A model generated the notes under the pieces. That model was not told where the DNA came from. It searched no databases and saw only the letters and a list, made by a program, of their open reading frames with translations. From a bacterium (lineage in GTDB: Bacteria; Arandabacterota; Arandabacteria; Arandabacterales; Arandabacteraceae), in NCBI GenBank assembly GCA_029933125.1, contig JAOZOU010000004.1:186001-250000 (forward strand): DNA of 64,000 nucleotides, written 5' to 3'. Below, piece by piece: positions 1 to 64,000 of the stretch; position 1 is the first letter of the stretch; each line of letters starts with the position of its first letter. A program made the position numbers and the translations under genes.

Positions 1-2
1 TT

Positions 3-2771
3 CGCAAACTTTCAGACCTTTCCACTATGCTTGTCGATCTGCTTCCTCAAGCCTGGGAAGCTATTGTGGCGAGGCTTGCGAATGATTCAACTTTCAACAT
101 TGACTCTCATCCTGAGATCGTGAGTCAACTTGTGGACGAGGCCGAAATGGGCTTGCGGCTTGACACCTACGCCACTACCTTTCTGAGACGTTCGCGTAGC
201 CCATACCTCACTCTCAACCTTCGTTATGTGCGGGCAGTATCGCTTGGGTCTGTGGATTCACTCTTTGTCCTGATGAACTCGTCTTCGGATTGGCACACCA
301 GGACTAGGTGTGCTCTTGCGATTCTTGAGATGGCAGATACCTCGCAGCCCGCATCAGCAATTGCTGCTGATGAGGTGACAAGGCAGATGGCTCTGCACGC
401 AGATGAAATTCCCAAGATTGAGATTTTTGCAGCTATCAAGTTGCTAGTCGAGCGCTTGGGCAAGAAGGCTAAGGTCCAAGCTTTAGAGACGATTCTTGAT
501 CGCCTCGAGGAGACATCGGAACCTGTAGCTCTTCTTAACGTCGCAGGTCTTGAGAGGCAAGTTGCCAGACAGAGGGCGCAAAAACTCTATCGGCGCATCG
601 CCTTAGCAGTGATTCCAACCCGAGAGACGCTTGAGGCTGAGAAGGCCTTGTGGGAACTTAAAACCCAGGAACATGATACAACTGGAATTGCAAGTGACCT
701 TGAGGAGCTCATCAGCAAAGGCGGTGATCCCTTCGAACTCGGGAATCTGCTCTTTGAAAAGCTTGGTGCCTACGATAGGGCGATAGCCCATTACAGGAGA
801 GCACTTAAGCAGACGAAGCAGTCCTCCCGTAGAGATAGCATCAAAATGAGGCTTGCGGAGGCTCTTATAAGATCTGGCGCTTCAGCCTCTAGCACATTGA
901 GTAAGGAGATGCGTCGCGAAATCGCAAAGCTTCTCAAGGAGCTCGCGGTTTCCAACTCAGCCCAGGTTAGAAGTATCATTTTACTGACTAAGGCGGCAAC
1001 GGTCTTCTCGAGGCAGGACTACGAGCTTGCCAGTGAGGTTGCCAATCTTCTCAAGAAAAGGTCCAACCTTACCCCCCATGAAATGTATGAAATATACAGA
1101 CTGGCTTACTATTTGTTCCTGCTGGCGAAGCCCAATGCTTCGGATCTGTGTAGCGAGCTGACGGATAGACTTCAGCGCACATATCCAGATTCATCCGAGG
1201 CCGGCCTGAGTATGCTCCTCGATGCACGGATCAAGTTCTTTATGGGTGACTATGTTGGTGCTCTTAAAAGGTATCAGGTATGTCTCAGAAGATGGCGTCA
1301 ACTTGAATCCTTGTGCAATCACGGGATTGCAGAATGCTATTTGTACTCTGGTGGATTCTTGAAAGCCCTCTCATATCTTAAGGCATCGGATCAGGGAGTC
1401 AGGGTTTTGATGGAGATTGGTAAGTGCCACGAGATTCTCGATCAGACAGATTCAGCGCGCGTCTATCTTGAAAGAGCTTGCCGGACCTTCAGCCTGGATC
1501 CTTTTGTAACGATTACAGCTAATTCGACTCTTGGCCTCCTGGTTCTTAAGGGAGGAGGTTCTCTCAGCGATCTTAGCTTCCTCAATCCCAGGGTATTTTC
1601 GCTTGATCGGGGAGCTTTGAGAGAACTCAGGACAATAAGGAGGATGCTACAGGCATATTACCTCGCAAAGCAGGGCTACCGTTTCGCAGAGCGTATTTTG
1701 AGACTCGAACTAAGTGGTGATCAGAGAATTGCTTGCCTTAGTAGATTGTGTGCGGCTGAGGCGATTGTCGCTCATGATGCAGACATTGCCCTCCAGACCT
1801 TACCCCACCTTGGTCAATGCCTCGATATCTTCAATCTCTTCCGGGTGATGAAAAGGAGTGCGGAATATGCCTGTCTTTTGGATTCGATAGGCACTTGCGA
1901 GGCACGCCTTTCTGAGTTTGCAAAGCGCTTTCCCCTTGCAAGTCAGGCCATAGACGACCTTAAGAACGGTTTGATCCTTTGTGTCTTTAGAAATGGCAAG
2001 GGTGCGCAGGCGGTGACCTTGGCCGATAGCCTTGCCAGAGATGGTTACTCTCTAAGTCCTGAAGTTGTCTATCGCGAAGGCATAGAATTCATGCTAAATC
2101 GGAGGTATCGAGACGCGATCGCAACTTTCATGGGTCTTGTTGAGAAGGGTGCAGAGTCGCATCTCTATTACGATGCCTGTTTCAAGCTGGGTACAGCTTA
2201 TTACATGTCTGAGGTTTATGATTCCTCAGCATACTATTTTAGCCTTGCTTCGAGAGCTCCACAGGTAGGCCTTGTGAGGGAGGCCCTTTTCAATGGTGGC
2301 CTGGCCAAGGTTGAGGCTGGAGATAATGCGGGAGCATTTGATCTGTTCTGGGCATATGCAATTCGTTTCCCCTTGGGCAAACACTTTGAGAGGGCACTCA
2401 TGAGAGCAGCCTTTGCGCTCGAGGAAACAGGCAACCATGACCGTGCAATAGGCATCTACAGGCAACTTAGGGGCTATGCAACAGCATCTGAGGTTGCCGC
2501 CGAGGCAACTTACTGGGTGGGGCAGGCATACTCCCTTAAGGGTAGTCACCTGCGTTCAGCACTCGAGTATCTTCGCATAGGCTATCTCTGGCCGGAAGCC
2601 GAAAAATGGGCCGGTACTGCCAGCTTCGAAGCAGGAATTGAGTGCGAAAAAGCTGGTTTGATACCCGAGGCAGTCTTAATTTACAAACAGACAGTCAAGA
2701 CATACGGTAGAAACAGTCACTGGGGAAAAGCGTCTTTTGAAAGGCTGAAAAAGCTTGGTAGCCAGGATTGA
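3..2771 (+). CDS. Large tetratricopeptide-repeat protein, 5' end outside the window
   Basis: The reading frame is open from base 3, with no stop before the first ATG at 27, so the true start is probably upstream of the window. At least 914 residues are present. The protein is rich in alternating Ala/Leu/Tyr helices typical of TPR/Sel1-like solenoids, for example AIAHYRRALKQ near residue 255 and repeated units with small-A-Y spacing between about 680 and 900. I see no signal peptide or membrane segment in the part shown. Such long TPR proteins often act as scaffolds for envelope or gliding machinery, but nothing here fixes a partner. The gene ends 9 bases before uvrA on the same strand. TPR class is well supported; function is unknown. 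Confidence 0.75.
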   Translation, partial: RKLSDLSTMLVDLLPQAWEAIVARLANDSTFNIDSHPEIVSQLVDEAEMGLRLDTYATTFLRRSRSPYLTLNLRYVRAVSLGSVDSLFVLMNSSSDWHTRTRCALAILEMADTSQPASAIAADEVTRQMALHADEIPKIEIFAAIKLLVERLGKKAKVQALETILDRLEETSEPVALLNVAGLERQVARQRAQKLYRRIALAVIPTRETLEAEKALWELKTQEHDTTGIASDLEELISKGGDPFELGNLLFEKLGAYDRAIAHYRRALKQTKQSSRRDSIKMRLAEALIRSGASASSTLSKEMRREIAKLLKELAVSNSAQVRSIILLTKAATVFSRQDYELASEVANLLKKRSNLTPHEMYEIYRLAYYLFLLAKPNASDLCSELTDRLQRTYPDSSEAGLSMLLDARIKFFMGDYVGALKRYQVCLRRWRQLESLCNHGIAECYLYSGGFLKALSYLKASDQGVRVLMEIGKCHEILDQTDSARVYLERACRTFSLDPFVTITANSTLGLLVLKGGGSLSDLSFLNPRVFSLDRGALRELRTIRRMLQAYYLAKQGYRFAERILRLELSGDQRIACLSRLCAAEAIVAHDADIALQTLPHLGQCLDIFNLFRVMKRSAEYACLLDSIGTCEARLSEFAKRFPLASQAIDDLKNGLILCVFRNGKGAQAVTLADSLARDGYSLSPEVVYREGIEFMLNRRYRDAIATFMGLVEKGAESHLYYDACFKLGTAYYMSEVYDSSAYYFSLASRAPQVGLVREALFNGGLAKVEAGDNAGAFDLFWAYAIRFPLGKHFERALMRAAFALEETGNHDRAIGIYRQLRGYATASEVAAEATYWVGQAYSLKGSHLRSALEYLRIGYLWPEAEKWAGTASFEAGIECEKAGLIPEAVLIYKQTVKTYGRNSHWGKASFERLKKLGSQD

Positions 2772-2780
2772 GTAGTTGCG

Positions 2781-5636
2781 ATGGATTTCATAACCGTTAA
2801 AGGTGCAAGGGAGCACAATCTTAAGTCAATCGATGTAAGAATTCCAAGGGATAAGATCACCGTAATAACCGGCCTTAGTGGTTCGGGGAAATCCTCTCTG
2901 GCCTTCGATACTATCTATGCAGAGGGACAGCGACGCTATGTCGAATCTCTCTCAACGTACGCAAGACAATTCCTTGGGCAGATGGAGAAGCCCGACGTTG
3001 ACTATATCGAGGGTCTCTCACCTGCCATCAGCATTGAGCAGAGGACTGCGGGTACCAATCCGAGGTCCACAGTAGGAACAATCACCGAGATCTATGACTA
3101 TTTGCGCTTGCTCTATGCAAGGGTGGGCGTGCCCCATTGCTACAGGTGCAACAAACCTATTTCGAGTCAAACACCTGAACAGATGGTTGATCGCATAATG
3201 GAGCACGAGGACGGCACGCTTGTCAGGATACTTGCCCCACTTATAAGAGGGCGCAAGGGTGAGCATCGCAGCATCCTCGAACGGGCTCGTAGAGAGGGTT
3301 TTGTGAGAGTTCGGATCGATGGCAGGATACGTGACCTAGATGCCAAGATCAAGCTAGCCAAGAACAGGAAGCATACAATTGAGGTCGTTGTCGACAGGAT
3401 AAAGCTCAATCGCCAGGCAAGATGGCGCCTTGCCGACTCAATTGAGACTGCTCTAAAGGTTGGCAAGGGATTGGTCGTGGTAGTTGCTGATCATGAGGAG
3501 ATTCTCCTCAGTCAAATATTTGCCTGTGTTGACTGCGGATTGAGCCTTCCAGAGATCTCACCACGCCTTTTCTCCTTCAATAGCCCATATGGTGCCTGTG
3601 AGGCTTGTGACGGGATTGGTAGGCGGCTTGAGGTTGATCCAGCTCTTGTCATTCCTGATGATTCGATTTCGGTTGCCGATGGAGCCATCATTCCATGGGG
3701 CAAAAGAAGGAGCAATGTAACATGGGCAATCATAGAGTCCGTGGCGAAAAGGTACGGCATAGATCTTAATGTGCCGTTTTCGAAGCTGCCCGAAACTCAC
3801 AAGCGCATATTGTTCTATGGTAGTGGTGACGAAGAGATAAGATTCAGGATACGCAGTGCAAGTGGCAGGTCTAGCGACTACATTTCCTCCTTTGAAGGTA
3901 TTATTCCGAATCTTGAGAGACGTTATGTCGAGACTGAATCTGAACAGATAAGATCTTGGATTGAGGAGTTCATGACTCTCAGGCCATGTCCAGCTTGTGG
4001 TGGTGCGCGACTGAAGCCTGAGAGTCTTGCTGTGAAGATTGCTGGAATGAACATTGCGGAGATTTGTGAGCTTCCGGTTAACAGGTGTCTTGACTTCTTC
4101 ACAGATCTTGAGTTTTCGGGGACTGCAGCCAAAGTTGCTATGCCCATTGTAAAGGAGATAAGGGAGAGGCTTCGATTTATGGTAGACGTGGGGCTTTCCT
4201 ATCTCACCCTAAGCCGTGGAGCTTCCACGCTGGCTGGCGGTGAGCTCCAGAGGATAAGACTTGCAACGCAGATAGGTTCAAGTCTCGTTGGTGTACTATA
4301 TGTGCTCGATGAGCCAAGCATTGGTCTGCACATGCGTGACAATAGCAAGCTTCTCAATACCCTCGCTCGCCTGCGTGATCTTGGTAATACGGTGATTGTT
4401 GTTGAGCATGACCGTGAGACTATACTAAGAGCTGACTATGTTATCGATCTTGGTCCTGGGGCAGGTCGGGATGGGGGACGTGTTGTTGCTGTTGGTACAC
4501 CGGATGAGATAAAGCAGAACCCCGAATCCCTGACAGGAAACTATCTCAATGGTGAGAAAGTGATACCCACTCCTTCTAAACGACGCACTGGAGAGGGGAG
4601 ATATCTCACAATCAGAGGCGCAAGGCAGCACAATCTCAAGAACATAGATGTGAGGATTCCACTCGGGACGCTCACTTGCATAACTGGGGTATCGGGTTCG
4701 GGAAAGAGCACACTCGTTAATGAGATTCTCTATCGTGCTCTCGCTCGACAATTCTACAAGTCGAAGCTCGAGCCGGGTGAGCATGACGGAATTGAAGGAG
4801 TTGATAATATAGACAAGGTTATCGACATTGATCAATCTCCCATTGGAAGAACCCCGAGGTCTAACCCAGCAACCTACACTGGGCTTTTCACACCCATACG
4901 GCAGGTCTTTGCGCAAGTCCCTCAGGCTCGAATGAAAGGCTACCGTCCAGGAAGGTTCAGTTTCAATGTCAAGGGAGGACGGTGTGAGGTATGTCAGGGC
5001 GATGGAGTGATAAAGATCGAGATGCATTTCCTACCTGACGTGTATGTGAGATGTGATGCGTGTAAGGGAAAACGCTATGAACGAGAAACGCTAGAGATAA
5101 AGTATAGGGGCAAAAGCATCGCGGATGTGCTGGAGATGACAGTTGCAGAGGCAAGAGCTTTCTTTGCCAACATACCAGTGATAAAGCGCAAGCTGGACAC
5201 GCTCTATGATGTTGGCTTGGGCTATATCCAGCTCGGGCAGCCTGCTACGACGCTTTCAGGCGGAGAAGCTCAGCGAGTTAAGTTGGCTCGCGAGCTTTCC
5301 AAGGTAAGTACAGGAAGGACACTTTATATTCTTGATGAGCCGACAACAGGACTTCATTTTGAGGATACCCTGATGCTCTTGAACGTTCTCAACCGTCTCG
5401 TTGATAAGGGAAACACTGTGGTGATAATTGAGCACAATCCTGATTGCATAAAAGTGGCTGATCACATAATCGATCTGGGTCCTGAGGGTGGTGATGAGGG
5501 GGGGTACATAGTTGCTGAAGGTACGCCCGAGGATATCGCAGCCTGCAAACGATCATATACAGGTCAGGTTTTGAGAAAGGTCTTCCGACAGGAAGCGAGT
5601 GTGAGGAGACTTGAAAAGCGAGCTCTCTCGGGTTAG
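2781..5636 (+). CDS. uvrA: Excinuclease ABC subunit A (UvrA)
   Basis: DNA-damage-recognition ATPase of nucleotide excision repair, working in the cytoplasm with UvrB and UvrC. The 951-residue length is normal for UvrA. Two ABC ATPase halves are visible: Walker A GLSGSGKS at residues 31-38 and a second GVSGSGKST motif after residue 630, each with an ABC signature (LAGGELQR and LSGGEAQR) followed by Walker B (LDEP). Zinc-binding cysteine pairs are present, including CVDCG...CEACDG in the first half and CEVCQGDG...CDACKG in the second. ATG at 2781 begins the expected [14 protein letters not shown] start. UvrB and UvrC are not in the window. It heads a long co-oriented gene train and is immediately followed by gcvT. 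Confidence 0.97.
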
Positions 5637-5658
5637 AATGTTCCGATTTGGAGGAGCC

Positions 5659-6744
5659 ATGGAACCCAAGCGTACACCACTTTTTGAGAGACATGTGAAG
5701 GCAGGGGCAAGGATTGTTACTTTTGCTGGCTTCCTTATGCCCATCGAATTCACAGGTATTGTTGAAGAGCACCTTAGTGTTCGAAACAGTGTTGGAATCT
5801 TTGATGTCTCCCACATGGGTGAGATATCCATATCTGGTGAAGGTGCTCTCGACTATGTAAACCGTCTAACTACCAACGATGCCTCCAAGCTTGACGTCTG
5901 CCAGGCACAGTACTCCACTATGCTCAACAATTCTGGTGGAATCATAGACGATCTTCTTGTTTATCGGCGCAGGTTTGACTATCTCCTTGTTGTCAATGCT
6001 GCTAACACGGAGAAGGACTTTGCTTGGATTTATGAGAACAGGCCATCTGGCGTAAGGGTTGAGAATCAAAGTGAAGCGACTGGCCAGGTTGCTTTGCAAG
6101 GGCCAAGAGCAGTTGAGATTATGGTAAGGACTTGCGATGGCAACGTCGCTGATCTCGGAAGCTTCAGATCGATGGTGGCATCCATAGGTGGTGTCTCTTG
6201 CCTTGTCTCGAGAACGGGTTATACAGGTGAGGATGGTTTCGAGATATATGCCGATGCTGACAGGATCGGATTGATCTGGGATACGCTGATGGAGACGAAG
6301 CCCTTGCCCAAGCCCTGTGGCCTTGGGGCGCGTGATACCTTGCGACTCGAAGCCGGGATGCGACTTCATGGCGCTGATATTGACGAGACCACCACACCAC
6401 TTGAGGCAGGCTTGGGATGGGTTGTGAAGTTTGACAAGGGGGATTTTTTCGGTAAGCAGGCTCTCCTTGAGCAGAAAGCTAAGGGGCTTCAGCGCAAGCT
6501 CATTGGACTCAAGTCGTTTTCAAAGAGATTTCCCAGGAGAGGCTACAGGGTTGTGGTTGATGGTAAGGAGGTGGGCAGAGTAACCAGCGGTGGCTTCTCA
6601 CCTAGTCTTGAGTGCGGGATTGCCTTTGCCTATGTTGACAAAGAGTTTGCGAAAGAAGGGACGGATTTCAAAATAGATGTGCGTGGGCATCTTATAGATG
6701 CAACCATGGTGAAAGGTCCCTTTTACAAAAGGAGGCGAGACTAG
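5659..6744 (+). CDS. gcvT: Glycine cleavage T protein (aminomethyltransferase)
   Basis: Transfers the methylene group of aminomethyl-lipoyl-GcvH to tetrahydrofolate, releasing ammonia. I chose ATG 5659 (361 aa): GGAGGAG lies just upstream at 5650-5656 and the protein then begins MEPKRTPLFERH, the usual GcvT start. The frame is open further back (TTG 5611, ATG 5638, overlapping uvrA), but those starts add residues not seen in the family. Family motifs include FDVSHMGE near the N-terminus, LQGPRA, and the folate-site region SRTGYTGEDGFE. It begins the gcvT-gcvH-gcvPA-gcvPB run. No glycine riboswitch fits upstream, since uvrA coding sequence occupies that space, so expression is probably by read-through or an internal promoter. 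Confidence 0.96.
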   Translation: MEPKRTPLFERHVKAGARIVTFAGFLMPIEFTGIVEEHLSVRNSVGIFDVSHMGEISISGEGALDYVNRLTTNDASKLDVCQAQYSTMLNNSGGIIDDLLVYRRRFDYLLVVNAANTEKDFAWIYENRPSGVRVENQSEATGQVALQGPRAVEIMVRTCDGNVADLGSFRSMVASIGGVSCLVSRTGYTGEDGFEIYADADRIGLIWDTLMETKPLPKPCGLGARDTLRLEAGMRLHGADIDETTTPLEAGLGWVVKFDKGDFFGKQALLEQKAKGLQRKLIGLKSFSKRFPRRGYRVVVDGKEVGRVTSGGFSPSLECGIAFAYVDKEFAKEGTDFKIDVRGHLIDATMVKGPFYKRRRD

Positions 6745-6758
6745 AAAGGAGTAAGGAA

Positions 6759-7142
6759 ATGACTCAGGTTCCTGATGACCTTCTATACACCGAGAAGCAT
6801 GAATGGGTTAGGGTGCAAGATGACGTGGCTACCATTGGAATAACCGATTATGCGCAGGATCAACTGGGTGATATCGTCTATGTTGAGCTACCTGAGGCCG
6901 GAAGTAAGGTCGCGCAAATGGAAGCTTTTGGCACGATAGAGGCTGTCAAGGCCGTAAGTGATCTCTATTCGCCTGTCTCAGGTGAAGTGATTGAGGTAAA
7001 CGAAGCTTTAAGGGATGACCCTACCTCGATTAAGTCATCTCCCTATGGTGAGGGGTGGATGATAAAGGTGAAGATGAGCAATCAAGATGAACTTGCGACT
7101 CTGCTTCAACCTGACAAGTACCGCGAGCTCGTGGGTGGTTAG
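6759..7142 (+). CDS. gcvH: Glycine cleavage H protein, lipoyl carrier
   Basis: Small carrier (127 aa) that shuttles the aminomethyl group between P, T and L proteins on a lipoyl arm. The lipoylated lysine is Lys64 in the motif IEAVKAVSDLYSPVSGE, and the N-terminal YTEKHEWV and GITDYAQDQLGDIV segments are standard GcvH. ATG 6759 follows GGAGTAAGGA. It sits 14 bases after gcvT and 14 before gcvPA. The LipM-type enzyme at 17018-17761 in the same gene train is the likely source of its octanoyl or lipoyl group, and the dihydrolipoyl dehydrogenase at 44619 the likely reoxidising partner. Confidence 0.97.
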   Translation: MTQVPDDLLYTEKHEWVRVQDDVATIGITDYAQDQLGDIVYVELPEAGSKVAQMEAFGTIEAVKAVSDLYSPVSGEVIEVNEALRDDPTSIKSSPYGEGWMIKVKMSNQDELATLLQPDKYRELVGG

Positions 7143-7156
7143 GTAAGGAATAAGGT

Positions 7157-8512
7157 ATGTTCACGCCTCACAGTCAAAATGAAAAGATCAAGATGCTTAA
7201 GGCGATAGGGGTGGATAGTTTTCAGGATCTCCTTACCGATATACCGCCCGAGATTCGTCTCAAAGAGCCCCTGAAGCTTCGAGGTCGCCTTTCTGAGCTT
7301 GAAGCAAGAAGGTACCTTGAAGATTTGGCATCGCTTAACCTTCGCCCAAATGAGTGGATATCCTTTCTTGGTGGTGGTGCATACGATCATTACATACCAA
7401 GTGTTGTTGACCACATCGTCAGCAGATCCGAGTTTTATACTGCATATACCCCTTATCAGGCTGAAGTAAGCCAGGGCACCCTTCAGACGATCTATGAATT
7501 CCAATCATTGATTGTAAGGTTGACAGGCATGGAAATTGCCAACGCATCCCTTTATGATGGCGCTTCAGCCCTCGCCGAAGGCGTTCTAATGGCAAGTCAT
7601 ATCAACGGACGCAAGCAGGTTGTTGTCAGTGGATGCATTCACCCTCACCGCCTTAAAGTCCTCAAAACGTATCTTCGCTCGAGCGGTTTCGAAGTCAAAG
7701 TTACCTCCTGGCAGCATGGAAGGACGCAAGGCGATGAGATTTCCGATCTTACTACAGATGCTACTGCCTGTGTAGTGGTCGAAAATCCCAATTTTTTCGG
7801 CTGTGTTGAGGATGTTGAACCAATTGCCAATGCGGCTCACAAACATGGCGCACTTCTTATAAGCGTTGTTGATCCAATCTCACTCGGCCTTTTAGCTCCA
7901 CCAGGTCAGTATGGTGCAGATATCGCGGTGGGCGAGGGGCAGGCACTCGGTTGTCCTTTGAGTTTTGGTGGACCTTATCTCGGTTTCCTTGCAACAAGAA
8001 AGTCCTACATCAGAAAAATCCCCGGCAGAATAGTGGGCAGAACTCACGATAGGCACGGCAAGACATGCTATTGCTTAACCCTTCAGACCCGTGAGCAACA
8101 CATAAGGCGGGCTCGAGCAACATCAAATATTTGCACCAATCAGGCCCTGATGGCACTAAGGGCCACTGTCTACCTATGCTGGCTTGGTCGTGATGGCATA
8201 AGCGCGGTGGCAAACCAGTGCCTTGCCAAAGCTCACTATGCCCTTGGCGAGCTTGAGAAGGTCGGGGTGAAGAGAAGGTTTGATGCGCCATTCTTCAGAG
8301 AGTTTGTCGTGGAGTTTCCCAACGATGCTAGAGAGGTGATTCAGCAGCTCGCATCGCGAAAGTTTCTGGCAGGTATCCCCCTCAGTCGTTTCTATCCTGA
8401 AGAGCGAGGGGCTCTGCTCATGGCTTTTACCGAGAAGCGAGCAAAGCTGGAGATAGATATGTTTGTTGAGACGGTGAAGGAGATGGGTGTATGTGCCAAG
8501 AAGGCTGGCTAA
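7157..8512 (+). CDS. gcvPA: Glycine dehydrogenase (decarboxylating) subunit 1
   Basis: N-terminal half-equivalent of the P protein (451 aa), which decarboxylates glycine with pyridoxal phosphate and loads the aminomethyl group on GcvH. Visible motifs are FLGGGAYDHYIPSVVDHI, YTPYQAEVSQGTLQ and GGPYLGFLATR, all diagnostic of GcvPA. In this split form the PLP lysine sits in subunit 2. ATG 7157 follows AAGGAATAAGG. The 3' end overlaps gcvPB by 22 bases in a different frame, which suggests translational coupling of the two subunits that form one heterotetrameric enzyme. Confidence 0.97.
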   Translation: MFTPHSQNEKIKMLKAIGVDSFQDLLTDIPPEIRLKEPLKLRGRLSELEARRYLEDLASLNLRPNEWISFLGGGAYDHYIPSVVDHIVSRSEFYTAYTPYQAEVSQGTLQTIYEFQSLIVRLTGMEIANASLYDGASALAEGVLMASHINGRKQVVVSGCIHPHRLKVLKTYLRSSGFEVKVTSWQHGRTQGDEISDLTTDATACVVVENPNFFGCVEDVEPIANAAHKHGALLISVVDPISLGLLAPPGQYGADIAVGEGQALGCPLSFGGPYLGFLATRKSYIRKIPGRIVGRTHDRHGKTCYCLTLQTREQHIRRARATSNICTNQALMALRATVYLCWLGRDGISAVANQCLAKAHYALGELEKVGVKRRFDAPFFREFVVEFPNDAREVIQQLASRKFLAGIPLSRFYPEERGALLMAFTEKRAKLEIDMFVETVKEMGVCAKKAG

Positions 8513-9951
8513 GGTTCGGACAGACGCTTTTTGAAAAGAGCAGAGATGGCAGGGGTTCTTGTTCCTTGCCTGAGCTCGACGTGGAAGCTGTTGAACCCGA
8601 ATCCGTGATCCCATCAAACCTTCTCAGGCAAAAGCCTGCTGAGATGCCTGAGCTCAGTGAGCCCGAGATTGTTAGGCACTTCGTAGGACTTTCGGTAACC
8701 AATCATCATGTTGATCGTGATCTTTATCCCCTCGGCTCGTGTACGATGAAGTATAATCCCAAAGTTTGTGAGGATGTTGCGAATCTAGCTGGGTTTGTTG
8801 CGATTCATCCCTTCTCGCCCCCTGAGACAATTCAGGGTGCCTTGAGGCTCATGTATGAGCTCGGTCAAGCTCTTTGTGAAATAACGGGTATGGACGACTT
8901 CACCCTGGCCCCTGCAGCAGGAGCCCATGGAGAGTTCACAGGTATGCTCATGGTGAGAGCTTATCATGAGGCTAAGGGCAACCCAAGAAGTAAGGTGCTT
9001 ATTCCTGATTCGGCTCATGGTACCAATCCAGCAAGTGTGACTATTGCAGGCTATAGAGCTGTTGAGATTCCATCGGATTCGACTGGACGCATCGATGTTG
9101 AAAGGCTCAAGGCACATCTTGATCAAGAAGTTGCAGCTCTCATGGTCACCAATCCCAACACTCTTGGCTTTTTTGAGACCAATATCGCTGAGGTTGCTGA
9201 TCTCATTCATGGCGTTGGGGGCCTCGTCTACATGGATGGAGCGAATATGAATGCTCTTCTCGGGATTTCACGTCCCGGGGATTTTGGCATTGACATTGCC
9301 CACCTCAATCTTCATAAGACATTCGGAACCCCGCATGGAGGGGGTGGGCCGGGTTCTGGACCGCTTGTTGTTAAGAAAGCTCTGAGTCCGTTTCTTCCTG
9401 TGCCTGTGATTGTCAAAGAGGGGGAGAAGTACAGACTTGAAGAGGATCGCCCGCAGTCAATTGGTCGCATCCACGGTTTCTATGGCAACTTTGGGGTTAT
9501 GGTGAAAGCCTATTGCTATATCCTTCTCGCAGGCCCAGAGGGCTTGCGCGAAATTGCTGAATGCGCAACAATCAATGCCAACTACTTGCTTGCGAAGCTC
9601 CGAAGATATTTCGAAGTTCCTTATGATGGGTTCTGTAAGCATGAATTTGTTCTCAGCGGTAAGGACAAGGCCGCGAAGGGTGTCAAAACTCTTGACATTG
9701 CCAAGCGCTTGATGGATTTTGGGTTTCACCCTCCCACCATTTATTTTCCGTTGATAGTTGAAGAGGCTTTGATGATTGAGCCGACTGAGAGTGAGAATCT
9801 TGAGACTCTCGATAGGTTCGTAGAAGCAATGGTATGCATAAACGAGGAAATAGAGCGAGATCCTGAAAAGGTCAAGAGCGCACCCCATACCACACCGGTT
9901 GGAAGGGTGGATGAAGCAAATGCAGCCAGGGGACTCGATGTCGCCGGATGA
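8491..9951 (+). CDS. gcvPB: Glycine dehydrogenase (decarboxylating) subunit 2
   Basis: PLP-bearing half of the split P protein (486 aa). The Schiff-base lysine is Lys276 in LNLHKTFGTPHGGGGPGSGP, followed by the glycine-rich loop typical of P proteins. Earlier motifs are PLGSCTMKYNPK and DSAHGTNPAS. ATG 8491 lies inside the end of gcvPA, and no other usable start occurs before the conserved LFEKSRDGRG segment, so the 22-base overlap appears real. Together with GcvT, GcvH and the distant L protein this completes glycine cleavage, used either for glycine catabolism or, in reverse, for glycine synthesis in anaerobes. Confidence 0.97.
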   Translation: MCQEGWLRFGQTLFEKSRDGRGSCSLPELDVEAVEPESVIPSNLLRQKPAEMPELSEPEIVRHFVGLSVTNHHVDRDLYPLGSCTMKYNPKVCEDVANLAGFVAIHPFSPPETIQGALRLMYELGQALCEITGMDDFTLAPAAGAHGEFTGMLMVRAYHEAKGNPRSKVLIPDSAHGTNPASVTIAGYRAVEIPSDSTGRIDVERLKAHLDQEVAALMVTNPNTLGFFETNIAEVADLIHGVGGLVYMDGANMNALLGISRPGDFGIDIAHLNLHKTFGTPHGGGGPGSGPLVVKKALSPFLPVPVIVKEGEKYRLEEDRPQSIGRIHGFYGNFGVMVKAYCYILLAGPEGLREIAECATINANYLLAKLRRYFEVPYDGFCKHEFVLSGKDKAAKGVKTLDIAKRLMDFGFHPPTIYFPLIVEEALMIEPTESENLETLDRFVEAMVCINEEIERDPEKVKSAPHTTPVGRVDEANAARGLDVAG

Positions 9952-10369
9952 ATCCGCCAGGCTTGAGTGGAGTGTTTTACCTTTCAAGGAGAATCTCAAG
10001 CGCTCCATGATAGTTGTTGGTATAATAATAGGGAGTGGTTTCGTCGTGTATCTTGGTTTTGGCGATGTTTTTCTGGGGGTGCTATCCGTTGTCATCCTTC
10101 TTGTTTCGCTTCATACCTACTTTACAAGGACTACTTATTGCCTTACATCCAAAGGTGTCGAAATCAGGAGTTCTCTTGGACGGACTTTCAAGTCTTGGTC
10201 TGAATTCAAACGCTTCCATGCTGATGGCAAAGGAATAAGCCTTTCCCCTTTTGAGAAGCCATCAAGGCTTGAACCCTTTAGATCTGTCCGTCTATTGTAT
10301 GGAGGTAATAGGGAAGATGTGGTGGAATTTGTTTCGAAGAACATCGGGCGAGACACCACCGACAATTGA
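9911..10369 (+). CDS. Small membrane protein, possibly with a PH-like domain
   Basis: About 152 aa from ATG 9911; TTG 9899, ATG 9920 and ATG 9938 are alternatives. GGAAGGGTGG lies just upstream of 9911. It starts inside the last 41 bases of gcvPB. Two adjacent hydrophobic segments (about residues 30-70) are followed by a soluble part with YFTRTTYCLTSKGVEIRSS and a strand-rich segment ending in a helix. This layout resembles small bacterial PH-like (bPH_2/YcxB-type) membrane proteins, but the match is from memory and weak. It overlaps the next small gene by 53 bases, so the two are probably made together. Function unknown. Confidence 0.6.
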   Translation: MKQMQPGDSMSPDESARLEWSVLPFKENLKRSMIVVGIIIGSGFVVYLGFGDVFLGVLSVVILLVSLHTYFTRTTYCLTSKGVEIRSSLGRTFKSWSEFKRFHADGKGISLSPFEKPSRLEPFRSVRLLYGGNREDVVEFVSKNIGRDTTDN

Positions 10370-10694
10370 GACTCAAGAGACAAAGTCTGAAAATTTCACG
10401 GATGAGGATGCCGAGCTCATAAGGAAGGTCGCTGAACGCATCGTGAGGATGAGGATGACCGTTCCAGCCATTTTCTTTCTGGAATCAAGTAAACCGCTTG
10501 CTTTTCTAGGTGGTCAGTTGCTAATTTTCTTGGAGCCGTTTGTGCAGACGCTTTTTAATTTTAGACAATATCAACGGTTTGCCTTCCTAATGGAAGATCG
10601 CGCAAACTGGGAACGGCTTATCAGGAAAGTTGAGGATCTCGAGGCAGAATATACTGAGCGGGAGAAGCAGGAAAAGCTTAGGAAAAAGAAGTGA
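10317..10694 (+). CDS. Small protein with hydrophobic core and charged C-terminal helix
   Basis: About 125 aa from ATG 10317, preceded by GGAGG at 10301-10305. The frame is open back to 10251, but the extra residues look like shadow translation of the upstream gene. A mid-protein hydrophobic stretch (FLGGQLLIFLEPFVQTLFNF) could be one membrane or membrane-associated helix. The C-terminus is a long charged helix or coiled coil ending in a lysine-rich tail. It overlaps the upstream gene by 53 bases and ends 15 bases before the likely start of the GlmL-like gene. No family recognised. Its coupling suggests a role with the downstream GlmL/DUF6754 cluster. Confidence 0.55.
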   Translation: MWWNLFRRTSGETPPTIETQETKSENFTDEDAELIRKVAERIVRMRMTVPAIFFLESSKPLAFLGGQLLIFLEPFVQTLFNFRQYQRFAFLMEDRANWERLIRKVEDLEAEYTEREKQEKLRKKK

Positions 10695-10709
10695 TGAGAG
10701 GTGGTTACT

Positions 10710-12515
10710 GTGAATAAGGACCCCAAGGAGATTCAGACCATTATTGCAACCGATTGCGGTAGTACAACTACGAAGGCGATCTTGATCGAACGTAAGGGAG
10801 ACGAATATCGCCTCATAGTTCGAGGGGAGGCTCCTACAACCGTTGAAGCCCCTTTTGAGGATGTGACTCGAGGTGTTCTCAATGCAGTTGCTGAGGTTGA
10901 AGATCTGACGGGGAGGAAGTTTATTCAGAATGACAGGATAATCCATCCAAGGCAGGATGGTGTTGGAACAGATCTCTATGTCTCAACCTCATCTGCTGGC
11001 GGTGGATTGCAGATGATGGTCGCTGGTGTTGTCAAAGAAATGACTGCTGAGAGTGCTCAGCGCGCTGCGCTTGGAGCAGGGGCAATAGTAATGGATGTGA
11101 TAGCCTCAAATGATCAACGCCAGCCCCACGAAAGGATTCAGCGAATAAGGAGTTTGCGTCCCGATATGATTCTGCTTTCGGGTGGGGTTGATGGGGGAAC
11201 CACAACTCATGTTGCCGAGCTGGCTGAGCTTATTGCAGCAGCTGATCCCAGACCACGACTTGGAATGGCATATTCTCTGCCGGTCATCTATGCAGGCAAT
11301 GTTGATGCACGGGAGATTGTTAAGGAGCGGCTTGGATCAAAGACGAGTCTTACAATAACCGAAAATCTTCGGCCAGTGCTTGAAAGAGAAAACCTTCAGC
11401 CGGCCAGACTTGAGATCCAGAAACTCTTCCTTGAGCATGTAATGATGCATGCGCCTGGATACAAAAAGCTGATGGAGTGGACGCCCGTGCCAATCATGCC
11501 GACACCTGCTGCAGTTGGTTCCATAATGCAGCTGATTGCGAAGGAGGAAGGCATAAATGTTGTAGGTGTTGACATCGGCGGAGCCACAACTGATGTTTTC
11601 TCCGTTTTTGGAGAGGTCTTTAACAGGACTGTTAGCGCTAACCTTGGAATGAGCTACTCTATTTCAAACGTGCTTGCCGAGGCCGGTGTGGAGAACATAT
11701 TGCGCTGGGTTCCTTTTGACGTTGAGGTCGGTGATCTGCGCAACAGAATCAAGAACAAGATGATCCGACCTACGACAATCCCTCAAACGCTTGAGGAGCT
11801 CATGATTGAGCAAGCGATTGCGAGAGAAGCTCTGAGGCTAGCTTTTGAACAGCATAAGCTTTTGGCTGTTGGGCTTAAAGGTGTGCAGCAGGAAAGAACC
11901 ATTTCGGATACCTTTGAGCAGACAGAGAGCGGTGCCACCCTTGTCAACATGATGGAACTCGACATACTTGTTGGGAGTGGAGGAGTTCTTTCGCATGCTC
12001 CCAGAAGAGTTCAGGCAGCCTTCATGCTGATAGATGGCTTCCATCCCGAAGGGATAACACAGCTTGCTGTTGACAGCATATTCATGATGCCGCAGCTAGG
12101 TGTGCTTGCCCAGGTCCATCCCAAGGCAGCTCTTGAGGTTTTCCACAAGGATTGCTTGATAAGGCTTGGTACGTGCATAGCACCTGTTGGCACTGCCAAG
12201 GACGGTGACGACTGCCTCGAGATTGCTCTTGAGATGCCTGATGGCAGTAAGCAGACAAGAAGTGTCAAGTTTGGGGAGATGCTTCTCATTCCCCTAGACG
12301 TGAATGAGAAAGCAAAAGCGACAATCCATCCTACTCGAAGGTTTGACGTAGGTGCCGGTAGGGGAAAGACAATTCATGTCGAGCTTACAGGTGGTGTTGC
12401 CGGTATCATAGTAGATTGCCGTGGACGGCCACTGAATCTTCCACAGGATAAGGACGAGAGAGTGCGTAAGCTTAGAGCGTGGAACAAGGCTCTTGATGTC
12501 TATCCAGGAGAATGA
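10710..12515 (+). CDS. GlmL/MutL-family ASKHA ATPase, orphan (no mutase genes nearby)
   Basis: I favour GTG 10710 (601 aa), because GAGAGGTGG at 10697-10703 is well spaced for it; GTG 10701 is the in-frame alternative. The N-terminus has the ASKHA phosphate-loop motif DCGSTTTK (residues 15-22) and a second one, VGVDIGGATTDVFSV, near residue 288. The segment RGEAPTTVEAPFEDVTRGV also matches GlmL (glutamate mutase accessory, a chaperone-type ATPase). It is not the mismatch-repair MutL. Ordinary GlmL is about 460 aa, so roughly 140 extra residues at the C-terminus form an additional domain. No glmS/glmE or other B12-mutase gene lies in the window. It is followed by a barrel-sandwich protein and four membrane genes, so the substrate is probably not glutamate mutase. 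Family assignment good, role unknown. Confidence 0.8.
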   Translation: MNKDPKEIQTIIATDCGSTTTKAILIERKGDEYRLIVRGEAPTTVEAPFEDVTRGVLNAVAEVEDLTGRKFIQNDRIIHPRQDGVGTDLYVSTSSAGGGLQMMVAGVVKEMTAESAQRAALGAGAIVMDVIASNDQRQPHERIQRIRSLRPDMILLSGGVDGGTTTHVAELAELIAAADPRPRLGMAYSLPVIYAGNVDAREIVKERLGSKTSLTITENLRPVLERENLQPARLEIQKLFLEHVMMHAPGYKKLMEWTPVPIMPTPAAVGSIMQLIAKEEGINVVGVDIGGATTDVFSVFGEVFNRTVSANLGMSYSISNVLAEAGVENILRWVPFDVEVGDLRNRIKNKMIRPTTIPQTLEELMIEQAIAREALRLAFEQHKLLAVGLKGVQQERTISDTFEQTESGATLVNMMELDILVGSGGVLSHAPRRVQAAFMLIDGFHPEGITQLAVDSIFMMPQLGVLAQVHPKAALEVFHKDCLIRLGTCIAPVGTAKDGDDCLEIALEMPDGSKQTRSVKFGEMLLIPLDVNEKAKATIHPTRRFDVGAGRGKTIHVELTGGVAGIIVDCRGRPLNLPQDKDERVRKLRAWNKALDVYPGE

Positions 12516-12529
12516 TGGAGGTGTAACAA

Positions 12530-13660
12530 TTGGCACATGCCTATACGCCAGGACTGAGGGTTGCTAGACAGACTGAGGTGAAAAAGGAGCGTAGGCTTCC
12601 ACTAAAGGGTGAGGTTCTCGTAAAAGTAGGTGATAAAGTAAAGGCTGAAACGATAGTTGCTAGGACAGAGCTCCCCGGTAATGTCCAGACGATAAATGTT
12701 GCCAACAAGCTAAGTATCCTGCCTGAAGATGTTGAGCGCCACATGCTTGTGAAAGTCGGGGATTGGGTTGAGGAAGGGCAAGTCATAGCTGAAAGCCGCA
12801 GCTTTTTCGGTCTTTTCAAGTCAAGGTGCACAATGCCTGTTTCGGGTACTATCGAGTCGATATCCAATATTACGGGTCAGGTGATCGTCAGAGAGAAAGC
12901 AATACCTGTTGAGGTTGACGCTTATGTGGATGGAGAGGTTGTTGAGCTCTATGAGAATGAAGGCATAATGGTGAGAACGATTGCGACCTTTGTCCAGGGT
13001 ATCTTCGGGATAGGAGGCGAGTCAATCGGTGTGCTTGACGTCGTTGCCGAGAATCCTGAGGAGATCCTCCAGCCTGACGCTCTAACGCCCGAGCACAAGG
13101 GAAAGATCATTCTTGGAGGTTCACTTGTCACCATAGAGGCTTTAAGAAGAGCTCAAGAGGTTGGGGCAAAGGGGATAATCGCGGGTGGTATTGGGGATGC
13201 TGATCTCAGAACGATATTGGGTTACGATCTCGGAGTTGCCATAACCGGTTCTGAAGACATAGGACTGACGGTGGTTGTCACCGAGGGTTTTGGAAAGATG
13301 ACGATGGCGAAGCGCACATTCGATCTTTTATCCTCAAGACAGGGTATGAAAACATCCATAAGCGGAGCCACCCAAATAAGAGCTGGAGTCATACGTCCTG
13401 AGGTTGTTATCCCCCTTGATTCGTCTCGCCTTGAGAGTGATGGCGAGATTGAGGATGCTCCCTCGACAGGTCTTACCATTGGCAGGCATGTAAGGGTTAT
13501 CAGGGAGCCTTACTTTGGCAGGATCGGTAAAGTTGCTGCATTGCCTCCCGAGCTTCAGAAGCTTGAGACTGAGGCAATGGTGAGAGTGCTCGAAGTTGAA
13601 TTTGAGGATGGCAGTCGTGCGACAATCCCACGTGCTAATGTTGAATTGATTGAGGAATAG
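12530..13660 (+). CDS. Barrel-sandwich-hybrid protein of unknown function, linked to GlmL-like ATPase
   Basis: 376 aa from TTG 12530, which has GGAGGTG about 8 bases upstream. The first 130 residues show two lipoyl/RnfC-like barrel-sandwich repeats: KVGDKVKAETIVARTELPG and KVGDWVEEGQVIAE, followed by MPVSGTIESI. There is no lipoyl or biotin lysine motif, so it is probably not a modified carrier. The middle (about 185-285) is an alpha/beta segment with IILGGSLVTIEALRRAQ and GAKGIIAGGIGDADLR. The C-terminus (about 320-376) resembles a KOW-like barrel (GRIGKVAALPPELQ). No membrane segments. It overlaps the next gene by 11 bases. Probably a cytoplasmic partner of the neighbouring ATPase and membrane proteins; this is inference. 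Confidence 0.65.
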   Translation: MAHAYTPGLRVARQTEVKKERRLPLKGEVLVKVGDKVKAETIVARTELPGNVQTINVANKLSILPEDVERHMLVKVGDWVEEGQVIAESRSFFGLFKSRCTMPVSGTIESISNITGQVIVREKAIPVEVDAYVDGEVVELYENEGIMVRTIATFVQGIFGIGGESIGVLDVVAENPEEILQPDALTPEHKGKIILGGSLVTIEALRRAQEVGAKGIIAGGIGDADLRTILGYDLGVAITGSEDIGLTVVVTEGFGKMTMAKRTFDLLSSRQGMKTSISGATQIRAGVIRPEVVIPLDSSRLESDGEIEDAPSTGLTIGRHVRVIREPYFGRIGKVAALPPELQKLETEAMVRVLEVEFEDGSRATIPRANVELIEE

Positions 13661-14786
13661 GCACGCTCATGAGCTTGCCTGCAGGCGAATCCTGGTGATG
13701 GCTACGCTTCCGCTGCTTCTATCCGTGATGCTTTGGGGATCGGGATTCGCCTCAAGTTTCAACGTCTCCGATTTGCCTAACGATGATGGCTCTGCGCTCG
13801 AGCTGACATGGGAAGCCAGCATCCCAGAGGATTCCCTGGTTAGCATCTTAAGGACAACTTTACCCGATACCAACTGGGTGCTCGTAGCAAAGCTCAAGGG
13901 CGGTAAGGGCAACTACATTGACCGTGGTTTGAGCAGGGATTCTCTCTTTGCCTATCGGTTGCTTCTTCCTGGTGGACTTACCATCACAACTCACCAAGTG
14001 AGACCAGTGGCTTCGCTTATAAACAGAGGTAGGATCAATCAGCTCATCATACTCAGCCTCTTCTTCACTTTTGTCCTTGTTTACATAAAGCTTGCTTCCA
14101 AGGGCAAGCGCTTCTTTGTAAGAAGAATATCGGGGCTGGGAGCTATTGAGGAGGCGATTGGTAGAGCGACGGAGATGGGTAGGCCAATCCTCTATGTCCC
14201 TGGGATAGATGATCTCAACAACATTCAGACAATCGCAAGTATGGTTATTCTCAATGATGTTGCCCGTCTTGCGGCAACCTATGAGAGCCCAGTAATAGTT
14301 CCTGTCTGCAAGCCATTTGTTGTTCCAGTTGCTGAGGAAGCCGTGAGGCAGGGTTTCCTCAACGCTGGCAGGCCGGAGCTTTATAATCCTGACAACATTC
14401 GCTATCTCTCCGACGAGCAGTTTGCCTTCACAGCAGGAGTAAATGGCATCATGCTAAGGGAGCGAACAGCAGCTAACATCTACATGGGATCTTTCTTCGC
14501 GGAATCACTAATCCTTGCAGAGACAGGATTCTCAGCCGGTGCTATTCAGGTAGCGGGGACAGCCAATATTCATCAGCTGCCGTTTTTCGTCGCTGCCTGT
14601 GATTACACGCTCATCGGGGAGGAACTTTTTGCTGCAAGCGCGTACCTTTCGCATGAACCGAAGCTGCTGGGAACACTTAAAGCGAGTGATCTTGCAAAGA
14701 TCTTGATAATAGGCATTTTGATCATTGGCTTCATTGCTGAATCCATTGGCTGGCATAGATTCGCTGATCTATTCGCCGCGAGGTAA
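13650..14786 (+). CDS. Membrane protein, DUF6754-like
   Basis: 378 aa from TTG 13650; ATG 13698 is a later in-frame alternative that would leave a shorter signal sequence. Order of parts: an N-terminal hydrophobic segment (about residues 15-35); a fibronectin-like outside domain (about 36-115); a membrane helix (IILSLFFTFVLVYIKLA, about 132-150); a conserved alpha/beta domain with RPILYVPGIDDLNNIQTIAS; and a last membrane helix (ILIIGILIIGFIAESIGW). The large conserved domain resembles DUF6754 as I remember it; a Pfam search would settle this. It is the first of four consecutive membrane genes. Function undescribed to my knowledge. Confidence 0.65.
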   Translation: MRNRHAHELACRRILVMATLPLLLSVMLWGSGFASSFNVSDLPNDDGSALELTWEASIPEDSLVSILRTTLPDTNWVLVAKLKGGKGNYIDRGLSRDSLFAYRLLLPGGLTITTHQVRPVASLINRGRINQLIILSLFFTFVLVYIKLASKGKRFFVRRISGLGAIEEAIGRATEMGRPILYVPGIDDLNNIQTIASMVILNDVARLAATYESPVIVPVCKPFVVPVAEEAVRQGFLNAGRPELYNPDNIRYLSDEQFAFTAGVNGIMLRERTAANIYMGSFFAESLILAETGFSAGAIQVAGTANIHQLPFFVAACDYTLIGEELFAASAYLSHEPKLLGTLKASDLAKILIIGILIIGFIAESIGWHRFADLFAAR

Positions 14787-14789
14787 CAC

Positions 14790-15410
14790 GTGAAGAACGA
14801 GGTACCCATTGCTATTGCATTTTTCACAGGCATGCTAATGGTTGCCTCGCTCTTTGTTCCCCATCCCGTGATAGCGACACCAGCATCGGTGGTAAGGCAA
14901 TGGGCAATAATAATTACAGCTTTTGCCTATGTCCTGGGTGTAGCCAACATTGCTAGGATCAGTCTCCACGCGGTAAGCAAACGCCAGAAGGACTGGCAAT
15001 ATAAAGCCGCCCTTGTGGCTTCCCTAATCATCATGGCTTCAATAGGCATAGGCTTCGGGATAGAAAGTGGAGGTACATTTGATTGGGCATACCTCAATAT
15101 GTATGTCCCTATGCAGGCAACCATGTTTTCCCTGCTAGCTTTCTACATTGCATCAGCCGCTTATAGAGCTTTTCGGGCAAGATCACCTGAGGCAACGTTT
15201 CTACTTGTAACGGCTGCGATAGTGATGCTTGGGAGGGTTCCTGTTGGGGAGAAAATCTGGAGTGGCTTGCCAAGCTTTACCGAATGGATAATGGAAGTTC
15301 CCAACATGGCTGCCAAGCGAGGCATTATGATTGGTGCAGCGCTCGGCGCTATCTCAACCGGGCTCAAGATGATCCTGGGCCTTGAGCGTTCCTATCTTGG
15401 AGGGGACTAG
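14790..15410 (+). CDS. Polytopic membrane protein of the DUF6754-like cluster
   Basis: 206 aa from GTG 14790, three bases after the previous stop. About six hydrophobic segments are visible, including VPIAIAFFTGMLMVASLF, ALVASLIIMASIGIGFG and MIGAALGAISTGLKMILG at the C-terminus. No transporter or enzyme motif recognised. Tight spacing on both sides (3 bases upstream, 1 base to the next start) argues for an obligate partner in one membrane complex with the flanking genes. Confidence 0.65.
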   Translation: MKNEVPIAIAFFTGMLMVASLFVPHPVIATPASVVRQWAIIITAFAYVLGVANIARISLHAVSKRQKDWQYKAALVASLIIMASIGIGFGIESGGTFDWAYLNMYVPMQATMFSLLAFYIASAAYRAFRARSPEATFLLVTAAIVMLGRVPVGEKIWSGLPSFTEWIMEVPNMAAKRGIMIGAALGAISTGLKMILGLERSYLGGD

Positions 15411-15411
15411 A

Positions 15412-16254
15412 TTGGCTACCAGGCAGGGCAAGGATATCATTTTCAAGCTTTCTCGCATTGACCGTCGCTGCATCTATATAGTCATCCTCATCTGCGTGAT
15501 AGTTCCCTTGGTGACAGGTGTACGGATGGAAATGTCAGTGACATCTCCGGTGCGAACACTCTATGAGGCTATTGAGAAATTGCAGCCAGGATCTTACGTC
15601 TGGCTGGCGGCTGATTACGATCCTGGTTCAATGCCAGAGCTCTTTCCCATGAATGTTGCCATAGTTGAGCATCTCTTTTCAAGAGACATAAAGATTATCT
15701 GTGGGGCTCTCTGGGCTCCTGGTCCGCCCCTGGCTCAACGTGTCTTTGATGAGCTGGCTCCCAAGTATGGGAAGGTCTATGGGGTTGACTATGTCAACCT
15801 TGGTTTCAAGGAGGGACGTGAAGCTGTAATGGTCTCACTTGCTGAGGATATGAAGGCAACGTTTCCTCAGGATTTCCTTAGCACTCCATGGGATAGCATT
15901 CCGATGCTTCGGCACATGAGCAATCTAAACGATGTAAAGATGATAATATGCATCTCTGCTGGGTATCCCGGAATAAAAGAGTGGTTGCAGCAGATATCAA
16001 CTAGATACAAGATCCCCATTGGGGGAGGGGTTACCGCTGTGAGTGGTCCTGAGATGTACCCTTATATTCAGTCTGGGCAGCTCGTTGGTCTTCTGGCTGG
16101 CATGAAGGGCGCAGCTGAATATGAGCAATTGGTTGGCCATCCTGGTCTTGGTTTGGCTGGTATGGTTGCTCAATCGTATGTCCACGTTATGGTCGTCGGT
16201 TTTATCATATTTGCGAATATCGTTTTCTTCCTTGAGAAGAGGAGCAAGCGATGA
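15412..16254 (+). CDS. Membrane-anchored protein with large outside domain, DUF6754-like cluster
   Basis: 280 aa from TTG 15412, chosen because GGAGGGG lies 6 bases upstream; the frame opens earlier at 15382 but those residues overlap the previous gene. One membrane helix near the N-terminus (IVILICVIVPLVTG), a soluble alpha/beta domain (about residues 45-235) and a C-terminal membrane helix (HVMVVGFIIFANIVFFLEKR). The soluble part includes SYVWLAADYDPGSMPELFPM and MKGAAEYEQLVGHPG. The stop overlaps the next ATG (ATGA). No family recognised; probably a structural subunit of the same membrane assembly. Confidence 0.65.
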   Translation: MATRQGKDIIFKLSRIDRRCIYIVILICVIVPLVTGVRMEMSVTSPVRTLYEAIEKLQPGSYVWLAADYDPGSMPELFPMNVAIVEHLFSRDIKIICGALWAPGPPLAQRVFDELAPKYGKVYGVDYVNLGFKEGREAVMVSLAEDMKATFPQDFLSTPWDSIPMLRHMSNLNDVKMIICISAGYPGIKEWLQQISTRYKIPIGGGVTAVSGPEMYPYIQSGQLVGLLAGMKGAAEYEQLVGHPGLGLAGMVAQSYVHVMVVGFIIFANIVFFLEKRSKR

Positions 16255-17021
16255 GGGGATTGAAGTTTTTTGCCATCATCGTTGTCGTCGCCCTGGCTGC
16301 GATTGCTTTGCGAGGTGGACTGATTTCAAAGGCTGGGCTCGGCACCTGGGTGGCAGCTTTGCTAACGCTTGCCATCTTTAGCTTCCTATATAAAGACAAT
16401 CCTATCTATAAACTGGCTGAGCATGTGTTCATAGGAGTGGCGGCTGGCTATTTTGTTGCTCTCGAGTACTGGAATGTTTTCCTTCCCAATCTCTGGGATC
16501 CCCTGAGTGAAGGCCTGCGCCAAAGTGCCCTGAGCCCATTTCCTCACTTTCCCAATATGATTCTACTCATCCCGTTTGCCCTGGGTATTCTGCTTTTTAC
16601 GAGGTTTTTCCCAAAGGTGGCATGGTTGAGCCGATGGTCAATGGCTGCCATGATAGGTTCGTATTCGGGCTTGGCAATTATTGGGGCTCTTCAAGGCGAC
16701 CTTGTAGCTCAGATAAGAGCAAACATGCTTCCACTTTACTCCGAGCAAGCAGCCAGGGCTCTCGAAGGCGGACCATTCCTCTTCGGAATTCTTGAGCTTG
16801 TTCGCAATCCTCTCATCATTGTTGGTCTTCTCGCTACGCTTGTTTACTTCTTTTTCTCAAGAGAACACAGGGGTGGGCTGGGCATTGCTGCGCGGATTGG
16901 CATATGGTTCCTTATGATATCGTTTGGCGCGTCATTTGGGTATACGGTCATGAGCAGGGTATCGCTTCTGATCGGCCGTCTTCACTTCCTTTTGAGTGAC
17001 TGGCTGGGGATAATAAGATGA
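16251..17021 (+). CDS. Polytopic membrane protein of the DUF6754-like cluster
   Basis: 256 aa from ATG 16251, overlapping the previous stop by 4 bases. About seven hydrophobic segments are visible: the N-terminal FFAIIVVVALAAIALRG, then HVFIGVAAGYFVALEYW, ILLIPFALGILLF, a serine/glycine-rich helix around SYSGLAIIGAL, IIVGLLATLVYFFFS and two more near the end. I recognise no family. The 3' end overlaps the LipM-like gene by 4 bases (ATGA). Likely the last membrane subunit of the cluster starting at 13650. Confidence 0.65.
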   Translation: MRGLKFFAIIVVVALAAIALRGGLISKAGLGTWVAALLTLAIFSFLYKDNPIYKLAEHVFIGVAAGYFVALEYWNVFLPNLWDPLSEGLRQSALSPFPHFPNMILLIPFALGILLFTRFFPKVAWLSRWSMAAMIGSYSGLAIIGALQGDLVAQIRANMLPLYSEQAARALEGGPFLFGILELVRNPLIIVGLLATLVYFFFSREHRGGLGIAARIGIWFLMISFGASFGYTVMSRVSLLIGRLHFLLSDWLGIIR

Positions 17022-17761
17022 AGAGGGGTGTCAAGCTCAAGTTGCTTCCTTACGCTATCTATGATGGTCTCAAAAACATGAGGATTGATACCTACCTCCT
17101 TGAAATATGTGAAAGCGATCCCCGGTGTGGCTTCCTCAGATTCTACGGATGGGCTCATCCCACACTCTCCCTCGGACGCTTTGAAAAGACTGAGGTGATC
17201 GATGTGGAAAGGGCAGCTGAGGATGGTGTCGATATAGTGAGGCGCCCAACCGGTGGGAGAGTTGTCTTACACGGTGATGACCTGACCTATGCAGTTGTTG
17301 TCCCCCTCAGGATCGGGACGAGTTTGCAGGAGATCTATGCAGGTATTTCAGAATGCCTCATGAGGGGATTGAGCTTGCTGGGTCTCGACCTGACTTTCGA
17401 AAAAGGCAGGTTGGCAAGAACCGATCTTCGAATCAAACCATGTTTCGCATCTGCAGCCAGATATGAGATTACCTGGCAGGGCAAGAAACTTGTAGGAAGC
17501 GCTCAGCGTGTTGGGAAGCAAGCTGTACTGCAGCATGGGAGCATTCCCATTGGAAGGGGATATCTCAAGGTTATTGACTATATGAGATGCGATGACAGAG
17601 CTCGCTTGAGGCTGAGGAAGCAAATGGAGAAAAGCACCTGTTGTCTCAAGGGAATAGCACCAAACGAGTTTACTGCTGCTCAGGTTTCGAGCTTTATCCT
17701 GGAAACCTTCAGGGAGGTTTTTGATATTTTGCAGCCTATTTCGTTAGAGGGCAAAGTTTGA
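17018..17761 (+). CDS. Lipoate/octanoate transferase, LipM/LplA family
   Basis: 247 aa. Attaches octanoate or lipoate to lipoyl-carrier proteins such as GcvH. Family motifs seen: SLGRF, RRPTGGRVVLHGDDLTY (the RRxTGGRAVxHxxxLTY signature), and KPCFASAARYEITWQGKKLV followed by GSAQRVGKQAVLQHGSIPIG. The cysteine in KPCF matches the acyl-enzyme cysteine of LipM (octanoyl-ACP:GcvH transferase), so LipM-type activity is favoured over ATP-dependent LplA; length suits either. ATG 17018 overlaps the previous stop (ATGA). It closes the uvrA-to-lipM gene train, and its placement with gcvTHPAPB supports GcvH as substrate. Confidence 0.85.
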   Translation: MKRGVKLKLLPYAIYDGLKNMRIDTYLLEICESDPRCGFLRFYGWAHPTLSLGRFEKTEVIDVERAAEDGVDIVRRPTGGRVVLHGDDLTYAVVVPLRIGTSLQEIYAGISECLMRGLSLLGLDLTFEKGRLARTDLRIKPCFASAARYEITWQGKKLVGSAQRVGKQAVLQHGSIPIGRGYLKVIDYMRCDDRARLRLRKQMEKSTCCLKGIAPNEFTAAQVSSFILETFREVFDILQPISLEGKV

Positions 17762-17820
17762 GACAGAAGTGAGTAGAATTTCCGAAGTCGGGAACAGAAT
17801 TCACGAAAGGACAAAAGCAC

Positions 17821-17850
17821 TTGACACTGTGTTTCTCGCTTTTATATAGT
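17821..17850 (+). promoter_or_regulatory. Sigma70-type promoter for the first receptor triplet
   Basis: TTGACA at 17821-17826 and TATAGT at 17845-17850 are separated by 18 bases. A TATATA variant at 17843 gives a 16-base spacer. The promoter sits in the 152-base gap after the LipM gene and points to the TonB-dependent receptor at 17914, giving a leader of roughly 55 bases with GGAGGGG before ATG. TTGACA with about 17-base spacing recurs at other gaps in this window. Confidence 0.7.
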
Positions 17851-17913
17851 ATCTGCGAAAAGATAACCAAAATCGAGACCCGATGAAGTCAGCGCAGCCC
17901 TGGAGGGGTCATT

Positions 17914-20616
17914 ATGTCTGCCTTGATTAGGATCAGCTTTGTACTTGCCCTTGTTTTGCTTTTTGCAGTCACCTCTGTGTTTGGCCAGGAGGTCGGAAGG
18001 ATTGAAGGAACTGTGGTGGCTGCTAAGGATGGGAAACCCTTAGCCTATGCTAATGTGCTTCTTGTTGGTACGGGCATGGGGACATTTGCTAAGCAAAACG
18101 GAACTTTTACGCTTGAGAATGTTCCTGCAGGAACGTATACCGTCAAGGTCATGATGATGGGTTACGCTGCTCAGACAAGGGAGAACGTTGTTGTCAAGCC
18201 AGGGGAGACCACGCGGCTTAGATTTGAGCTCAAAGAGACTGTTGTGATGGAAGTGCCTGTTGTTGAAGTGGAAGCTGAAAGACCGATGGTTGATACCGAG
18301 CGAACCCAAACGAAGCGAACCATCGATACCAAGGAAGTCGCTGTGCGCTCGATCAATACAGTTGAGGATGCTATTGCAACCCAGGCTGGAGTCGTTCTTG
18401 AACAGGGCGAGATCCATATTCGAGGTGGAAGATCTGGTGAAGTCAAGCAGTTTGTCGACGGTATTCAGATCAGTGATCCTTTCGTCGGCGCCAACTCGAT
18501 GGAGCTCAGCCTTGCATCGCTTTCAGAGATAGAAGTTCTTTCGGGTGGCTTTGATGCTGAATATGGCAATGTCCAGTCCGGTGTTATCAATCTCAAGACG
18601 AGAGAGGGTGGAACGAGATATTCGGGTCTTGTTAAGTATATGACTGATGACTATGGAGCACCTGATAAGACCTATTTCAACTACGATGATTTAGCAATCG
18701 GCTTTGGGGGACCTCTGATTACAACCAATCTGAGATTTTTTGCCTCTGGCGAGGTTATGTTTACTGACACCTACCTTAAGACTCTTGAACCCAGGCAGCA
18801 AAAGGAGCTTTGGGGATTCATCAAGTTCCGTGAACGTCAGAGCAATAGCTACTCAGGTCAATGCAAGGTTACCTACTTCTTCACACCGACGAAAAAGCTC
18901 TCCTTGGAGTATCTCACCTCGGGTGAGAAGTTTGATTTTTATCATCATGCATTCAGTCGTGTTGGTTATTGGTCAGAAGCCCACAGACACTGGTGGTTTG
19001 AACCGCTTGATTCAACCTATAGCCTTTACATAGCACCTGCCCACACACCTGATATTACAAATGAACATAACAGTGTTAAGCTTGTCTGGAGACACACAAT
19101 AAGCCCATCCGCATTTTACACGATGCGCCTCGGAAGATACGTCGCACTTCATAAAGAGGTTGTCCTTGGCAAGAAACCCTATGAATATGTGACCCCGAAC
19201 TTCAACGATCGAGTTGATCCCGAAAACCGCTACTATGTTGTGCAGGGCGATTATCCAATCTGGCAGCGCTATCATACGACGATGTACACAGGCAAAGGCG
19301 ATATGACCATTACCAAGGGTACGACTCATCAGATAAAGTTTGGTGCAGAGTCACACGCCTATCGCCTCGAGATGATGGATTTGCGTTATCCCTCCCTCGA
19401 TAACCCCCTTGGTGTATTCACTGATATATACAAGTTCCATTGCTGGGACCTGTCAGCCTTCATTCAGGATCGCATAAGGTTTGAGGGTATGAACTTGAGG
19501 GTGGGCCTAAGATTTGACCTTTTCGACCCTGGTAAGGATGCTGTCGAAGCCTATAATAGATTCGTGGTATCGACAGGTTTTAAGCCCAAGCCAGCCTCCT
19601 TCTTCAAGCGAATTGAGTGGCAGATAAGTCCGCGCTTTGGGGTTTCCTATCCTATTTCAGAAAGAGACGCCCTTTACTTCAATTATGGGAGATTCTACCA
19701 GATTCCAAGGCTCGAGGTTCTTTACCAGTTCCTGGGTCGAACCGAGCAGGGACTGCTTCCTTTCGGTAATCCCCTCATGGATGCTGAGACAACAATAATG
19801 TATGAAGTTGGCATTCAACATCAATTCACTCCAACGATTGTTGGTGATATTGCCCTGTTCTATAAGGACATCTTTGGACTTACGGGCACTGAGGCAGCCG
19901 ATCTAACTGAGGATTCTGACTTTATTCAGACCTATGGTCCGACCGCCACACCTGTTGTCTTTGTCAACCTTGACTATGGATCGGTGAGAGGCATTGAATT
20001 CAAACTCAGCAAACGTTTCAGCCATCATTTCCAGGGCAGTCTAACTTATACTTTTTCCAAGGCTACTGGCTCGAGCTCTAACGAGCTCCAGGGTGCCAAT
20101 GTTGTGAGTGGGGCAATGGATCGAGCTCCGATAACTGAGCTGCCCCTTGATTGGGATAGAAATCATGTCATATCTGCAAATCTATATATAAGTGAGCCCG
20201 GGCTTTGGGGTTGCAACATTGACTGGAGCTATTCGTCAGGAGCACCCTATACGCCAATGTTGCCGAGGGAGCGTGAGGTCAGGGCTTCATTGATAAATTC
20301 AAGGCGGCTTCCTTCACGGAGCACGGTCAATGTGAAGGCCGACAAGCGTTACAAGATTGCTGGCCAGGAAGTTTCCCTCTTCCTCGAAGGCAGAAACATA
20401 CTGAACCGCAAGAACATCGCTACGCTTGATCCAGGAGATTGGCCGGGTGGGGATGGCAACTACGCCGCGTATTATACAAGGGAGGGTAGGTTTGGTGGAG
20501 CTTATGACTTGGGTGAGCTGCTCGGGCTTACGGAGGTGATTTACATTCCTTTGAACGATCCACGAGTCTACTCGCCGCCTCGCAACTTCAGGGTTGGCAT
20601 ATCATTCGACTGGTAA
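17914..20616 (+). CDS. TonB-dependent outer-membrane receptor with carboxypeptidase-like N-terminal domain (copy 1)
   Basis: 900 aa. Signal peptide about 1-24 (LALVLLFAVTSVFGQ). Then a carboxypeptidase-regulatory-like beta domain (about 28-110, with GKPLAYANVLLVGTGMGTF and NVPAGTYTVKV). Next the plug (about 125-240, with IHIRGGRSGEVKQFVDGIQI and GFDAEYGNVQSGVINLKTREGG). Finally a long beta-barrel ending in Trp (VGISFDW), as outer-membrane proteins usually end in an aromatic residue. It resembles SusC/OmpA-like receptors that import a ligand using TonB energy; no SusD partner is present. Instead it is followed by a secreted protein and a PorV-like barrel, an arrangement repeated at 37686-43196. 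ATG 17914 has GGAGGGG upstream. Substrate unknown. Confidence 0.9.
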   Translation: MSALIRISFVLALVLLFAVTSVFGQEVGRIEGTVVAAKDGKPLAYANVLLVGTGMGTFAKQNGTFTLENVPAGTYTVKVMMMGYAAQTRENVVVKPGETTRLRFELKETVVMEVPVVEVEAERPMVDTERTQTKRTIDTKEVAVRSINTVEDAIATQAGVVLEQGEIHIRGGRSGEVKQFVDGIQISDPFVGANSMELSLASLSEIEVLSGGFDAEYGNVQSGVINLKTREGGTRYSGLVKYMTDDYGAPDKTYFNYDDLAIGFGGPLITTNLRFFASGEVMFTDTYLKTLEPRQQKELWGFIKFRERQSNSYSGQCKVTYFFTPTKKLSLEYLTSGEKFDFYHHAFSRVGYWSEAHRHWWFEPLDSTYSLYIAPAHTPDITNEHNSVKLVWRHTISPSAFYTMRLGRYVALHKEVVLGKKPYEYVTPNFNDRVDPENRYYVVQGDYPIWQRYHTTMYTGKGDMTITKGTTHQIKFGAESHAYRLEMMDLRYPSLDNPLGVFTDIYKFHCWDLSAFIQDRIRFEGMNLRVGLRFDLFDPGKDAVEAYNRFVVSTGFKPKPASFFKRIEWQISPRFGVSYPISERDALYFNYGRFYQIPRLEVLYQFLGRTEQGLLPFGNPLMDAETTIMYEVGIQHQFTPTIVGDIALFYKDIFGLTGTEAADLTEDSDFIQTYGPTATPVVFVNLDYGSVRGIEFKLSKRFSHHFQGSLTYTFSKATGSSSNELQGANVVSGAMDRAPITELPLDWDRNHVISANLYISEPGLWGCNIDWSYSSGAPYTPMLPREREVRASLINSRRLPSRSTVNVKADKRYKIAGQEVSLFLEGRNILNRKNIATLDPGDWPGGDGNYAAYYTREGRFGGAYDLGELLGLTEVIYIPLNDPRVYSPPRNFRVGISFDW

Positions 20617-20639
20617 AGACCGTTAGGGAGGGTCGAAGA

Positions 20640-22778
20640 ATGGCAAGGGGAAGGTTGTGTTGCTCCGCAGCACTTATTGGCATTGTGGTCGTCCTGATTT
20701 TTGGGACTCTTTTGGAAGGTGAGACCTCAGCACATAACGAAGATTTCGGATTTCCACAGGTCTATCCTGATCCCTCTGACCGTGTAGTGAAGTTCTTAGG
20801 CAAGTATCATAATCTCAACAATCTTTTGCTACATGTCTCCAACATGGGTTTCTTTGGTGATTGGAACTCCGATCCGACTTCGCCATCGGCTGAATGGCCG
20901 GCCGGAAGCGGTATAGAGTATCTCTTTGCTGCAGGGCTTTGGGTTGGTGGAGTCGTCTATGACGAGTTCAACCGACCCGATACACTGGTAAGTGCTGCGG
21001 TTTATCAGCTCGAGTACTATCCCAAACCCGATGCCCGTGACGTGATCTACAAGACTGCTGAGAATGAACCGGGGGGCAGTAGAATTGGGGATGGTGCCGA
21101 CGATGACGACGACAATCTGGTTGATGAAGATTGGCTTGACGGCTATGACAATGACGGAGATGGATTCATTGATGAGGATTTTGCGGCAATCTCACAGCAG
21201 ATGTACACGTGTACATTTTATGACACGACCACACTGATGAATGCCAACAGAACCGAGGATTTCCACAAGCCGCTCAATTTACGTGTTAGACAGGAAAGTT
21301 ATGCCTGGGGAGGTGAGGCTGCTAAGGATTTCATAGGCGTCGAATACAAGGTCACAAACATTGGGGACTCGACGATTTATCAGGCATATGTGGCTTTCAT
21401 GGTGGATGCCGACATAGGACCCGTTCGCCAGGTTCCGACCTCTTACACAGATGACATGGCCGCCTTCATTGATACGACCGTCAAAAAATTTGAACTTAAT
21501 CTCGATACTGGCAAGATAGAACCGAATGACTATGATCTAACTATTGGTTACATGTACGACTATCCAGGGGGAGACGATGGTGATGTTCCAGGCTATATAG
21601 GCGTCATGTTTCTTGGTCACACGGTTGATGAAACAGGTAGGCTTGCGCCTCAGCGCGTTGAGATTCACATGTTCAGAAGCTGGTCAAGTGGTGAAGAGGA
21701 TCCTCAGGATGACAAGGAACGCTACCGTTACATGCGGGGTAATTCCGATTTTGAGCAAACGATCGATCCGCCGACCACAAAGCCTCAAGATTACCGATTC
21801 CTTGTTTCAGCTGGTCCCTTTGCGAGGATTCCGCCAGGAAGCACTCTTGTCTTCCAAGTCGCCTTCGTGTGCGGCCATCCTTTTGATGACTTTATCGACA
21901 ATGCTGCGTATGCTCAGAAGATCTACAATGGACGGGTGATTGACGACATACTATACCACTGGGTCGGGTCCAGTCCGCCTCCGCCGCCGAATCAGATGGT
22001 TATACCTAGTGATGGGAAGGTGATCATTGAATGGGATGACTACTCCGAGAGGGTACCCGATCCTCTTGAAGGGTGCTTTGACTTTGCTGGCTACCGAATC
22101 TGGCGAGCAGATGGGTGGAGGCATGAAAGTGAGGTGCCTACGGAGAATCAGTGGAAGCTTATAGCCCACTATGACCTGGACGATCTGCCGGCAATCGATA
22201 CAGGCCTCGAGGGAGTTGGCAAGTATCGCTATATAGATTCCGTGGGTGTCCATAACGGGCTCCCCTATTGGTATGCTGTCACCGCCTTTGATGATGGTCG
22301 GGCATTCAGGTTCGTCGTTGATCCGGAGACAGATAGGATGGATTCGATACCGTTCTATGGGAGCTATGCCCAGGCACAGAAACTCGTATACCCAAGAGCT
22401 GAACCTGCTAGAAGAATGGGAAAAGTCCGAATTGTACCCAATCCCTATCCATGGAATCCGAGCAATCCCACGATCCCAGACGACCTCAGGGAGTCACATC
22501 GGGCAATTGGCGACATGGTTGAGTACGAAGGTGATCCCTCAGGGCGAAGGGTGACTTTCGTTGGCCTGCCTCGCAAGTCGATGGTGAGAGTGTATACCTT
22601 GGCTGGCGACCTTGTCTGGAGCAAGTATTTTGAGGGGCCGAATGATCCGATTACAGGTGCACCACCTCAGTGGAATCTGGTATCAAGAAACAACCAGGAG
22701 ATTGTTAGCGGAATCTACATTGTCCATGTAGAATCACCTTACGGGTCTGAAATAACAAAGTTCGTTGTCGTCAGATAG
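20640..22778 (+). CDS. Secreted protein with Asp-rich calcium-type loops and FlgD-like C-terminal domain (triplet 1)
   Basis: 712 aa with an N-terminal signal sequence (about 1-30). Residues about 151-181 are very Asp-rich, with DNDGDGFIDED-type loops like thrombospondin type 3 or EF-hand calcium sites. The middle contains a fibronectin-like segment (FAGYRIWRADGW, YWYAVTAFDDGRAF). The C-terminus (VRIVPNPYPWNPSNP, then MVRVYTLAGDLVW, GIYIVHVES and FVVVR at the very end) resembles FlgD Ig-like or type IX secretion sorting domains. It lies between a TonB-dependent receptor and a PorV-like protein, so surface display or export through that pair is a reasonable guess. ATG 20640 follows GGGAGGGTCG. 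Confidence 0.75.
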   Translation: MARGRLCCSAALIGIVVVLIFGTLLEGETSAHNEDFGFPQVYPDPSDRVVKFLGKYHNLNNLLLHVSNMGFFGDWNSDPTSPSAEWPAGSGIEYLFAAGLWVGGVVYDEFNRPDTLVSAAVYQLEYYPKPDARDVIYKTAENEPGGSRIGDGADDDDDNLVDEDWLDGYDNDGDGFIDEDFAAISQQMYTCTFYDTTTLMNANRTEDFHKPLNLRVRQESYAWGGEAAKDFIGVEYKVTNIGDSTIYQAYVAFMVDADIGPVRQVPTSYTDDMAAFIDTTVKKFELNLDTGKIEPNDYDLTIGYMYDYPGGDDGDVPGYIGVMFLGHTVDETGRLAPQRVEIHMFRSWSSGEEDPQDDKERYRYMRGNSDFEQTIDPPTTKPQDYRFLVSAGPFARIPPGSTLVFQVAFVCGHPFDDFIDNAAYAQKIYNGRVIDDILYHWVGSSPPPPPNQMVIPSDGKVIIEWDDYSERVPDPLEGCFDFAGYRIWRADGWRHESEVPTENQWKLIAHYDLDDLPAIDTGLEGVGKYRYIDSVGVHNGLPYWYAVTAFDDGRAFRFVVDPETDRMDSIPFYGSYAQAQKLVYPRAEPARRMGKVRIVPNPYPWNPSNPTIPDDLRESHRAIGDMVEYEGDPSGRRVTFVGLPRKSMVRVYTLAGDLVWSKYFEGPNDPITGAPPQWNLVSRNNQEIVSGIYIVHVESPYGSEITKFVVVR

Positions 22779-22804
22779 GATAATTGAGGAAGGAGGATTT
22801 CGAG

Positions 22805-23782
22805 TTGAAAACTAAGATTGGATTAGCGCTTGCATTGATCCTGCTTGTTTCAAGCCTTGTCTGGTCGGCTGAGATCTTTGAGAAGGTTGGTACGGTTGGT
22901 GCCCAATTTCTCAAGATTGGGGTTGGTGCTCGTGGCGTTGGAATGGGTGAGGCATTTGTTGCCATGGATGGCGATGCCACGTGCACGTACTGGAATCCAG
23001 CTGGCATAGCAAATATTGAAGGAAGTCAGTTTTCTCTGAGCCATGCTTCATGGCCTGCGGAGATGAGTCATGAGTTCGCTGCCTATGTTTTCTCCTACAA
23101 GTTTATACCAGGAGTGCTCGGGCTGAGTGCGGTGGTTCTCCAGATGGATCCAATGCCTGAGACGACAGAATATCGTCAGCAAGGCACTGGTTATTCCTTC
23201 GATGCCGGTAGTATGGCCTTTGGTCTGACGTATGCAAGGATGCTAACTGACCGTTTCTCTTTTGGTGCAACTTTGAAGTGGATACACGAAGGGTTGGCGG
23301 ACTTCAGTGGCGAGACTTTTGCAGTTGATCTTGGGAGCATCTACAACACAGGCTTCAGGGACATAAAAATCGGCATGGCATTCGTAAACATGGGATCAGG
23401 CTATACTTTCTTCGAGGGAGGCAAGGAAAGTCCGATGCCTGTGATGTTTAAGGTAGGTGGATCAATGCCTCTGTTGAACACCAGTGACCATAGGTTGATT
23501 GGGGCCGTGGAATTCAATCATCCACCGGATGGTGCCGAGCGGGTGAATGCTGGTGCTGAATACGTATTCCAGCGTTTTGGGCCTAACTTTGAAATAGCCT
23601 TGAGAGGTGGCTATCGCTTCAACCGTGATGAAGAGGGTATTACAGCAGGTTTTGGCATAAAGTTCCCATTTGTCAGAATTGGCCTTGTCAACAAGCCCTC
23701 GATATGGAGAGTTGACTATTGCTATTCTGACATGGGCTTGCTCGAGAGCTCCCATAAGATCTCTCTGAGCGCTTCGTATTAA
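22805..23782 (+). CDS. PorV/PorQ-family outer-membrane beta-barrel (triplet 1)
   Basis: 325 aa from TTG 22805, preferred because GGAGG at 22792-22796 is 8 bases upstream; TTG 22784 would place extra charged residues before the signal peptide. Signal peptide about 1-22 (KIGLALALILLVSSLVWSA). The next part is the PorV/PorQ/UPF0164 signature: GAQFLKIGVGARGVGMGEAF then TYWNPAGIANI, with FadL-like barrel strands to the end. In type IX secretion PorV receives cargo bearing C-terminal sorting domains. Here it directly follows a protein with a similar C-terminal domain. The next gene starts one base after its stop. Confidence 0.88.
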   Translation: MKTKIGLALALILLVSSLVWSAEIFEKVGTVGAQFLKIGVGARGVGMGEAFVAMDGDATCTYWNPAGIANIEGSQFSLSHASWPAEMSHEFAAYVFSYKFIPGVLGLSAVVLQMDPMPETTEYRQQGTGYSFDAGSMAFGLTYARMLTDRFSFGATLKWIHEGLADFSGETFAVDLGSIYNTGFRDIKIGMAFVNMGSGYTFFEGGKESPMPVMFKVGGSMPLLNTSDHRLIGAVEFNHPPDGAERVNAGAEYVFQRFGPNFEIALRGGYRFNRDEEGITAGFGIKFPFVRIGLVNKPSIWRVDYCYSDMGLLESSHKISLSASY

Positions 23783-23783
23783 A

Positions 23784-25352
23784 ATGCGGTACTCGAGGCA
23801 AACTCAAGGGGTAGCAAGTGGTTTGCTACCCCTGATTGCTATTCCTCTCTTCCTGCCGTTGTCCGCCCTGTATGCCCAGACATGGGCTGAGTATGGTGAC
23901 GTGCCAGTAAGCAGTAGCGGTGATCTCACCTTCTATGCCGATATTGCTAGCTACTATGATGGGGCAGAGAATCTCGAAGAAATCTACTTTCTGATAGCGA
24001 ATGATCAGGTAAAATTTCTCGAAGATGCACATGGATACAAAGGGAGGCTCAGACTTTCAGTTGACCTACTCAATGACGACGGTAGTGTTGCTGGAAAGGC
24101 TGAAAATGAAGTCACGGTTTATGCTTCGAGCTCGGAGGAAGCTCTCGACCGCAGCGTAGTCCAGGTTCTTCAAACACAGATTCATGTTCCGCCCGGTCGT
24201 TACGTTGCGAAGATGGAGATTGAAGATCTCAATGCTGTGAAAAAAGCCCTTATTCCATACATTCTTAAGCGACATAAGAAGGGTAGGGTTGAAGTCCTGA
24301 TAGACTCACCCGATTTCAAAGCCAAGGGAATCGCACTAAGCGACATAGAGTTTGCAAGGGGACTTCGTAGGACTAGCAAGGGGCAGTTCCAGAAATCGGG
24401 ATTAGAGATCATTCCAAACCCTCCTCGGCGCTATGGGCTCTTGCTTCCAGAGCTCGCCATCTACTTCGAGGTTTATGATTTTGATCAGGAGGTTTCCGAT
24501 TCGGTCACCGCAACCTACAGGATAGTGAATAGGACAGGTGCAGAGATATATAAGCAGCAGAAGCTTTTGCGGGTAAGAGGAGAGCGCACACCGAGTACCG
24601 CTCTGTTTGATATTACATCCTTGAGTGCGGGTAGCTATCTTCTCGTTGTCAGCCTTGATCTTGCAGGGAGAAGCGTCAGCAGTCAGCGGAAGTTTGACGT
24701 GGCCTGGTCACCGCTGTCCTGGGGAAGGTACGAAACTGAGATGATAGGAGACGTGGAATACATCCTCACAGAGAAAGAGATGGAGGAGTTTGAATCACTC
24801 TCCCCTGGGGGGAGGGAAAGATATCTCGAGGAGTTCTGGCGCAGGCTTGACCCCACACCTGGTACTGCTGAGAATGAGGCGAGAACGGAGCATTATCGAA
24901 GAGTCGTCTATGCCGACAAACACTTTGGGACGAGCACCAAGCGTGGAGCCCTCTCCGATAGAGGGAGGCTCTACATTAAGTACGGTCCACCCGATGATAT
25001 CCAGAGTTTCTATTCTGACATGGATTTTGTTAAAGGCAGACGCCACATCGAAGGTGCTGAGTCGCCAGTACCGACCGATCCCTTCACTCGCGTGGGAATA
25101 AAGGCTGGTTCGGGTGAGCCTGGTGGATGGCAACAGGCCGGCTCATCTGCAGATGTCCATGGAGATCAAATTGGTGGCATGACAGTTCATGGCAAAGCGT
25201 ATGAGATATGGACATATGAAGGCGCTGGCAAGCCGATTCGGCGTCTTTCAAAGCGGATTGCTAAGAGTCCTGTGATGCAATTTATCCTGGTTGATGAGAA
25301 AGGAATAGGCGATTACAGGCTTGTCTATAGCACCGAGCAACAGGAATACTAA
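23784..25352 (+). CDS. GWxTD-domain-type secreted protein with degenerate motif
   Basis: 522 aa, ATG 23784, one base after the PorV-like stop. Signal peptide about 1-32 ending near ALYAQ. Residues about 35-310 are beta-rich. The C-terminal region carries the GWxTD-domain layout: LEEFWRRLDPTPGTAENEA, then HFGTSTKRGALSDRGRLYIK and YGPPDDI, and a final YEIWTYEGAG...GDYRLV. The namesake Gly-Trp-x-Thr-Asp is replaced by Gly-Ala-Leu-Ser-Asp, although the following DRGRxYIxYGxPD is kept. GWxTD proteins are uncharacterised and common in FCB-group genomes. A second, canonical one is at 33508. Confidence 0.85.
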   Translation: MRYSRQTQGVASGLLPLIAIPLFLPLSALYAQTWAEYGDVPVSSSGDLTFYADIASYYDGAENLEEIYFLIANDQVKFLEDAHGYKGRLRLSVDLLNDDGSVAGKAENEVTVYASSSEEALDRSVVQVLQTQIHVPPGRYVAKMEIEDLNAVKKALIPYILKRHKKGRVEVLIDSPDFKAKGIALSDIEFARGLRRTSKGQFQKSGLEIIPNPPRRYGLLLPELAIYFEVYDFDQEVSDSVTATYRIVNRTGAEIYKQQKLLRVRGERTPSTALFDITSLSAGSYLLVVSLDLAGRSVSSQRKFDVAWSPLSWGRYETEMIGDVEYILTEKEMEEFESLSPGGRERYLEEFWRRLDPTPGTAENEARTEHYRRVVYADKHFGTSTKRGALSDRGRLYIKYGPPDDIQSFYSDMDFVKGRRHIEGAESPVPTDPFTRVGIKAGSGEPGGWQQAGSSADVHGDQIGGMTVHGKAYEIWTYEGAGKPIRRLSKRIAKSPVMQFILVDEKGIGDYRLVYSTEQQEY

Positions 25353-25359
25353 AAAAGGG

Positions 25360-25388
25360 TTGACAAGGTTGGGTGGGGATATTATGGT
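25360..25388 (+). promoter_or_regulatory. Sigma70-type promoter for exbB-exbD-exbD-tonB
   Basis: TTGACA at 25360-25365 and TATGGT at 25383-25388 with a 17-base spacer, in the 141-base gap before exbB. Transcription would begin near 25395, giving a leader of about 100 bases that opens with the inverted repeat at 25394-25419. Confidence 0.65.
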
Positions 25389-25393
25389 TTATG

Positions 25394-25419
25394 CGATCAA
25401 TCACATGGTCGTTTGATCG
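25394..25419 (+). promoter_or_regulatory. Inverted repeat at the predicted transcription start of the exbB operon
   Basis: CGATCAA (25394-25400) and TTGATCG (25413-25419) are perfect 7-base inverted copies with a 12-base gap, followed shortly by CGATCG near 25430. It could be an operator dyad for a repressor of the TonB system or a 5'-end mRNA hairpin. Its position just after the -10 element favours regulation, but the arm length is modest. Confidence 0.4.
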
Positions 25420-25493
25420 GGTGCTTACCGATCGACGGCCTATTAATGTGGTTAGGACAGACTAGGGATAACTTCCACAAGGAGAAGGGTAGA

Positions 25494-26327
25494 ATGAATC
25501 GCATGAGGCTCTGGCTCTTTTTGCTCACAGTTGCTGCAGGTCTTGTTTTTGCTTTGGCTTGTCATGCTCAGGAGCAGGCTACAACCGAGCAGGCAGCCAC
25601 TGATACCTCCATTGCGGCGATGTTGAAATCCCTCGAGGCACCCCCAGAAGAAGCTCAAGCTGCTGAAGAGGGATTCGTAGCCAGGATACGCAAGAGCGGA
25701 CTGGTGACCCTTTTCTTAAAAGGTGGAATCTTCATGTATTTCCTCTTGGGCACATCCATTGTTGGTGTGGCTGTTATCATAGAGCGTGCGATTACACTGA
25801 GTCGCGCTAGGACTGACGTGCGGAAGCTGATGAAGCGAGTGCTTGATGCCCTTCATTCAAAGGGAGTTGAGGCAGCTGCCCACGAGTGTGAGAGAACCCG
25901 GGGACCGATTGCGGCGATCCTTCATGCTGGTCTTAAGCGTGCAGAGCGAGGAACGGAGGCTGTTGAGCGAGCAATTGAGACTGCCGGTACGATTGAAACC
26001 TCTTTCCTCGAACGGGGTCTTATCTGGTTGGCAACAGTTGCAACGATTGCCCCACTCTTAGGCTTCCTCGGAACAGTTTCAGGAATGATTCGAGCCTTCA
26101 ACGCGATTGCTGAGGCTGAACAGGTCAATGCCAAGCTTGTTGCATCGGGTATCTCAGAGGCTCTTATCACAACCGCTACTGGGCTTTTGATAGCTATTCC
26201 TGTTCAAGCATTTCATAATTTCTTTGTTTCTCAGATAGATCGTTTTATAATAGAGATGGAGGAGTCAACAGCAGATCTAATAGATACGCTGATCATGCTT
26301 GGCGCTGTAAAGGAAACCCAAGACTAA
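25494..26327 (+). CDS. exbB: ExbB/TolQ/MotA-family proton channel subunit
   Basis: 277 aa from ATG 25494, which has AAGGAGAAGGG upstream; the frame opens at 25413 but that start lies in the leader. Inner-membrane channel that, with ExbD, converts proton flow to TonB movement. It has a cleavable-looking N-terminal signal (LWLFLLTVAAGLVFALACHA) and a short acidic outside segment. Three membrane helices follow: FMYFLLGTSIVGVAVIIERA, WLATVATIAPLLGFLGTVSG and ISEALITTATGLLIAIPVQA. The last two carry the conserved TolQ/ExbB channel motifs. The extra signal-peptide extension is seen in some FCB-group ExbB proteins. Confidence 0.93.
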   Translation: MNRMRLWLFLLTVAAGLVFALACHAQEQATTEQAATDTSIAAMLKSLEAPPEEAQAAEEGFVARIRKSGLVTLFLKGGIFMYFLLGTSIVGVAVIIERAITLSRARTDVRKLMKRVLDALHSKGVEAAAHECERTRGPIAAILHAGLKRAERGTEAVERAIETAGTIETSFLERGLIWLATVATIAPLLGFLGTVSGMIRAFNAIAEAEQVNAKLVASGISEALITTATGLLIAIPVQAFHNFFVSQIDRFIIEMEESTADLIDTLIMLGAVKETQD

Positions 26328-26341
26328 AGGGGTGAGCGACA

Positions 26342-26749
26342 GTGAAATTCGGACGAAGAGCCAAGGTTTCGGATGAGATACCAAATGCATCGCTCTCCGA
26401 TATAGCATTCTTACTCCTCATATTCTTCATGGTGAGCACAGTCTTTGCAATTGAGGAAGGGCTTCTGCTTCAGCTGCCAAGCAAAGAAGGTGTTGTTAAG
26501 AAGATTGCTCGTAAGAACATAATGCGCATCTCGATTTATGCTGATGGCAACATAACCGTTGATGATCAGCCAGTTACCTTGGATCAGATAAGGCAAAAAG
26601 TTGAGCAAGCTCAGGTGGAGAATCCTAAGATCGTCTTTGTTGTTGAGACTTCACCCGAAGCCAGATATGGTCAGATGGTGGATGTTCTCGATGAACTTAA
26701 ATTAGCTAAAGCTACAAGGGTTTCACTAAAGCGGCTTGAGGAAAAGTGA
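26342..26749 (+). CDS. exbD: ExbD/TolR-family protein (first of two)
   Basis: 135 aa from GTG 26342. One N-terminal membrane helix (IAFLLLIFFMVSTVFAIEEG) after a short basic tail, with the conserved Asp before it (LSDIAFLLLIFF), which carries protons in ExbD/TolR. The periplasmic domain has the usual fold with VDDQPVTLDQIRQKV. It lies 14 bases after exbB and 9 before a second ExbD. Two different ExbD proteins in one operon are known from other Gram-negative bacteria. Confidence 0.92.
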   Translation: MKFGRRAKVSDEIPNASLSDIAFLLLIFFMVSTVFAIEEGLLLQLPSKEGVVKKIARKNIMRISIYADGNITVDDQPVTLDQIRQKVEQAQVENPKIVFVVETSPEARYGQMVDVLDELKLAKATRVSLKRLEEK

Positions 26750-26758
26750 AGGTAGGCT

Positions 26759-27178
26759 ATGGCTAGGTTTCAGAAGAAGATCCGTGCCGAGAGTAAGATT
26801 CCGACCTCTTCAATGGCGGATATCGCCTTCTTGCTCCTTATCTTCTTTATGGTTACAACAGTTCTTAAGCTTGAGGAAGGACTCCCCATAGCATTGCCGA
26901 AAGCGGAGGCAGCTGAGGATATTCCCCGAGAGAACGTGATTCACATATGGGTTGACCGCACGGGCAAGATCTCGATAAATGACATGATAGTCAAGACCGG
27001 TGCTGTTGAGGGGATCGTTTCTCAGAGATTGAGGTCAAATCCTGGAATAATAGTTGCCTTCTACACGGATGAAAATGCCCCCTATGGAGTAATGGATGAC
27101 ATAATGGAGCAGCTTAAGAGGGCAAGTGCGGTCAGGGTATCCTTTGCATCCAAGAAGGAGAAGCTTCGCTTAAGATAG
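26759..27178 (+). CDS. exbD: ExbD/TolR-family protein (second of two)
   Basis: 139 aa from ATG 26759. Conserved Asp and helix MADIAFLLLIFFMVTTVLKL, followed by a periplasmic domain with NVIHIWVDRTGKISINDMIV and ENAPYGVMDDIMEQLKRA. It is paralogous to the preceding gene but clearly diverged, especially in the outer part. The pair may assemble as a heteromer in the ExbB pore or serve different TonB or receptor partners. Confidence 0.92.
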   Translation: MARFQKKIRAESKIPTSSMADIAFLLLIFFMVTTVLKLEEGLPIALPKAEAAEDIPRENVIHIWVDRTGKISINDMIVKTGAVEGIVSQRLRSNPGIIVAFYTDENAPYGVMDDIMEQLKRASAVRVSFASKKEKLRLR

Positions 27179-27185
27179 GAGATGA

Positions 27186-27803
27186 GTGTCAGTGACAGCT
27201 TATGCTGAACTCAAAGCGAAATATCCCAAGTATCTTGAAATTGGATTCCTGCTTGCGATTGTGATCCATGCAGTTGCTTTCGCTTTCTGGCCGGAGTATG
27301 TGCCTTCGGTCTATAAGCTCAGGGAGGAGAAATTTGAAGTTGTCGATATTCCACCCGAGATAGAGATACCCCCACCACCTGAGGAGATAGCCAGACCAGA
27401 GGTCGCTGTCGAGATCGAGGCAAGTGATGAGGCAAGTGAGGAGGAGACCATTGCGCCGACGATGTTCGACGCCGAGAATCTACCACCTGCTCCTCCACCT
27501 CCACCACCTGAACCTGAGATGTTTTTTGCGTTCGATACCTATCCGCAGGTGATTCATGCAGCTAAGCCTAAGTATCCTGAACTGGCTCGCAAGGCCGAGG
27601 TCGAAGGTACTGTTGTGGTGATGGTTACTATTGATGAAACCGGCAAGGTCATAAATGCGTGGATTGCCCAGTCCGATGCCCCGATCCTCAATGATGCTGC
27701 TATTGAAGCAGCCTATAAGTTCAAGTTTACGCCCGCTAAGCAGCGCGATGTGCCTGTGAAGGCAACCATTAGTATTCCATTTAGATTTTCGCTTACCGAG
27801 TAG
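27186..27803 (+). CDS. tonB: TonB energy transducer
   Basis: 205 aa from GTG 27186 with TAGGAGATGA upstream. N-terminal membrane anchor (IGFLLAIVIHAVAFAFW, including the conserved His of the TonB helix), a Pro/Glu-rich periplasm-spanning spacer (IEIPPPPEEIARPEVAVEIE; APPPPPPEPE), then the C-terminal TonB domain (PKYPELARKAEVEGTVVVMV; FTPAKQRDVPVKATISIPF). It binds the TonB box of outer-membrane receptors, plausibly the two at 17914 and 37686. It ends the exbB-exbD-exbD-tonB operon. Confidence 0.94.
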   Translation: MSVTAYAELKAKYPKYLEIGFLLAIVIHAVAFAFWPEYVPSVYKLREEKFEVVDIPPEIEIPPPPEEIARPEVAVEIEASDEASEEETIAPTMFDAENLPPAPPPPPPEPEMFFAFDTYPQVIHAAKPKYPELARKAEVEGTVVVMVTIDETGKVINAWIAQSDAPILNDAAIEAAYKFKFTPAKQRDVPVKATISIPFRFSLTE

Positions 27804-27829
27804 GTGCACTCCTATTACACCTTCAAGTC

Positions 27830-27858
27830 TTGTAAGTTGCCCTCCTTCGTGGTATAGG
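27830..27858 (+). promoter_or_regulatory. Possible internal promoter for the Yip1-type gene
   Basis: TTGTAA (27830-27835) and TATAGG (27853-27858) with a 17-base spacer, downstream of tonB. A transcript from here would start near 27865, after the left arm of the inverted repeat at 27835-27888. See that entry for the consequence. Confidence 0.45.
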
Positions 27859-27888
27859 TACGTTGAGGCATTCTAAAGGAGGGCAACT
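27835..27888 (+). promoter_or_regulatory. Perfect 13-base dyad covering the ribosome-binding site
   Basis: AGTTGCCCTCCTT at 27835-27847 is the exact reverse complement of AAGGAGGGCAACT at 27876-27888, with a 28-base loop. The right arm contains the Shine-Dalgarno AAGGAGG and ends directly against the ATG at 27889. In mRNA read through from tonB the stem would bury the ribosome-binding site. A transcript started at the promoter at 27830-27858 would lack the left arm and leave the site free. Confidence 0.75.
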
Positions 27889-28575
27889 ATGAACGGTTTG
27901 GGCAATCTCACATCGATATTCTTCAATCCTGAGAAGGTGGCAACATCTGTTGCTGAGAAACCTCGTTGGCTGCCTGCTTTTGTTATCTTTCTAGTCGTTA
28001 TGGCGCTTGTCGGCTATGGCAGCTACAACTATGCCATAGATACCCAGTATGGGGTGGCGGCTAAGGTTGGGGAAGGTGGGAAATCCCAGGAGGTTTATAT
28101 GGCATTTCTTAAGTCACCCGCCATTCGTATAATCTCAAGCATAGTTCAGGGTATCTCGATGTTTGTAACGTTTGTCCTCATTCCAGCTGCCTTGCTCAAC
28201 TCCATTGCTTCTATCGTGGGGACCCCGGTTGGCTTTAAGAGGATGCTTGCCTATATGTCCCATGTTGGTCTCATAATTGCCGCCGGTCAAATTGTTCGAT
28301 TTCTCCTGATTATGGCAAAGCACACCCCCGACGTCAGATTGAGCCCTGCCGCATTCTTCCCTAATCTCGCATTGTTTTCCCCCATGATGACTTTTCTCTC
28401 ATCCTTTGACATCTTCTCGATATGGGCTTTGATAGCAGTTGTCGTCGGTTACAAGGAATTGGCGAAAATGAAGATGAGTAAAGCCGTGCTTGTGGTTGTA
28501 AGCCTTTGGCTGATAGGAGTTGGTATCCTGGTTGGCCTTGTCGTGTTAAGGGGTTTGTTTGTTCGTAAAGTATAG
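27889..28575 (+). CDS. Yip1-domain membrane protein
   Basis: 228 aa with five or so membrane helices. It starts with the Yip1/YIPF-type entry segment (LTSIFFNPEKVATSVAEKPR then WLPAFVIFLVVMALVGYGSY), followed by FVTFVLIPAALLNSIASIVG with the small-residue helix seen in this family, and a final VVVSLWLIGVGILVGLVVL. The bacterial role of Yip1 proteins is unknown; they often sit beside efflux or ABC systems, as here (TolC, adaptor and permeases follow 14 bases later). Translation is probably controlled by the overlapping dyad just upstream. Confidence 0.75.
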   Translation: MNGLGNLTSIFFNPEKVATSVAEKPRWLPAFVIFLVVMALVGYGSYNYAIDTQYGVAAKVGEGGKSQEVYMAFLKSPAIRIISSIVQGISMFVTFVLIPAALLNSIASIVGTPVGFKRMLAYMSHVGLIIAAGQIVRFLLIMAKHTPDVRLSPAAFFPNLALFSPMMTFLSSFDIFSIWALIAVVVGYKELAKMKMSKAVLVVVSLWLIGVGILVGLVVLRGLFVRKV

Positions 28576-28589
28576 GAAGGGGGAAGGGC

Positions 28590-29912
28590 ATGAAGCTAAG
28601 TAGCCGTCGCCTCGTATTTGGCTTGGGTTCGCTGTTAATCTGGACCTGTTTTTGCAGTCCCAGCCATGCATCCGTCGATACATTGCACATCAATCTCGAC
28701 GAGTGTGTAAGGCTTGCTCTCACCGTCAATACGGAGGTCGTTAAGGCACGCTACCAGCTCAAGCAAGCCTCCAGCTATGTTCTAACTTCTGCGTCACAAT
28801 TGCTTCCAACACTCGGTTTTCAATCGACCCATTCAAAGTATGAAGAGTCCTTTCTGCGTCAGGTTGGCGATCGTGTAATAGTTACTGACGAGAGCTATAC
28901 AGCTTCGCTTGCCCTATATGAATCCTTCACAATTGGTGGTATCATGGGAACACTGGAATCCATGGAGGCACGTCAGGCATCGTCACATAATCTCCGCAAG
29001 GTGAGGCAGGAAATTGCCTATCTTGCTCGTGAGAAATATCTCAGCGTTCTAAGAGCGAAGCATCTTCTCGAGGTAAGGGAGGATGCGCTTGATCTCAGTA
29101 AGCGTCGTCTGGAGAAGGCTAAAGCTATGCTTGATGTTGGTTCTGGAGTTCGCTTAGATGTCTTAAGAGCTCAAGTTCAGGTAAGTAACGATCAGATGGA
29201 TGTTATTGCGGCGAGAAATGCTTTGCGTCTGGCTGAGGCCGGTCTCAGGCATTTCCTGAAGCTTGATCCTCAACTTGTTCTCGACCTTGAAGATGTAAGT
29301 GAAACTCGAGATCTTGATATTGAGCTTGAAGAAGCTCTTAGGGAGGCTTCAAGCAACCGTGCTGATATCCATTCAGCTGAGGCGAATCTTCGAGCAGCTT
29401 CACGCCAGGTGTGGAGGGAGCGCGGGGGTTGGTTTCCCTCGCTTACATTCAGATGGTCAGACAGATACACAGGGAACAAGTTTCCAGAAAGAGTTTCCAC
29501 TCTTTCTGATGATGCCAAGTGGAGCTGGGATCTTACAGCCTCCATCAATCTCTTCGATGGTTTCTACACTTTCAGTCGAGTGCGAAATGCAAAGGCTGCA
29601 AGGGAGATCGCCAGACAGGAGCTTGATCAATTCATGAGGGATGCGGCTTTAGAAGTAAGGCAGGCCTATTATGATATGGAGGAGGCGAGAGAGCGGCTTG
29701 ATGTTAGCCGCAAGACAGTTCAGCTTGCCCAAGAGGAGCTTAAGTTGGCTGAGGAGAGCTACAGGCTTGGCACTGCTACCATGCTAGAACTGATTGATGC
29801 TCAGGTCTCCTTGAGTCAGGCTAAGGTGGCCCATGTCGAGGCTGTCTACGACTATATTCTGTCGCAGGCAAAGCTCCTCAAGGCAATCGGGAAGGACGGG
29901 GTCGAAGGATGA
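28590..29912 (+). CDS. TolC-family outer-membrane efflux channel
   Basis: 440 aa. Signal peptide about 1-28 (VFGLGSLLIWTCFCSPSHA). Two OEP repeats of long amphipathic helices follow: the first around LDECVRLALTVNTEVVKARY, the second ending SYRLGTATMLELIDAQVSLS, the standard TolC second-repeat motif. It forms the outer-membrane and periplasmic tunnel for export, docking with the adaptor encoded next. The stop overlaps the adaptor start by 4 bases (ATGA), so a fixed stoichiometry is likely. Confidence 0.92.
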   Translation: MKLSSRRLVFGLGSLLIWTCFCSPSHASVDTLHINLDECVRLALTVNTEVVKARYQLKQASSYVLTSASQLLPTLGFQSTHSKYEESFLRQVGDRVIVTDESYTASLALYESFTIGGIMGTLESMEARQASSHNLRKVRQEIAYLAREKYLSVLRAKHLLEVREDALDLSKRRLEKAKAMLDVGSGVRLDVLRAQVQVSNDQMDVIAARNALRLAEAGLRHFLKLDPQLVLDLEDVSETRDLDIELEEALREASSNRADIHSAEANLRAASRQVWRERGGWFPSLTFRWSDRYTGNKFPERVSTLSDDAKWSWDLTASINLFDGFYTFSRVRNAKAAREIARQELDQFMRDAALEVRQAYYDMEEARERLDVSRKTVQLAQEELKLAEESYRLGTATMLELIDAQVSLSQAKVAHVEAVYDYILSQAKLLKAIGKDGVEG

Positions 29913-31093
29913 GCAAGAAAAAACTCATTTTAATTTTGGGTGCTGTTGCGGGAATAGGTGCGATTGTTGTAGCTAACCTGCGGCTTTCATATGAGCCAAG
30001 TGTTGGGGTTGAGGTAACGAAGGTTGGGCGGGGCAAAGTTGTCGAGAAGGTTTCAGGTCCAGGAGTTGTGCAAGCTGTCTCCTCTGTCAAAATTAGCTCT
30101 TCTGTCATGGGGAGAATTGTCACACTCATGGTCAAGGAGGGAGACCACGTTGAGAAGGGGGATACCCTCCTTATGATTGAATCATCACAATATCGAGCAC
30201 GCCTTGAACAGGCTCAGGCTGCCTTCAAGGCTGCTCTTGCTAGGCTTGAGCTTGCGAGAGCCAGGCTTGGTGAGGCCAAAGATGACCTCGAAAGGGAGTC
30301 AAAGCTGGCTGAGGCTAATCTTGTCTCCTCCAGAGAAGTCGAGAGAGCTAGAACAGCTTTTGCTGTCGCGAAGGCTGAGTTCGATGCAGCTGAACATGCA
30401 GCTCGAGAGGCCGAAGCATCTCTTGAGGCTGCACGGGACGATCTTGAGAAGACAGTCATCACATCGCCCATATCTGGCACTGTGACAAGTCTCAATGTGG
30501 AGCAGGGTGAGATAGTCATCACCGGTACAATGAACAATCCTGGAACAGTCATAATGACTATAAGCAAGCTTGATACCATGGAGGTAAGGGCTGAGATCGA
30601 CGAAACCGACATCACAAAGGTTGCTCCTGGTCAGATAGCTGAGATAAGCGTAGATGCTTTTGCTGACACATTGCTAAGGGGTGTGGTCTCAAGTGTAGGC
30701 AGCTCAGCTCGCTCAACAGCCTCATCTGGTCAAAGAGCAGCCTTCGAGGTCAGAGTTAGAATCCTTGAGAATTTAGCCGGGCTGAGGCCTGGTATGACTA
30801 CAACTGTCGATATAATTACGGCAAGCGAAGACAGTGCTACCTATGTTCCTCTCCAGGCACTTGTATTGAGGGATATTAAGACGGATGACGGGAAGATACA
30901 AAAGGAGGGCATATTCATCGTTGATAATGGCCGAAGCAAGTTTTTGCCAGTCACAACGGGAATTTCAGATGATCTTCACATTGCGATTCTTGATAGCTTA
31001 AGTGAGGACACAGATGTGATCGTGGGACCCTTCAGAATACTTCGAGATCTCGAGGATAGCACCAAGGTCAAGATTATCAGGCGAAGGCAATGA
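29909..31093 (+). CDS. Periplasmic adaptor (membrane fusion) protein, MacA/HlyD type
   Basis: 394 aa. N-terminal membrane anchor (LILILGAVAGIGAIVVANL), lipoyl-type half motif SSVMGRIVTLMVKEGDHVEK, a long coiled-coil hairpin rich in Ala/Glu/Arg (about 90-185), the second lipoyl half (ITSPISGTVTSLNVEQGE), then beta-barrel and membrane-proximal domains. This is the MacA-like pattern used with MacB ABC exporters. It overlaps both neighbours by 4 bases. The ABC ATPase expected next is absent; two permeases follow instead. Confidence 0.92.
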   Translation: MSKKKLILILGAVAGIGAIVVANLRLSYEPSVGVEVTKVGRGKVVEKVSGPGVVQAVSSVKISSSVMGRIVTLMVKEGDHVEKGDTLLMIESSQYRARLEQAQAAFKAALARLELARARLGEAKDDLERESKLAEANLVSSREVERARTAFAVAKAEFDAAEHAAREAEASLEAARDDLEKTVITSPISGTVTSLNVEQGEIVITGTMNNPGTVIMTISKLDTMEVRAEIDETDITKVAPGQIAEISVDAFADTLLRGVVSSVGSSARSTASSGQRAAFEVRVRILENLAGLRPGMTTTVDIITASEDSATYVPLQALVLRDIKTDDGKIQKEGIFIVDNGRSKFLPVTTGISDDLHIAILDSLSEDTDVIVGPFRILRDLEDSTKVKIIRRRQ

Positions 31094-32310
31094 CTTTCGT
31101 AGATCTGCTCCGCATTTCCTCAACTTCTCTGCTCAGGCACAAGCTACGATCAGCCCTTACTATCCTTGGCATAGTGATAGGAATACTTTCGGTTTCCTCT
31201 ATCACAGCAATTGTGCGCGGAATAGACAGCTATGTAGCCAGTATCCTAGGAGCTCTTGGCTCTCAGGGTTTCCTAGTTACCAAGATAGGCATTCCAAAGA
31301 GTGAACAGGACTATTTCAAAGCCCTGAGACGTAGGGAGCTTGAGCCCGAGATGGCTGAAATCATAAAGTCGAGGTGCCCATCAGTTGCCTATGCAAGCCC
31401 AGTGCTCAGAGCAAGCGCCGAGGTAAAGGTCGGAAAGCGAAGTTCTAAGGGCGTCACCATCGAGGGAACCAACTCTGACATTCAGTATATGACGGATGCG
31501 GAGCTTGAGGATGGACGCTACTTCAATGAGTACGAGACTCAGCATGGCAGAAACGTATGTATTCTTGGACACGATGTTAGTGAGAAGCTATTCGCTGGCA
31601 GAAGTGCCATAGGTGGGCACATTTACATAAGGGGGCATCGTTTCACAGTTATCGGGTTGCACAGCGGCATGGGTACCTTTTTTGGCATCTCGAGAGATTC
31701 ATTCCTAAGAATTCCGTATACCACATTTCGCAGGATTTTTGGAAAACCGATTGGAACTGAGATTTCGGTGAAGAGCCTTGAGCCTGAGCTCACAGATCAG
31801 GCAGTTGAGGAAACACGGGCGGTTTTGCGTAGGCTCAGGAAACTACGGCCCGACGAGGAAGATGACTTCGGGATTCTGACCTCTGAGATGTTGATGCGGA
31901 TGTGGAGAACTATCTCAACCAACATATTCATAGTCACGATTGGAGTTGGGAGCATAGCATTGCTTGTGGGCGGAATTGGTATCATGAATATCATGTTTGT
32001 TTCCGTCAAGGAACGCACAATGGAGATAGGTTTGAGGAAAGCTACAGGAGCTAGGCGAAAGGATATCGTGTTTCAATTTCTGACAGAATCGATTCTGCTT
32101 TGTTTGGGCGGTGGTTTTCTCGGTATCTTGCTTGGAGCTATGGGTGCCAAAGCGCTTGCCTGGAAGACCAACATTCCTGTCGCAGTTGAATGGTGGGCTA
32201 TACTTCTAGGATTGGGCGTTGCGGTCGCTGTGGGGATCTTCTTCGGAGTATATCCTGCGGTAAGAGCTGCGTCACTTGCACCATACGATGCCCTGAGGTA
32301 TGAGAAGTGA
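31090..32310 (+). CDS. MacB-type ABC transporter permease (first), no ATPase domain
   Basis: 406 aa. One N-terminal membrane helix (LTILGIVIGILSVSSITAI), a large MacB periplasmic domain (about 50-265, with SRCPSVAYASPVLRASAEV), then a three-helix FtsX-like block near the C-terminus (GIGIMNIMFVSVKERTMEIG; LRKATGARRKDI, the coupling-helix region). It lacks Walker A or B sequences, so it needs an ATPase from elsewhere. ATG 31090 overlaps the adaptor stop. It probably pairs with the next permease as a heterodimer for export of a lipid, peptide or lipoprotein-like cargo; substrate unknown. Confidence 0.9.
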   Translation: MTFVDLLRISSTSLLRHKLRSALTILGIVIGILSVSSITAIVRGIDSYVASILGALGSQGFLVTKIGIPKSEQDYFKALRRRELEPEMAEIIKSRCPSVAYASPVLRASAEVKVGKRSSKGVTIEGTNSDIQYMTDAELEDGRYFNEYETQHGRNVCILGHDVSEKLFAGRSAIGGHIYIRGHRFTVIGLHSGMGTFFGISRDSFLRIPYTTFRRIFGKPIGTEISVKSLEPELTDQAVEETRAVLRRLRKLRPDEEDDFGILTSEMLMRMWRTISTNIFIVTIGVGSIALLVGGIGIMNIMFVSVKERTMEIGLRKATGARRKDIVFQFLTESILLCLGGGFLGILLGAMGAKALAWKTNIPVAVEWWAILLGLGVAVAVGIFFGVYPAVRAASLAPYDALRYEK

Positions 32311-33515
32311 AATGGGTCGGTGAAACGGTAAGGGTTGCAATATCTTCGCTACTTGCGAACAGACTTAGAACACTCCTTACGGTTATTGGAGTGATAATCG
32401 GTATTGGAACGATAATTGCCATGTTGGCTCTCATTAACGGTATCAATAGATCTGTCCTGACCGAGTTTGAAAGACTTGGACCAAATGTGATCTTTATAAC
32501 ACTAGAAGAACCAGGATTGCGTGTAGGTTTTTCTGCGGTCAGGAGGAAACGCATAACCTATCGCGAGGTTGAGCAGTTAAGGCGGAGATGTGATTCTATT
32601 GATAAGATGTCGATCATTTCCCAGCAGCGGTCGGTCGTCAGCTATCGTGGAAGAGACAATGTTGTGACCCTTCTGGGCGTGCAGGCTGATTATGATGAAG
32701 TTGCAGCCCTGAGGCTTGCTGAAGGGAGATTCTTCAATGAGGTTGAGGAAAAGGGGTTGAGAAGGTGTGTCTTGGGTGCTGAGGTTGCCAAGAATTTCTT
32801 TGGAAAGGCATCACCACTTGGTAAATTCGTCGAAATAGGGGGACAGCGCTTCAGGATAATTGGAGTCCTGCAAGAGTCTGGTGTGGTTATGGGAACCAGG
32901 TACGATGATGCTGTCTTCATTCCCTATCCCTGGACTAGGGCGATGTTTGGAGAGCGCAGGGATAACTACGTTATGTTGCTTCCTAATCATGACGTCAATC
33001 CCGATGATGCTGTTGAGCATATAAGACTCACACTGCGTTCGATAAGGAAAATACCGCGTGGCTCTGATGACACATTTGCGATTTCTACTCAGCAGGGAAT
33101 GCTCGAGACATATAACAAGTTGACAGGTTCAATATACTGGGTTATGAGAATAGTGGCATCAATTGCTCTTCTGGTTAGTGGTATAGGTATAATGAACATT
33201 ATGCTGGTCAGTGTGATGGAGAGAACTCGTGAGATAGGTCTGCGTAAGGCTATAGGTGCGAATCGTGCTACTATCGCAGTCCAATTCCTCATTGAGGCTG
33301 TGATTTTGACGAGTATAGGTGGAATTGCTGGAATAGGTTTCGGCTACCTGGTTCGCCTGCTCGTTGGCACTTTGACACCCCTACCTGCGAGTGTTCCTCT
33401 CTGGGCAATACCGTTTGCTCTCGGGATTTGCTGTGGTATTGGCATCTTTTTTGGACTCTATCCTGCGTTGAGGGCTTCCGCCCTTGATCCAGTCAAGGCT
33501 TTGAGATATGAATGA
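32307..33515 (+). CDS. MacB-type ABC transporter permease (second), no ATPase domain
   Basis: 402 aa from GTG 32307, overlapping the first permease by 4 bases (GTGA). Same layout: helix LLTVIGVIIGIGTIIAMLAL, MacB periplasmic domain with DSIDKMSIISQQRSVVSYRG, then GIGIMNIMLVSVMERTREIG and LRKAIGANRATIAVQF coupling region. No ATP-binding motif. Diverged from its neighbour, in keeping with a heterodimeric permease. The 3' end overlaps the GWxTD gene by 8 bases. Confidence 0.9.
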   Translation: MKWVGETVRVAISSLLANRLRTLLTVIGVIIGIGTIIAMLALINGINRSVLTEFERLGPNVIFITLEEPGLRVGFSAVRRKRITYREVEQLRRRCDSIDKMSIISQQRSVVSYRGRDNVVTLLGVQADYDEVAALRLAEGRFFNEVEEKGLRRCVLGAEVAKNFFGKASPLGKFVEIGGQRFRIIGVLQESGVVMGTRYDDAVFIPYPWTRAMFGERRDNYVMLLPNHDVNPDDAVEHIRLTLRSIRKIPRGSDDTFAISTQQGMLETYNKLTGSIYWVMRIVASIALLVSGIGIMNIMLVSVMERTREIGLRKAIGANRATIAVQFLIEAVILTSIGGIAGIGFGYLVRLLVGTLTPLPASVPLWAIPFALGICCGIGIFFGLYPALRASALDPVKALRYE

Positions 33516-34764
33516 CAAACTCTACAGGGTGCCTGTCTTTTTGATAGCGATCTTTCTATGCTCAACGAGTCTTGCTCAGATAACCTACCTGCCTGCATGC
33601 TCATCGCTAACCCCCTTCTTTTGTGTAGATGCGGCATACTTTGTGGAAGATGGTAACTGTGTGGTTGAGACCTTCTTTGAGATCTGTAACGAAGGTCTGC
33701 AGTTCGTCAAAACCGATGGAGGCTTCAAGGGGCAGGTGGATGTCTCTGTTGTCATCATGGATGATAAGGATCGTCAGGTGGCTGGCGATACATATCGCCT
33801 TAGATTGTATGCTTCCAAGTATGACGAGACAACATCGGTGGATTCCTGTCGAACCAAGGTATTGAGACTTAAGGTGAGGCCTGGGAAGTTTAGGCTGATC
33901 GTTAAAGCGTATGATAACGACTCGAGGGCTAAAAGCGTTATCGAGGGACTCTTGACAGTGCCTGACATGGACAGCCTTCCTACCCTGAGTGATCTCGTCC
34001 TTTTGAAGCCAAGTGAACATCCTGGTGGAAAACGTTGGGGCAATTATGTTCCCGCGGTTAGGAGGAAACTCAATGTAAGCGAGGAAAAAACTGCTCTCTA
34101 TTATGAGGTGTATTGTCATGACTACGGGGATTCGCTTACCCTGAGGCAGACAATATCAGATAAGAATGGCAAAGCGCTTGTCAGGCATGAAAAGCATATC
34201 TTCGGAGCGGGCAAGGTCGTCGAGCTTTCAGATCTGGGGGTGGATTCGCTCTCCAACGGACATTATGAGCTCGAAGTGGTCTTGGCAAGAAGCGATGGCT
34301 CAGTTGTGTGTAAGCGGCAAAAGGAATTCGAAGTTTTCTCAGAAGCCTTCTACTTCGACAGGGATGTTGAGGGTGCGGTCGCACTTTTAACATATATAGC
34401 GAGCGGCAGCTTCATAGACGCCTTTGAGAAGGCAGATGCTGAGGAACGTAAGCGGCTCTGGGAGGAGTTCTGGCGGGAAAAAGATCCCACTCCGCAGACT
34501 CCTAAAAACGAATTCTATGAGGAGCACGTGCGCAGATTTAGTTACGCGAATCAGCACTTTGCCACTTCGATGACCGAGGGTTGGAGGACAGATCGTGGTA
34601 GAATCTACATAATCTATGGTGAGCCCGATGAAATCGAAAAGTATCCAGGCGAAGTTAGACGTAAGCCGATGGAGGTTTGGTACTATTACAGTCGCGGCAA
34701 GCGGTTCATTTTCGTAGATGAGACCGGTTTTGGTGACTATGTCCTCGTTGGTCAATATCGCTAA
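33508..34764 (+). CDS. GWxTD-domain protein, canonical motif
   Basis: 418 aa, ATG 33508 overlapping the upstream permease by 8 bases. Signal peptide about 1-23 (VPVFLIAIFLCSTSLAQ). A beta-rich first part is followed by the GWxTD block: LWEEFWREKDPTPQTPKNEF, HFATSMTEGWRTDRGRIYII, YGEPDEIEKYPGEVRRKPME and a closing VWYYYSRGKRFIFVDETGFG. Family function is unknown. Coupling to the export permeases here, and to a PorV protein at 23784, ties GWxTD proteins to envelope assembly or transport. Confidence 0.9.
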   Translation: MNDKLYRVPVFLIAIFLCSTSLAQITYLPACSSLTPFFCVDAAYFVEDGNCVVETFFEICNEGLQFVKTDGGFKGQVDVSVVIMDDKDRQVAGDTYRLRLYASKYDETTSVDSCRTKVLRLKVRPGKFRLIVKAYDNDSRAKSVIEGLLTVPDMDSLPTLSDLVLLKPSEHPGGKRWGNYVPAVRRKLNVSEEKTALYYEVYCHDYGDSLTLRQTISDKNGKALVRHEKHIFGAGKVVELSDLGVDSLSNGHYELEVVLARSDGSVVCKRQKEFEVFSEAFYFDRDVEGAVALLTYIASGSFIDAFEKADAEERKRLWEEFWREKDPTPQTPKNEFYEEHVRRFSYANQHFATSMTEGWRTDRGRIYIIYGEPDEIEKYPGEVRRKPMEVWYYYSRGKRFIFVDETGFGDYVLVGQYR

Positions 34765-35533
34765 GGATTGCTACTCCCAATCGTATGTTCGCCTTCCCGT
34801 TGCGAGTCTGAGAGCAAAGCCAAACAGACAGGCTGAGCTGATTTCTCAGGAGGTGGTAGGAAGAAGGGTAGAGATTCTCAGGTGCAGAGGCGATTGGCTA
34901 AAATGTCGCTTGAGGGATGGTTATCTTGGATGGCTACCCAGAAGGGCTGTTGCGGTGGATCCCGATTTTATGGCAAGCCACTTTGTAGTCTCACGCTTTG
35001 TTCGTATGCGATCCACTTGCGGAAAGGTGATACTGCCCCTTGGAAGTGTAGTAAAGGCGAAAAGATCGGGAAAATCCTATGAGATCTACCTTCCCGGAGG
35101 TCAGGTTGGATTTATGGAAGCGGGCAAGCTCAGGTCACTTAGATTTCTTCCATTTGATTCCAGCCAGTACAGGAGGCTAGTTAGGGAAGTTGCTGGAGCT
35201 CCTTATCTCTGGGGAGGCAAAACACCTTTCGGATTCGACTGCTCTGGTCTAGTTCAGGTGATTTTTGATCTTATGGGCGTGATGTTGCCGAGGAACTCAC
35301 GTGATCAGGCAAGAATTGGAAAGCCTATCGAATCAATCCATAAAGCTCAGGTTCTTGATCTTTTATTCTTCGCACACGGGGCTAACATCGATCATGTTGC
35401 CATCTACCTTGGCGAATTGAGGTTCCTCCATGCATCCGACTGGGTGAAGATTGAGTCATTGAGGGAAGGCGATCCTTGCTACAGGGGTGACCTGTTGGCC
35501 AGCCTAGTTGAGATCAGGAGAACTGTTCTATGA
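34718..35533 (+). CDS. NlpC/P60 murein-peptide endopeptidase with SH3-like domains (YkfC-like)
   Basis: 271 aa from ATG 34718; ATG 34739 and TTG 34748 are possible later starts and no clear ribosome-binding site decides. Bacterial SH3-type repeats about 20-130 (ASLRAKPNRQAELISQEVVG) precede an NlpC/P60 domain. That domain has the catalytic Cys in FGFDCSGLVQVIF, the His in IDHVAIYLG and a following HAS. There is no signal peptide, as expected for a cytoplasmic recycling enzyme that cuts the gamma-D-Glu to diamino-acid bond. The following DUF1611 and dipeptide-epimerase genes match the YkfB/YkfC pairing seen in murein-peptide use. Confidence 0.88.
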   Translation: MRPVLVTMSSLVNIAKDCYSQSYVRLPVASLRAKPNRQAELISQEVVGRRVEILRCRGDWLKCRLRDGYLGWLPRRAVAVDPDFMASHFVVSRFVRMRSTCGKVILPLGSVVKAKRSGKSYEIYLPGGQVGFMEAGKLRSLRFLPFDSSQYRRLVREVAGAPYLWGGKTPFGFDCSGLVQVIFDLMGVMLPRNSRDQARIGKPIESIHKAQVLDLLFFAHGANIDHVAIYLGELRFLHASDWVKIESLREGDPCYRGDLLASLVEIRRTVL

Positions 35534-36567
35534 TCGAATTTCGTCGGGCAGCGATTCTTGCTGAAGGTAGTTTTGGAATCCTTACATCCAAAACTGCAGT
35601 CTGTCTGGTAAGGTACGTGCCTGATAAGGTCTGCTGCATTATTGATAGCAGCAAACGGGGAAAGCTCGTCGAAGATATTCTGGGCTTTGGAGGTGCTATT
35701 CCCATCGTTGGGTCAATTGAAGAGGCAATGGAACTGTCTCCTGATACTTTGCTTATTGGTATAGCTCCCAGGGGTGGTCTCTTGCCAGAGGAGTGGCGCC
35801 AGATCATCCTAAGGGCAATCGCCTTCCGGTTGAACATCATAAGTGGACTTCACACCATGCTTACGGAAGATCCCGAAATCAGGGAGGCAGCGAGGGGGAA
35901 AGGAGTCAGCATTTGGGACATAAGAAAGCCGATAATTCCTGACGGTGTATTGACAGGCAGGCTAGCCAAAAGGGATGGACGAGTGATTCTTACCGTCGGA
36001 TCAGACTCACGAACTGGCAAGATGACCGTTGGCTACGAACTTGTGAAGTACCTCGAGCTCAAAGGTATCAAGGCCGCGTTTGTTCCAACTGGCCAGACAG
36101 GTATCCTCTTGGGAGGCAATGGATATGTTATTGATAGGATTGCCGGTGATTTCATGTCGAGGGTTGTTGAAGATCTCACTTATGAAGCTCTCAAGACTGC
36201 GGATGTGGTTGTTGTTGAGGGACAGGGTTCTCTTGTTCATCCCGCCTATTCCGGAGTCGCCTTATCCATAATACATGGGTGCTATCCCGACGCCATGATT
36301 TTGTGCCATCAGCCTACACGGAAACACATAGAGGGTTATGGAGTTGAGATACCGCCTCTTGAAGACCTCATCACCCTGCACGAGACTATTGCGCGACCTG
36401 TGTTTGAATCCAAGGTTATTGCGATTGCCGTCAACACCTTTGATCTAACCGAAGTCGAAGCTCTTCACACAATAGAGACGATTCATTCCCAAACTCGACT
36501 CCCAACGGATGATGTAATTCGCTGGGGTTGGCAGAAGCTCTCTGCAGCCGTGGAGGCGATATTATGA
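35530..36567 (+). CDS. DUF1611 P-loop protein (possible DgcN-like acyltransferase)
   Basis: 345 aa, ATG 35530 overlapping the endopeptidase stop (ATGA). An N-terminal Rossmann-like part is followed by a P-loop domain with TVGSDSRTGKMTVGYELVKY, then FVPTGQTGILLGGNGY, VVVEGQGSLVHPAYSGVAL and ILCHQPTRKHIEGY, which together define DUF1611. As I recall, one characterised member (DgcN) acts with an enolase-superfamily partner in D-glutamate use through an N-acetyl intermediate. Here too the next gene is an enolase-superfamily epimerase. Exact reaction not proven for this member. Confidence 0.88.
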   Translation: MIEFRRAAILAEGSFGILTSKTAVCLVRYVPDKVCCIIDSSKRGKLVEDILGFGGAIPIVGSIEEAMELSPDTLLIGIAPRGGLLPEEWRQIILRAIAFRLNIISGLHTMLTEDPEIREAARGKGVSIWDIRKPIIPDGVLTGRLAKRDGRVILTVGSDSRTGKMTVGYELVKYLELKGIKAAFVPTGQTGILLGGNGYVIDRIAGDFMSRVVEDLTYEALKTADVVVVEGQGSLVHPAYSGVALSIIHGCYPDAMILCHQPTRKHIEGYGVEIPPLEDLITLHETIARPVFESKVIAIAVNTFDLTEVEALHTIETIHSQTRLPTDDVIRWGWQKLSAAVEAIL

Positions 36568-37577
36568 GAATTGAGGGAAAGATATATGACTTGGTTCTTG
36601 AAGTTCCCTTTGCCATCGCAAGGAATACCACATCCAGGCATTCGATCTGCATCGCTGAAATTCAATTTGAAGGCTTTGTTGGCTATGGAGAGGCTTCTCC
36701 ATCAGGCTACTACGGCGATAGTACTGAGAAGGCAATGCTTGCTATCAATGGAGCAGGTAAGCTTCTTGAGGATCCATTTGCCATGGAGAAGATAAGCCGT
36801 GCCTTATTAGAGAATTTCCCGGATAGTCCGTCTGGGAGAGCTGCAATAGAGATTGCCCTTTATGATCTCCTTGGTAAGGTTACCAATCAACCCGTGTACA
36901 GGCTTTTGGGACTGGCAGGTATGGATCCGCCCATGACGTCGTATACTGTTGGCGTAGAAGATGTGGCTATAGCGGAGCGGCGTCTGGAGGTCCTGCGGCA
37001 GTACCCAATTCTCAAGGTGAAGCTGGGTTTTGGAGATGAGCTGCGCCTGCTTGAGCTTTTAAGCAGCGAGACCAATGCAAGGTTGAGGGCCGATGCCAAC
37101 GAGGGCTGGCAACTCGATGAAGCGATAGAGAAAATAAACTCCTATGGCGAACGCTTTAATATCGAGTTCTTCGAACAGCCCTTACCCAAGAACCAAAGGG
37201 AGAACTATCGAAAGCTCAAGCGTGAAACCCGCGCAACGATAATTGTTGACGAAAGCGTCGTGACACCAAGCGATATTCTCGAGTGGGCAGATATAGTTGA
37301 TGGAATCAACATAAAGCTCATGAAATGTGGAGGTATAGCACAGGCACTCAAGATGATATGGACAGCAAAATCAGCAGGTCTCAAGGTCATGCTTGGTTGT
37401 ATGATTGAAAGTTCTGTGGGCATAACAGCGGCGGCTCATTTAGCTCCTCTTGTAGAGTATTGCGATCTCGATGGCAATCTTCTCATCACAAATGATCCCT
37501 TCACAGGCGTCAAAGCTGTTCGAGGCATCCTAGGCCTTCCTACGAGCCCCGGTTTGGGTGTGAAACCAACCATCTAA
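36564..37577 (+). CDS. Enolase-superfamily dipeptide (L-Ala-D/L-Glu) epimerase
   Basis: 337 aa from ATG 36564, with GGAGGCG upstream and an ATGA overlap with the DUF1611 stop; the frame opens earlier at TTG 36528. Catalytic features: the KxK pair in LKVKLGFG, metal ligands in RADANEGW, FEQPLP and IVDESV, and the second catalytic lysine in INIKLMKCGG, with IESSVG and DLDGNLL after it. These fit L-Ala-D/L-Glu epimerase (YkfB/YcjG) or the related N-acyl-glutamate racemase (DgcA). The NlpC/P60 neighbour favours murein dipeptides as substrate. Confidence 0.88.
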   Translation: MRIEGKIYDLVLEVPFAIARNTTSRHSICIAEIQFEGFVGYGEASPSGYYGDSTEKAMLAINGAGKLLEDPFAMEKISRALLENFPDSPSGRAAIEIALYDLLGKVTNQPVYRLLGLAGMDPPMTSYTVGVEDVAIAERRLEVLRQYPILKVKLGFGDELRLLELLSSETNARLRADANEGWQLDEAIEKINSYGERFNIEFFEQPLPKNQRENYRKLKRETRATIIVDESVVTPSDILEWADIVDGINIKLMKCGGIAQALKMIWTAKSAGLKVMLGCMIESSVGITAAAHLAPLVEYCDLDGNLLITNDPFTGVKAVRGILGLPTSPGLGVKPTI

Positions 37578-37685
37578 CAGGTCCCGACGTGTAAATTCTG
37601 CTAAAGAATGCAAACCCTCGGTCGATAGACACCTAGGAAACGTCAGTCAAGAGGTCCTGTATCTTTGTTGGAGGAGAGGTGTAAC

Positions 37686-40289
37686 ATGCGAAAACTTACT
37701 CCTATCTTTATGGTCGTATTGTGGCTCGCTTTCGCCTGTGGTCTCCAAGCGGGAACAACAGGGAAGATCGCAGGTATGGTAATTGATGCCGAAACCGGTG
37801 AGCCCCTCACTGCGGTAAACGTCACTGTCGAAGGTACGCATCTAGGTGGAATCAGCAACCTCGAAGGGCTTTATCACATCGTAAATGTTCCACCTGGTAC
37901 CTATTCAGTCAAGGCTTCAATGATGGGCTATCAGCCTCTTGTGGTTGATGGAGTTGTTGTCAATGCTGATTTCACAACAACAGTTGATTTCCAGCTTGAC
38001 CCCACAGTACTCGAGGTTGTTCCCGAAATTGTGGTTACAGCTGAGAGGCCGATGATAAGAAAAGACATGACTTCATCAATCAGCGTGGTTGAGCATGATG
38101 AAATATCCATGCTTCCCATTGAGTCGCCCTTCGACATAGTCAGCTTCCAGGCAGGTGCTGCGCTTGATCGCAGGGGTATCCATATCCGTGGAGGACGTGA
38201 GACTGAGATATCCTATGCCATCAACGGGGCGACAATTCTTGATCCTATTTTCTCGAGAGCTTCTGCGAGCTATGACGAATCTGCAATTCAAGAAATGGTC
38301 ATCCTGAGTGGGGGATTCACTCCAGAGTATGGAAATGCTCAATCAGGTATAGTGAATGTCATCACCAAAGAGGGTGGACCGACTTTCAAGGGAGAAGTTG
38401 AAAAGCAATTCTATCTTCCTCTTGAGACCCTTTGGCAGGCTGCTGACGATGCGAAGAAGTATGACACGGGTTACAATACAACCAAGCTTACCCTCAGCGG
38501 TCCAACCCCTTGGACAGATAAGCTGAGGTATTTCATCTCAGGTGAAACTTCCAAGTGGGACGATTGGGATCCCCATGTCTATGTTCTCCCCAATCAAGGT
38601 CGTGATCTCGATCAGGTCATCTGGAAGGTTACAGGCTTCCCTGGCCACAATGTCAAGCTCTTCAGTGAGGGACTTTTCTACTACACCAAGTTCAGGGTTT
38701 GGGATGCTCAGCGCCAGAAGATACCCGAGACCTTCCTTCAGTATAAGAGAAAAACACTTGTCAATCTCGTTGGCATGAGCCATATGGTAAGCCCGAGTAC
38801 ATATTATGATGTCTCCCTGTCGAGGTTTTCCACTTCCTATCATGTTGCTCAGCCAGGCAAGTGGTATGATATGAGCAAATCCCAGGAGTGGAACACCACT
38901 CCTGCCGAGGAAGGCGGTGGTGGCTTAGATCTTCAGCCAGAATATGATGAGGACAACTTCATCGTAGCTGGAGATAATCCCCTCTTTCATGACTCACAAT
39001 CCACTGTTTATGGTTTCAGGGCAAGCCTTACAAGCCAGGTGAATGAACACCATCAACTCAAGGTCGGTGGTGAGGTTGATCTCTACGACTCACGTCATCA
39101 GGAGGTCTATGCTCCAGCAGGTAACATCTACAGGAACGACTACAGGGTAACTCCAAGGTACTATGTTGGCTATCTACAGGATAAGATTGAGTACAGCGGG
39201 CTCATTGTAAACACAGGTCTTAGGCTGGATGTTTTTGATCCCAACTTTAAGTATCCTTCGGATCCAATCTATCCCTGGGATCCTTCAATACAGGTCCCTG
39301 GACCCGAGTGTGGAGGTCCGGACAATACCGAGCCTCCTCTTTGGAAGCTTAAAGACGCATCTGTTAAACTTCAGGTTAGCCCGCGTCTTGGTATTTCTCA
39401 CCCTGTCTCCGAGAGAACCGTGCTTCACTTCACCTATGGCCACTACTTCCAGGTTCCGGCTTTCCGCTATCTGTACACCAATACCAAGTACGACATGGGC
39501 GGGCATTGGCCGCTCATAGGTAACCCCAATCTTAAGCCGGAAAGAACCGTTTCCTACGAGGTTGGGCTTGAGCATCTGATTGCTGAGGACCTCATGATAG
39601 ACCTTACAGGTTTCTACAAGGACATTTATGATCTCATCTCAACTGTTGTGATAAATGATAGTCGTGATTCCGATACCCCACCCGATGCAACCGAGTACAC
39701 AACCTACCGTAATACAGACTGGGGCAATGCGAGAGGCTTCGAGGTCACACTTCAGAAGAAGTTCAGAGAGGACTGGATGGGAAGGCTCATCTATACTTTC
39801 ATGGTTGCAAAGGGTAGAAGCTCGGATGTTCTCGAGGGCTACAGAAATCGCTTTGAGGGGAATGTACCACCTTCCAAGGAATATTATCTGGATTGGGATA
39901 GAAGGCACAATATAGTTGTCGACCTGGGCTACGGCAGGCGCGACAACTGGTCAGTGAATGTTCTCGTCAAATATGCCTCAGGTTCACCATATACTCCTGT
40001 TGAAAATACCAGGTCCGCTCAACCCGAGCAGAATACCGCAAGATTCCCTTCAACGTCCGTGGTCAATCTCAAGCTCTCCAAGGATTTCAATCTCTTTAAC
40101 ATGAGGGAGCAGGTTTTCCTGCAGGTTGAAAATCTCTTCAACAAGCGCAACCTTGTTGCCTTCGATGATGACAATACCGATCTGATGCGTCACCTGAGAC
40201 TAACCGGTGAATATACCGGACCTTTCAATGATGTAACTGTCTATGGAGCACCGAGAGAGATAAAAGGAGGCATTAGAGTGCAGTTTTAG
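37686..40289 (+). CDS. TonB-dependent outer-membrane receptor with carboxypeptidase-like N-terminal domain (copy 2)
   Basis: 867 aa from ATG 37686, with GGAGGAGAGGTG upstream; TTG 37665 lies earlier in frame. Signal peptide about 1-22 (MVVLWLAFACGLQAG). Carboxypeptidase-like domain about 24-108 (GEPLTAVNVTVEGTHLGGIS; NVPPGTYSVKASMMGYQP), plug about 125-240 (IHIRGGRETEISYAINGA; GFTPEYGNAQSGIVNVITKE), barrel to a C-terminal Phe (GIRVQF). Same domain order as the receptor at 17914 but strongly diverged, so not a recent duplication. The 108-base gap upstream holds no promoter I can defend. Confidence 0.9.
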   Translation: MRKLTPIFMVVLWLAFACGLQAGTTGKIAGMVIDAETGEPLTAVNVTVEGTHLGGISNLEGLYHIVNVPPGTYSVKASMMGYQPLVVDGVVVNADFTTTVDFQLDPTVLEVVPEIVVTAERPMIRKDMTSSISVVEHDEISMLPIESPFDIVSFQAGAALDRRGIHIRGGRETEISYAINGATILDPIFSRASASYDESAIQEMVILSGGFTPEYGNAQSGIVNVITKEGGPTFKGEVEKQFYLPLETLWQAADDAKKYDTGYNTTKLTLSGPTPWTDKLRYFISGETSKWDDWDPHVYVLPNQGRDLDQVIWKVTGFPGHNVKLFSEGLFYYTKFRVWDAQRQKIPETFLQYKRKTLVNLVGMSHMVSPSTYYDVSLSRFSTSYHVAQPGKWYDMSKSQEWNTTPAEEGGGGLDLQPEYDEDNFIVAGDNPLFHDSQSTVYGFRASLTSQVNEHHQLKVGGEVDLYDSRHQEVYAPAGNIYRNDYRVTPRYYVGYLQDKIEYSGLIVNTGLRLDVFDPNFKYPSDPIYPWDPSIQVPGPECGGPDNTEPPLWKLKDASVKLQVSPRLGISHPVSERTVLHFTYGHYFQVPAFRYLYTNTKYDMGGHWPLIGNPNLKPERTVSYEVGLEHLIAEDLMIDLTGFYKDIYDLISTVVINDSRDSDTPPDATEYTTYRNTDWGNARGFEVTLQKKFREDWMGRLIYTFMVAKGRSSDVLEGYRNRFEGNVPPSKEYYLDWDRRHNIVVDLGYGRRDNWSVNVLVKYASGSPYTPVENTRSAQPEQNTARFPSTSVVNLKLSKDFNLFNMREQVFLQVENLFNKRNLVAFDDDNTDLMRHLRLTGEYTGPFNDVTVYGAPREIKGGIRVQF

Positions 40290-40304
40290 GACTGGAGGTT
40301 GGAA

Positions 40305-42191
40305 ATGAGAGCAATATGTGCCTATTTGATTATTATCTCAGTGCTGAGTGTTTCGACAACTGCCTTAGCCTGGGATGCGGACGCAGTCTCTAAGTTTGGC
40401 CCCCCGACATCGCAAAACCGCGAACGCGCCCTTGCCGCCGCTCCCTGTATTTCAGCTACTTCGAGATACACCATAGGTGACCTTTGGTTTCCCCAGATCT
40501 ACACAGTTGGCTTGTGCCTCTACACGGGTTACTATCCTGGGTCATCTAATAACATGCAGATTTTTCAGACGGGCCCATGGATGGGGGGCTATGCCGAGGA
40601 TGGCGGAGGTGAACCCTGGACAGCGATCGGAACATTCGATCAGCTTGACTTCCTCATGTATGACAGCATCTGCAGCGGATTCAATGTCTCAGAACCAGGG
40701 CAGAGCTCTGTCGATGTGGAAAGCACCTTCGATACTGCCTATTCACCACGCGATCTTGGCGTGGTTGTCACTCTTCGCTACATGATGTGGGACGATCCGA
40801 GGCTTGACGACTGTATCGTCATAAAGGCTGGAATTAAGTTCAGAAAGGCTATTGAGGATTTCTGGTTTGGATGGATGTCTGACTGTGACATCGGCAACAA
40901 TGATTTGCCTGACTACTACTACGATGATCTCGTTGGCTATGATGAGACGAGAGGCGTTGCCTACATGTATGACGATGACGGTGACCCAGCAATTGCTACA
41001 GATGCTAAGAGCAAATTGCTTTCCTCGGCACATGTCGGACAGGTTCTTCTGTCCGCACCGCCTCCCGGTGGAAGCATACATGTGCCACCTGCAACCAATG
41101 TTTCCTGGGAGACATTTGCATGGTGGGACTGGAATAATGATGTGACAGGTGATGCGGCTGCCTACGAAAGAATGTGCCGGGGAACGATTAGCCCATATCC
41201 GCCCGAGGTACCCTTCGATTACAGGATGATGACCGCTGTTGGTCCTTACGATGTCGAAGCCGGTGATTCAGCAACATTCTACATCGCACTCGTTTTTGGA
41301 GAAGGTCTCGATGCCGAATACTGGGCACGCCGGAGCAAGATAGGTGGCGAGGTTTCCGACATGGGCTCACTGATCGAGCATGTTGAGAACATCAAAGATT
41401 TCTTTGCCTCCGGTCTTGTACTTGCTGATCCGGCGCCTCATCCGCCGATTCTTGAGGATCCACGCCTCAACGGAAGAAAGGCGACCCTGAGCTGGGAATC
41501 GGTTTCTGAAGAGGATGACGACTTCGCAGGCTACAGAGTGTATCGAAGCCTTGTCTCGAATGTTGGGCCTTGGGATCTTCTCGCTGACTTTGCTGGTAGA
41601 CCTTTTGTTCACACCTATGAAGATACACTAAGAATTGGATTCCCAACTTTCTACCTTGTCACAGCATATGATTTGGGTGGAAACGAATCCAATAAGGGCA
41701 GTGCTGTAACAAAGACCCTCGGAGGAATCTATGCTACCACTGTGCCTTCAGACTATGAGGGTGACTGTGAAAGTCTTTGCGAGGATCAGTGCCAGGATTG
41801 TCAGGAATGCTATGATCAATGCCTTGAGAAATGTATGCAGGCAAAGCGAGCAGCAGCCCTTGACAAAATCCTGGTAGCACCTAACCCCTACAGAGGAAGC
41901 GCAGATTGGGAAAGGCTTGATTACGAGGGGCGTATTGCGTTCTACAATCTCCCCAGGCGTTGCACAATTTATATCTACACGATAACTGGTGAACTCGTTG
42001 ACGTCGTATATCACAACATGCCTGGTGATGATACACCCGATCCTGAGGAAAGTGAAACAGGTGGTGAAAGGTGGGACATGATTACCTCAAATGGGCAATC
42101 GATTGCCAGTGGCATATACATCTATCGAGTTACAAGTCCAGAATATGGTGAGAAAATCGGTAAGTTTGCGGTCATAAGAGGTGAACGCTAA
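40305..42191 (+). CDS. Secreted protein with seven-cysteine helical segment and FlgD-like C-terminal domain (triplet 2)
   Basis: 628 aa from ATG 40305 (GGAGG 6 bases upstream; TTG 40299 alternative). Signal peptide about 1-24 (IIISVLSVSTTALA). The middle has a fibronectin-like domain (FAGYRVYRSLVSNVGPWDLL). Residues 488-510 hold seven cysteines spaced 3,3,2,2,3,3 residues apart, just before the C-terminal domain (ILVAPNPYRGSADWERLDYE; CTIYIYTITGELVDVVYHN; IASGIYIYRVTS). The C-terminal domain resembles FlgD Ig-like or type IX sorting domains. It is the position equivalent of the 20640 gene in triplet 1, but lacks that protein's Asp-rich loops. Confidence 0.75.
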   Translation: MRAICAYLIIISVLSVSTTALAWDADAVSKFGPPTSQNRERALAAAPCISATSRYTIGDLWFPQIYTVGLCLYTGYYPGSSNNMQIFQTGPWMGGYAEDGGGEPWTAIGTFDQLDFLMYDSICSGFNVSEPGQSSVDVESTFDTAYSPRDLGVVVTLRYMMWDDPRLDDCIVIKAGIKFRKAIEDFWFGWMSDCDIGNNDLPDYYYDDLVGYDETRGVAYMYDDDGDPAIATDAKSKLLSSAHVGQVLLSAPPPGGSIHVPPATNVSWETFAWWDWNNDVTGDAAAYERMCRGTISPYPPEVPFDYRMMTAVGPYDVEAGDSATFYIALVFGEGLDAEYWARRSKIGGEVSDMGSLIEHVENIKDFFASGLVLADPAPHPPILEDPRLNGRKATLSWESVSEEDDDFAGYRVYRSLVSNVGPWDLLADFAGRPFVHTYEDTLRIGFPTFYLVTAYDLGGNESNKGSAVTKTLGGIYATTVPSDYEGDCESLCEDQCQDCQECYDQCLEKCMQAKRAAALDKILVAPNPYRGSADWERLDYEGRIAFYNLPRRCTIYIYTITGELVDVVYHNMPGDDTPDPEESETGGERWDMITSNGQSIASGIYIYRVTSPEYGEKIGKFAVIRGER

Positions 42192-42212
42192 TCTCGGTTA
42201 GGAGGTTGGATC

Positions 42213-43196
42213 ATGAGACTTAAGCTTGTTCTGGGCGCAGTCCTGATTTTGATTTTGGCGACATGCGTCTTCGGGATGCAGAACAAGGTTGGCACAGCCG
42301 GCGCGCTCTTTCTCAAGATTGGCATGGATGTCAGAGCGGCTGCAATGGGAGAGGCAAGTGGAGCACTTGTTGGAGACGCCTCGTGTGCATTTGGTAATCC
42401 CGCTGGCCTTGCAGGTATTGCCACTAAACAGATATTCATCACCGACACCGAATGGATTGCTGATATAAGGCTTCTTGGGGGAGCTTATGCCTTTCCTTTT
42501 GGCCTCTCAAGTGTGATTGCTTTGAGCGGCGTTTGTGTTGACTACGGTTCGATGCCTATGGTTAGAGAGGCTGAGGCTGACGCTGTGGTTGAGACCTTCA
42601 ATCCCAAAGATATTGCTGTCGGGATCTCCTATGCCAGAAGATGGACAAATCGCCTTCTTGTCGGAGGTTCGGCCAAATACATCGATCAGGCTATAGCTGA
42701 TTATCACTCCCGGGGCATTGCCTTTGACTTCGGCACCATCTACTACACTGGTTTCAGAACGTTAAGACTTGCCATGTCCACAAGCAACTTTGGACCTGAT
42801 ATGAAGTTTGATGGGACCTACATTGACAAGTATTACATCGGGACAGCATATGTGGAAACGCAGAAGGAATTCGGTACCTACGATCTTCCGCTAAACTTCA
42901 GGATTGCCCTTGCATACGATTTCGATATATCGTCTGGCTCAAAAGTCACAGTTGCTCTTGACGCAACTCATCCTAACGACTATTCGGAAAGATTGCACTT
43001 TGGGGCTGAATATTCCTGGGATGGAACATTCTTCCTGAGAAGTGGATACACTGTCAATGCTGAGGAGATGGGCTTCTCCGCCGGCTGTGGTGCGAAGATT
43101 TCCACATCCATGGGCGCTGCAAGCTTCGATTACGCCTACACTGATTTCGGAGTCTTCGATGGTGTCCATCACTTTGCTTTAGGGATTTGCTTCTAA
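42213..43196 (+). CDS. PorV/PorQ-family outer-membrane beta-barrel (triplet 2)
   Basis: 327 aa, ATG 42213 after AGGAGGTTGG. Signal peptide about 1-20 (LVLGAVLILILATCVFG). Family segment VGTAGALFLKIGMDVRAAAM then FGNPAGLAGI, followed by FadL-like strands and a C-terminal Phe. Same role class as the 22805 gene. A strong GC-rich hairpin follows the stop. Confidence 0.88.
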   Translation: MRLKLVLGAVLILILATCVFGMQNKVGTAGALFLKIGMDVRAAAMGEASGALVGDASCAFGNPAGLAGIATKQIFITDTEWIADIRLLGGAYAFPFGLSSVIALSGVCVDYGSMPMVREAEADAVVETFNPKDIAVGISYARRWTNRLLVGGSAKYIDQAIADYHSRGIAFDFGTIYYTGFRTLRLAMSTSNFGPDMKFDGTYIDKYYIGTAYVETQKEFGTYDLPLNFRIALAYDFDISSGSKVTVALDATHPNDYSERLHFGAEYSWDGTFFLRSGYTVNAEEMGFSAGCGAKISTSMGAASFDYAYTDFGVFDGVHHFALGICF

Positions 43197-43199
43197 CGG

Positions 43200-43228
43200 T
43201 GTGGGGCGTCTCACAGGGGCGCCCCACA
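43200..43228 (+). terminator. GC-rich hairpin after the second triplet
   Basis: TGTGGGGCG (43200-43208) pairs perfectly with CGCCCCACA (43220-43228), extended by a G-U and a C-G pair to a 7-base loop. No T-run follows, so it may be a factor-dependent terminator or an mRNA 3'-end stabiliser rather than a classic intrinsic terminator. Confidence 0.55.
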
Positions 43229-43257
43229 AATTCTCTCCCACCGCTTAACTCTCGTGC

Positions 43258-43286
43258 TTGACTCGCTTGCTGTAGTATGGTAGTAG
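43258..43286 (+). promoter_or_regulatory. Weak candidate promoter for hdrC-hdrB-lpdA
   Basis: TTGACT at 43258-43263 and TAGTAG at 43281-43286 with a 17-base spacer. The -35 is good and the -10 is poor. It lies between the hairpin and the GAGAGGAGGGG ribosome-binding site of hdrC. Confidence 0.35.
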
Positions 43287-43304
43287 TCTCGAGAGGAGGG
43301 GTTT

Positions 43305-43769
43305 ATGTATGTTTTGAGGCACGGGCAGAATCCACTCTATCAGGCTGTCAGACTTGGTCTGCCGAATCTATGCTATACCTGTGGCATATGTGTTGGGGAT
43401 TGCCCTGCTGCGCGTTTCTCTGATGACTTCAATCCACGTCAGATATTCCTGAGAGTATCCCTTGGTATTGCTGATGGCCTCATTGCGGAACAATCCCCAA
43501 TCTGGAAGTGCACAACTTGCTACACATGTGCTGAAAGATGTCCTGCTGGAGTCAAGCCTGTTGAGGTCATCATTGCCCTGAGGAATATGTGCTTCCAGGA
43601 GGGTATCGTTCCTCATCAGGTAAGCAAGATCCACCAGGCGGTTGTTACAAAGGGGATTGTAAGTGCCCTAACTGAAACCATTTTGAGGCGTCGCCGAGAG
43701 TTAGGCTTACCTGAGGTTAGTGAAGACTTAGGCGCTATAGTAAAGAGTGTGATCGGTGAGGATGGTTGA
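43305..43769 (+). CDS. hdrC: HdrC-like iron-sulfur protein (heterodisulfide reductase subunit C family)
   Basis: 154 aa. Two 4Fe-4S motifs: Cys23, 26, 29, 33 (CYTCGICVGDC) and Cys69, 72, 75, 79 (CTTCYTCAERC), each followed by Pro as in HdrC. It passes electrons to the HdrB-like partner encoded next, which it overlaps by 8 bases. There is no HdrA flavoprotein in the window. Without methanogenesis genes, the pair more likely works in a bacterial HdrBC-type redox module of unknown substrate. Confidence 0.88.
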   Translation: MYVLRHGQNPLYQAVRLGLPNLCYTCGICVGDCPAARFSDDFNPRQIFLRVSLGIADGLIAEQSPIWKCTTCYTCAERCPAGVKPVEVIIALRNMCFQEGIVPHQVSKIHQAVVTKGIVSALTETILRRRRELGLPEVSEDLGAIVKSVIGEDG

Positions 43770-44613
43770 AAAGAGATACAAGTTCTTTCCGGGATGCCTT
43801 GCACGTGTCAAGCTGCCTCACATTGAGAAGTCAGTAAGGACAGTGCTCGAAGCAGTTAGGGTCGAGCTGGTTGATGTTAATGAGTTCACGTGCTGTCCGG
43901 ACCCCGTTGTCTTTAGATCTGCATCAAGGCTAGAGTGGTTGCTTCTTGCAGGTCATAACCTCTCACTCGACGGGGGGGATCCGATTTTGACCCTGTGCCC
44001 TGGGTGCGCATCATCCCTGGCTGAGGCCTCCTTTGTTTTGAAAAATGAGATGGAAACAGCACGTCGTGTCACAGAAGCTCTTAAGTTGAACCATGAATTC
44101 ATAATCCCACAGGTGAGTCATTTCTTGAAAGTACTCGCTGGCGAGGAAATCCTTGAGAGCATAAAGGGGATGGTTAAGCGCGATCTAAGTGGTTTGAGGG
44201 TTGCAACCCATTATGGCTGCCATCTTGTGAGACCGTCTTTTGCTGTTGGTTTTGACGATCCTGAAAAGCCAAAATCACTCGATGACGTAGTTGCTGCAAC
44301 TGGTGCTATGGTGGTAGAATACGAGGACAAGATGCTTTGCTGTGGGCGTCCTGCAATAGACGAAGAGACTTCAAGAGCGATCCTGGAACACAAGTTGGAA
44401 TGTCTTAGGGATGCGAGCTGTGACATCCTTGTGGTTGCCTGCCCATTCTGCTTTGAGCAATTTGACCTTGGGCAAGTAGTTCTTGCAAGAAAGAAGGGCA
44501 GGGATTACAATCTACCTATTCTCTATGTAAGCCAGCTCATAGAAATTGGAATGGGTATGAGTGGAGAAGCGAGCTGGAAATACCATCGCATTAAACCTCA
44601 TAAATTACTTTAA
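43762..44613 (+). CDS. hdrB: HdrB-like CCG-domain protein (heterodisulfide reductase subunit B family)
   Basis: 283 aa from ATG 43762 (GTG 43756 alternative). Two CCG-domain repeats bind the noncubane 4Fe-4S clusters of HdrB. The first is FFPGC, then FTCCPDP and LCPGC. The second is THYGCHL, LCCGRP and ACPFC. Both sets are complete. Stop is 5 bases before the dihydrolipoyl dehydrogenase start, so HdrC, HdrB and Lpd form one unit. The physiological disulfide is unknown. Confidence 0.88.
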   Translation: MVEKRYKFFPGCLARVKLPHIEKSVRTVLEAVRVELVDVNEFTCCPDPVVFRSASRLEWLLLAGHNLSLDGGDPILTLCPGCASSLAEASFVLKNEMETARRVTEALKLNHEFIIPQVSHFLKVLAGEEILESIKGMVKRDLSGLRVATHYGCHLVRPSFAVGFDDPEKPKSLDDVVAATGAMVVEYEDKMLCCGRPAIDEETSRAILEHKLECLRDASCDILVVACPFCFEQFDLGQVVLARKKGRDYNLPILYVSQLIEIGMGMSGEASWKYHRIKPHKLL

Positions 44614-44618
44614 GTACC

Positions 44619-46001
44619 ATGGATAACCGCCCTGATTTATTGGTAATTGGAGGAGGCGTTGGGGGCTACATCGCAGCCCTGAGGGCAGCTTCTTCTGGCA
44701 TGCGTGTGGCTCTCGTTGAGCGCGATCTCGTCGGTGGCACATGTCTCAACGTTGGATGCATTCCGACAAAAGCTCTCCTTGAGAGTGCAAGAATCCTGCG
44801 GCTGAGTCAGCGAGCGGGTGACTTTGGTATAGCTTTGGGCAAGCCAGCCTTTGATGTGTCAGAAGCTGTGGGACGCTCGAGAAGAATCGTGGAAACGCTA
44901 CGCAAGGGGGTTGAGAGTCTTCTCAGGGCTAGGAAGGTTGAGATTGTGCGTGGAAATGCCAGGCTTAGGGATAGCAGAAGGGTGGAGGTGGAGAGTGGGA
45001 CTACAACCAGTGAGATCGAAGCACATTATATTGTGATAGCCACAGGCTCATCCTGGATCAGCATTCCGGGCATCGAGCCAGATGGCATACGTGTGATAAC
45101 CAGTGACCATGCTCTTTTCCCTGATGAGATTCCCGCCTCGATGGTGATTGTTGGCGCTGGAGCCGTAGGATGTGAATTTGCTGAGATCTATTCAGCATTT
45201 GGGACCAAGGTCACCTTGATAGAGATGATGGGGAGTATTCTGCCTGGGGAAGATAAGGAACTTGCTCGCAGGCTTGAGACAGCCCTTAAGCGCAAAGGCA
45301 TAGAAGTGCTGACATCAACCAAGGTTAGGCGTATTGCCGGAAATTCCAGAGGCTTGGTTGTTGAAACAGAAAATGGGAGAGGTATCGAGGCAACGAAGGT
45401 GCTTCTGGCTGTTGGACGAAAATCCAATGTGGATGGGATTGGTCTTGAGGAGGCAGGTGTTGATTTCAGTGCTAAAGGGATAGCAGTGGATAGCACCATG
45501 AAGACAAACGTTGACGGCATTTTTGCAATCGGTGATGTTACGGGGCGATACATGCTAGCTCATGTTGCAATGAATCAGGCAATGGTTGCCATAGAAAATA
45601 TGCTCGGACGTCATTCATCTTTCAACTATGAGAGGGTTCCCCGTTGTGTTTATACAGAGCCGGAATACGCTGCTGTTGGCAAGACTGAGGAAATGGCTAG
45701 GCAGGAAGGAGCGAGTGTGGAAGTTAAGCGAGTTCGTCTGGGGCGGATCGGCAGGGCGCTTACACTGGGAGAGACCTTCGGGCTTGCAAAGATCGTGATA
45801 GACTCTGCCGAAAAAAGACTCTTAGGATTACAGATACTTGCGCCCCATGCTTCGGAGTTCATAACCGAGGCGACTCTTGCTCTGGGCAATGAACTTGGAC
45901 TGAGGGCGCTTGGAGAATCAATTCATCCTCATCCAACACTTTCGGAGATTGTCTGGGAGAGTGCACTTTTAGCCCTTGGAAAGGCGATACATGCTGATTG
46001 A
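44619..46001 (+). CDS. lpdA: Dihydrolipoyl dehydrogenase
   Basis: 460 aa flavoprotein reoxidising dihydrolipoyl groups (the L protein of glycine cleavage). FAD motif VIGGGVGGYIAALRAA at the N-terminus, redox disulfide in GGTCLNVGCIPTKAL, NAD-binding GAGAVGCEFAEIYSAFG, FAD-closing IFAIGDVTG and the catalytic His-Glu dyad in HPHPTLSE near the C-terminus. No 2-oxoacid dehydrogenase E1/E2 genes are visible and glycine cleavage is encoded 35 kb away, so GcvH is the obvious known partner. The HdrCB neighbours raise the chance of a different electron route. Confidence 0.95.
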   Translation: MDNRPDLLVIGGGVGGYIAALRAASSGMRVALVERDLVGGTCLNVGCIPTKALLESARILRLSQRAGDFGIALGKPAFDVSEAVGRSRRIVETLRKGVESLLRARKVEIVRGNARLRDSRRVEVESGTTTSEIEAHYIVIATGSSWISIPGIEPDGIRVITSDHALFPDEIPASMVIVGAGAVGCEFAEIYSAFGTKVTLIEMMGSILPGEDKELARRLETALKRKGIEVLTSTKVRRIAGNSRGLVVETENGRGIEATKVLLAVGRKSNVDGIGLEEAGVDFSAKGIAVDSTMKTNVDGIFAIGDVTGRYMLAHVAMNQAMVAIENMLGRHSSFNYERVPRCVYTEPEYAAVGKTEEMARQEGASVEVKRVRLGRIGRALTLGETFGLAKIVIDSAEKRLLGLQILAPHASEFITEATLALGNELGLRALGESIHPHPTLSEIVWESALLALGKAIHAD

Positions 46002-46063
46002 GATTGACTCAGTCAGAGGGAAAGTGGTAGAAGTGTCGAAAGTCACTGTGGGGTGTTGCAATC

Positions 46064-46675
46064 TTGGGTGAGATAAACAGGCTTTACAAGGCAGATCAAT
46101 CGAAGGTGATTGATGGGGTATGTGCTGGTTTTGCAGAGTTCATTGGTATTGATGCTTTCTGGGTGAGGGTGGGCTGGGCTCTGCTTACCCTGCTCGGTGG
46201 TATCGGGATAGTGGCTTATCTGCTTGCGATGTATCTTTTTCCCCGAAAGCAGAATGAGGGTAGCTCGTCTGTGAAAGCCGAAGGCCATCCAAGGATGGCA
46301 ATAGGTGGTGTCATTCTCCTCGCTGTCGGTGTGCTTATTCTCCTGAGGCTCTTTGGAATTGTTCACTATGATTTCTGGGCCGCATGGGATATTGCTTGGT
46401 CAATTCTCTGGCCACTTTCTCTCATAGGTGGTGGAGCAATTCTTTTGCTCTCATACTGGCGGCAGAGTCGAGAGGGTGATATGAAGCTCCAAAGGAGCCT
46501 AGATGACAAGAGGATATTGGGTGTCTGCGGGGCTCTTGGAAGGTTCTACAAAATCGATCCTAATGTTGTAAGATTCATTTTTGCTCTTGCGATAATTCTA
46601 TCGCGAGGCATCGCACTTATCGTCTATGTAACAATGGTAATTCTCATACCCCATGAGGCACGGGAAGCGAAGTGA
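46064..46675 (+). CDS. Membrane protein with two PspC domains
   Basis: 203 aa from TTG 46064 (GGGGTG upstream; no better start). PspC domain 1 about 4-62 (VIDGVCAGFAEFIGIDAFWV then VGWALLTLLGGIGIVAYLLA), a middle pair of hydrophobic helices like the LiaF-type DUF5668 region, and PspC domain 2 about 143-201 (RILGVCGALGRFYKIDPNVV). PspC proteins sense or buffer membrane stress; the double-domain form may mimic a PspC dimer. It ends 22 bases before a convergent gene. Confidence 0.85.
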   Translation: MGEINRLYKADQSKVIDGVCAGFAEFIGIDAFWVRVGWALLTLLGGIGIVAYLLAMYLFPRKQNEGSSSVKAEGHPRMAIGGVILLAVGVLILLRLFGIVHYDFWAAWDIAWSILWPLSLIGGGAILLLSYWRQSREGDMKLQRSLDDKRILGVCGALGRFYKIDPNVVRFIFALAIILSRGIALIVYVTMVILIPHEAREAK

Positions 46676-46697
46676 CTTGGGTTTACGCCAACCTCTC

Positions 46698-47210
46698 CTA
46701 GAAGCAGTTCTTGACTTTCAGTGCTGCTACGTACTCACTCTCGTTTAAGAGTTTCACATCGAGCCTCATCTGTGGGCGGATCCGCACGTGCTCAGTGCAT
46801 GGACTGAAAATCTTGGCTTTATGCGCTGCTGAGCTTTCCTTGAGTACCACATACTTTGGCAGAAGGTTATCCCTGGATGGGATGAACCAGACAACAACAG
46901 TCTCATCGGCTTCCATGTTTACGGGAAGACGCAGCTCGTAAGAGCCAGCTTCAGTGCTCGTTGTTGACTGTATAAGCCTACCATCTGCAAAGAGCTTAAC
47001 GATGACCCCGGGCAGAGGCTTTCCGGATGAATCAGTGACTTCACCGGCTATCATTTGCTCGGGAAATGGCAGGGGAGAACCTGTATCGATATTTCGAATG
47101 TCTTTCGACTGTGGCTTTTGCTCCCCTGGAGCGGTGGAAGGCTCAGCCGCATAAGCAGCCACACCGAAAATCAGTAAGCCCACGACAATTAGCATGAGAT
47201 ACTTTCCCAA
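46698..47210 (-). CDS. Small secreted protein with a carboxypeptidase-regulatory-like domain
   Basis: 170 aa, minus strand, TTG start at 47210 with AAGGAGGG 6 bases upstream. Signal peptide about 1-22 (LIVVGLLIFGVAAYAAE). The core (about 50-110: MIAGEVTDSSGKPLPGVIVK and STEAGSYELRL) is a CarboxypepD_reg-like beta-sandwich like the N-terminal domains of the two receptors here, but free-standing. Two cysteines lie in the C-terminal part (SPCTEH and the penultimate residue). Function unknown; probably periplasmic. It has its own promoter. Confidence 0.75.
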   Translation of the reverse strand: MGKYLMLIVVGLLIFGVAAYAAEPSTAPGEQKPQSKDIRNIDTGSPLPFPEQMIAGEVTDSSGKPLPGVIVKLFADGRLIQSTTSTEAGSYELRLPVNMEADETVVVWFIPSRDNLLPKYVVLKESSAAHKAKIFSPCTEHVRIRPQMRLDVKLLNESEYVAALKVKNCF

Positions 47211-47237
47211 GGTAATCCCTCCTTTCTTTTCAAGAGC

Positions 47238-47266
47238 AAAATACCAAAGACTCTAAGAAGTGTCAA
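47238..47266 (-). promoter_or_regulatory. Sigma70-type promoter for the minus-strand secreted gene
   Basis: On the minus strand TTGACA (47266-47261), a 17-base spacer and TATTTT (47243-47238), placing the start of transcription about 20 bases before the TTG at 47210. It is one side of a divergent promoter pair with the FmdB gene. Confidence 0.7.
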
Positions 47267-47275
47267 CTGCCATGC

Positions 47276-47304
47276 TTGCCTTTATGGGTGTCTATTGTTA
47301 TCTT
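47276..47304 (+). promoter_or_regulatory. Candidate promoter for the FmdB-type gene
   Basis: TTGCCT (47276-47281) and TATCTT (47299-47304) with a 17-base spacer, facing away from the minus-strand promoter whose -35 element ends 10 bases away. Confidence 0.5.
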
Positions 47305-47329
47305 TTGACACCACGAGGAGGTAACGGAA

Positions 47330-47566
47330 ATGCCAACCTATGATTATGAGTGCAGCGTTTGTGGTAAGAGAATTGCAGTTGAGCAGAGTATCAATGATAA
47401 GCCTCTCAAGAAGTGCCCTAGGTGCGGAGGGAAACTTGAAAAGCTCTTGCCTCAGACCGTCAATCTCATCTTCCGTGGTTCGGGCTTCTATGTAACCGAT
47501 TATAAGCACTCTGACAATTCACGAAAGCCAAAGACTGGTGATAAGGCTAAGGAGGAGGACAAATAG
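47330..47566 (+). CDS. FmdB-family zinc-ribbon protein
   Basis: 78 aa, with GAGGAGGTAACGG before ATG 47330. CxxC pairs in YDYECSVCGKRI and KKCPRCGGKLEKLL form one zinc ribbon, and the MPTYDYECxxCG start is the FmdB/YydB putative regulator signature. A charged Lys/Glu tail follows NLIFRGSGFYVTDY. Often found as a stand-alone small gene; role unproven. Converges on the minus-strand gene ending 7 bases later. Confidence 0.9.
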   Translation: MPTYDYECSVCGKRIAVEQSINDKPLKKCPRCGGKLEKLLPQTVNLIFRGSGFYVTDYKHSDNSRKPKTGDKAKEEDK

Positions 47567-47572
47567 AAGTCT

Positions 47573-48016
47573 TTACTTCGCCCAATATTTCTTGGCTATC
47601 TCAGCAAGGATACGCTCTATCTGCTGCTTCACCTTAGCTTCAGCGCTCGGCTCGAAAAATGCCTTTTCTACCCTGCCAAGGCTGTCCTTCTTGACATAGC
47701 GCAATGACTTTAAGGCTTCCATGGGGATGAGAATATCCTTTGAGACACGTACCTCAAGAGGTGTTCCATCACAGCGTGTCTTGGGATTGTTGTATGGATT
47801 CATTCCCATTGCCCAACCATGAGCAAGCATACCACAAAATGCGACCCGTAGCTTTTGCCAGTCTTTCTTGGTAACACTTTTGAGCTCGCTCGCTAGCTTG
47901 GCTACCACCCCATCAACAACAGCAGCAGCTCTACGTGCCGTGGATTCATCAAGTGATATCTTTGCAAGGTTGACAAACATGTGGCTTATTATCTTATGGG
48001 TATCCGACATCTTCAT
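47573..48016 (-). CDS. Hypothetical helical protein
   Basis: 147 aa on the minus strand, ATG 48016 (a second ATG six bases on is better spaced from GAGAGGTAG). No signal peptide or membrane segment. Mostly helical, with FCGMLAHGWAMGMNPYNN and TRCDGTPLEVRVSKDILIP in the centre and a charged C-terminal helix. I recognise no family. No other gene accounts for this strand or interval, and the frame is intact, so it is probably real. Confidence 0.55.
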   Translation of the reverse strand: MKMSDTHKIISHMFVNLAKISLDESTARRAAAVVDGVVAKLASELKSVTKKDWQKLRVAFCGMLAHGWAMGMNPYNNPKTRCDGTPLEVRVSKDILIPMEALKSLRYVKKDSLGRVEKAFFEPSAEAKVKQQIERILAEIAKKYWAK

Positions 48017-48092
48017 CTACCTCTCGAAGTCAAGTATGTCCTTTTCAAACACTTAATCGGCAAGATTAAGCAAGTCATTGAGCAAAATCACA

Positions 48093-48121
48093 TTGACACG
48101 GCCTATCCTTTGTTGAACAAT
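48093..48121 (+). promoter_or_regulatory. Weak candidate promoter before the 48179 gene
   Basis: TTGACA (48093-48098) matches the -35 seen at other gaps here, but the 17-base-spaced -10 (AACAAT) is poor. The rest of the 162-base divergent gap shows nothing else I can support. Confidence 0.3.
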
Positions 48122-48178
48122 ATGATGACAAGCGTTTGGCCTGTGTCAAGTAATTTACCATATTCACGGAGCAATTGA

Positions 48179-48829
48179 ATGGTGCAAAAAAGCATTTTCG
48201 TGGTCTTTCTCATCGGTGCGATATCGGTTTCTTACTGCCTTGCCAAGGAGGCGGTCCCGACGAATCTCGAGCTTGTTGAGATGGCAGCGAGACAGGCTGT
48301 TGACTCGATTACCATCGGCGGCGCAAGAATGTCTAATCCGCGGCTCTATGTGGAGATGCAGTCTGCTGGTGAAGCATCCTGGTTGCTTGATAATCTCTTG
48401 AAGGAAAAGCTTCTCAACCTGGGTTGGCAGGTTGTAAGCGGACAGGCTCAATCCGGAGCCAGAAGTGACACAACAAGCGAAGGTTACAAACTCAATGTTC
48501 AGGTTATCGAACTTGGACTTCATTACGGGAAAGTGTGGCGCCGCTACTTGCTTGCAGGCAAGATGGTTGAGCGTATCGCAAGAGTCGCTCTGTACTATGA
48601 GCTCATTGACGGAATGTCAGGTGAGGTTCTGGAAGCCTCCAATTCGAAGGCTGAGGTTAGGGATGTTGTTCCTGCGTCGCTTCTTGGAACCCTTGCTGAA
48701 ACAAAGTATGGTTTTGCCAAGCCTGAGCTTCAAAAGACAACCTGGGATCGCTATCTTGAAGGCGGGCTTGTACTTACTATAATAGGAGTGCTGGTCTATC
48801 TATTCTATTCGAACAAGACGGCTTCATAG
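48179..48829 (+). CDS. Hypothetical envelope protein with signal sequence and C-terminal membrane helix
   Basis: 216 aa, ATG 48179 with GGAGC upstream. Signal-like N-terminus (IFVVFLIGAISVSYCLAK) without a good lipobox. A mixed alpha/beta central part (VEMAARQAVDSITIGGARM; LNVQVIELGLHYGKVWRR) is followed by a single C-terminal membrane helix (GGLVLTIIGVLVYLFYSN). The central part loosely recalls CsgG/LpoB-like periplasmic domains but the similarity is not secure. It ends 19 bases before the BamD-like lipoprotein, suggesting a role in outer-membrane biogenesis. Confidence 0.6.
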   Translation: MVQKSIFVVFLIGAISVSYCLAKEAVPTNLELVEMAARQAVDSITIGGARMSNPRLYVEMQSAGEASWLLDNLLKEKLLNLGWQVVSGQAQSGARSDTTSEGYKLNVQVIELGLHYGKVWRRYLLAGKMVERIARVALYYELIDGMSGEVLEASNSKAEVRDVVPASLLGTLAETKYGFAKPELQKTTWDRYLEGGLVLTIIGVLVYLFYSNKTAS

Positions 48830-48848
48830 ATCTTCGATTGGAGCAGCA

Positions 48849-49601
48849 ATGCGTCAAAGTGTTCTGATTGTTGTCAGTCTTCTGCTCTCGCTAGGAGCCT
48901 GTGCTCGCCAGGTACGGGAAGCAATGTACCCGGAGGATCGCCTTGCCCTGGCTGAACGCCTGAGATCGGAGGGGAAGTGCCTCAAGGCAATTCCTGAGTA
49001 TGAAAAGCTCCTCTCTGAATTTCCTGCTCAGCAAATCGCCGAAAAAGCCCAGTTCAACCTCGCCCAATGTCATAAGGACCTTAAGGAGTATGATCTTGCT
49101 GTTTCAGGCTTTGAGGACTTCATTGACACCTATCCAACAAGTCCCCTCGTTGACGATGCAATGTACATGATTGCAATGTGTTACCTCGAGCAATCTCCTA
49201 TAGCCGAACGTGACCAGACGATGACACGCAAGGCACTTGATGAACTCAATCTCATTCTACGAGAGTATCCAGATACGGATCTCAAGGATAAGGTTGAAAA
49301 AGCGATTGCTAAGTGTCGCTCGAAGCTTGCGAAGAAGGAGTACCTTAACGGGAGACTTTACTTGGGGCTTGGTTACTATAAGTCAGCAATCATCTATTTT
49401 GATAGTGTTCTTCATGATTATCCGGATACACCGTGGGTAGGTCCTGCTTTGCTAGGCAAAGGTATGGCACTTGCTGCTCAGGGTAAGACTGATGAGGCAC
49501 GAGCTGTATTCGAGGAAATAATAGATCGCTTTCCCTCAACCCGTATTGCTGAGGATGCTTCAAGGCACCTTCATCAGCTCGGAGGTGAAAAAAAGATCTG
49601 A
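48849..49601 (+). CDS. BamD-like TPR lipoprotein (outer-membrane assembly)
   Basis: 250 aa. Lipoprotein signal with lipobox LGAC, acyl cysteine at residue 18. Then TPR pairs (AIPEYEKLLSEFPAQQIAEK; YDLAVSGFEDFIDTYPTSPL; SAIIYFDSVLHDYPDTPWVG), the BamD/YfiO pattern of a lipoprotein scaffold for the beta-barrel assembly machine. Last part has the conserved EEIIDRFPSTRIAEDASRHL. The stop TGA overlaps an apparent CTG start of nadD. bamA is not in the window. Confidence 0.8.
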   Translation: MRQSVLIVVSLLLSLGACARQVREAMYPEDRLALAERLRSEGKCLKAIPEYEKLLSEFPAQQIAEKAQFNLAQCHKDLKEYDLAVSGFEDFIDTYPTSPLVDDAMYMIAMCYLEQSPIAERDQTMTRKALDELNLILREYPDTDLKDKVEKAIAKCRSKLAKKEYLNGRLYLGLGYYKSAIIYFDSVLHDYPDTPWVGPALLGKGMALAAQGKTDEARAVFEEIIDRFPSTRIAEDASRHLHQLGGEKKI

Positions 49602-50212
49602 CAGGTGGCCTTCACAGGATAAGCAATCTTAAGCGGATTGGGATCTTCGGTGGAACCTTTGACCCTGTCCACCTCGGGCATCTTGTCTGCGCTGAACAAG
49701 TGAGAGAAAGTATTGGACTTGATGCTGTAGTTTTCATTCCCTGCGCCGTTCCTCCTCATAAGCCAGGTTATACCCCAGTAGCATCCTCGCACCGTCTGGC
49801 GATGCTTGAGCTTGCGCTTGAGGACAATCCTAGCTTTTTGCTTTCGGATATCGAGATACAACGTGGAGGTATCTCTTATACCGTCGATACCCTGACCCAG
49901 CTTCGCAGAGATCTTGGAAACGATCGCGAGATTTGGCTCATTCTTGGACTTGATTCTTATCTTGAAATGCCAAGCTGGAAGCAACCTGACAAGATTGTCT
50001 CTCAGTGCAATCTTGCTATTGCGCGCAGGCCTGGCTATGCCATTCCTTCCGCTGTGAGCTCTAAGGCTAAAGTCAGGTTTGTCGAGATAACAGGAATAGA
50101 GATTTCTTCAAGCGAGATCCGGAGCAGGATGGCACAGGGCAAGAGCATCAGATATCTTGTTCCTCATAAAGTCGAAGCCTATATTCAGAAGCATGGCATA
50201 TACAAGGGGTGA
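49598..50212 (+). CDS. nadD: Nicotinate-nucleotide adenylyltransferase, apparent CTG start
   Basis: Makes nicotinic acid adenine dinucleotide in NAD synthesis. The nucleotidyltransferase motif GIFGGTFDPVHLGHL, essential for activity, begins near 49640, before any ATG, GTG or TTG; GTG 49700 would cut this motif off. The open frame runs back to 49589. CTG 49598 lies 12 bases after GGAGG of GGAGGTGA (49581-49588) and overlaps the BamD stop as CTGA, mirroring the ATGA/GTGA overlaps used elsewhere here, giving 204 aa (normal for NadD). ATA 49619 or ATT 49637 are the other options. Late motif EITGIEISSSEIRSRMAQGK (ISSTxxR type) is intact. Confidence 0.85.
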   Translation: MTGGLHRISNLKRIGIFGGTFDPVHLGHLVCAEQVRESIGLDAVVFIPCAVPPHKPGYTPVASSHRLAMLELALEDNPSFLLSDIEIQRGGISYTVDTLTQLRRDLGNDREIWLILGLDSYLEMPSWKQPDKIVSQCNLAIARRPGYAIPSAVSSKAKVRFVEITGIEISSSEIRSRMAQGKSIRYLVPHKVEAYIQKHGIYKG

Positions 50213-50233
50213 TCACATACGACTATCTTCGAG

Positions 50234-50262
50234 TTGACGATTAACTTTGAATGTGCTAACTT
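50234..50262 (+). promoter_or_regulatory. Sigma70-type promoter for the 2-oxoacid:ferredoxin oxidoreductase operon
   Basis: TTGACG (50234-50239) and TAACTT (50257-50262) with a 17-base spacer, about 43 bases before the ferredoxin start. The leader carries GAGGGAGATG as the ribosome-binding site. Confidence 0.6.
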
Positions 50263-50305
50263 ACATAGGTTTGATACTTTACAACGTGATTGAGGGAGAT
50301 GAAAC

Positions 50306-50509
50306 ATGCCTGATGTAAAGGTGAATAAAGAGCGTTGCAAAGGTTGTGAGCTTTGTATAGTTTTCTGTCCCAAGCATTCGCTCGAGCTCTCAGCGAAGTT
50401 CAATTCAAAGGGCTACCATTACCCTGAATTTAGCCATCCTGACACATGTACGGGGTGCGCTATCTGCGGGCGAATGTGTCCAGAGGTTGCCCTGGAGATT
50501 TACAAATAG
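50306..50509 (+). CDS. korD: 2-oxoacid:ferredoxin oxidoreductase, ferredoxin-like delta subunit
   Basis: 67 aa with two 4Fe-4S motifs: CKGCELCIVFCP and CTGCAICGRMCP. It carries electrons from the TPP-bearing subunits to free ferredoxin. First in the delta-alpha-beta-gamma order used by 2-oxoglutarate (Kor) and branched-chain (Vor) enzymes. Gene name is by order and not by proven substrate. Confidence 0.9.
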   Translation: MPDVKVNKERCKGCELCIVFCPKHSLELSAKFNSKGYHYPEFSHPDTCTGCAICGRMCPEVALEIYK

Positions 50510-50525
50510 GAAAGGTAGGCGAGTA

Positions 50526-51623
50526 ATGGCTCAAGAGCGTTCACTCATGAAAGGAAATGAAGCAATCGGTGAAGCCGCTATTAGAGCTGGTTGCCGCTTC
50601 TATGCAGGTTATCCTATAACCCCTCAAAATGAGCTTACCGAGTATATGTCAAGGCGGATGCCTGAAGTGGGTGGCACCTTTATCCAATCTGAAAGTGAGT
50701 TGGCCGCTATCAATATGGTTTATGGTGCAGCCGCTGCCGGGGCGCGTGCCATGACTTCTTCTTCAGGTCCGGGCATAAGTCTCAAACAAGAAGGTATTTC
50801 CTACCTCTGCGGTGCTGAATTGCCATGTTTCTATGCCAACATAGTGAGGGGCGGGCCTGGGCTTGGCAATATCGCTCCAGCACAGTCCGATTATTTTCAG
50901 GCGACTAGGGGCGGTGGGCATGGAGACTATCGCGTGATAGTTCTTGGTCCCAGCACTGTTCAGGAGCTTGTTGACCTAACCATGCTTGGTTTTGAGCTGG
51001 CAGATCGCTACCGAAATCCAGCGATGATTCTAGGAGATGGTATCCTTGGTCAGATGATGGAACCTGTGGTGATGAGTGATGCCATCGAATATGATGCTTC
51101 CCCAAAGAAGGAGTGGGCTTTAGGTAGCTCCGAAGGTAGATCCAAGCATCTTATAACCTCGGTCAGACTGGCACCTGGAACACTTGAGAAGCACAACATG
51201 CACCTTCTTGAAAAATACCGCAAAGTAGAAGAAGATGAAGTACGCTACGAACTCTACGAAGTTGATGATGCTGATGTTGTGCTTGTTGCTTATGGCACTG
51301 CAGCACGGGTTGCTAAGGCGGCTGTTGCAATGTCGAGACAGAATGGTGGTATCAAGCTTGGTCTTGTAAGGCCCATAACCCTCTGGCCATTCCCAAAGAC
51401 TGTAATCTCCGACATTGCAAAGGATAAGCCTGACATATTGGTTGTTGAGATGAGTCTGGGACAAATGTATGAAGATGTTCTCCTGAGTGTCTGTGGCAAA
51501 GCCAAGGTTTCGCTGTTAGCCCATACTGGTGGTGGACTGCCTTCTGAGGCGGAAATAGTGGAAACAGCAAAGCGAGCGAAGTCTTCTAATGAAGCAATAG
51601 AGGTGTATCCATCGGTTGATTAG
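50526..51623 (+). CDS. korA: 2-oxoacid:ferredoxin oxidoreductase alpha subunit (KorA/VorB-like)
   Basis: 365 aa from ATG 50526 (AGGCGAG upstream); the frame opens at 50487 inside the delta gene. Pyrimidine-domain features: MKGNEAIGEAAIRAGCRFYA, YPITPQNELTEYMS, SESELAAINMVYGAAAAGAR and TSSSGPGISLKQEG. Members this close to VorB/KorA are hard to split by eye between 2-oxoglutarate and branched-chain oxoacid substrates. It ends where the beta frame begins. Confidence 0.93.
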   Translation: MAQERSLMKGNEAIGEAAIRAGCRFYAGYPITPQNELTEYMSRRMPEVGGTFIQSESELAAINMVYGAAAAGARAMTSSSGPGISLKQEGISYLCGAELPCFYANIVRGGPGLGNIAPAQSDYFQATRGGGHGDYRVIVLGPSTVQELVDLTMLGFELADRYRNPAMILGDGILGQMMEPVVMSDAIEYDASPKKEWALGSSEGRSKHLITSVRLAPGTLEKHNMHLLEKYRKVEEDEVRYELYEVDDADVVLVAYGTAARVAKAAVAMSRQNGGIKLGLVRPITLWPFPKTVISDIAKDKPDILVVEMSLGQMYEDVLLSVCGKAKVSLLAHTGGGLPSEAEIVETAKRAKSSNEAIEVYPSVD

Positions 51624-51640
51624 TGCTGGAGGTGAAAGTT

Positions 51641-52402
51641 TTGAAAAAGATTTTTGGAAAGCCTGAGAGCCTGAGCGACAAACAGTTTACCTACTGTCCA
51701 GGGTGTGGTCATAGCCTCATTCATAGACTTACAGCAGAGGTTATCGATGAGCTTGGGATCATGCCGAGATGCATAGGGGTTGCCTCAGTAGGTTGTTCTG
51801 TTTTCGCTGATGAGTATTTTAATTTTGACTTCATCCAGGCTGCCCACGGGAGGGCACCAGCTGTTGCAACCGGCATTAAGCGGGTAGCTCCCGAATGTGT
51901 TGTCTTTACCCATCAGGGGGACGGTGATCTCGCCTCGATAGGGACAGCCGAGATCATTCACAGTGCTAATCGTGGTGAGAAGATCACTGTAATTTTTGTT
52001 AACAATGCAATCTATGGGATGACAGGTGGGCAGATGGCTCCTACAACCCTTGTTGGCATGAAGACGACGACATCGCCTCTTGGGCGTAGACCTGAGACAG
52101 CTGGCTATCCCATAAGGGTATGCGAGTTGCTGAAAGGCTTTGATGGAGTAGCCTATCTTGAAAGAACTGCGGTAAATAACCCTGCAAACGTCATGAAGAC
52201 TAAGCGAGCTCTTAAGAGAGCTTTTGAAACCCAGCTCGAAGGATTGGGTTTTTCCCTTGTTGAGATTCTATCCCAGTGTCCAACTGGCTGGGGGATGCTT
52301 CCCAAGGATGCTGTAGAATGGGTCGATAAGAATATGAAGCCATACTTTGCTCTCGGTGTTTTCAAGGACATAAGGGCTGAGGAGCCTCAGCACGTAACAT
52401 GA
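51641..52402 (+). CDS. korB: 2-oxoacid:ferredoxin oxidoreductase beta subunit, TPP-binding
   Basis: 253 aa from TTG 51641, chosen because GGAGGTG (51628-51634) is 6 bases upstream; GTG 51623 is the earlier option. Iron-sulfur/TPP motifs: YCPGCGHSLIHRL at the start, GDGDLASIGTAEIIHSANRG (TPP diphosphate and magnesium) and VNNAIYGMTGGQMAPTT. It decarboxylates the oxoacid to an acyl-TPP intermediate that is then passed to CoA. Confidence 0.95.
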   Translation: MKKIFGKPESLSDKQFTYCPGCGHSLIHRLTAEVIDELGIMPRCIGVASVGCSVFADEYFNFDFIQAAHGRAPAVATGIKRVAPECVVFTHQGDGDLASIGTAEIIHSANRGEKITVIFVNNAIYGMTGGQMAPTTLVGMKTTTSPLGRRPETAGYPIRVCELLKGFDGVAYLERTAVNNPANVMKTKRALKRAFETQLEGLGFSLVEILSQCPTGWGMLPKDAVEWVDKNMKPYFALGVFKDIRAEEPQHVT

Positions 52403-52418
52403 AAGAGAGGGGGCTTCG

Positions 52419-52955
52419 ATGACAACGAAGTTGATAATGGCTGGCTTTGGTGGACAAGGGGTTGTCCTCATGGGTACGCTGCTCTCGTACTCAGCGATGG
52501 TCCAGGGAAAGCACACGACGTTCTTCCCCTCATACGGTGCTGAGATGCGAGGCGGGACAGCCAATTGCTCAGTAATAGTTTCCGATGAAGAGATCCCTTC
52601 CCCTGTTGTTAGCGTACCGGATTGCGTCGTGGCCATGAATATAGCGTCTCTGGGTAAGTTTGAGGGTAGGGTGAGGGAGGGTGGTGTGATATTTATCAAC
52701 TCATCACTGGTTGACAAGCATGTTTCACGCAAGGACGTCGAGGAAGTACGAGTGCCAGCCAATGAGATAGCTGAGGAGTTAGGAGCCTCAAGGGCTGCTA
52801 ACATGGTCATGCTCGGAGCTGTAATAAAGAAGACCCGTGCAGTTGAACTGCAGTCAGCAATCAACAGCCTTGAGAAAGTACTCTCGGAAAGAGCCATGGC
52901 TTATCTCGACGTAAACAAGAAGGCTCTCGAACGCGGTTTCAACGAGATACCATAG
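52419..52955 (+). CDS. korC: 2-oxoacid:ferredoxin oxidoreductase gamma subunit
   Basis: 178 aa. Motifs GFGGQGVVLMGTLLSYSAM and FFPSYGAEMRGGTANCSVIV are characteristic of the gamma (CoA-binding) domain. Completes a four-gene enzyme that may run oxidatively or, in autotrophs, reductively for 2-oxoglutarate synthesis. Confidence 0.95.
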   Translation: MTTKLIMAGFGGQGVVLMGTLLSYSAMVQGKHTTFFPSYGAEMRGGTANCSVIVSDEEIPSPVVSVPDCVVAMNIASLGKFEGRVREGGVIFINSSLVDKHVSRKDVEEVRVPANEIAEELGASRAANMVMLGAVIKKTRAVELQSAINSLEKVLSERAMAYLDVNKKALERGFNEIP

Positions 52956-52998
52956 CTTCTGTTCCCGTAAATTTTTTCCATCCTCTTACGGCGGAGAT

Positions 52999-55485
52999 TT
53001 GGATTTGCGCTGTCTGATGTCCTTAGATTACTCGGAACTCATCCACGAGGTTAGAAAACCCGGCAGATACGGTGGCAATTGCCTTAACTTCCCGACAAAG
53101 CTTGAGGGTAAGATAAAATTCCTGCTTTGTTTCCCTGATGTCTTTGAAATAGGCATATCGAACCTTGGCCTGCGCATTCTCTATCATGTGGTTAACAGGC
53201 AACCTGATCTCCTTGCAGACCTGGCTTTTGCTCCCTGGATGGATATGGAAGCCTACATGCGCTCAAGGAAGATCTGTCTTTACGGTCTTGGAACCCATCT
53301 TCCTGCGAAACAATTCGACATAGTCGGCTTCTCGCTTCAGCATGAGCTCCACTATACCAATGTGCTGACCATGCTTGACCTTTCGGGCATTCCTCTTGGG
53401 GCTCGAGAAAGAGGAGAACAGGATCCAATCGTTATAGCTGGTGGTCCCTGTGCCTTTAATCCTGAACCCATGGCTAAGTTCATAGACGCCTTTGTCATTG
53501 GCGATGGTGAGGCTGCGATTGTTGAGATTGGCGAGATGCTCAAAGATGCGAAATCCGCATCGAAAAAGCGAGGCGAGGTGCTTGAGGAGCTTGGCTCCCT
53601 GAAAGGTATCTATGTGCCTCAGGTGGTCATATCTAAAAGTGGTCAGATGATTTCAAGAAGGACTGAGAGTCTGCGGGATGCGGACTTTCCAATCCCGCCG
53701 ATAGTTTCAGTTTTTCCAGCTGTCCACGACAGGTTAACTCTTGAGATTATGAGGGGCTGCACTCATGGCTGTCGCTTCTGCTCCGCCGGTATGGTGACGA
53801 GGCCTGTAAGAGTGCGTTCCGTTGAGAGTGTCGTGAGACTTGCTGAGGCCGGAATCGATGCCAGTGGTTGGGAGGAAATATCCCTCATATCGCTTTCCTC
53901 ATCTGACTATCCTGGCATTGGTGATCTGGTCAAAAGATTGAATATGGCACTCGGTGAGCGCAGGGTGAGTATCTCTTTGCCATCGATGAGACCGGGAACC
54001 TTCACTGAGGAGATGGCTGAGCTTATCAGTACTACAAAGCGGACAGGCCTAACCTTTGCTCCCGAGACAGGTAGCGACCATCTTAGGCGTCGCATAAACA
54101 AGATGATTGATGAGGATGAGCTTCTTGCAAGTGTGGAGACCGCTTTTAGAAGCGGCTGGGACGGCATCAAACTCTACTTCATGATCGGGCTTCCTGGCGA
54201 AACCTACTCCGATATCGATGGACTCATAAAAATGGTTAGATCAGTTGAGGCTATTTGCCGGTTCTATGGACAACGCAAGCACATAACGGTATCTATTTCA
54301 CCTTTCGTACCTCGCCCACAAACACCCTTCCAGTGGGAGCCTCAACAGCCACCTGAGGAGATACTGGCGCGTATCCGCTACATAAGAAAGAACTTGCCTG
54401 GCAGGAGAATAAAGGTCAAATGGAGAGATCCCTTTATGGCTCATCTTGAAGGTCTCCTTGCTAGAGGTGATCGCCTCTACGCAGACGCCATCCTTGCCGC
54501 CTGGCGATCGGGATCGCGTTTTGAAAGCTGGTCTGATCGATTTGATTTTAACCTCTGGCTATGTGCTTTCAAATCTTTGGGGATAGATCTTGAAAGAGCG
54601 TTTGTGAGGAGGGAAATCGATGAGCCTCTGCCCTGGGATCATATTGATGCTGGAGTAACACGTTCCTTCCTCAAGGCTGAAGCCAGAAGAGCTGACGCAG
54701 GTGAGACAACTCCCGACTGTCGAATAGGTGGTTGTACGGATTGTGGAGCCTGTGAGGGTGAGATGCTCACCGAGAAGCCTAAGGCGGCTGAATCCACCAT
54801 AATCAAGTATGTGTTGCGAGCTAAGCCCCAAAGGGAAGAATTGAAGATGAGGCTCAGGGTGAAGTATGCGAAGCGGGAGGAGATGTTGCTCGCTTCCCAT
54901 CTTGATATAGCCAGAGCCATACAACGTGCTCTACGCAGGGCAAAGATGCCTCTTTGCTATTCAGAGGGTTTCAGTCCCCATCCCAGGGTTGCCTTTGGTC
55001 CACCTTTGCCACTCGGCTGTCTCGGAGAGGGCGAATACTTCGATGTAATTCTCAACAGGGTACCTCCGAGGGAGTGGATAGAGCAGGTTAACTCAGGGCT
55101 TCCCAAGGGACTTGTTGTGCTCGAGGGCGGGATGGTTAGATTGAGATCCGAGTCGCTCATTGACCTCATAAACGCAGCAACATATGCAATTGAGATAACC
55201 TGTGAGCCAGGTGAGGCCGCTGAGCAAGTTGCGTCCCATCTAACAAAGAGTCTTAAGGGTACAGAGTGGGTCATTTCCCTAGATGTGACGAGGCACACAA
55301 AGGGGTTGAAAGTCACTCTGGCGGCGCGGCTTTCCAGAGGTGGAAAGAGCCCTGAGAAAAGGCTGGATGAACTCTTAAAAACCAAAGGTTATTGCTATAG
55401 AATAACAAGGACTGGTTTGTATGTTGAAGTTGATGGTAAGCTCACCTCAGTCTTGAGGCTAGCTTCGGTAGAGGAGCAGAAGTGA
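52999..55485 (+). CDS. Radical SAM protein fused to DUF2344 (TIGR03960-TIGR03936 type)
   Basis: 828 aa from TTG 52999 (TTG 53005 or ATG 53017 also possible, all close to GGCGGAG). The N-terminal half has a B12-binding-like fold lead (FLLCFPDVFEIGISNLGLRI) then the radical SAM cluster C254-x3-C258-x2-C261 in RGCTHGCRFCSAGM. After residue about 570 comes a cysteine cluster (DCRIGGCTDCGACEG), then the DUF2344 domain (LRVKYAKREEMLLASHLDIA; EGFSPHPRVAFGPPLPLG). This fusion is normally encoded just before RNase E/G and L21/L27, exactly as here. Its modification target is unproven. Confidence 0.92.
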   Translation: MDLRCLMSLDYSELIHEVRKPGRYGGNCLNFPTKLEGKIKFLLCFPDVFEIGISNLGLRILYHVVNRQPDLLADLAFAPWMDMEAYMRSRKICLYGLGTHLPAKQFDIVGFSLQHELHYTNVLTMLDLSGIPLGARERGEQDPIVIAGGPCAFNPEPMAKFIDAFVIGDGEAAIVEIGEMLKDAKSASKKRGEVLEELGSLKGIYVPQVVISKSGQMISRRTESLRDADFPIPPIVSVFPAVHDRLTLEIMRGCTHGCRFCSAGMVTRPVRVRSVESVVRLAEAGIDASGWEEISLISLSSSDYPGIGDLVKRLNMALGERRVSISLPSMRPGTFTEEMAELISTTKRTGLTFAPETGSDHLRRRINKMIDEDELLASVETAFRSGWDGIKLYFMIGLPGETYSDIDGLIKMVRSVEAICRFYGQRKHITVSISPFVPRPQTPFQWEPQQPPEEILARIRYIRKNLPGRRIKVKWRDPFMAHLEGLLARGDRLYADAILAAWRSGSRFESWSDRFDFNLWLCAFKSLGIDLERAFVRREIDEPLPWDHIDAGVTRSFLKAEARRADAGETTPDCRIGGCTDCGACEGEMLTEKPKAAESTIIKYVLRAKPQREELKMRLRVKYAKREEMLLASHLDIARAIQRALRRAKMPLCYSEGFSPHPRVAFGPPLPLGCLGEGEYFDVILNRVPPREWIEQVNSGLPKGLVVLEGGMVRLRSESLIDLINAATYAIEITCEPGEAAEQVASHLTKSLKGTEWVISLDVTRHTKGLKVTLAARLSRGGKSPEKRLDELLKTKGYCYRITRTGLYVEVDGKLTSVLRLASVEEQK

Positions 55486-57026
55486 GAAAGGAAATCATAA
55501 TAAATGTTGAGCCCTTTGAAACACGTATCGGGATAAAAGAAGACGGCCAGCTGGTCGAATACATGGTCGAGCGAGCAGGAGATAAACTTGCAGTTGGCGA
55601 TATTTACAAGGCTCGTGTCACTGCTGTCTTGCCAGGCATGCAAGCTGCTTTCCTTGATATTGGCTATGAGCGAAGTGCTTTCCTTCATGTCTCTGACTTG
55701 ACTGTCGATATTGGTGAGTATGAGAAAATCGAGGACAGGTTGAGTGGCGATGATGTGATCTTTACCTCTATTGCCTCGAAGGAAAAGGAGATCCAGATTG
55801 AAAATGTCCTTGCGAAAGGTGACGAAATCCTTGTCCAGGTCACCAAGGAACCGATAGGTACCAAAGGTCCCCGGGTAAGCACACAGCTTTCGCTGCCAGG
55901 CCGTTATGTTGTTCTTATGCCTAAAGCCGATCTTGTCGGTGTCTCGAGACGAATTGAAGCGCGCGAAGAGCGGCATCGTCTCAAGGAGATCATAGCACCC
56001 CTTAAACCAAAAGGCATGGGAGTGATTGTTCGGACAGCTGGTGAGGGAATGGATAAGAGACACTTTGAGGCTGACATAAAGTTCCTTACCAGGCTGTGGA
56101 AAAAGCTAGCCAAGAAGGCTGAGAAGGCGAAAGCTCCGAGCCTCATATATAAGGACATGGAGATCATAACACGCCTTGTAAGGGATGTGTTCACTGAAGA
56201 TGTGACTGCGGTAGTAATAGATTCCAAGAAGGAATATCGCGAGATCCTCTCCTATCTGCGATCCTTTGCACCTGAGCTCCGCTCGCGGGTACATCTTTAC
56301 AAGGAGGATACACCCATCTTCGATGCCTACGAAATAGAGAAAGAGACCGAGAAAATCCTAAACCGTATAGTACCACTCAAAAAGGGTGGATTCATATCAA
56401 TTGACCACACTGAGGCTCTCGTTGCTATTGATGTTAACACAGGTAGATACCGAGGAGCTAGGGATCAGGAGGAGACAGCTCTGAGAACCAACCTTCAGGC
56501 TGCTAGGGAAATTGCTAGGCAGTTGCGCCTGCGTGATCTCGGAGGGATCATAGTAATCGACTTCATAGACATGGAGCTTGAAGAGAATCGCAAGAAAGTT
56601 CTCGATGAGCTGCGCATGGGCCTCAAAAGGGATAGGTCACGAACAAAGGCACTAAAGGTCAGCGAAATGGGACTTGTTGAGATGACCCGCCAGCGGGTTC
56701 GCCCAAGCCTTGGCCAGCTTCTGAGTGAAACTTGTCCGACGTGTGGTGGATCCGGAAGGGTTCTCTCTCTCGAATCCATTGAGATGCGTCTCGAGAGATC
56801 GCTTAAGCGCATGAGAAGCAGGACGAACGAGAAGAGGATCCAGCTCTATCTCAATCCTGAATTTGCCTTCCGCATGCTTTCCGAAAGCGCCAGGCGGATA
56901 ATTCATCTTGAAAAACGTTTTAAGCTGGAGATCGATGTCAAGGATGATCCCAACCTTCGAAGAGAGGAATTTGTTGTGCGCTCCTCACGCACCGGCGAAG
57001 ATCTCACATACCTCCTTGAACCCTAA
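55482..57026 (+). CDS. rng: Ribonuclease E/G family endoribonuclease
   Basis: 514 aa from GTG 55482, overlapping the radical SAM stop (GTGA). Order: S1 RNA-binding domain (about 36-125, with YKARVTAVLPGMQAAFLDIG), RNase H-like and 5'-sensor parts, DNase I-like catalytic domain with Asp317 (LVAIDVNTGRY) and Asp360 (IIVIDFIDMELEENR), and the Zn-link CPTCGG (Cys418, Cys421). There is no RNase E C-terminal scaffold, so an RNase G-type enzyme for rRNA/mRNA processing is most likely. Confidence 0.95.
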   Translation: MRKEIIINVEPFETRIGIKEDGQLVEYMVERAGDKLAVGDIYKARVTAVLPGMQAAFLDIGYERSAFLHVSDLTVDIGEYEKIEDRLSGDDVIFTSIASKEKEIQIENVLAKGDEILVQVTKEPIGTKGPRVSTQLSLPGRYVVLMPKADLVGVSRRIEAREERHRLKEIIAPLKPKGMGVIVRTAGEGMDKRHFEADIKFLTRLWKKLAKKAEKAKAPSLIYKDMEIITRLVRDVFTEDVTAVVIDSKKEYREILSYLRSFAPELRSRVHLYKEDTPIFDAYEIEKETEKILNRIVPLKKGGFISIDHTEALVAIDVNTGRYRGARDQEETALRTNLQAAREIARQLRLRDLGGIIVIDFIDMELEENRKKVLDELRMGLKRDRSRTKALKVSEMGLVEMTRQRVRPSLGQLLSETCPTCGGSGRVLSLESIEMRLERSLKRMRSRTNEKRIQLYLNPEFAFRMLSESARRIIHLEKRFKLEIDVKDDPNLRREEFVVRSSRTGEDLTYLLEP

Positions 57027-57041
57027 AGCAGAGATTAAGTG

Positions 57042-57070
57042 TTGACACAGGCAGTTGCGTGTGTTAGATA
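57042..57070 (+). promoter_or_regulatory. Sigma70-type promoter for rplU-rpmA
   Basis: TTGACA (57042-57047) and TAGATA (57065-57070) with a 17-base spacer in the 72-base gap after rng, with ATG 57099 about 28 bases later. The best match to consensus in the window for a housekeeping operon. Confidence 0.75.
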
Positions 57071-57098
57071 AATTGGGAATTGCGCGAGGTGATCCTAT

Positions 57099-57410
57099 AT
57101 GTATGCGATTATAGATGTTGGTGGCAGACAGATCAAAGTTGAGCCTGATCAGAATGTGCGCGTACCCAGGCTCGAGGCTGAAGTAGGCTCAGAGGTAACC
57201 TTCGATAGAGTCTATCTCGTCAAGTCAGATGGTGATGTCAGAATAGGCGAACCCCTTGTTGATGGGGCGAAAGTTGTTGGTGAGGTTGTAGCCCACGGCA
57301 GAGGAGAGAAGATAGTCGTCTATAAGTATAAGAGGCGCAAGTATTATAGACGGAAACGCGGACATAGGCAGGCTTATACGGAGGTTCGCATTACCAATAT
57401 TACGGGTTGA
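57099..57410 (+). CDS. rplU: 50S ribosomal protein L21
   Basis: 103 aa. MYAIIDVGGRQIKVEPDQNV is the standard L21 start, and KYKRRKYYRRKRGHRQAYTE the basic rRNA-binding end. Precedes rpmA by 15 bases, the universal order. Confidence 0.98.
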   Translation: MYAIIDVGGRQIKVEPDQNVRVPRLEAEVGSEVTFDRVYLVKSDGDVRIGEPLVDGAKVVGEVVAHGRGEKIVVYKYKRRKYYRRKRGHRQAYTEVRITNITG

Positions 57411-57425
57411 GGGGGTTAGGTTCCA

Positions 57426-57677
57426 ATGGCACATAAGAAAGGTGTCGGAAGCTCAAGAAACGGACGCGACAGCAATGCACAAAGACTCGGGGTCAAGCGC
57501 TTCGGAGGCCAATTCGTGACAGCTGGATCAATCATAGTCAGGCAAAGGGGAACAAAGTTTCTCCCAGGTCTCAATGTCGGTATGGGCAAAGACAATACCC
57601 TCTTCGCTTTGGTCAGTGGACGTGTGGCTTTCGAAAGGCACGGAAGAGATAAGAAGCGGGTCAGTGTTTACGCATAG
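57426..57677 (+). CDS. rpmA: 50S ribosomal protein L27
   Basis: 83 aa. [20 protein letters not shown] and [15 protein letters not shown] are standard L27 segments. No N-terminal pre-peptide of the Firmicutes type is present, so the mature Ala-His-Lys end that reaches the peptidyl-transferase centre is made by Met removal alone. Confidence 0.98.
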
Positions 57678-57765
57678 AAGTCCCGCTTAGTCCGATTCCA
57701 AGTCCTTTTTGGCGGTTCTGTTCTGCTTCTTCATTCTGGTGTGCTTCTTCGCAGGAGGTGGCAAC

Positions 57766-58419
57766 ATGAAGATCAAGTGGTTAGGCCATTCTGCGTTCTT
57801 GCTCACCTCGGAGAGTGGCGTGAGGATTCTCACGGACCCCTATGAGAGCGGTGGCTACGAAGGCAAGGTTGGCTACAAGCCGATAAAGGAAAAGGTTGAC
57901 ATCGTAACTGCTAGTCATTCCCATGAGGATCACTACTACCTTGAAGATCTACCTGAAGGCTATGAATGCATAACAGATCCAGGAAAACATGAGGTCAAGG
58001 GTGTAGTGATCACTGGTATCAAAACTTACCACGATACCAGTGGTGGTAAGGAGAGAGGTCGTAACATCGTCTTCGTGATCGAAGTTGATGGTATTCGGGT
58101 CTGTCATCTCGGTGATCTAGGACATACCCTTTCGGAGGAAAACCTCAGCCAGATTGGGAAAGTGGATGTGCTTCTCTTACCTGTTGGCGGTTTTTATACA
58201 ATTGGTCCCAAAGAGGCTCTATCTGTGATGAAGGCTATTTCGCCTGCCATTACAATTCCAATGCATTTTAAGACCGAGGTTCTTGAATTTCCTATAAAAC
58301 CCGTAGAGGATTTTCTTTCGATGGCTGGAGACTACGAACGCCCAGGTAGTTCAGAAATAGAAATCAAACCGGAAGATCTCAAAGGTGGACGCATCATAGT
58401 GCTCGAGCATGCCCTGTAA
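57766..58419 (+). CDS. UPF0173-type metallo-beta-lactamase-fold hydrolase
   Basis: 217 aa from ATG 57766, which has AGGAGGTGG directly upstream and gives MKIKWLGHSAFLL, the usual UPF0173 start; the frame opens at 57709 with a hydrophobic lead that would read as a signal sequence but lacks its own ribosome-binding site. Metal ligands: HSHEDHY (HxHxDH type), a Thr/Tyr-His in KTYHD, the Asp of VCHLGDLGH and the final His in IPMHFKTE. Substrate unknown. Confidence 0.9.
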   Translation: MKIKWLGHSAFLLTSESGVRILTDPYESGGYEGKVGYKPIKEKVDIVTASHSHEDHYYLEDLPEGYECITDPGKHEVKGVVITGIKTYHDTSGGKERGRNIVFVIEVDGIRVCHLGDLGHTLSEENLSQIGKVDVLLLPVGGFYTIGPKEALSVMKAISPAITIPMHFKTEVLEFPIKPVEDFLSMAGDYERPGSSEIEIKPEDLKGGRIIVLEHAL

Positions 58420-58445
58420 ACCCATGTTGCCCTGAGGAGGAACTG

Positions 58446-59288
58446 ATGAGGCAGGTCAACGTTGATGAAATAAGACAAGCCGTTAAGAATCTGTCCATAA
58501 CAACGAACTGCGTCCTCGGAGATGCAGAGATCGAATATATCAAGAAGATGCTGGCAATTGAAGAATCTCCTACAGGTCAGGAAATCCTCAAGATGGTTCT
58601 TGAGAATGCACGGATTGCGCGTGAGGAGATGTTACCGATATGCCAGGACACGGGCTTTGCGGTTGTCTTTCTCGAGATAGGGCAGGATGTTTGCTTCATT
58701 GGCGGTGACCTCAATGAAGCCATAACCCAGGGCGTAAGAGAAGGCTATGAGGAGGGGTATCTTCGCAAATCAATACTTTCTGATCCGATTAAGAGGATTA
58801 ATACGGGAGACAATACACCACCCGTTGTGCACCTCAAGATCGTTCCAGGAGATAAAGTCAAGATTGTCTTTGCTCCCAAGGGTGGAGGAAGCGAGAACAT
58901 GAGTGGTGTTGCTATGCTCAAGCCTGCTGATGGAATCGAGGGCGTGAAGACTTTTGTAATTGAGAAAGTCGAGTCGGCAGGCGGAAATCCGTGTCCACCT
59001 ATAGTTGTTGGTGTTGGAATTGGTGGGACCTTTGAGTATTGTGCTTTCATGGCCAAGAAGGCACTGCTAAGACCTCTTGGTGAAAGGCATCCTGACCCCT
59101 TCTATGCAGCTCTCGAGGAGGAGCTGCTTGAGAAAATAAATTCAACAGGGGTTGGGCCTCAGGGCTTGGGAGGCAGGGTGACTGCACTTGATGTGCATGT
59201 CGAGGTCTACCCTTGTCACATTGCTTCGCTTCCAGTTGCAGTGAATCTAAATTGTCATGCCACGCGCCATGGCGAAATAGTCATATAG
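58446..59288 (+). CDS. Fumarate hydratase class I, alpha subunit
   Basis: 280 aa. Iron-sulfur hydratase converting fumarate and malate (tartrate or mesaconate dehydratases share the fold). Cluster-type cysteines in MLPICQDTGFAVV and GGNPCPPIVVG; TtdA/FumA N-domain motifs VPGDKVKIVFAPKGGGSEN and VAVNLNCHATRHGE. The beta subunit follows 9 bases later. Oxygen-labile class I enzymes are common in anaerobes. Confidence 0.93.
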   Translation: MRQVNVDEIRQAVKNLSITTNCVLGDAEIEYIKKMLAIEESPTGQEILKMVLENARIAREEMLPICQDTGFAVVFLEIGQDVCFIGGDLNEAITQGVREGYEEGYLRKSILSDPIKRINTGDNTPPVVHLKIVPGDKVKIVFAPKGGGSENMSGVAMLKPADGIEGVKTFVIEKVESAGGNPCPPIVVGVGIGGTFEYCAFMAKKALLRPLGERHPDPFYAALEEELLEKINSTGVGPQGLGGRVTALDVHVEVYPCHIASLPVAVNLNCHATRHGEIVI

Positions 59289-59297
59289 GGGGATACG

Positions 59298-59858
59298 ATG
59301 GGAGATACCAGAAAAATTGAAACGCCTCTCAGTGATGAGGTTGTGAGATCGCTTGCGATGGGGGAGAAGGTTCTTATAAACGGCATCATCTATTCAGCAA
59401 GGGATGCTGCCCATAAAAGGCTTGTCGAGCTTATTGAGCGTGGCGAGGAGCTCCCTTTTGACGTCAACGGCCAGGCGATCTACTATGTCGGTCCAACACC
59501 TGCGAAGCCTGGCTTTGCAGTGGGTTCGGCTGGACCGACCACTTCATATAGGATGGATCCATATGCACCTTTGCTGATAGAAAAGGGCCTTAAGGGAATG
59601 ATTGGCAAGGGCGGGCGATCAGAAACTGTTAAGGAAGCTATGAAGAAGTATGGGGCAGTCTACTTTGCTGCCGTTGGCGGAGCTGGTGCTCTGATTTCAA
59701 AATCCATAGTCAGTGCTGAAGTAATTGCTTACCCTGAGCTCGGAGCCGAAGCAATAAGGAGGATGGAGGTCAAGGACTTTCCGGTGATCGTGGCAATCGA
59801 TGCCCAGGGCAATGACCTTTATCAAAAGGGTAGGGAGGCTTACGCATTAGGTGCCTGA
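59298..59858 (+). CDS. Fumarate hydratase class I, beta subunit
   Basis: 186 aa. Motifs GPTPAKPGFAVGSAGPTTSY and MIGKGGRSETVKEAMKKYGA identify the C-terminal domain homologue of FumA/TtdB, here as a separate subunit. With the alpha gene it forms the two-subunit class I fumarase. Its stop overlaps the kdsB start by 8 bases. Confidence 0.93.
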   Translation: MGDTRKIETPLSDEVVRSLAMGEKVLINGIIYSARDAAHKRLVELIERGEELPFDVNGQAIYYVGPTPAKPGFAVGSAGPTTSYRMDPYAPLLIEKGLKGMIGKGGRSETVKEAMKKYGAVYFAAVGGAGALISKSIVSAEVIAYPELGAEAIRRMEVKDFPVIVAIDAQGNDLYQKGREAYALGA

Positions 59859-60618
59859 TGCGATAGGCATAATTGGCGTGATTCCAGCCAGGTATGGGTC
59901 GAGGCGCTTCCCTGGTAAGCCCCTTGCGAGGATAGCTGGGAAACCCATGATTCAGCATGTCTATGAGCGCGCTCTGCGTTCCCGCCTTCTTTCCGATGTG
60001 ATCGTTGCCACCGATGATAGAAGAATCCTGAGCGTTGTCGAAGGCTTCGGTGGCAGGGCTCTTATGACATCTCGGGATCACCCAACAGGTAGTGATAGGG
60101 TTGCTGAAGTCGCATCAAGAGTTGAAGGCGCATTCTATGTCAACATCCAGGGAGATGAGCCTCTTATCGATCCCGGTGCCATAGATAAGTGTGCAAGTCT
60201 GCTGCGTGAAGGGCATGCAATGTCTACGCTTATGGTGAGGATAACGACTTGGGATGATGTTTTTGATCCAAACATCGTTAAGGTGGTGACCTCAAGTGAG
60301 GGAAAAGCCATCTACTTCTCACGTTCGCCGATTCCCTATGTCCCCGGAGATGTTCGATCACAGGCGAAAGCAAGCCCAGATGGTTATTTTCGCCATGTTG
60401 GTATCTATGGTTACACAGCGGAGGTTCTTGATTCCCTGCATGGGGCTGGTCAGTGCTGGCTGGAGGTGGCGGAGTCCCTTGAGCAGCTTCGGGCTCTGTG
60501 GCTAGGTATTCCGATTGCCGTGGCCGAGGTGGAATCTGCAGGTCCCTGTGTTGATCTTCCAGAGGACATTGCAAAGGTCGAAGCGATAATAGGTATGGAC
60601 GGCAAGACCAATGGCTAA
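59851..60618 (+). CDS. kdsB: 3-deoxy-manno-octulosonate cytidylyltransferase (KdsB)
   Basis: 255 aa from GTG 59851. Activates Kdo as CMP-Kdo for lipid A core assembly. Signature [20 protein letters not shown] at the N-terminus, then [20 protein letters not shown] and [11 protein letters not shown] (metal/CTP site). With kdsA, kdsC and kdsD nearby, it implies a lipopolysaccharide outer membrane. Confidence 0.95.
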
Positions 60619-62248
60619 ATATGTTTTCGTGACTGGGGGTGTGGTTTCTTCCCTTGGAAAGGGAATCGCTTCGGCGTCCCTTGGTATGTTACTCAAAAGA
60701 CGTGGGTTGGGAGTTACTATACAGAAATTCGACCCCTATCTCAATGTTGATCCTGGGACCATGAGCCCCTTCCAACATGGCGAGGTTTTTGTAACTGATG
60801 ATGGTGCTGAGACCGATCTTGATCTGGGTCACTATGAACGCTTTCTGGATGAGAATCTCACCAAAGATCATAATGTAACCGCTGGTCAGATTTACGATGC
60901 TATCATCAATCGTGAAAGAAGAGGAGACTACCTTGGGCGTACGGTTCAGGTGATTCCGCATGTCACAGATGAGATCAAATCACGCATAACCAAGGTTGGT
61001 GAAAAACCTGGTATAGATGTTTGTATAAGTGAGATAGGGGGCACGGTTGGGGATATAGAGAGCTTGCCATTTCTCGAATCAATCAGGCAGATGAGGCTCG
61101 ATCTTGGCCGGAATAATACGGTATTCGTTCATCTTACGCTTGTGCCATATATCGAGGCTGCGAGGGAGCTCAAGACTAAACCGACCCAGCATAGCGTGAA
61201 AGAGCTCAGAGAGATAGGTATTCAACCTGACATATTGCTGTGTCGCACACGTAATCGGCTTACGCCAGAGGCGCGTGACAAGATCGCCTTGTTTTGCAAT
61301 GTCAGGAGGGAGGCAGTAATAGAAGCGAGAGATGTGGATTGTGTCTATGAAGTTCCTCTTGTCTTCCATGAGGGGGGGCTGGATGGACTGGTTGTCGCTA
61401 TGCTGAGGCTTTCAAGCCCTGAACCTGATCTGTCAGACTGGATCGAACTCGTTGAAAGGGCGAAGAACCCGGGAGGGAGCGTGCGGGTTGCAATTGTTGG
61501 TAAATACGTGCATCTCATTGATGCATATAAAAGCATAAATGAAGCATTCGTTCATGCAGGGATTGAAAATGATGTTGGAGTTGAAGTCGAGTGGGTCGAT
61601 TCTGAAAGGGTTAACCGATCGAGTGCCACTGAATTGTTACGCGACTACGATGGAATCCTTATCCCAGGAGGATTTGGCGAACGAGGTACAGAAGGGAAGT
61701 TCGAGGCGGTGAGATTTGCCAGAGAGAACAAACGGCCCTTCCTTGGAATATGTCTTGGAATGCAATGTGCTGTAATTGAGTTTGCTAGAAATGTCTGCGG
61801 GCTCGAGGGTGCTAACAGCTCGGAGTTCGATTCGACGACTCCCTATCCTGTAATAGATCTTATCCCTGAACAAAGGGAGGTACTTTGGAAGGGTGGGACA
61901 ATGAGGCTTGGTGCGTATCCATGTCGTCTGCTTCCTGGCACACTTGCTCATAGCGTCTATCGCACTGATCTTATAAGTGAGCGTCATCGCCACAGATACG
62001 AGTATAACAACCTCTTTCGAGAGCTGATGCAGGAGAAGGGATTGGTCATAAGCGGGGTGTCTCCTGATGGTAATCTTGTTGAGATAATTGAGCTCAAAGA
62101 GCATCCATGGTTCCTGGGATGTCAATTTCATCCTGAACTCAAGTCGCGTCCTGGCAGGGCGCACCCCCTTTTCCGTGAATTCGTCAGGGCTGCCAAGGAA
62201 TTTCGGTTTCGTGGAAGAACACTTGTTGAAGGGGATCTGAAACAATGA
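60611..62248 (+). CDS. pyrG: CTP synthase
   Basis: 545 aa. Aminates UTP with glutamine nitrogen. N-terminal amidoligase lead [20 protein letters not shown] with the P-loop, C-terminal class I glutaminase with the catalytic Cys in [10 protein letters not shown] and the His/Glu in [11 protein letters not shown]. It overlaps kdsB by 8 bases and kdsA by 4. Sitting between Kdo genes, it directly supplies the CTP that KdsB uses. Confidence 0.97.
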
Positions 62249-63078
62249 GTATCAATGTCGTGAGGGTTGGTGATATCGGGGTTGGAGGGGGCAAGTTCAC
62301 GATTATTGCAGGACCTTGTGTTATTGAAGACCTTAAGACCTGCTTGACAACCGCATCGGTAATTAAAGAACTTACAATGAAGTATGGTTTCAACTATATC
62401 TTTAAGTCTTCTTATGAGAAGGATAACAGGTCAAGCGTTGAAGCATATGCTGGACCGGGTATTGAGGATGGGCTGTCAATGCTGGAAGAGGTCAAGAAAA
62501 CTGTTGGAGTGCCGGTTCTCTCTGATGTCCACTGCAGCCAGCAGGTGCCTCAGGCTGCTAAGATACTGGATGTGATACAGATTCCTGCCTATCTCAGCCA
62601 GCAAACCAGACTAGCGGTAACAGTTGGAAAAACTGGCAAACCTGTCAATGTCAAGAAGGGGCAGTTTGTTGCACCTGAGGATATGAAAGCTGTTGTTTCA
62701 AAAATAAGAAGCACGGGCAACACTGAGATTATACTTACCGAACGGGGTAGCTGCTTTGGTTATAGAAGGCTTGTGGTTGATATGCGCTCATTTCCCATAA
62801 TGAGATCGCTTGGATGTCCCGTGATATTTGATGTGACTCATGCTATAAGAATCTATGGTTATCCGAGTAGCGATCCTAAGGGAGGGGAGCCTGAGTTTAT
62901 CAGGTGTCTGGCGCGTGCTGCTGTTGCTTGCGGAGTTGATGGTCTTTTCTTTGAGACTCATCCCAATGTTGCCAAAGCAAAATGTGATGCTGCTAGTATG
63001 TTACCCTTGAAAGACGCTGAGAATCTCCTTGCTGAAGTTGCAGCAATAAACAAGGTTGTGAGGGATCTAAAGGCCTGA
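62245..63078 (+). CDS. kdsA: 3-deoxy-8-phosphooctulonate synthase (KdsA)
   Basis: 277 aa. Condenses phosphoenolpyruvate with arabinose 5-phosphate to Kdo 8-phosphate. Motifs [44 protein letters not shown] and FDVTHAIR. The Cys in AGPCVIED is the residue associated with metal-dependent KdsA forms. ATGA overlap with pyrG. Confidence 0.97.
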
Positions 63079-63085
63079 AACTGCT

Positions 63086-63616
63086 ATGAAACCTATCAAA
63101 ATGTTTGGCATGGATGTCGATGGGGTTCTGACGGATGGCGGGATCTATTACGGAGATGGACAACTTGAGATCAAGCGCTTCCACGTTCAGGACGGCATGG
63201 GAATAACTCTGCTTCGAAAAGCTGGCATAATCCCATTTGTGATTACGGCAAGGAGGAGTGTTGCAACTGAAAGGCGTGCACGTGAGCTTAACATTCGTGA
63301 AACCTTTCAGGGGGTCAGGGACAAGCTCGAATGTCTTGAGAGGCTCATACGAAGATACGGCTTTTCCTCTGAGGAAATTGCCTACATCGGCGATGACCTT
63401 TCGGATCTGGAGATTCTTAAGCGAGTTGGCTTGCCACTTGCAGTTGCCAATGCTGTTGAGGAAGTGCGCAACATAGCCCATTATGTTACAAAGCGAAGTG
63501 GGGGCAATGGTGCGGTTCGGGAGGCTTGTGAATATGTGCTCAACCACAATGGGATCGGCAGACCATTTTCCGTCCTCCTCAAGAACGAGCACAGCAAAGA
63601 GGTGAGCAATGGCTGA
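63086..63616 (+). CDS. kdsC: 3-deoxy-manno-octulosonate-8-phosphatase (KdsC)
   Basis: 176 aa HAD-superfamily phosphatase removing the 8-phosphate before activation. Motif I MDVDGVLTDGGIYYG, motif II threonine in FVITARRS, motif IV YIGDDLSDLEIL. Typical KdsC length. Overlaps the next gene by 8 bases. Confidence 0.96.
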   Translation: MKPIKMFGMDVDGVLTDGGIYYGDGQLEIKRFHVQDGMGITLLRKAGIIPFVITARRSVATERRARELNIRETFQGVRDKLECLERLIRRYGFSSEEIAYIGDDLSDLEILKRVGLPLAVANAVEEVRNIAHYVTKRSGGNGAVREACEYVLNHNGIGRPFSVLLKNEHSKEVSNG

Positions 63617-64000
63617 GGCTGGAAGGGCTGCCAACTTCGACAAAGAGGGCGACGTACTTGTCGTTGAGACAGCTCGCAATGTAGTGCGCATCGAGGCAAG
63701 CGAGATCGCCAGGCTTGAGGAGAGGATAGGCGACGAATTCGTTGGAGCGGTAAGAGCAATAGTTGAGTGCATTGAGAGAGGCGGCAAGGTCATCGTTACA
63801 GGAATAGGAAAGAGTGGTCTGGTTGGCAAGAAGCTGGCTGCGACGATGAACAGCACAGGTACAACTGCCTTCTTCATGCATCCTGTTGAAGCTGTCCATG
63901 GCGATCTTGGTATGGTATGTGCGAGGGATGTTGTGATTGCCATCTCTAAGAGTGGACGCAGCGAGGAGCTTGCTGCACTCCTGCCCACCTTCAAGCGCCT
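63609..64000 (+). CDS. kdsD: Arabinose-5-phosphate isomerase (KdsD), cut by the right edge
   Basis: ATG 63609 opens a frame that runs to the window end (about 130 residues seen). SIS-domain motifs VIVTGIGKSGLVGKKLAATM, FMHPVEAVHGDLGM and VVIAISKSGRSEEL match KdsD/KpsF. It supplies arabinose 5-phosphate to KdsA. The C-terminal CBS pair expected in full-length KdsD would lie beyond the window. Confidence 0.95.
   Translation, partial: MAEAGRAANFDKEGDVLVVETARNVVRIEASEIARLEERIGDEFVGAVRAIVECIERGGKVIVTGIGKSGLVGKKLAATMNSTGTTAFFMHPVEAVHGDLGMVCARDVVIAISKSGRSEELAALLPTFKR

Follow-up and report, generated by a model that had tools for sequence, protein, structure and literature searches.

ATPases of the GlmL/MutL family are described as accessory proteins of methylaspartate mutase, and Or-4 as that of ornithine 4,5-aminomutase. 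Other ASKHA proteins, such as diol dehydratase reactivase and the BadF-type activators, have soluble enzymes as clients, and ECF transporters combine P-loop ABC ATPases with small S proteins. The Pfam entry of DUF6754 (PF20539) gives no function. The initial annotation of the locus studied here had coupled an orphan GlmL-type ATPase to a barrel-sandwich protein and four membrane proteins as one gene set of no described function. Indeed, our literature search found no paper naming DUF6754, other searches returned nothing on point, and the same gene order recurs across many phyla, placing the set far beyond chance.

Organisation of the locus and its proteins

Reading of the ORFs and Pfam matches in the window (the whole 64,000-nucleotide stretch of DNA analysed) placed eight genes on the forward strand (9911–17021) in the order bPH-orf2-MutLx-BSH-DUF6754-TM6-TM7-TM8, flanked by glycine-cleavage genes and a lipoate ligase gene. 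The former, gcvT, gcvH, gcvPA and gcvPB (5659–9951, +), lie directly upstream, with an overlap of ~40 bases between gcvPB and the block, while the latter (17018–17761, +; LplA/B-type lipoate-protein ligase, PF21948 94.8 bits) follows TM8 with a four-base overlap. This continuity had been overlooked in the initial annotation. The first gene, bPH (9911–10369, +), encodes a small membrane protein with a weak match to a bacterial PH domain (bPH_7, E 0.034, below the cut-off), homologues of which occur upstream of orf2-MutLx in several lineages. The second, orf2 (10317–10694, +), encodes a small protein without Pfam family that contains a conserved hydrophobic stretch (RMRMTVPAIFFLESSKPL..FLG.Q..FLEPF), and in 35 of 38 cases MutLx is the first recognised gene after it. 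The 53-base overlap previously noted between these two small genes is correct provided that the ATG at 10317 is the start codon of orf2.

MutLx (10701–12515, +) is a long GlmL/MutL-family ASKHA ATPase of 604 amino acids, as had been proposed, matching PF13941 over residues 14–485 with 431.2 bits against a cut-off of 27. The additional C-terminal region is present as well, with a length of ~119 residues beyond the PF13941 match rather than the 140 first estimated. The phosphate-1 (DCGSTTTK), phosphate-2 (DIGGATTD) and GSGG motifs are kept throughout the aligned MutLx sequences, and the phosphate-1, phosphate-2 and adenosine motifs expected of an ASKHA ATPase can be recognised in every aligned row. 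BSH (12530–13660, +; 376 amino acids) consists of barrel-sandwich sequence, a middle domain without assigned family and a KOW-like end. The earlier description as a two-repeat barrel-sandwich/KOW-like protein stands for one repeat, which exceeds the Pfam cut-offs of RnfC_N (33.4 vs 25.6), NQRA_N (25.5 vs 25) and Biotin_lipoyl (24.5 vs 22.1), and falls short for KOW (13.8 vs 22.3). Copies from other lineages are 61–73% identical to the window copy for MutLx and 50–60% for BSH, indicating that both sequences appear strongly constrained. PDB profile searches with either protein gave no significant matches.

The DUF6754 gene (13650–14786, +) encodes a full PF20539 member (372.4 bits vs 27), in agreement with the first reading, with a signal/anchor helix, an FN3 domain, a TM segment, an alpha/beta domain and a C-terminal TM segment. 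The FN3 domain was found both by PDB profile (E 2.2e-15) and by fold comparison (VIA Z 10.7, rmsd 1.9, 81 aligned), and it fills the list of fold matches, those to the alpha/beta domain being weak. TM6 (14790–15410, +; ~6 TM segments) and TM8 (16251–17021, +; ~6–7 TM segments) are polytopic, and TM7 (15382–16254, +; model pLDDT 93) comprises a TM helix, a Rossmann-like alpha/beta domain and a long TM helix in which H268 and N279 are invariant. A conserved loop, KDNP-Y--AEH, was seen in TM8. These three had been noted as membrane proteins of no recognised family, and none of them matches a Pfam family above cut-off; PDB profile searches with TM6, TM7 and TM8 gave no significant matches. Foldseek with TM7 gave nothing below E 0.001, and its best fold comparison was a weak match to 1kjn (Z 10.0, rmsd 3.5, 140 aligned) with many rows tied at 7.5–8.9. 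The SIS and Rossmann families are candidate assignments for this domain and for that of DUF6754. According to the structural models, DUF6754 and TM7 each contain an alpha/beta domain, with helix and strand order alike by eye; homology between DUF6754 and TM7, or between TM6 and TM8, was undetectable by profile comparison. The charge rule suggests that in DUF6754 the FN3 domain is probably outside and the conserved alpha/beta domain cytosolic, and that the alpha/beta domain of TM7 is probably periplasmic. Conserved residues with a charge are few within the TM segments, so that a transport path is not evident.

A MutLx-BSH pair and a multi-copy quartet

Our sample comprised 242 genomes of at least 90% completeness, drawn from a list of relatives that was widened to other families and is not a random draw. 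DUF6754 was present in 66 of these and in none of 14 well-known control genomes. All 62 MutLx-positive genomes are among the 66 (Fisher p 1.9e-53 from a 2x2 table in which relatedness is ignored), leaving four DUF6754-positive genomes without MutLx. BSH was found in 62 of the 66, and elsewhere as one weak match (E 3.7e-4). Homologues scattered apart from each other, an outcome named in advance as evidence that the cluster is incidental, were thus not observed for MutLx, nor for BSH save for that weak match. The diderm marker Omp85 does not discriminate (64/66 DUF6754 genomes, 225/242 overall). Among the four exceptions, G014 (100% complete) carries three quartets and BSH and lacks MutL, and G066, G084 and G209 lack both MutLx and BSH, suggesting that the quartet can dispense with the ATPase in some lineages.

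The order DUF6754-TM6-TM7-TM8, counted on six-frame translations, is kept in 99 of 103 copies, with one to seven quartets per genome. The first reading had missed that the window's own genome contains five further DUF6754 genes, of which four belong to complete quartets. MutLx is usually single copy per genome, as is BSH in most genomes, and natural MutL-BSH fusions of 875–1034 amino acids exist in DUF6754 genomes. Neither MutLx nor BSH lies within ~10 kb at 44 of 80 quartet loci. On the DUF6754 tree, the quartets adjacent to MutLx/BSH occupy scattered positions (19 label changes, at least nine forced by well-supported branches), suggesting that one and the same ATPase has partners among different quartet types. 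The single coupled set of the initial annotation is therefore conserved and widespread, but it divides into two modules in place of one six-gene unit: MutLx and BSH, a pair mostly present once per genome and preceded by bPH-orf2, and the quartet, which occurs in multiple copies. The flanks of lone quartets vary and give no clue to a substrate, and neither these nor the flanks of MutLx or of the fusions revealed a recurrent function beyond lineage-specific neighbours. In WOR-3, quartets adjoin DUF4388 and ExbB/ExbD/TonB genes. No relatives of the set were found in the viral contigs and plasmids searched, so a sign of mobile elements is absent.

Alternative readings

MutLx could be an ordinary B12-mutase accessory with the function of GlmL or Or-4 and with incidental neighbours, given that it belongs to PF13941, that GlmL and Or-4 are its closest NCBIfam families and that the window's genome encodes two methylmalonyl-CoA mutases, on another contig. 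However, it scores below the equivalog cut-offs of GlmL proper (NF040745, 230.5 vs 475 bits) and Or-4 (NF040744, 216.5 vs 600) and below that of the GlmL subfamily (TIGR01319, 170.7 vs 204). Those GlmL/Or-4 proteins that are linked to mutases are short, group in a clade apart (99/99 support) and adjoin GlmE, GlmS or OraE, with PF06368 or B12 domains found beside them as a control, while none of the MutLx loci read has a B12 mutase alongside; the regular association with B12-mutase genes that the initial annotation had named as contrary evidence was not seen there. The glutamate mutase gene reported as missing is indeed absent, as neither the window's genome nor any of 59 relatives has a PF06368 match above cut-off, and PF09043 is absent from the former (positive controls G190 and G120). 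MutLx also occurs in genomes where the glutamate, ornithine/lysine and methylmalonyl-CoA mutases are all lacking (G011, G019, G041 and G046, with neither PF06368 over cut-off nor PF01642 nor PF09043), and it is wholly confined to DUF6754 genomes. The mutase reading is hence hardly credible, and the proposal that MutLx does not serve a mutase holds. Somewhat less improbable, yet still doubtful, is the idea that the cassette supplements glycine cleavage and lipoate metabolism at the membrane, with BSH as a carrier of lipoyl type that the adjacent ligase would charge. The gcvT-H-PA-PB genes upstream of MutLx and the lipoate ligase gene downstream of the cassette recur in Eisenbacteria, Fermentibacteria, Effluviviacota and others, and glycine decarboxylase occurs in 63 of 66 DUF6754 genomes against 121 of 176 others. 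Against this, G015 and G181 lack glycine decarboxylase (GDC-P) yet carry MutLx and BSH, the gcv genes are absent upstream of MutLx in other lineages, where it lies in unrelated neighbourhoods, and the lipoyl-lysine position of the BSH repeat is an invariant phenylalanine (F93, 16/16 sequences; register set by eye from the conserved glycines). The linkage to glycine cleavage is recurrent in some lineages and not required.

The RnfC_N and NQRA_N matches of the BSH repeat, together with the polytopic proteins of the membrane block, would also fit a redox-driven ion pump of the Rnf/Nqr type with BSH as its soluble docking subunit. This is very improbable, since BSH is far from the full-length models of RnfC (22.6 vs 246) and NqrA (16.2 vs 321), the conserved columns showed no cysteine cluster of iron-sulphur type, and the TM segments are poor in conserved charges. 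A more serious competitor, though one we consider unlikely, is envelope sensing, adhesion or surface scaffolding, with the quartet structural or signalling, FN3 outside, and MutLx-BSH only a folding or assembly chaperone. The FN3 domain, the alpha/beta domains probably on opposite sides of the membrane, the dispensability of MutLx in some lineages and the gene neighbours in WOR-3 speak for it; nothing in the data identifies a signal or ligand, and the near-complete tie between quartet and ATPase is strong for a helper needed during folding alone.

A candidate membrane machine and its relation to known systems

An ATPase and adaptor found only with one to seven quartet copies in many uncultured phyla point to a widespread undescribed cell machine. 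We give roughly even chances to a machine of modular build in the inner membrane, carried by mostly uncultured bacteria, in which one MutLx-BSH pair serves several quartets. Gene order, co-occurrence, copy numbers, ATPase motifs, MutL-BSH fusions and the FN3 fold are observed directly, and the alpha/beta domains are seen in structural models; the topology, a physical complex, ATP coupling and one-to-many service are what we infer. The membrane part would comprise DUF6754 (FN3 out, alpha/beta in), the polytopic TM6 and TM8, and TM7 (alpha/beta out), and all units of a genome would be served by one cytosolic pair, namely MutLx, an ATPase of the Hsp70/ASKHA type whose C-terminal domain is its own, and the BSH adaptor. 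ATP binding and hydrolysis by MutLx, relayed via BSH, may act upon DUF6754 at its cytosolic alpha/beta domain, so that a quartet unit is assembled, reset or driven, while the outer FN3 and TM7 domains would deal with an envelope-side partner. More tentatively, ATP-driven membrane machines of a new class could be present in a large share of the uncultured bacteria, with an Hsp70-like ASKHA ATPase and a barrel-sandwich adaptor powering interchangeable four-protein units that each bring an external FN3 module of their own. That so widespread and conserved a system, with several proteins and multiple copies, has no described function leaves a considerable gap in bacterial cell biology, and the MutL-family ATPases would gain a candidate second, non-mutase role that may help explain the general function of the family.

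Compared with GlmL/MutL and Or-4, MutLx shares the ASKHA family over residues 14–485 and the nucleotide-binding motifs, but differs in its ~119 extra residues, its separate clade, its lack of mutase neighbours and its scores below all NCBIfam GlmL cut-offs, and it is tied to DUF6754 and BSH in place of mutases. Diol dehydratase reactivase and the BadF-type activators are likewise ASKHA ATPases that, together with a partner, act on a client, whereas the only consistent partners of MutLx are the barrel-sandwich protein and the membrane quartet. RnfC and NqrA have the barrel-sandwich domain in common with one BSH repeat, beyond which BSH matches neither. As for PF20539 itself, the papers found record neither its fixed TM6-TM7-TM8 partners, nor its FN3 domain, nor a link to MutLx-BSH. 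With ECF transporters only the logic is alike, one ATP-using part and many membrane units, and no homology is claimed; the set described here instead comprises an ATPase of the ASKHA type along with a barrel-sandwich protein and a unit of four proteins.

Gene content and genomic context of the cassette

Thirteen tightly spaced genes occupy the + strand of the window from 5659 to 17761 in the order gcvT, gcvH, gcvPA, gcvPB, bPH, orf2, MutLx, BSH, DUF6754, TM6, TM7, TM8 and lipoate-protein ligase. Pfam backed the identity of the ligase, one repeat of the barrel-sandwich protein BSH, the DUF6754 gene (PF20539, 372 bits) and MutLx, the long GlmL/MutL-family ATPase (431 bits, residues 14-485 of 604). 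The initial annotation had assigned MutLx an extra C-terminal region of roughly 140 residues; the region is present, yet measures ~119 residues by this match. TM6, TM7, TM8 and the small upstream gene orf2 matched no Pfam family above cut-off, and neither ARAGORN nor Rfam detected an RNA gene in the window. Adjoining the cassette, 17914-22778 encodes, as read by eye, a 900-aa TonB-receptor-like protein and a large exported protein whose C-terminal tail resembles a sorting signal.

The gcv genes also lie upstream of MutLx in Eisenbacteria, Fermentibacteria, Effluviviacota and further relatives, as well as, by coordinates, in three families of the genome set (f73, f101 and f144), and a lipoate ligase often follows the membrane quartet DUF6754-TM6-TM7-TM8. 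Glycine decarboxylase is commoner in genomes with DUF6754 (63/66, compared to 121/176 genomes without DUF6754). However, it is dispensable for the system, because two genomes (G015 and G181) carry MutLx and BSH without it.

A MutL form set apart from mutase proteins, and its putative partner BSH

Scanning one genome per species gave at least 576 confirmed relatives, the best 80 of which belong to Zixiibacteriota, Cloacimonadota, Fermentibacterota, Eiseniibacteriota, Stahliibacteriota, Latescibacterota, Myxococcota, Effluviviacota, Coatesiibacteriota, Edwardsiibacteriota, Electryoneota, Armatimonadota, Acidobacteriota and others. Among 242 genomes from ~200 families, each with a completeness of 90% or higher, DUF6754 occurs in 66. 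Long MutL, counted from 550 aa upwards and including long forms broken by a contig end or stop, occurs in 62, every one DUF6754-positive, while 176 genomes have neither (p 1.9e-53, relatedness ignored). Only four genomes, G014, G066, G084 and G209, contain DUF6754 without long MutL. BSH was found in 62 of the 66 DUF6754 genomes, G014 among them, and elsewhere as one match (E 3.7e-4). Two genomes of one family (G068, L194-L196; G195), both without Omp85, encode a divergent DUF6754, a 736-aa MutL and a divergent BSH, possibly a variant of the system for bacteria without an outer membrane.

A role for MutLx as a mutase protein was considered. In four of the loci examined, short MutLs (445-510 aa) adjoin GlmE, a GlmS-like protein that binds B12, or OraE, an aminomutase that bears B12. 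These short forms constitute a single clade (support 99/99) on a long branch. MutLx falls below the cut-off of all three NCBIfam GlmL models. Consistent with the absence of a mutase gene noted initially, glutamate mutase (PF06368) was not detected above cut-off in any of 60 genomes, the window's and 59 relatives. The window's genome does carry two methylmalonyl-CoA mutase genes, on a different contig. Methylmalonyl-CoA mutase and PF09043, the family tested for ornithine/lysine aminomutase, are absent from four MutLx genomes (G011, G019, G041 and G046), the PF09043 positive controls having matched. The cut-offs, the separate clade and the mutase-free genomes make this assignment very unlikely.

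The aligned MutLx sequences retain DCGSTTTK, DIGGATTD and GSGG, the usual ASKHA nucleotide contacts. Identity to the window's copies is 61-73% for MutLx and 50-60% for BSH in other lineages, rising to 85% and 76%, respectively, in a near relative. Several DUF6754 genomes encode, as a second MutL, proteins of 875-1034 aa joining MutL and BSH sequence, which group together in the MutL tree with weaker support; these natural fusions support a putative physical pair. Fusions at L096:1439-4081 and L187-L193 are confined to DUF6754 genomes, have varied housekeeping neighbours and may represent another role for this pair. BSH itself is unlikely to carry lipoate, since the lipoyl-lysine position, by eye in the register of conserved glycines, is an invariant phenylalanine.

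The membrane quartet

In the DUF6754 protein, a domain of FN3 type (PDB profile E 2.2e-15; VIA Z 10.7) precedes a TM helix, after which come a strongly positively charged stretch, the conserved alpha/beta domain and a final TM helix (model pLDDT 90.6). Charges suggest that FN3 lies outside and the alpha/beta domain inside. TM7 (pLDDT 93) was modelled as a TM segment, a Rossmann-like domain, predicted from charges to be outside, and a long TM helix; its top fold matches, 1kjn (Z 10.0) and CODH/ACS epsilon (Z 8.9), are not clearly separated from the background. H268 and N279 are invariant in the last helix of TM7, and few conserved charged residues occur within the remaining TM segments.

In all the loci read, 103 DUF6754 genes have enough sequence downstream to show what follows, and in 99 of these TM6, TM7 and TM8 come next, in this order and on the strand of DUF6754. 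The four exceptions are L128, with TM7 divided between frames; L197, where overlapping frames create an ordering artefact; L154, whose block ends partway through TM6; and L061. Near DUF6754, TM6 was found in 128/128 cases, TM7 in 124/124 and TM8 in 122/123, values biased upwards by fetching loci around DUF6754 or MutL. Several loci deserve separate mention. The L118 cassette of Coatesbacteria (13102-19837), in which MutLx frame pieces flank an inverted second quartet, is rearranged or assembly-broken. In each of two genomes of one genus, a DUF6754 frame contains a single TGA (G108:C102:6718-7410 and G231:C3:6234-6926), which could reflect a shared pseudogene or recoding. In WOR-3/Stahlbacteria, a run of similar-length genes lies downstream of the quartet (L143:12844-17965; also L108, L124, L137 and L146), including in L143 genes for a DUF4388 protein, ExbB, two ExbD and TonB.

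A proposed single ATPase for many quartets

DUF6754 genomes carry one to seven quartets, up to three in tandem, and mostly a single MutLx and BSH. In the window's own genome a single MutL stands against six DUF6754 genes; TM6-TM7-TM8 follow five of the six, the solitary sixth (L061:8125-9246) being nearest to the copy of L062. When 128 DUF6754 domains in a tree are labelled by whether they adjoin MutLx or BSH, the label switches 19 times, at least nine of these switches being required by well-supported branches, and the paralogues of the window's genome are mostly nearer to copies from other phyla than to one another, so differing quartet types have come to occupy the place beside the ATPase. 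This is the main ground for proposing that a single MutLx-BSH pair would serve all quartets, an arrangement expected to yield varied quartet types beside the ATPase. Although MutLx itself comes from an already described ATPase family, the set, known from sequence and models, is new as a whole, and its membership matches no known kind of system.
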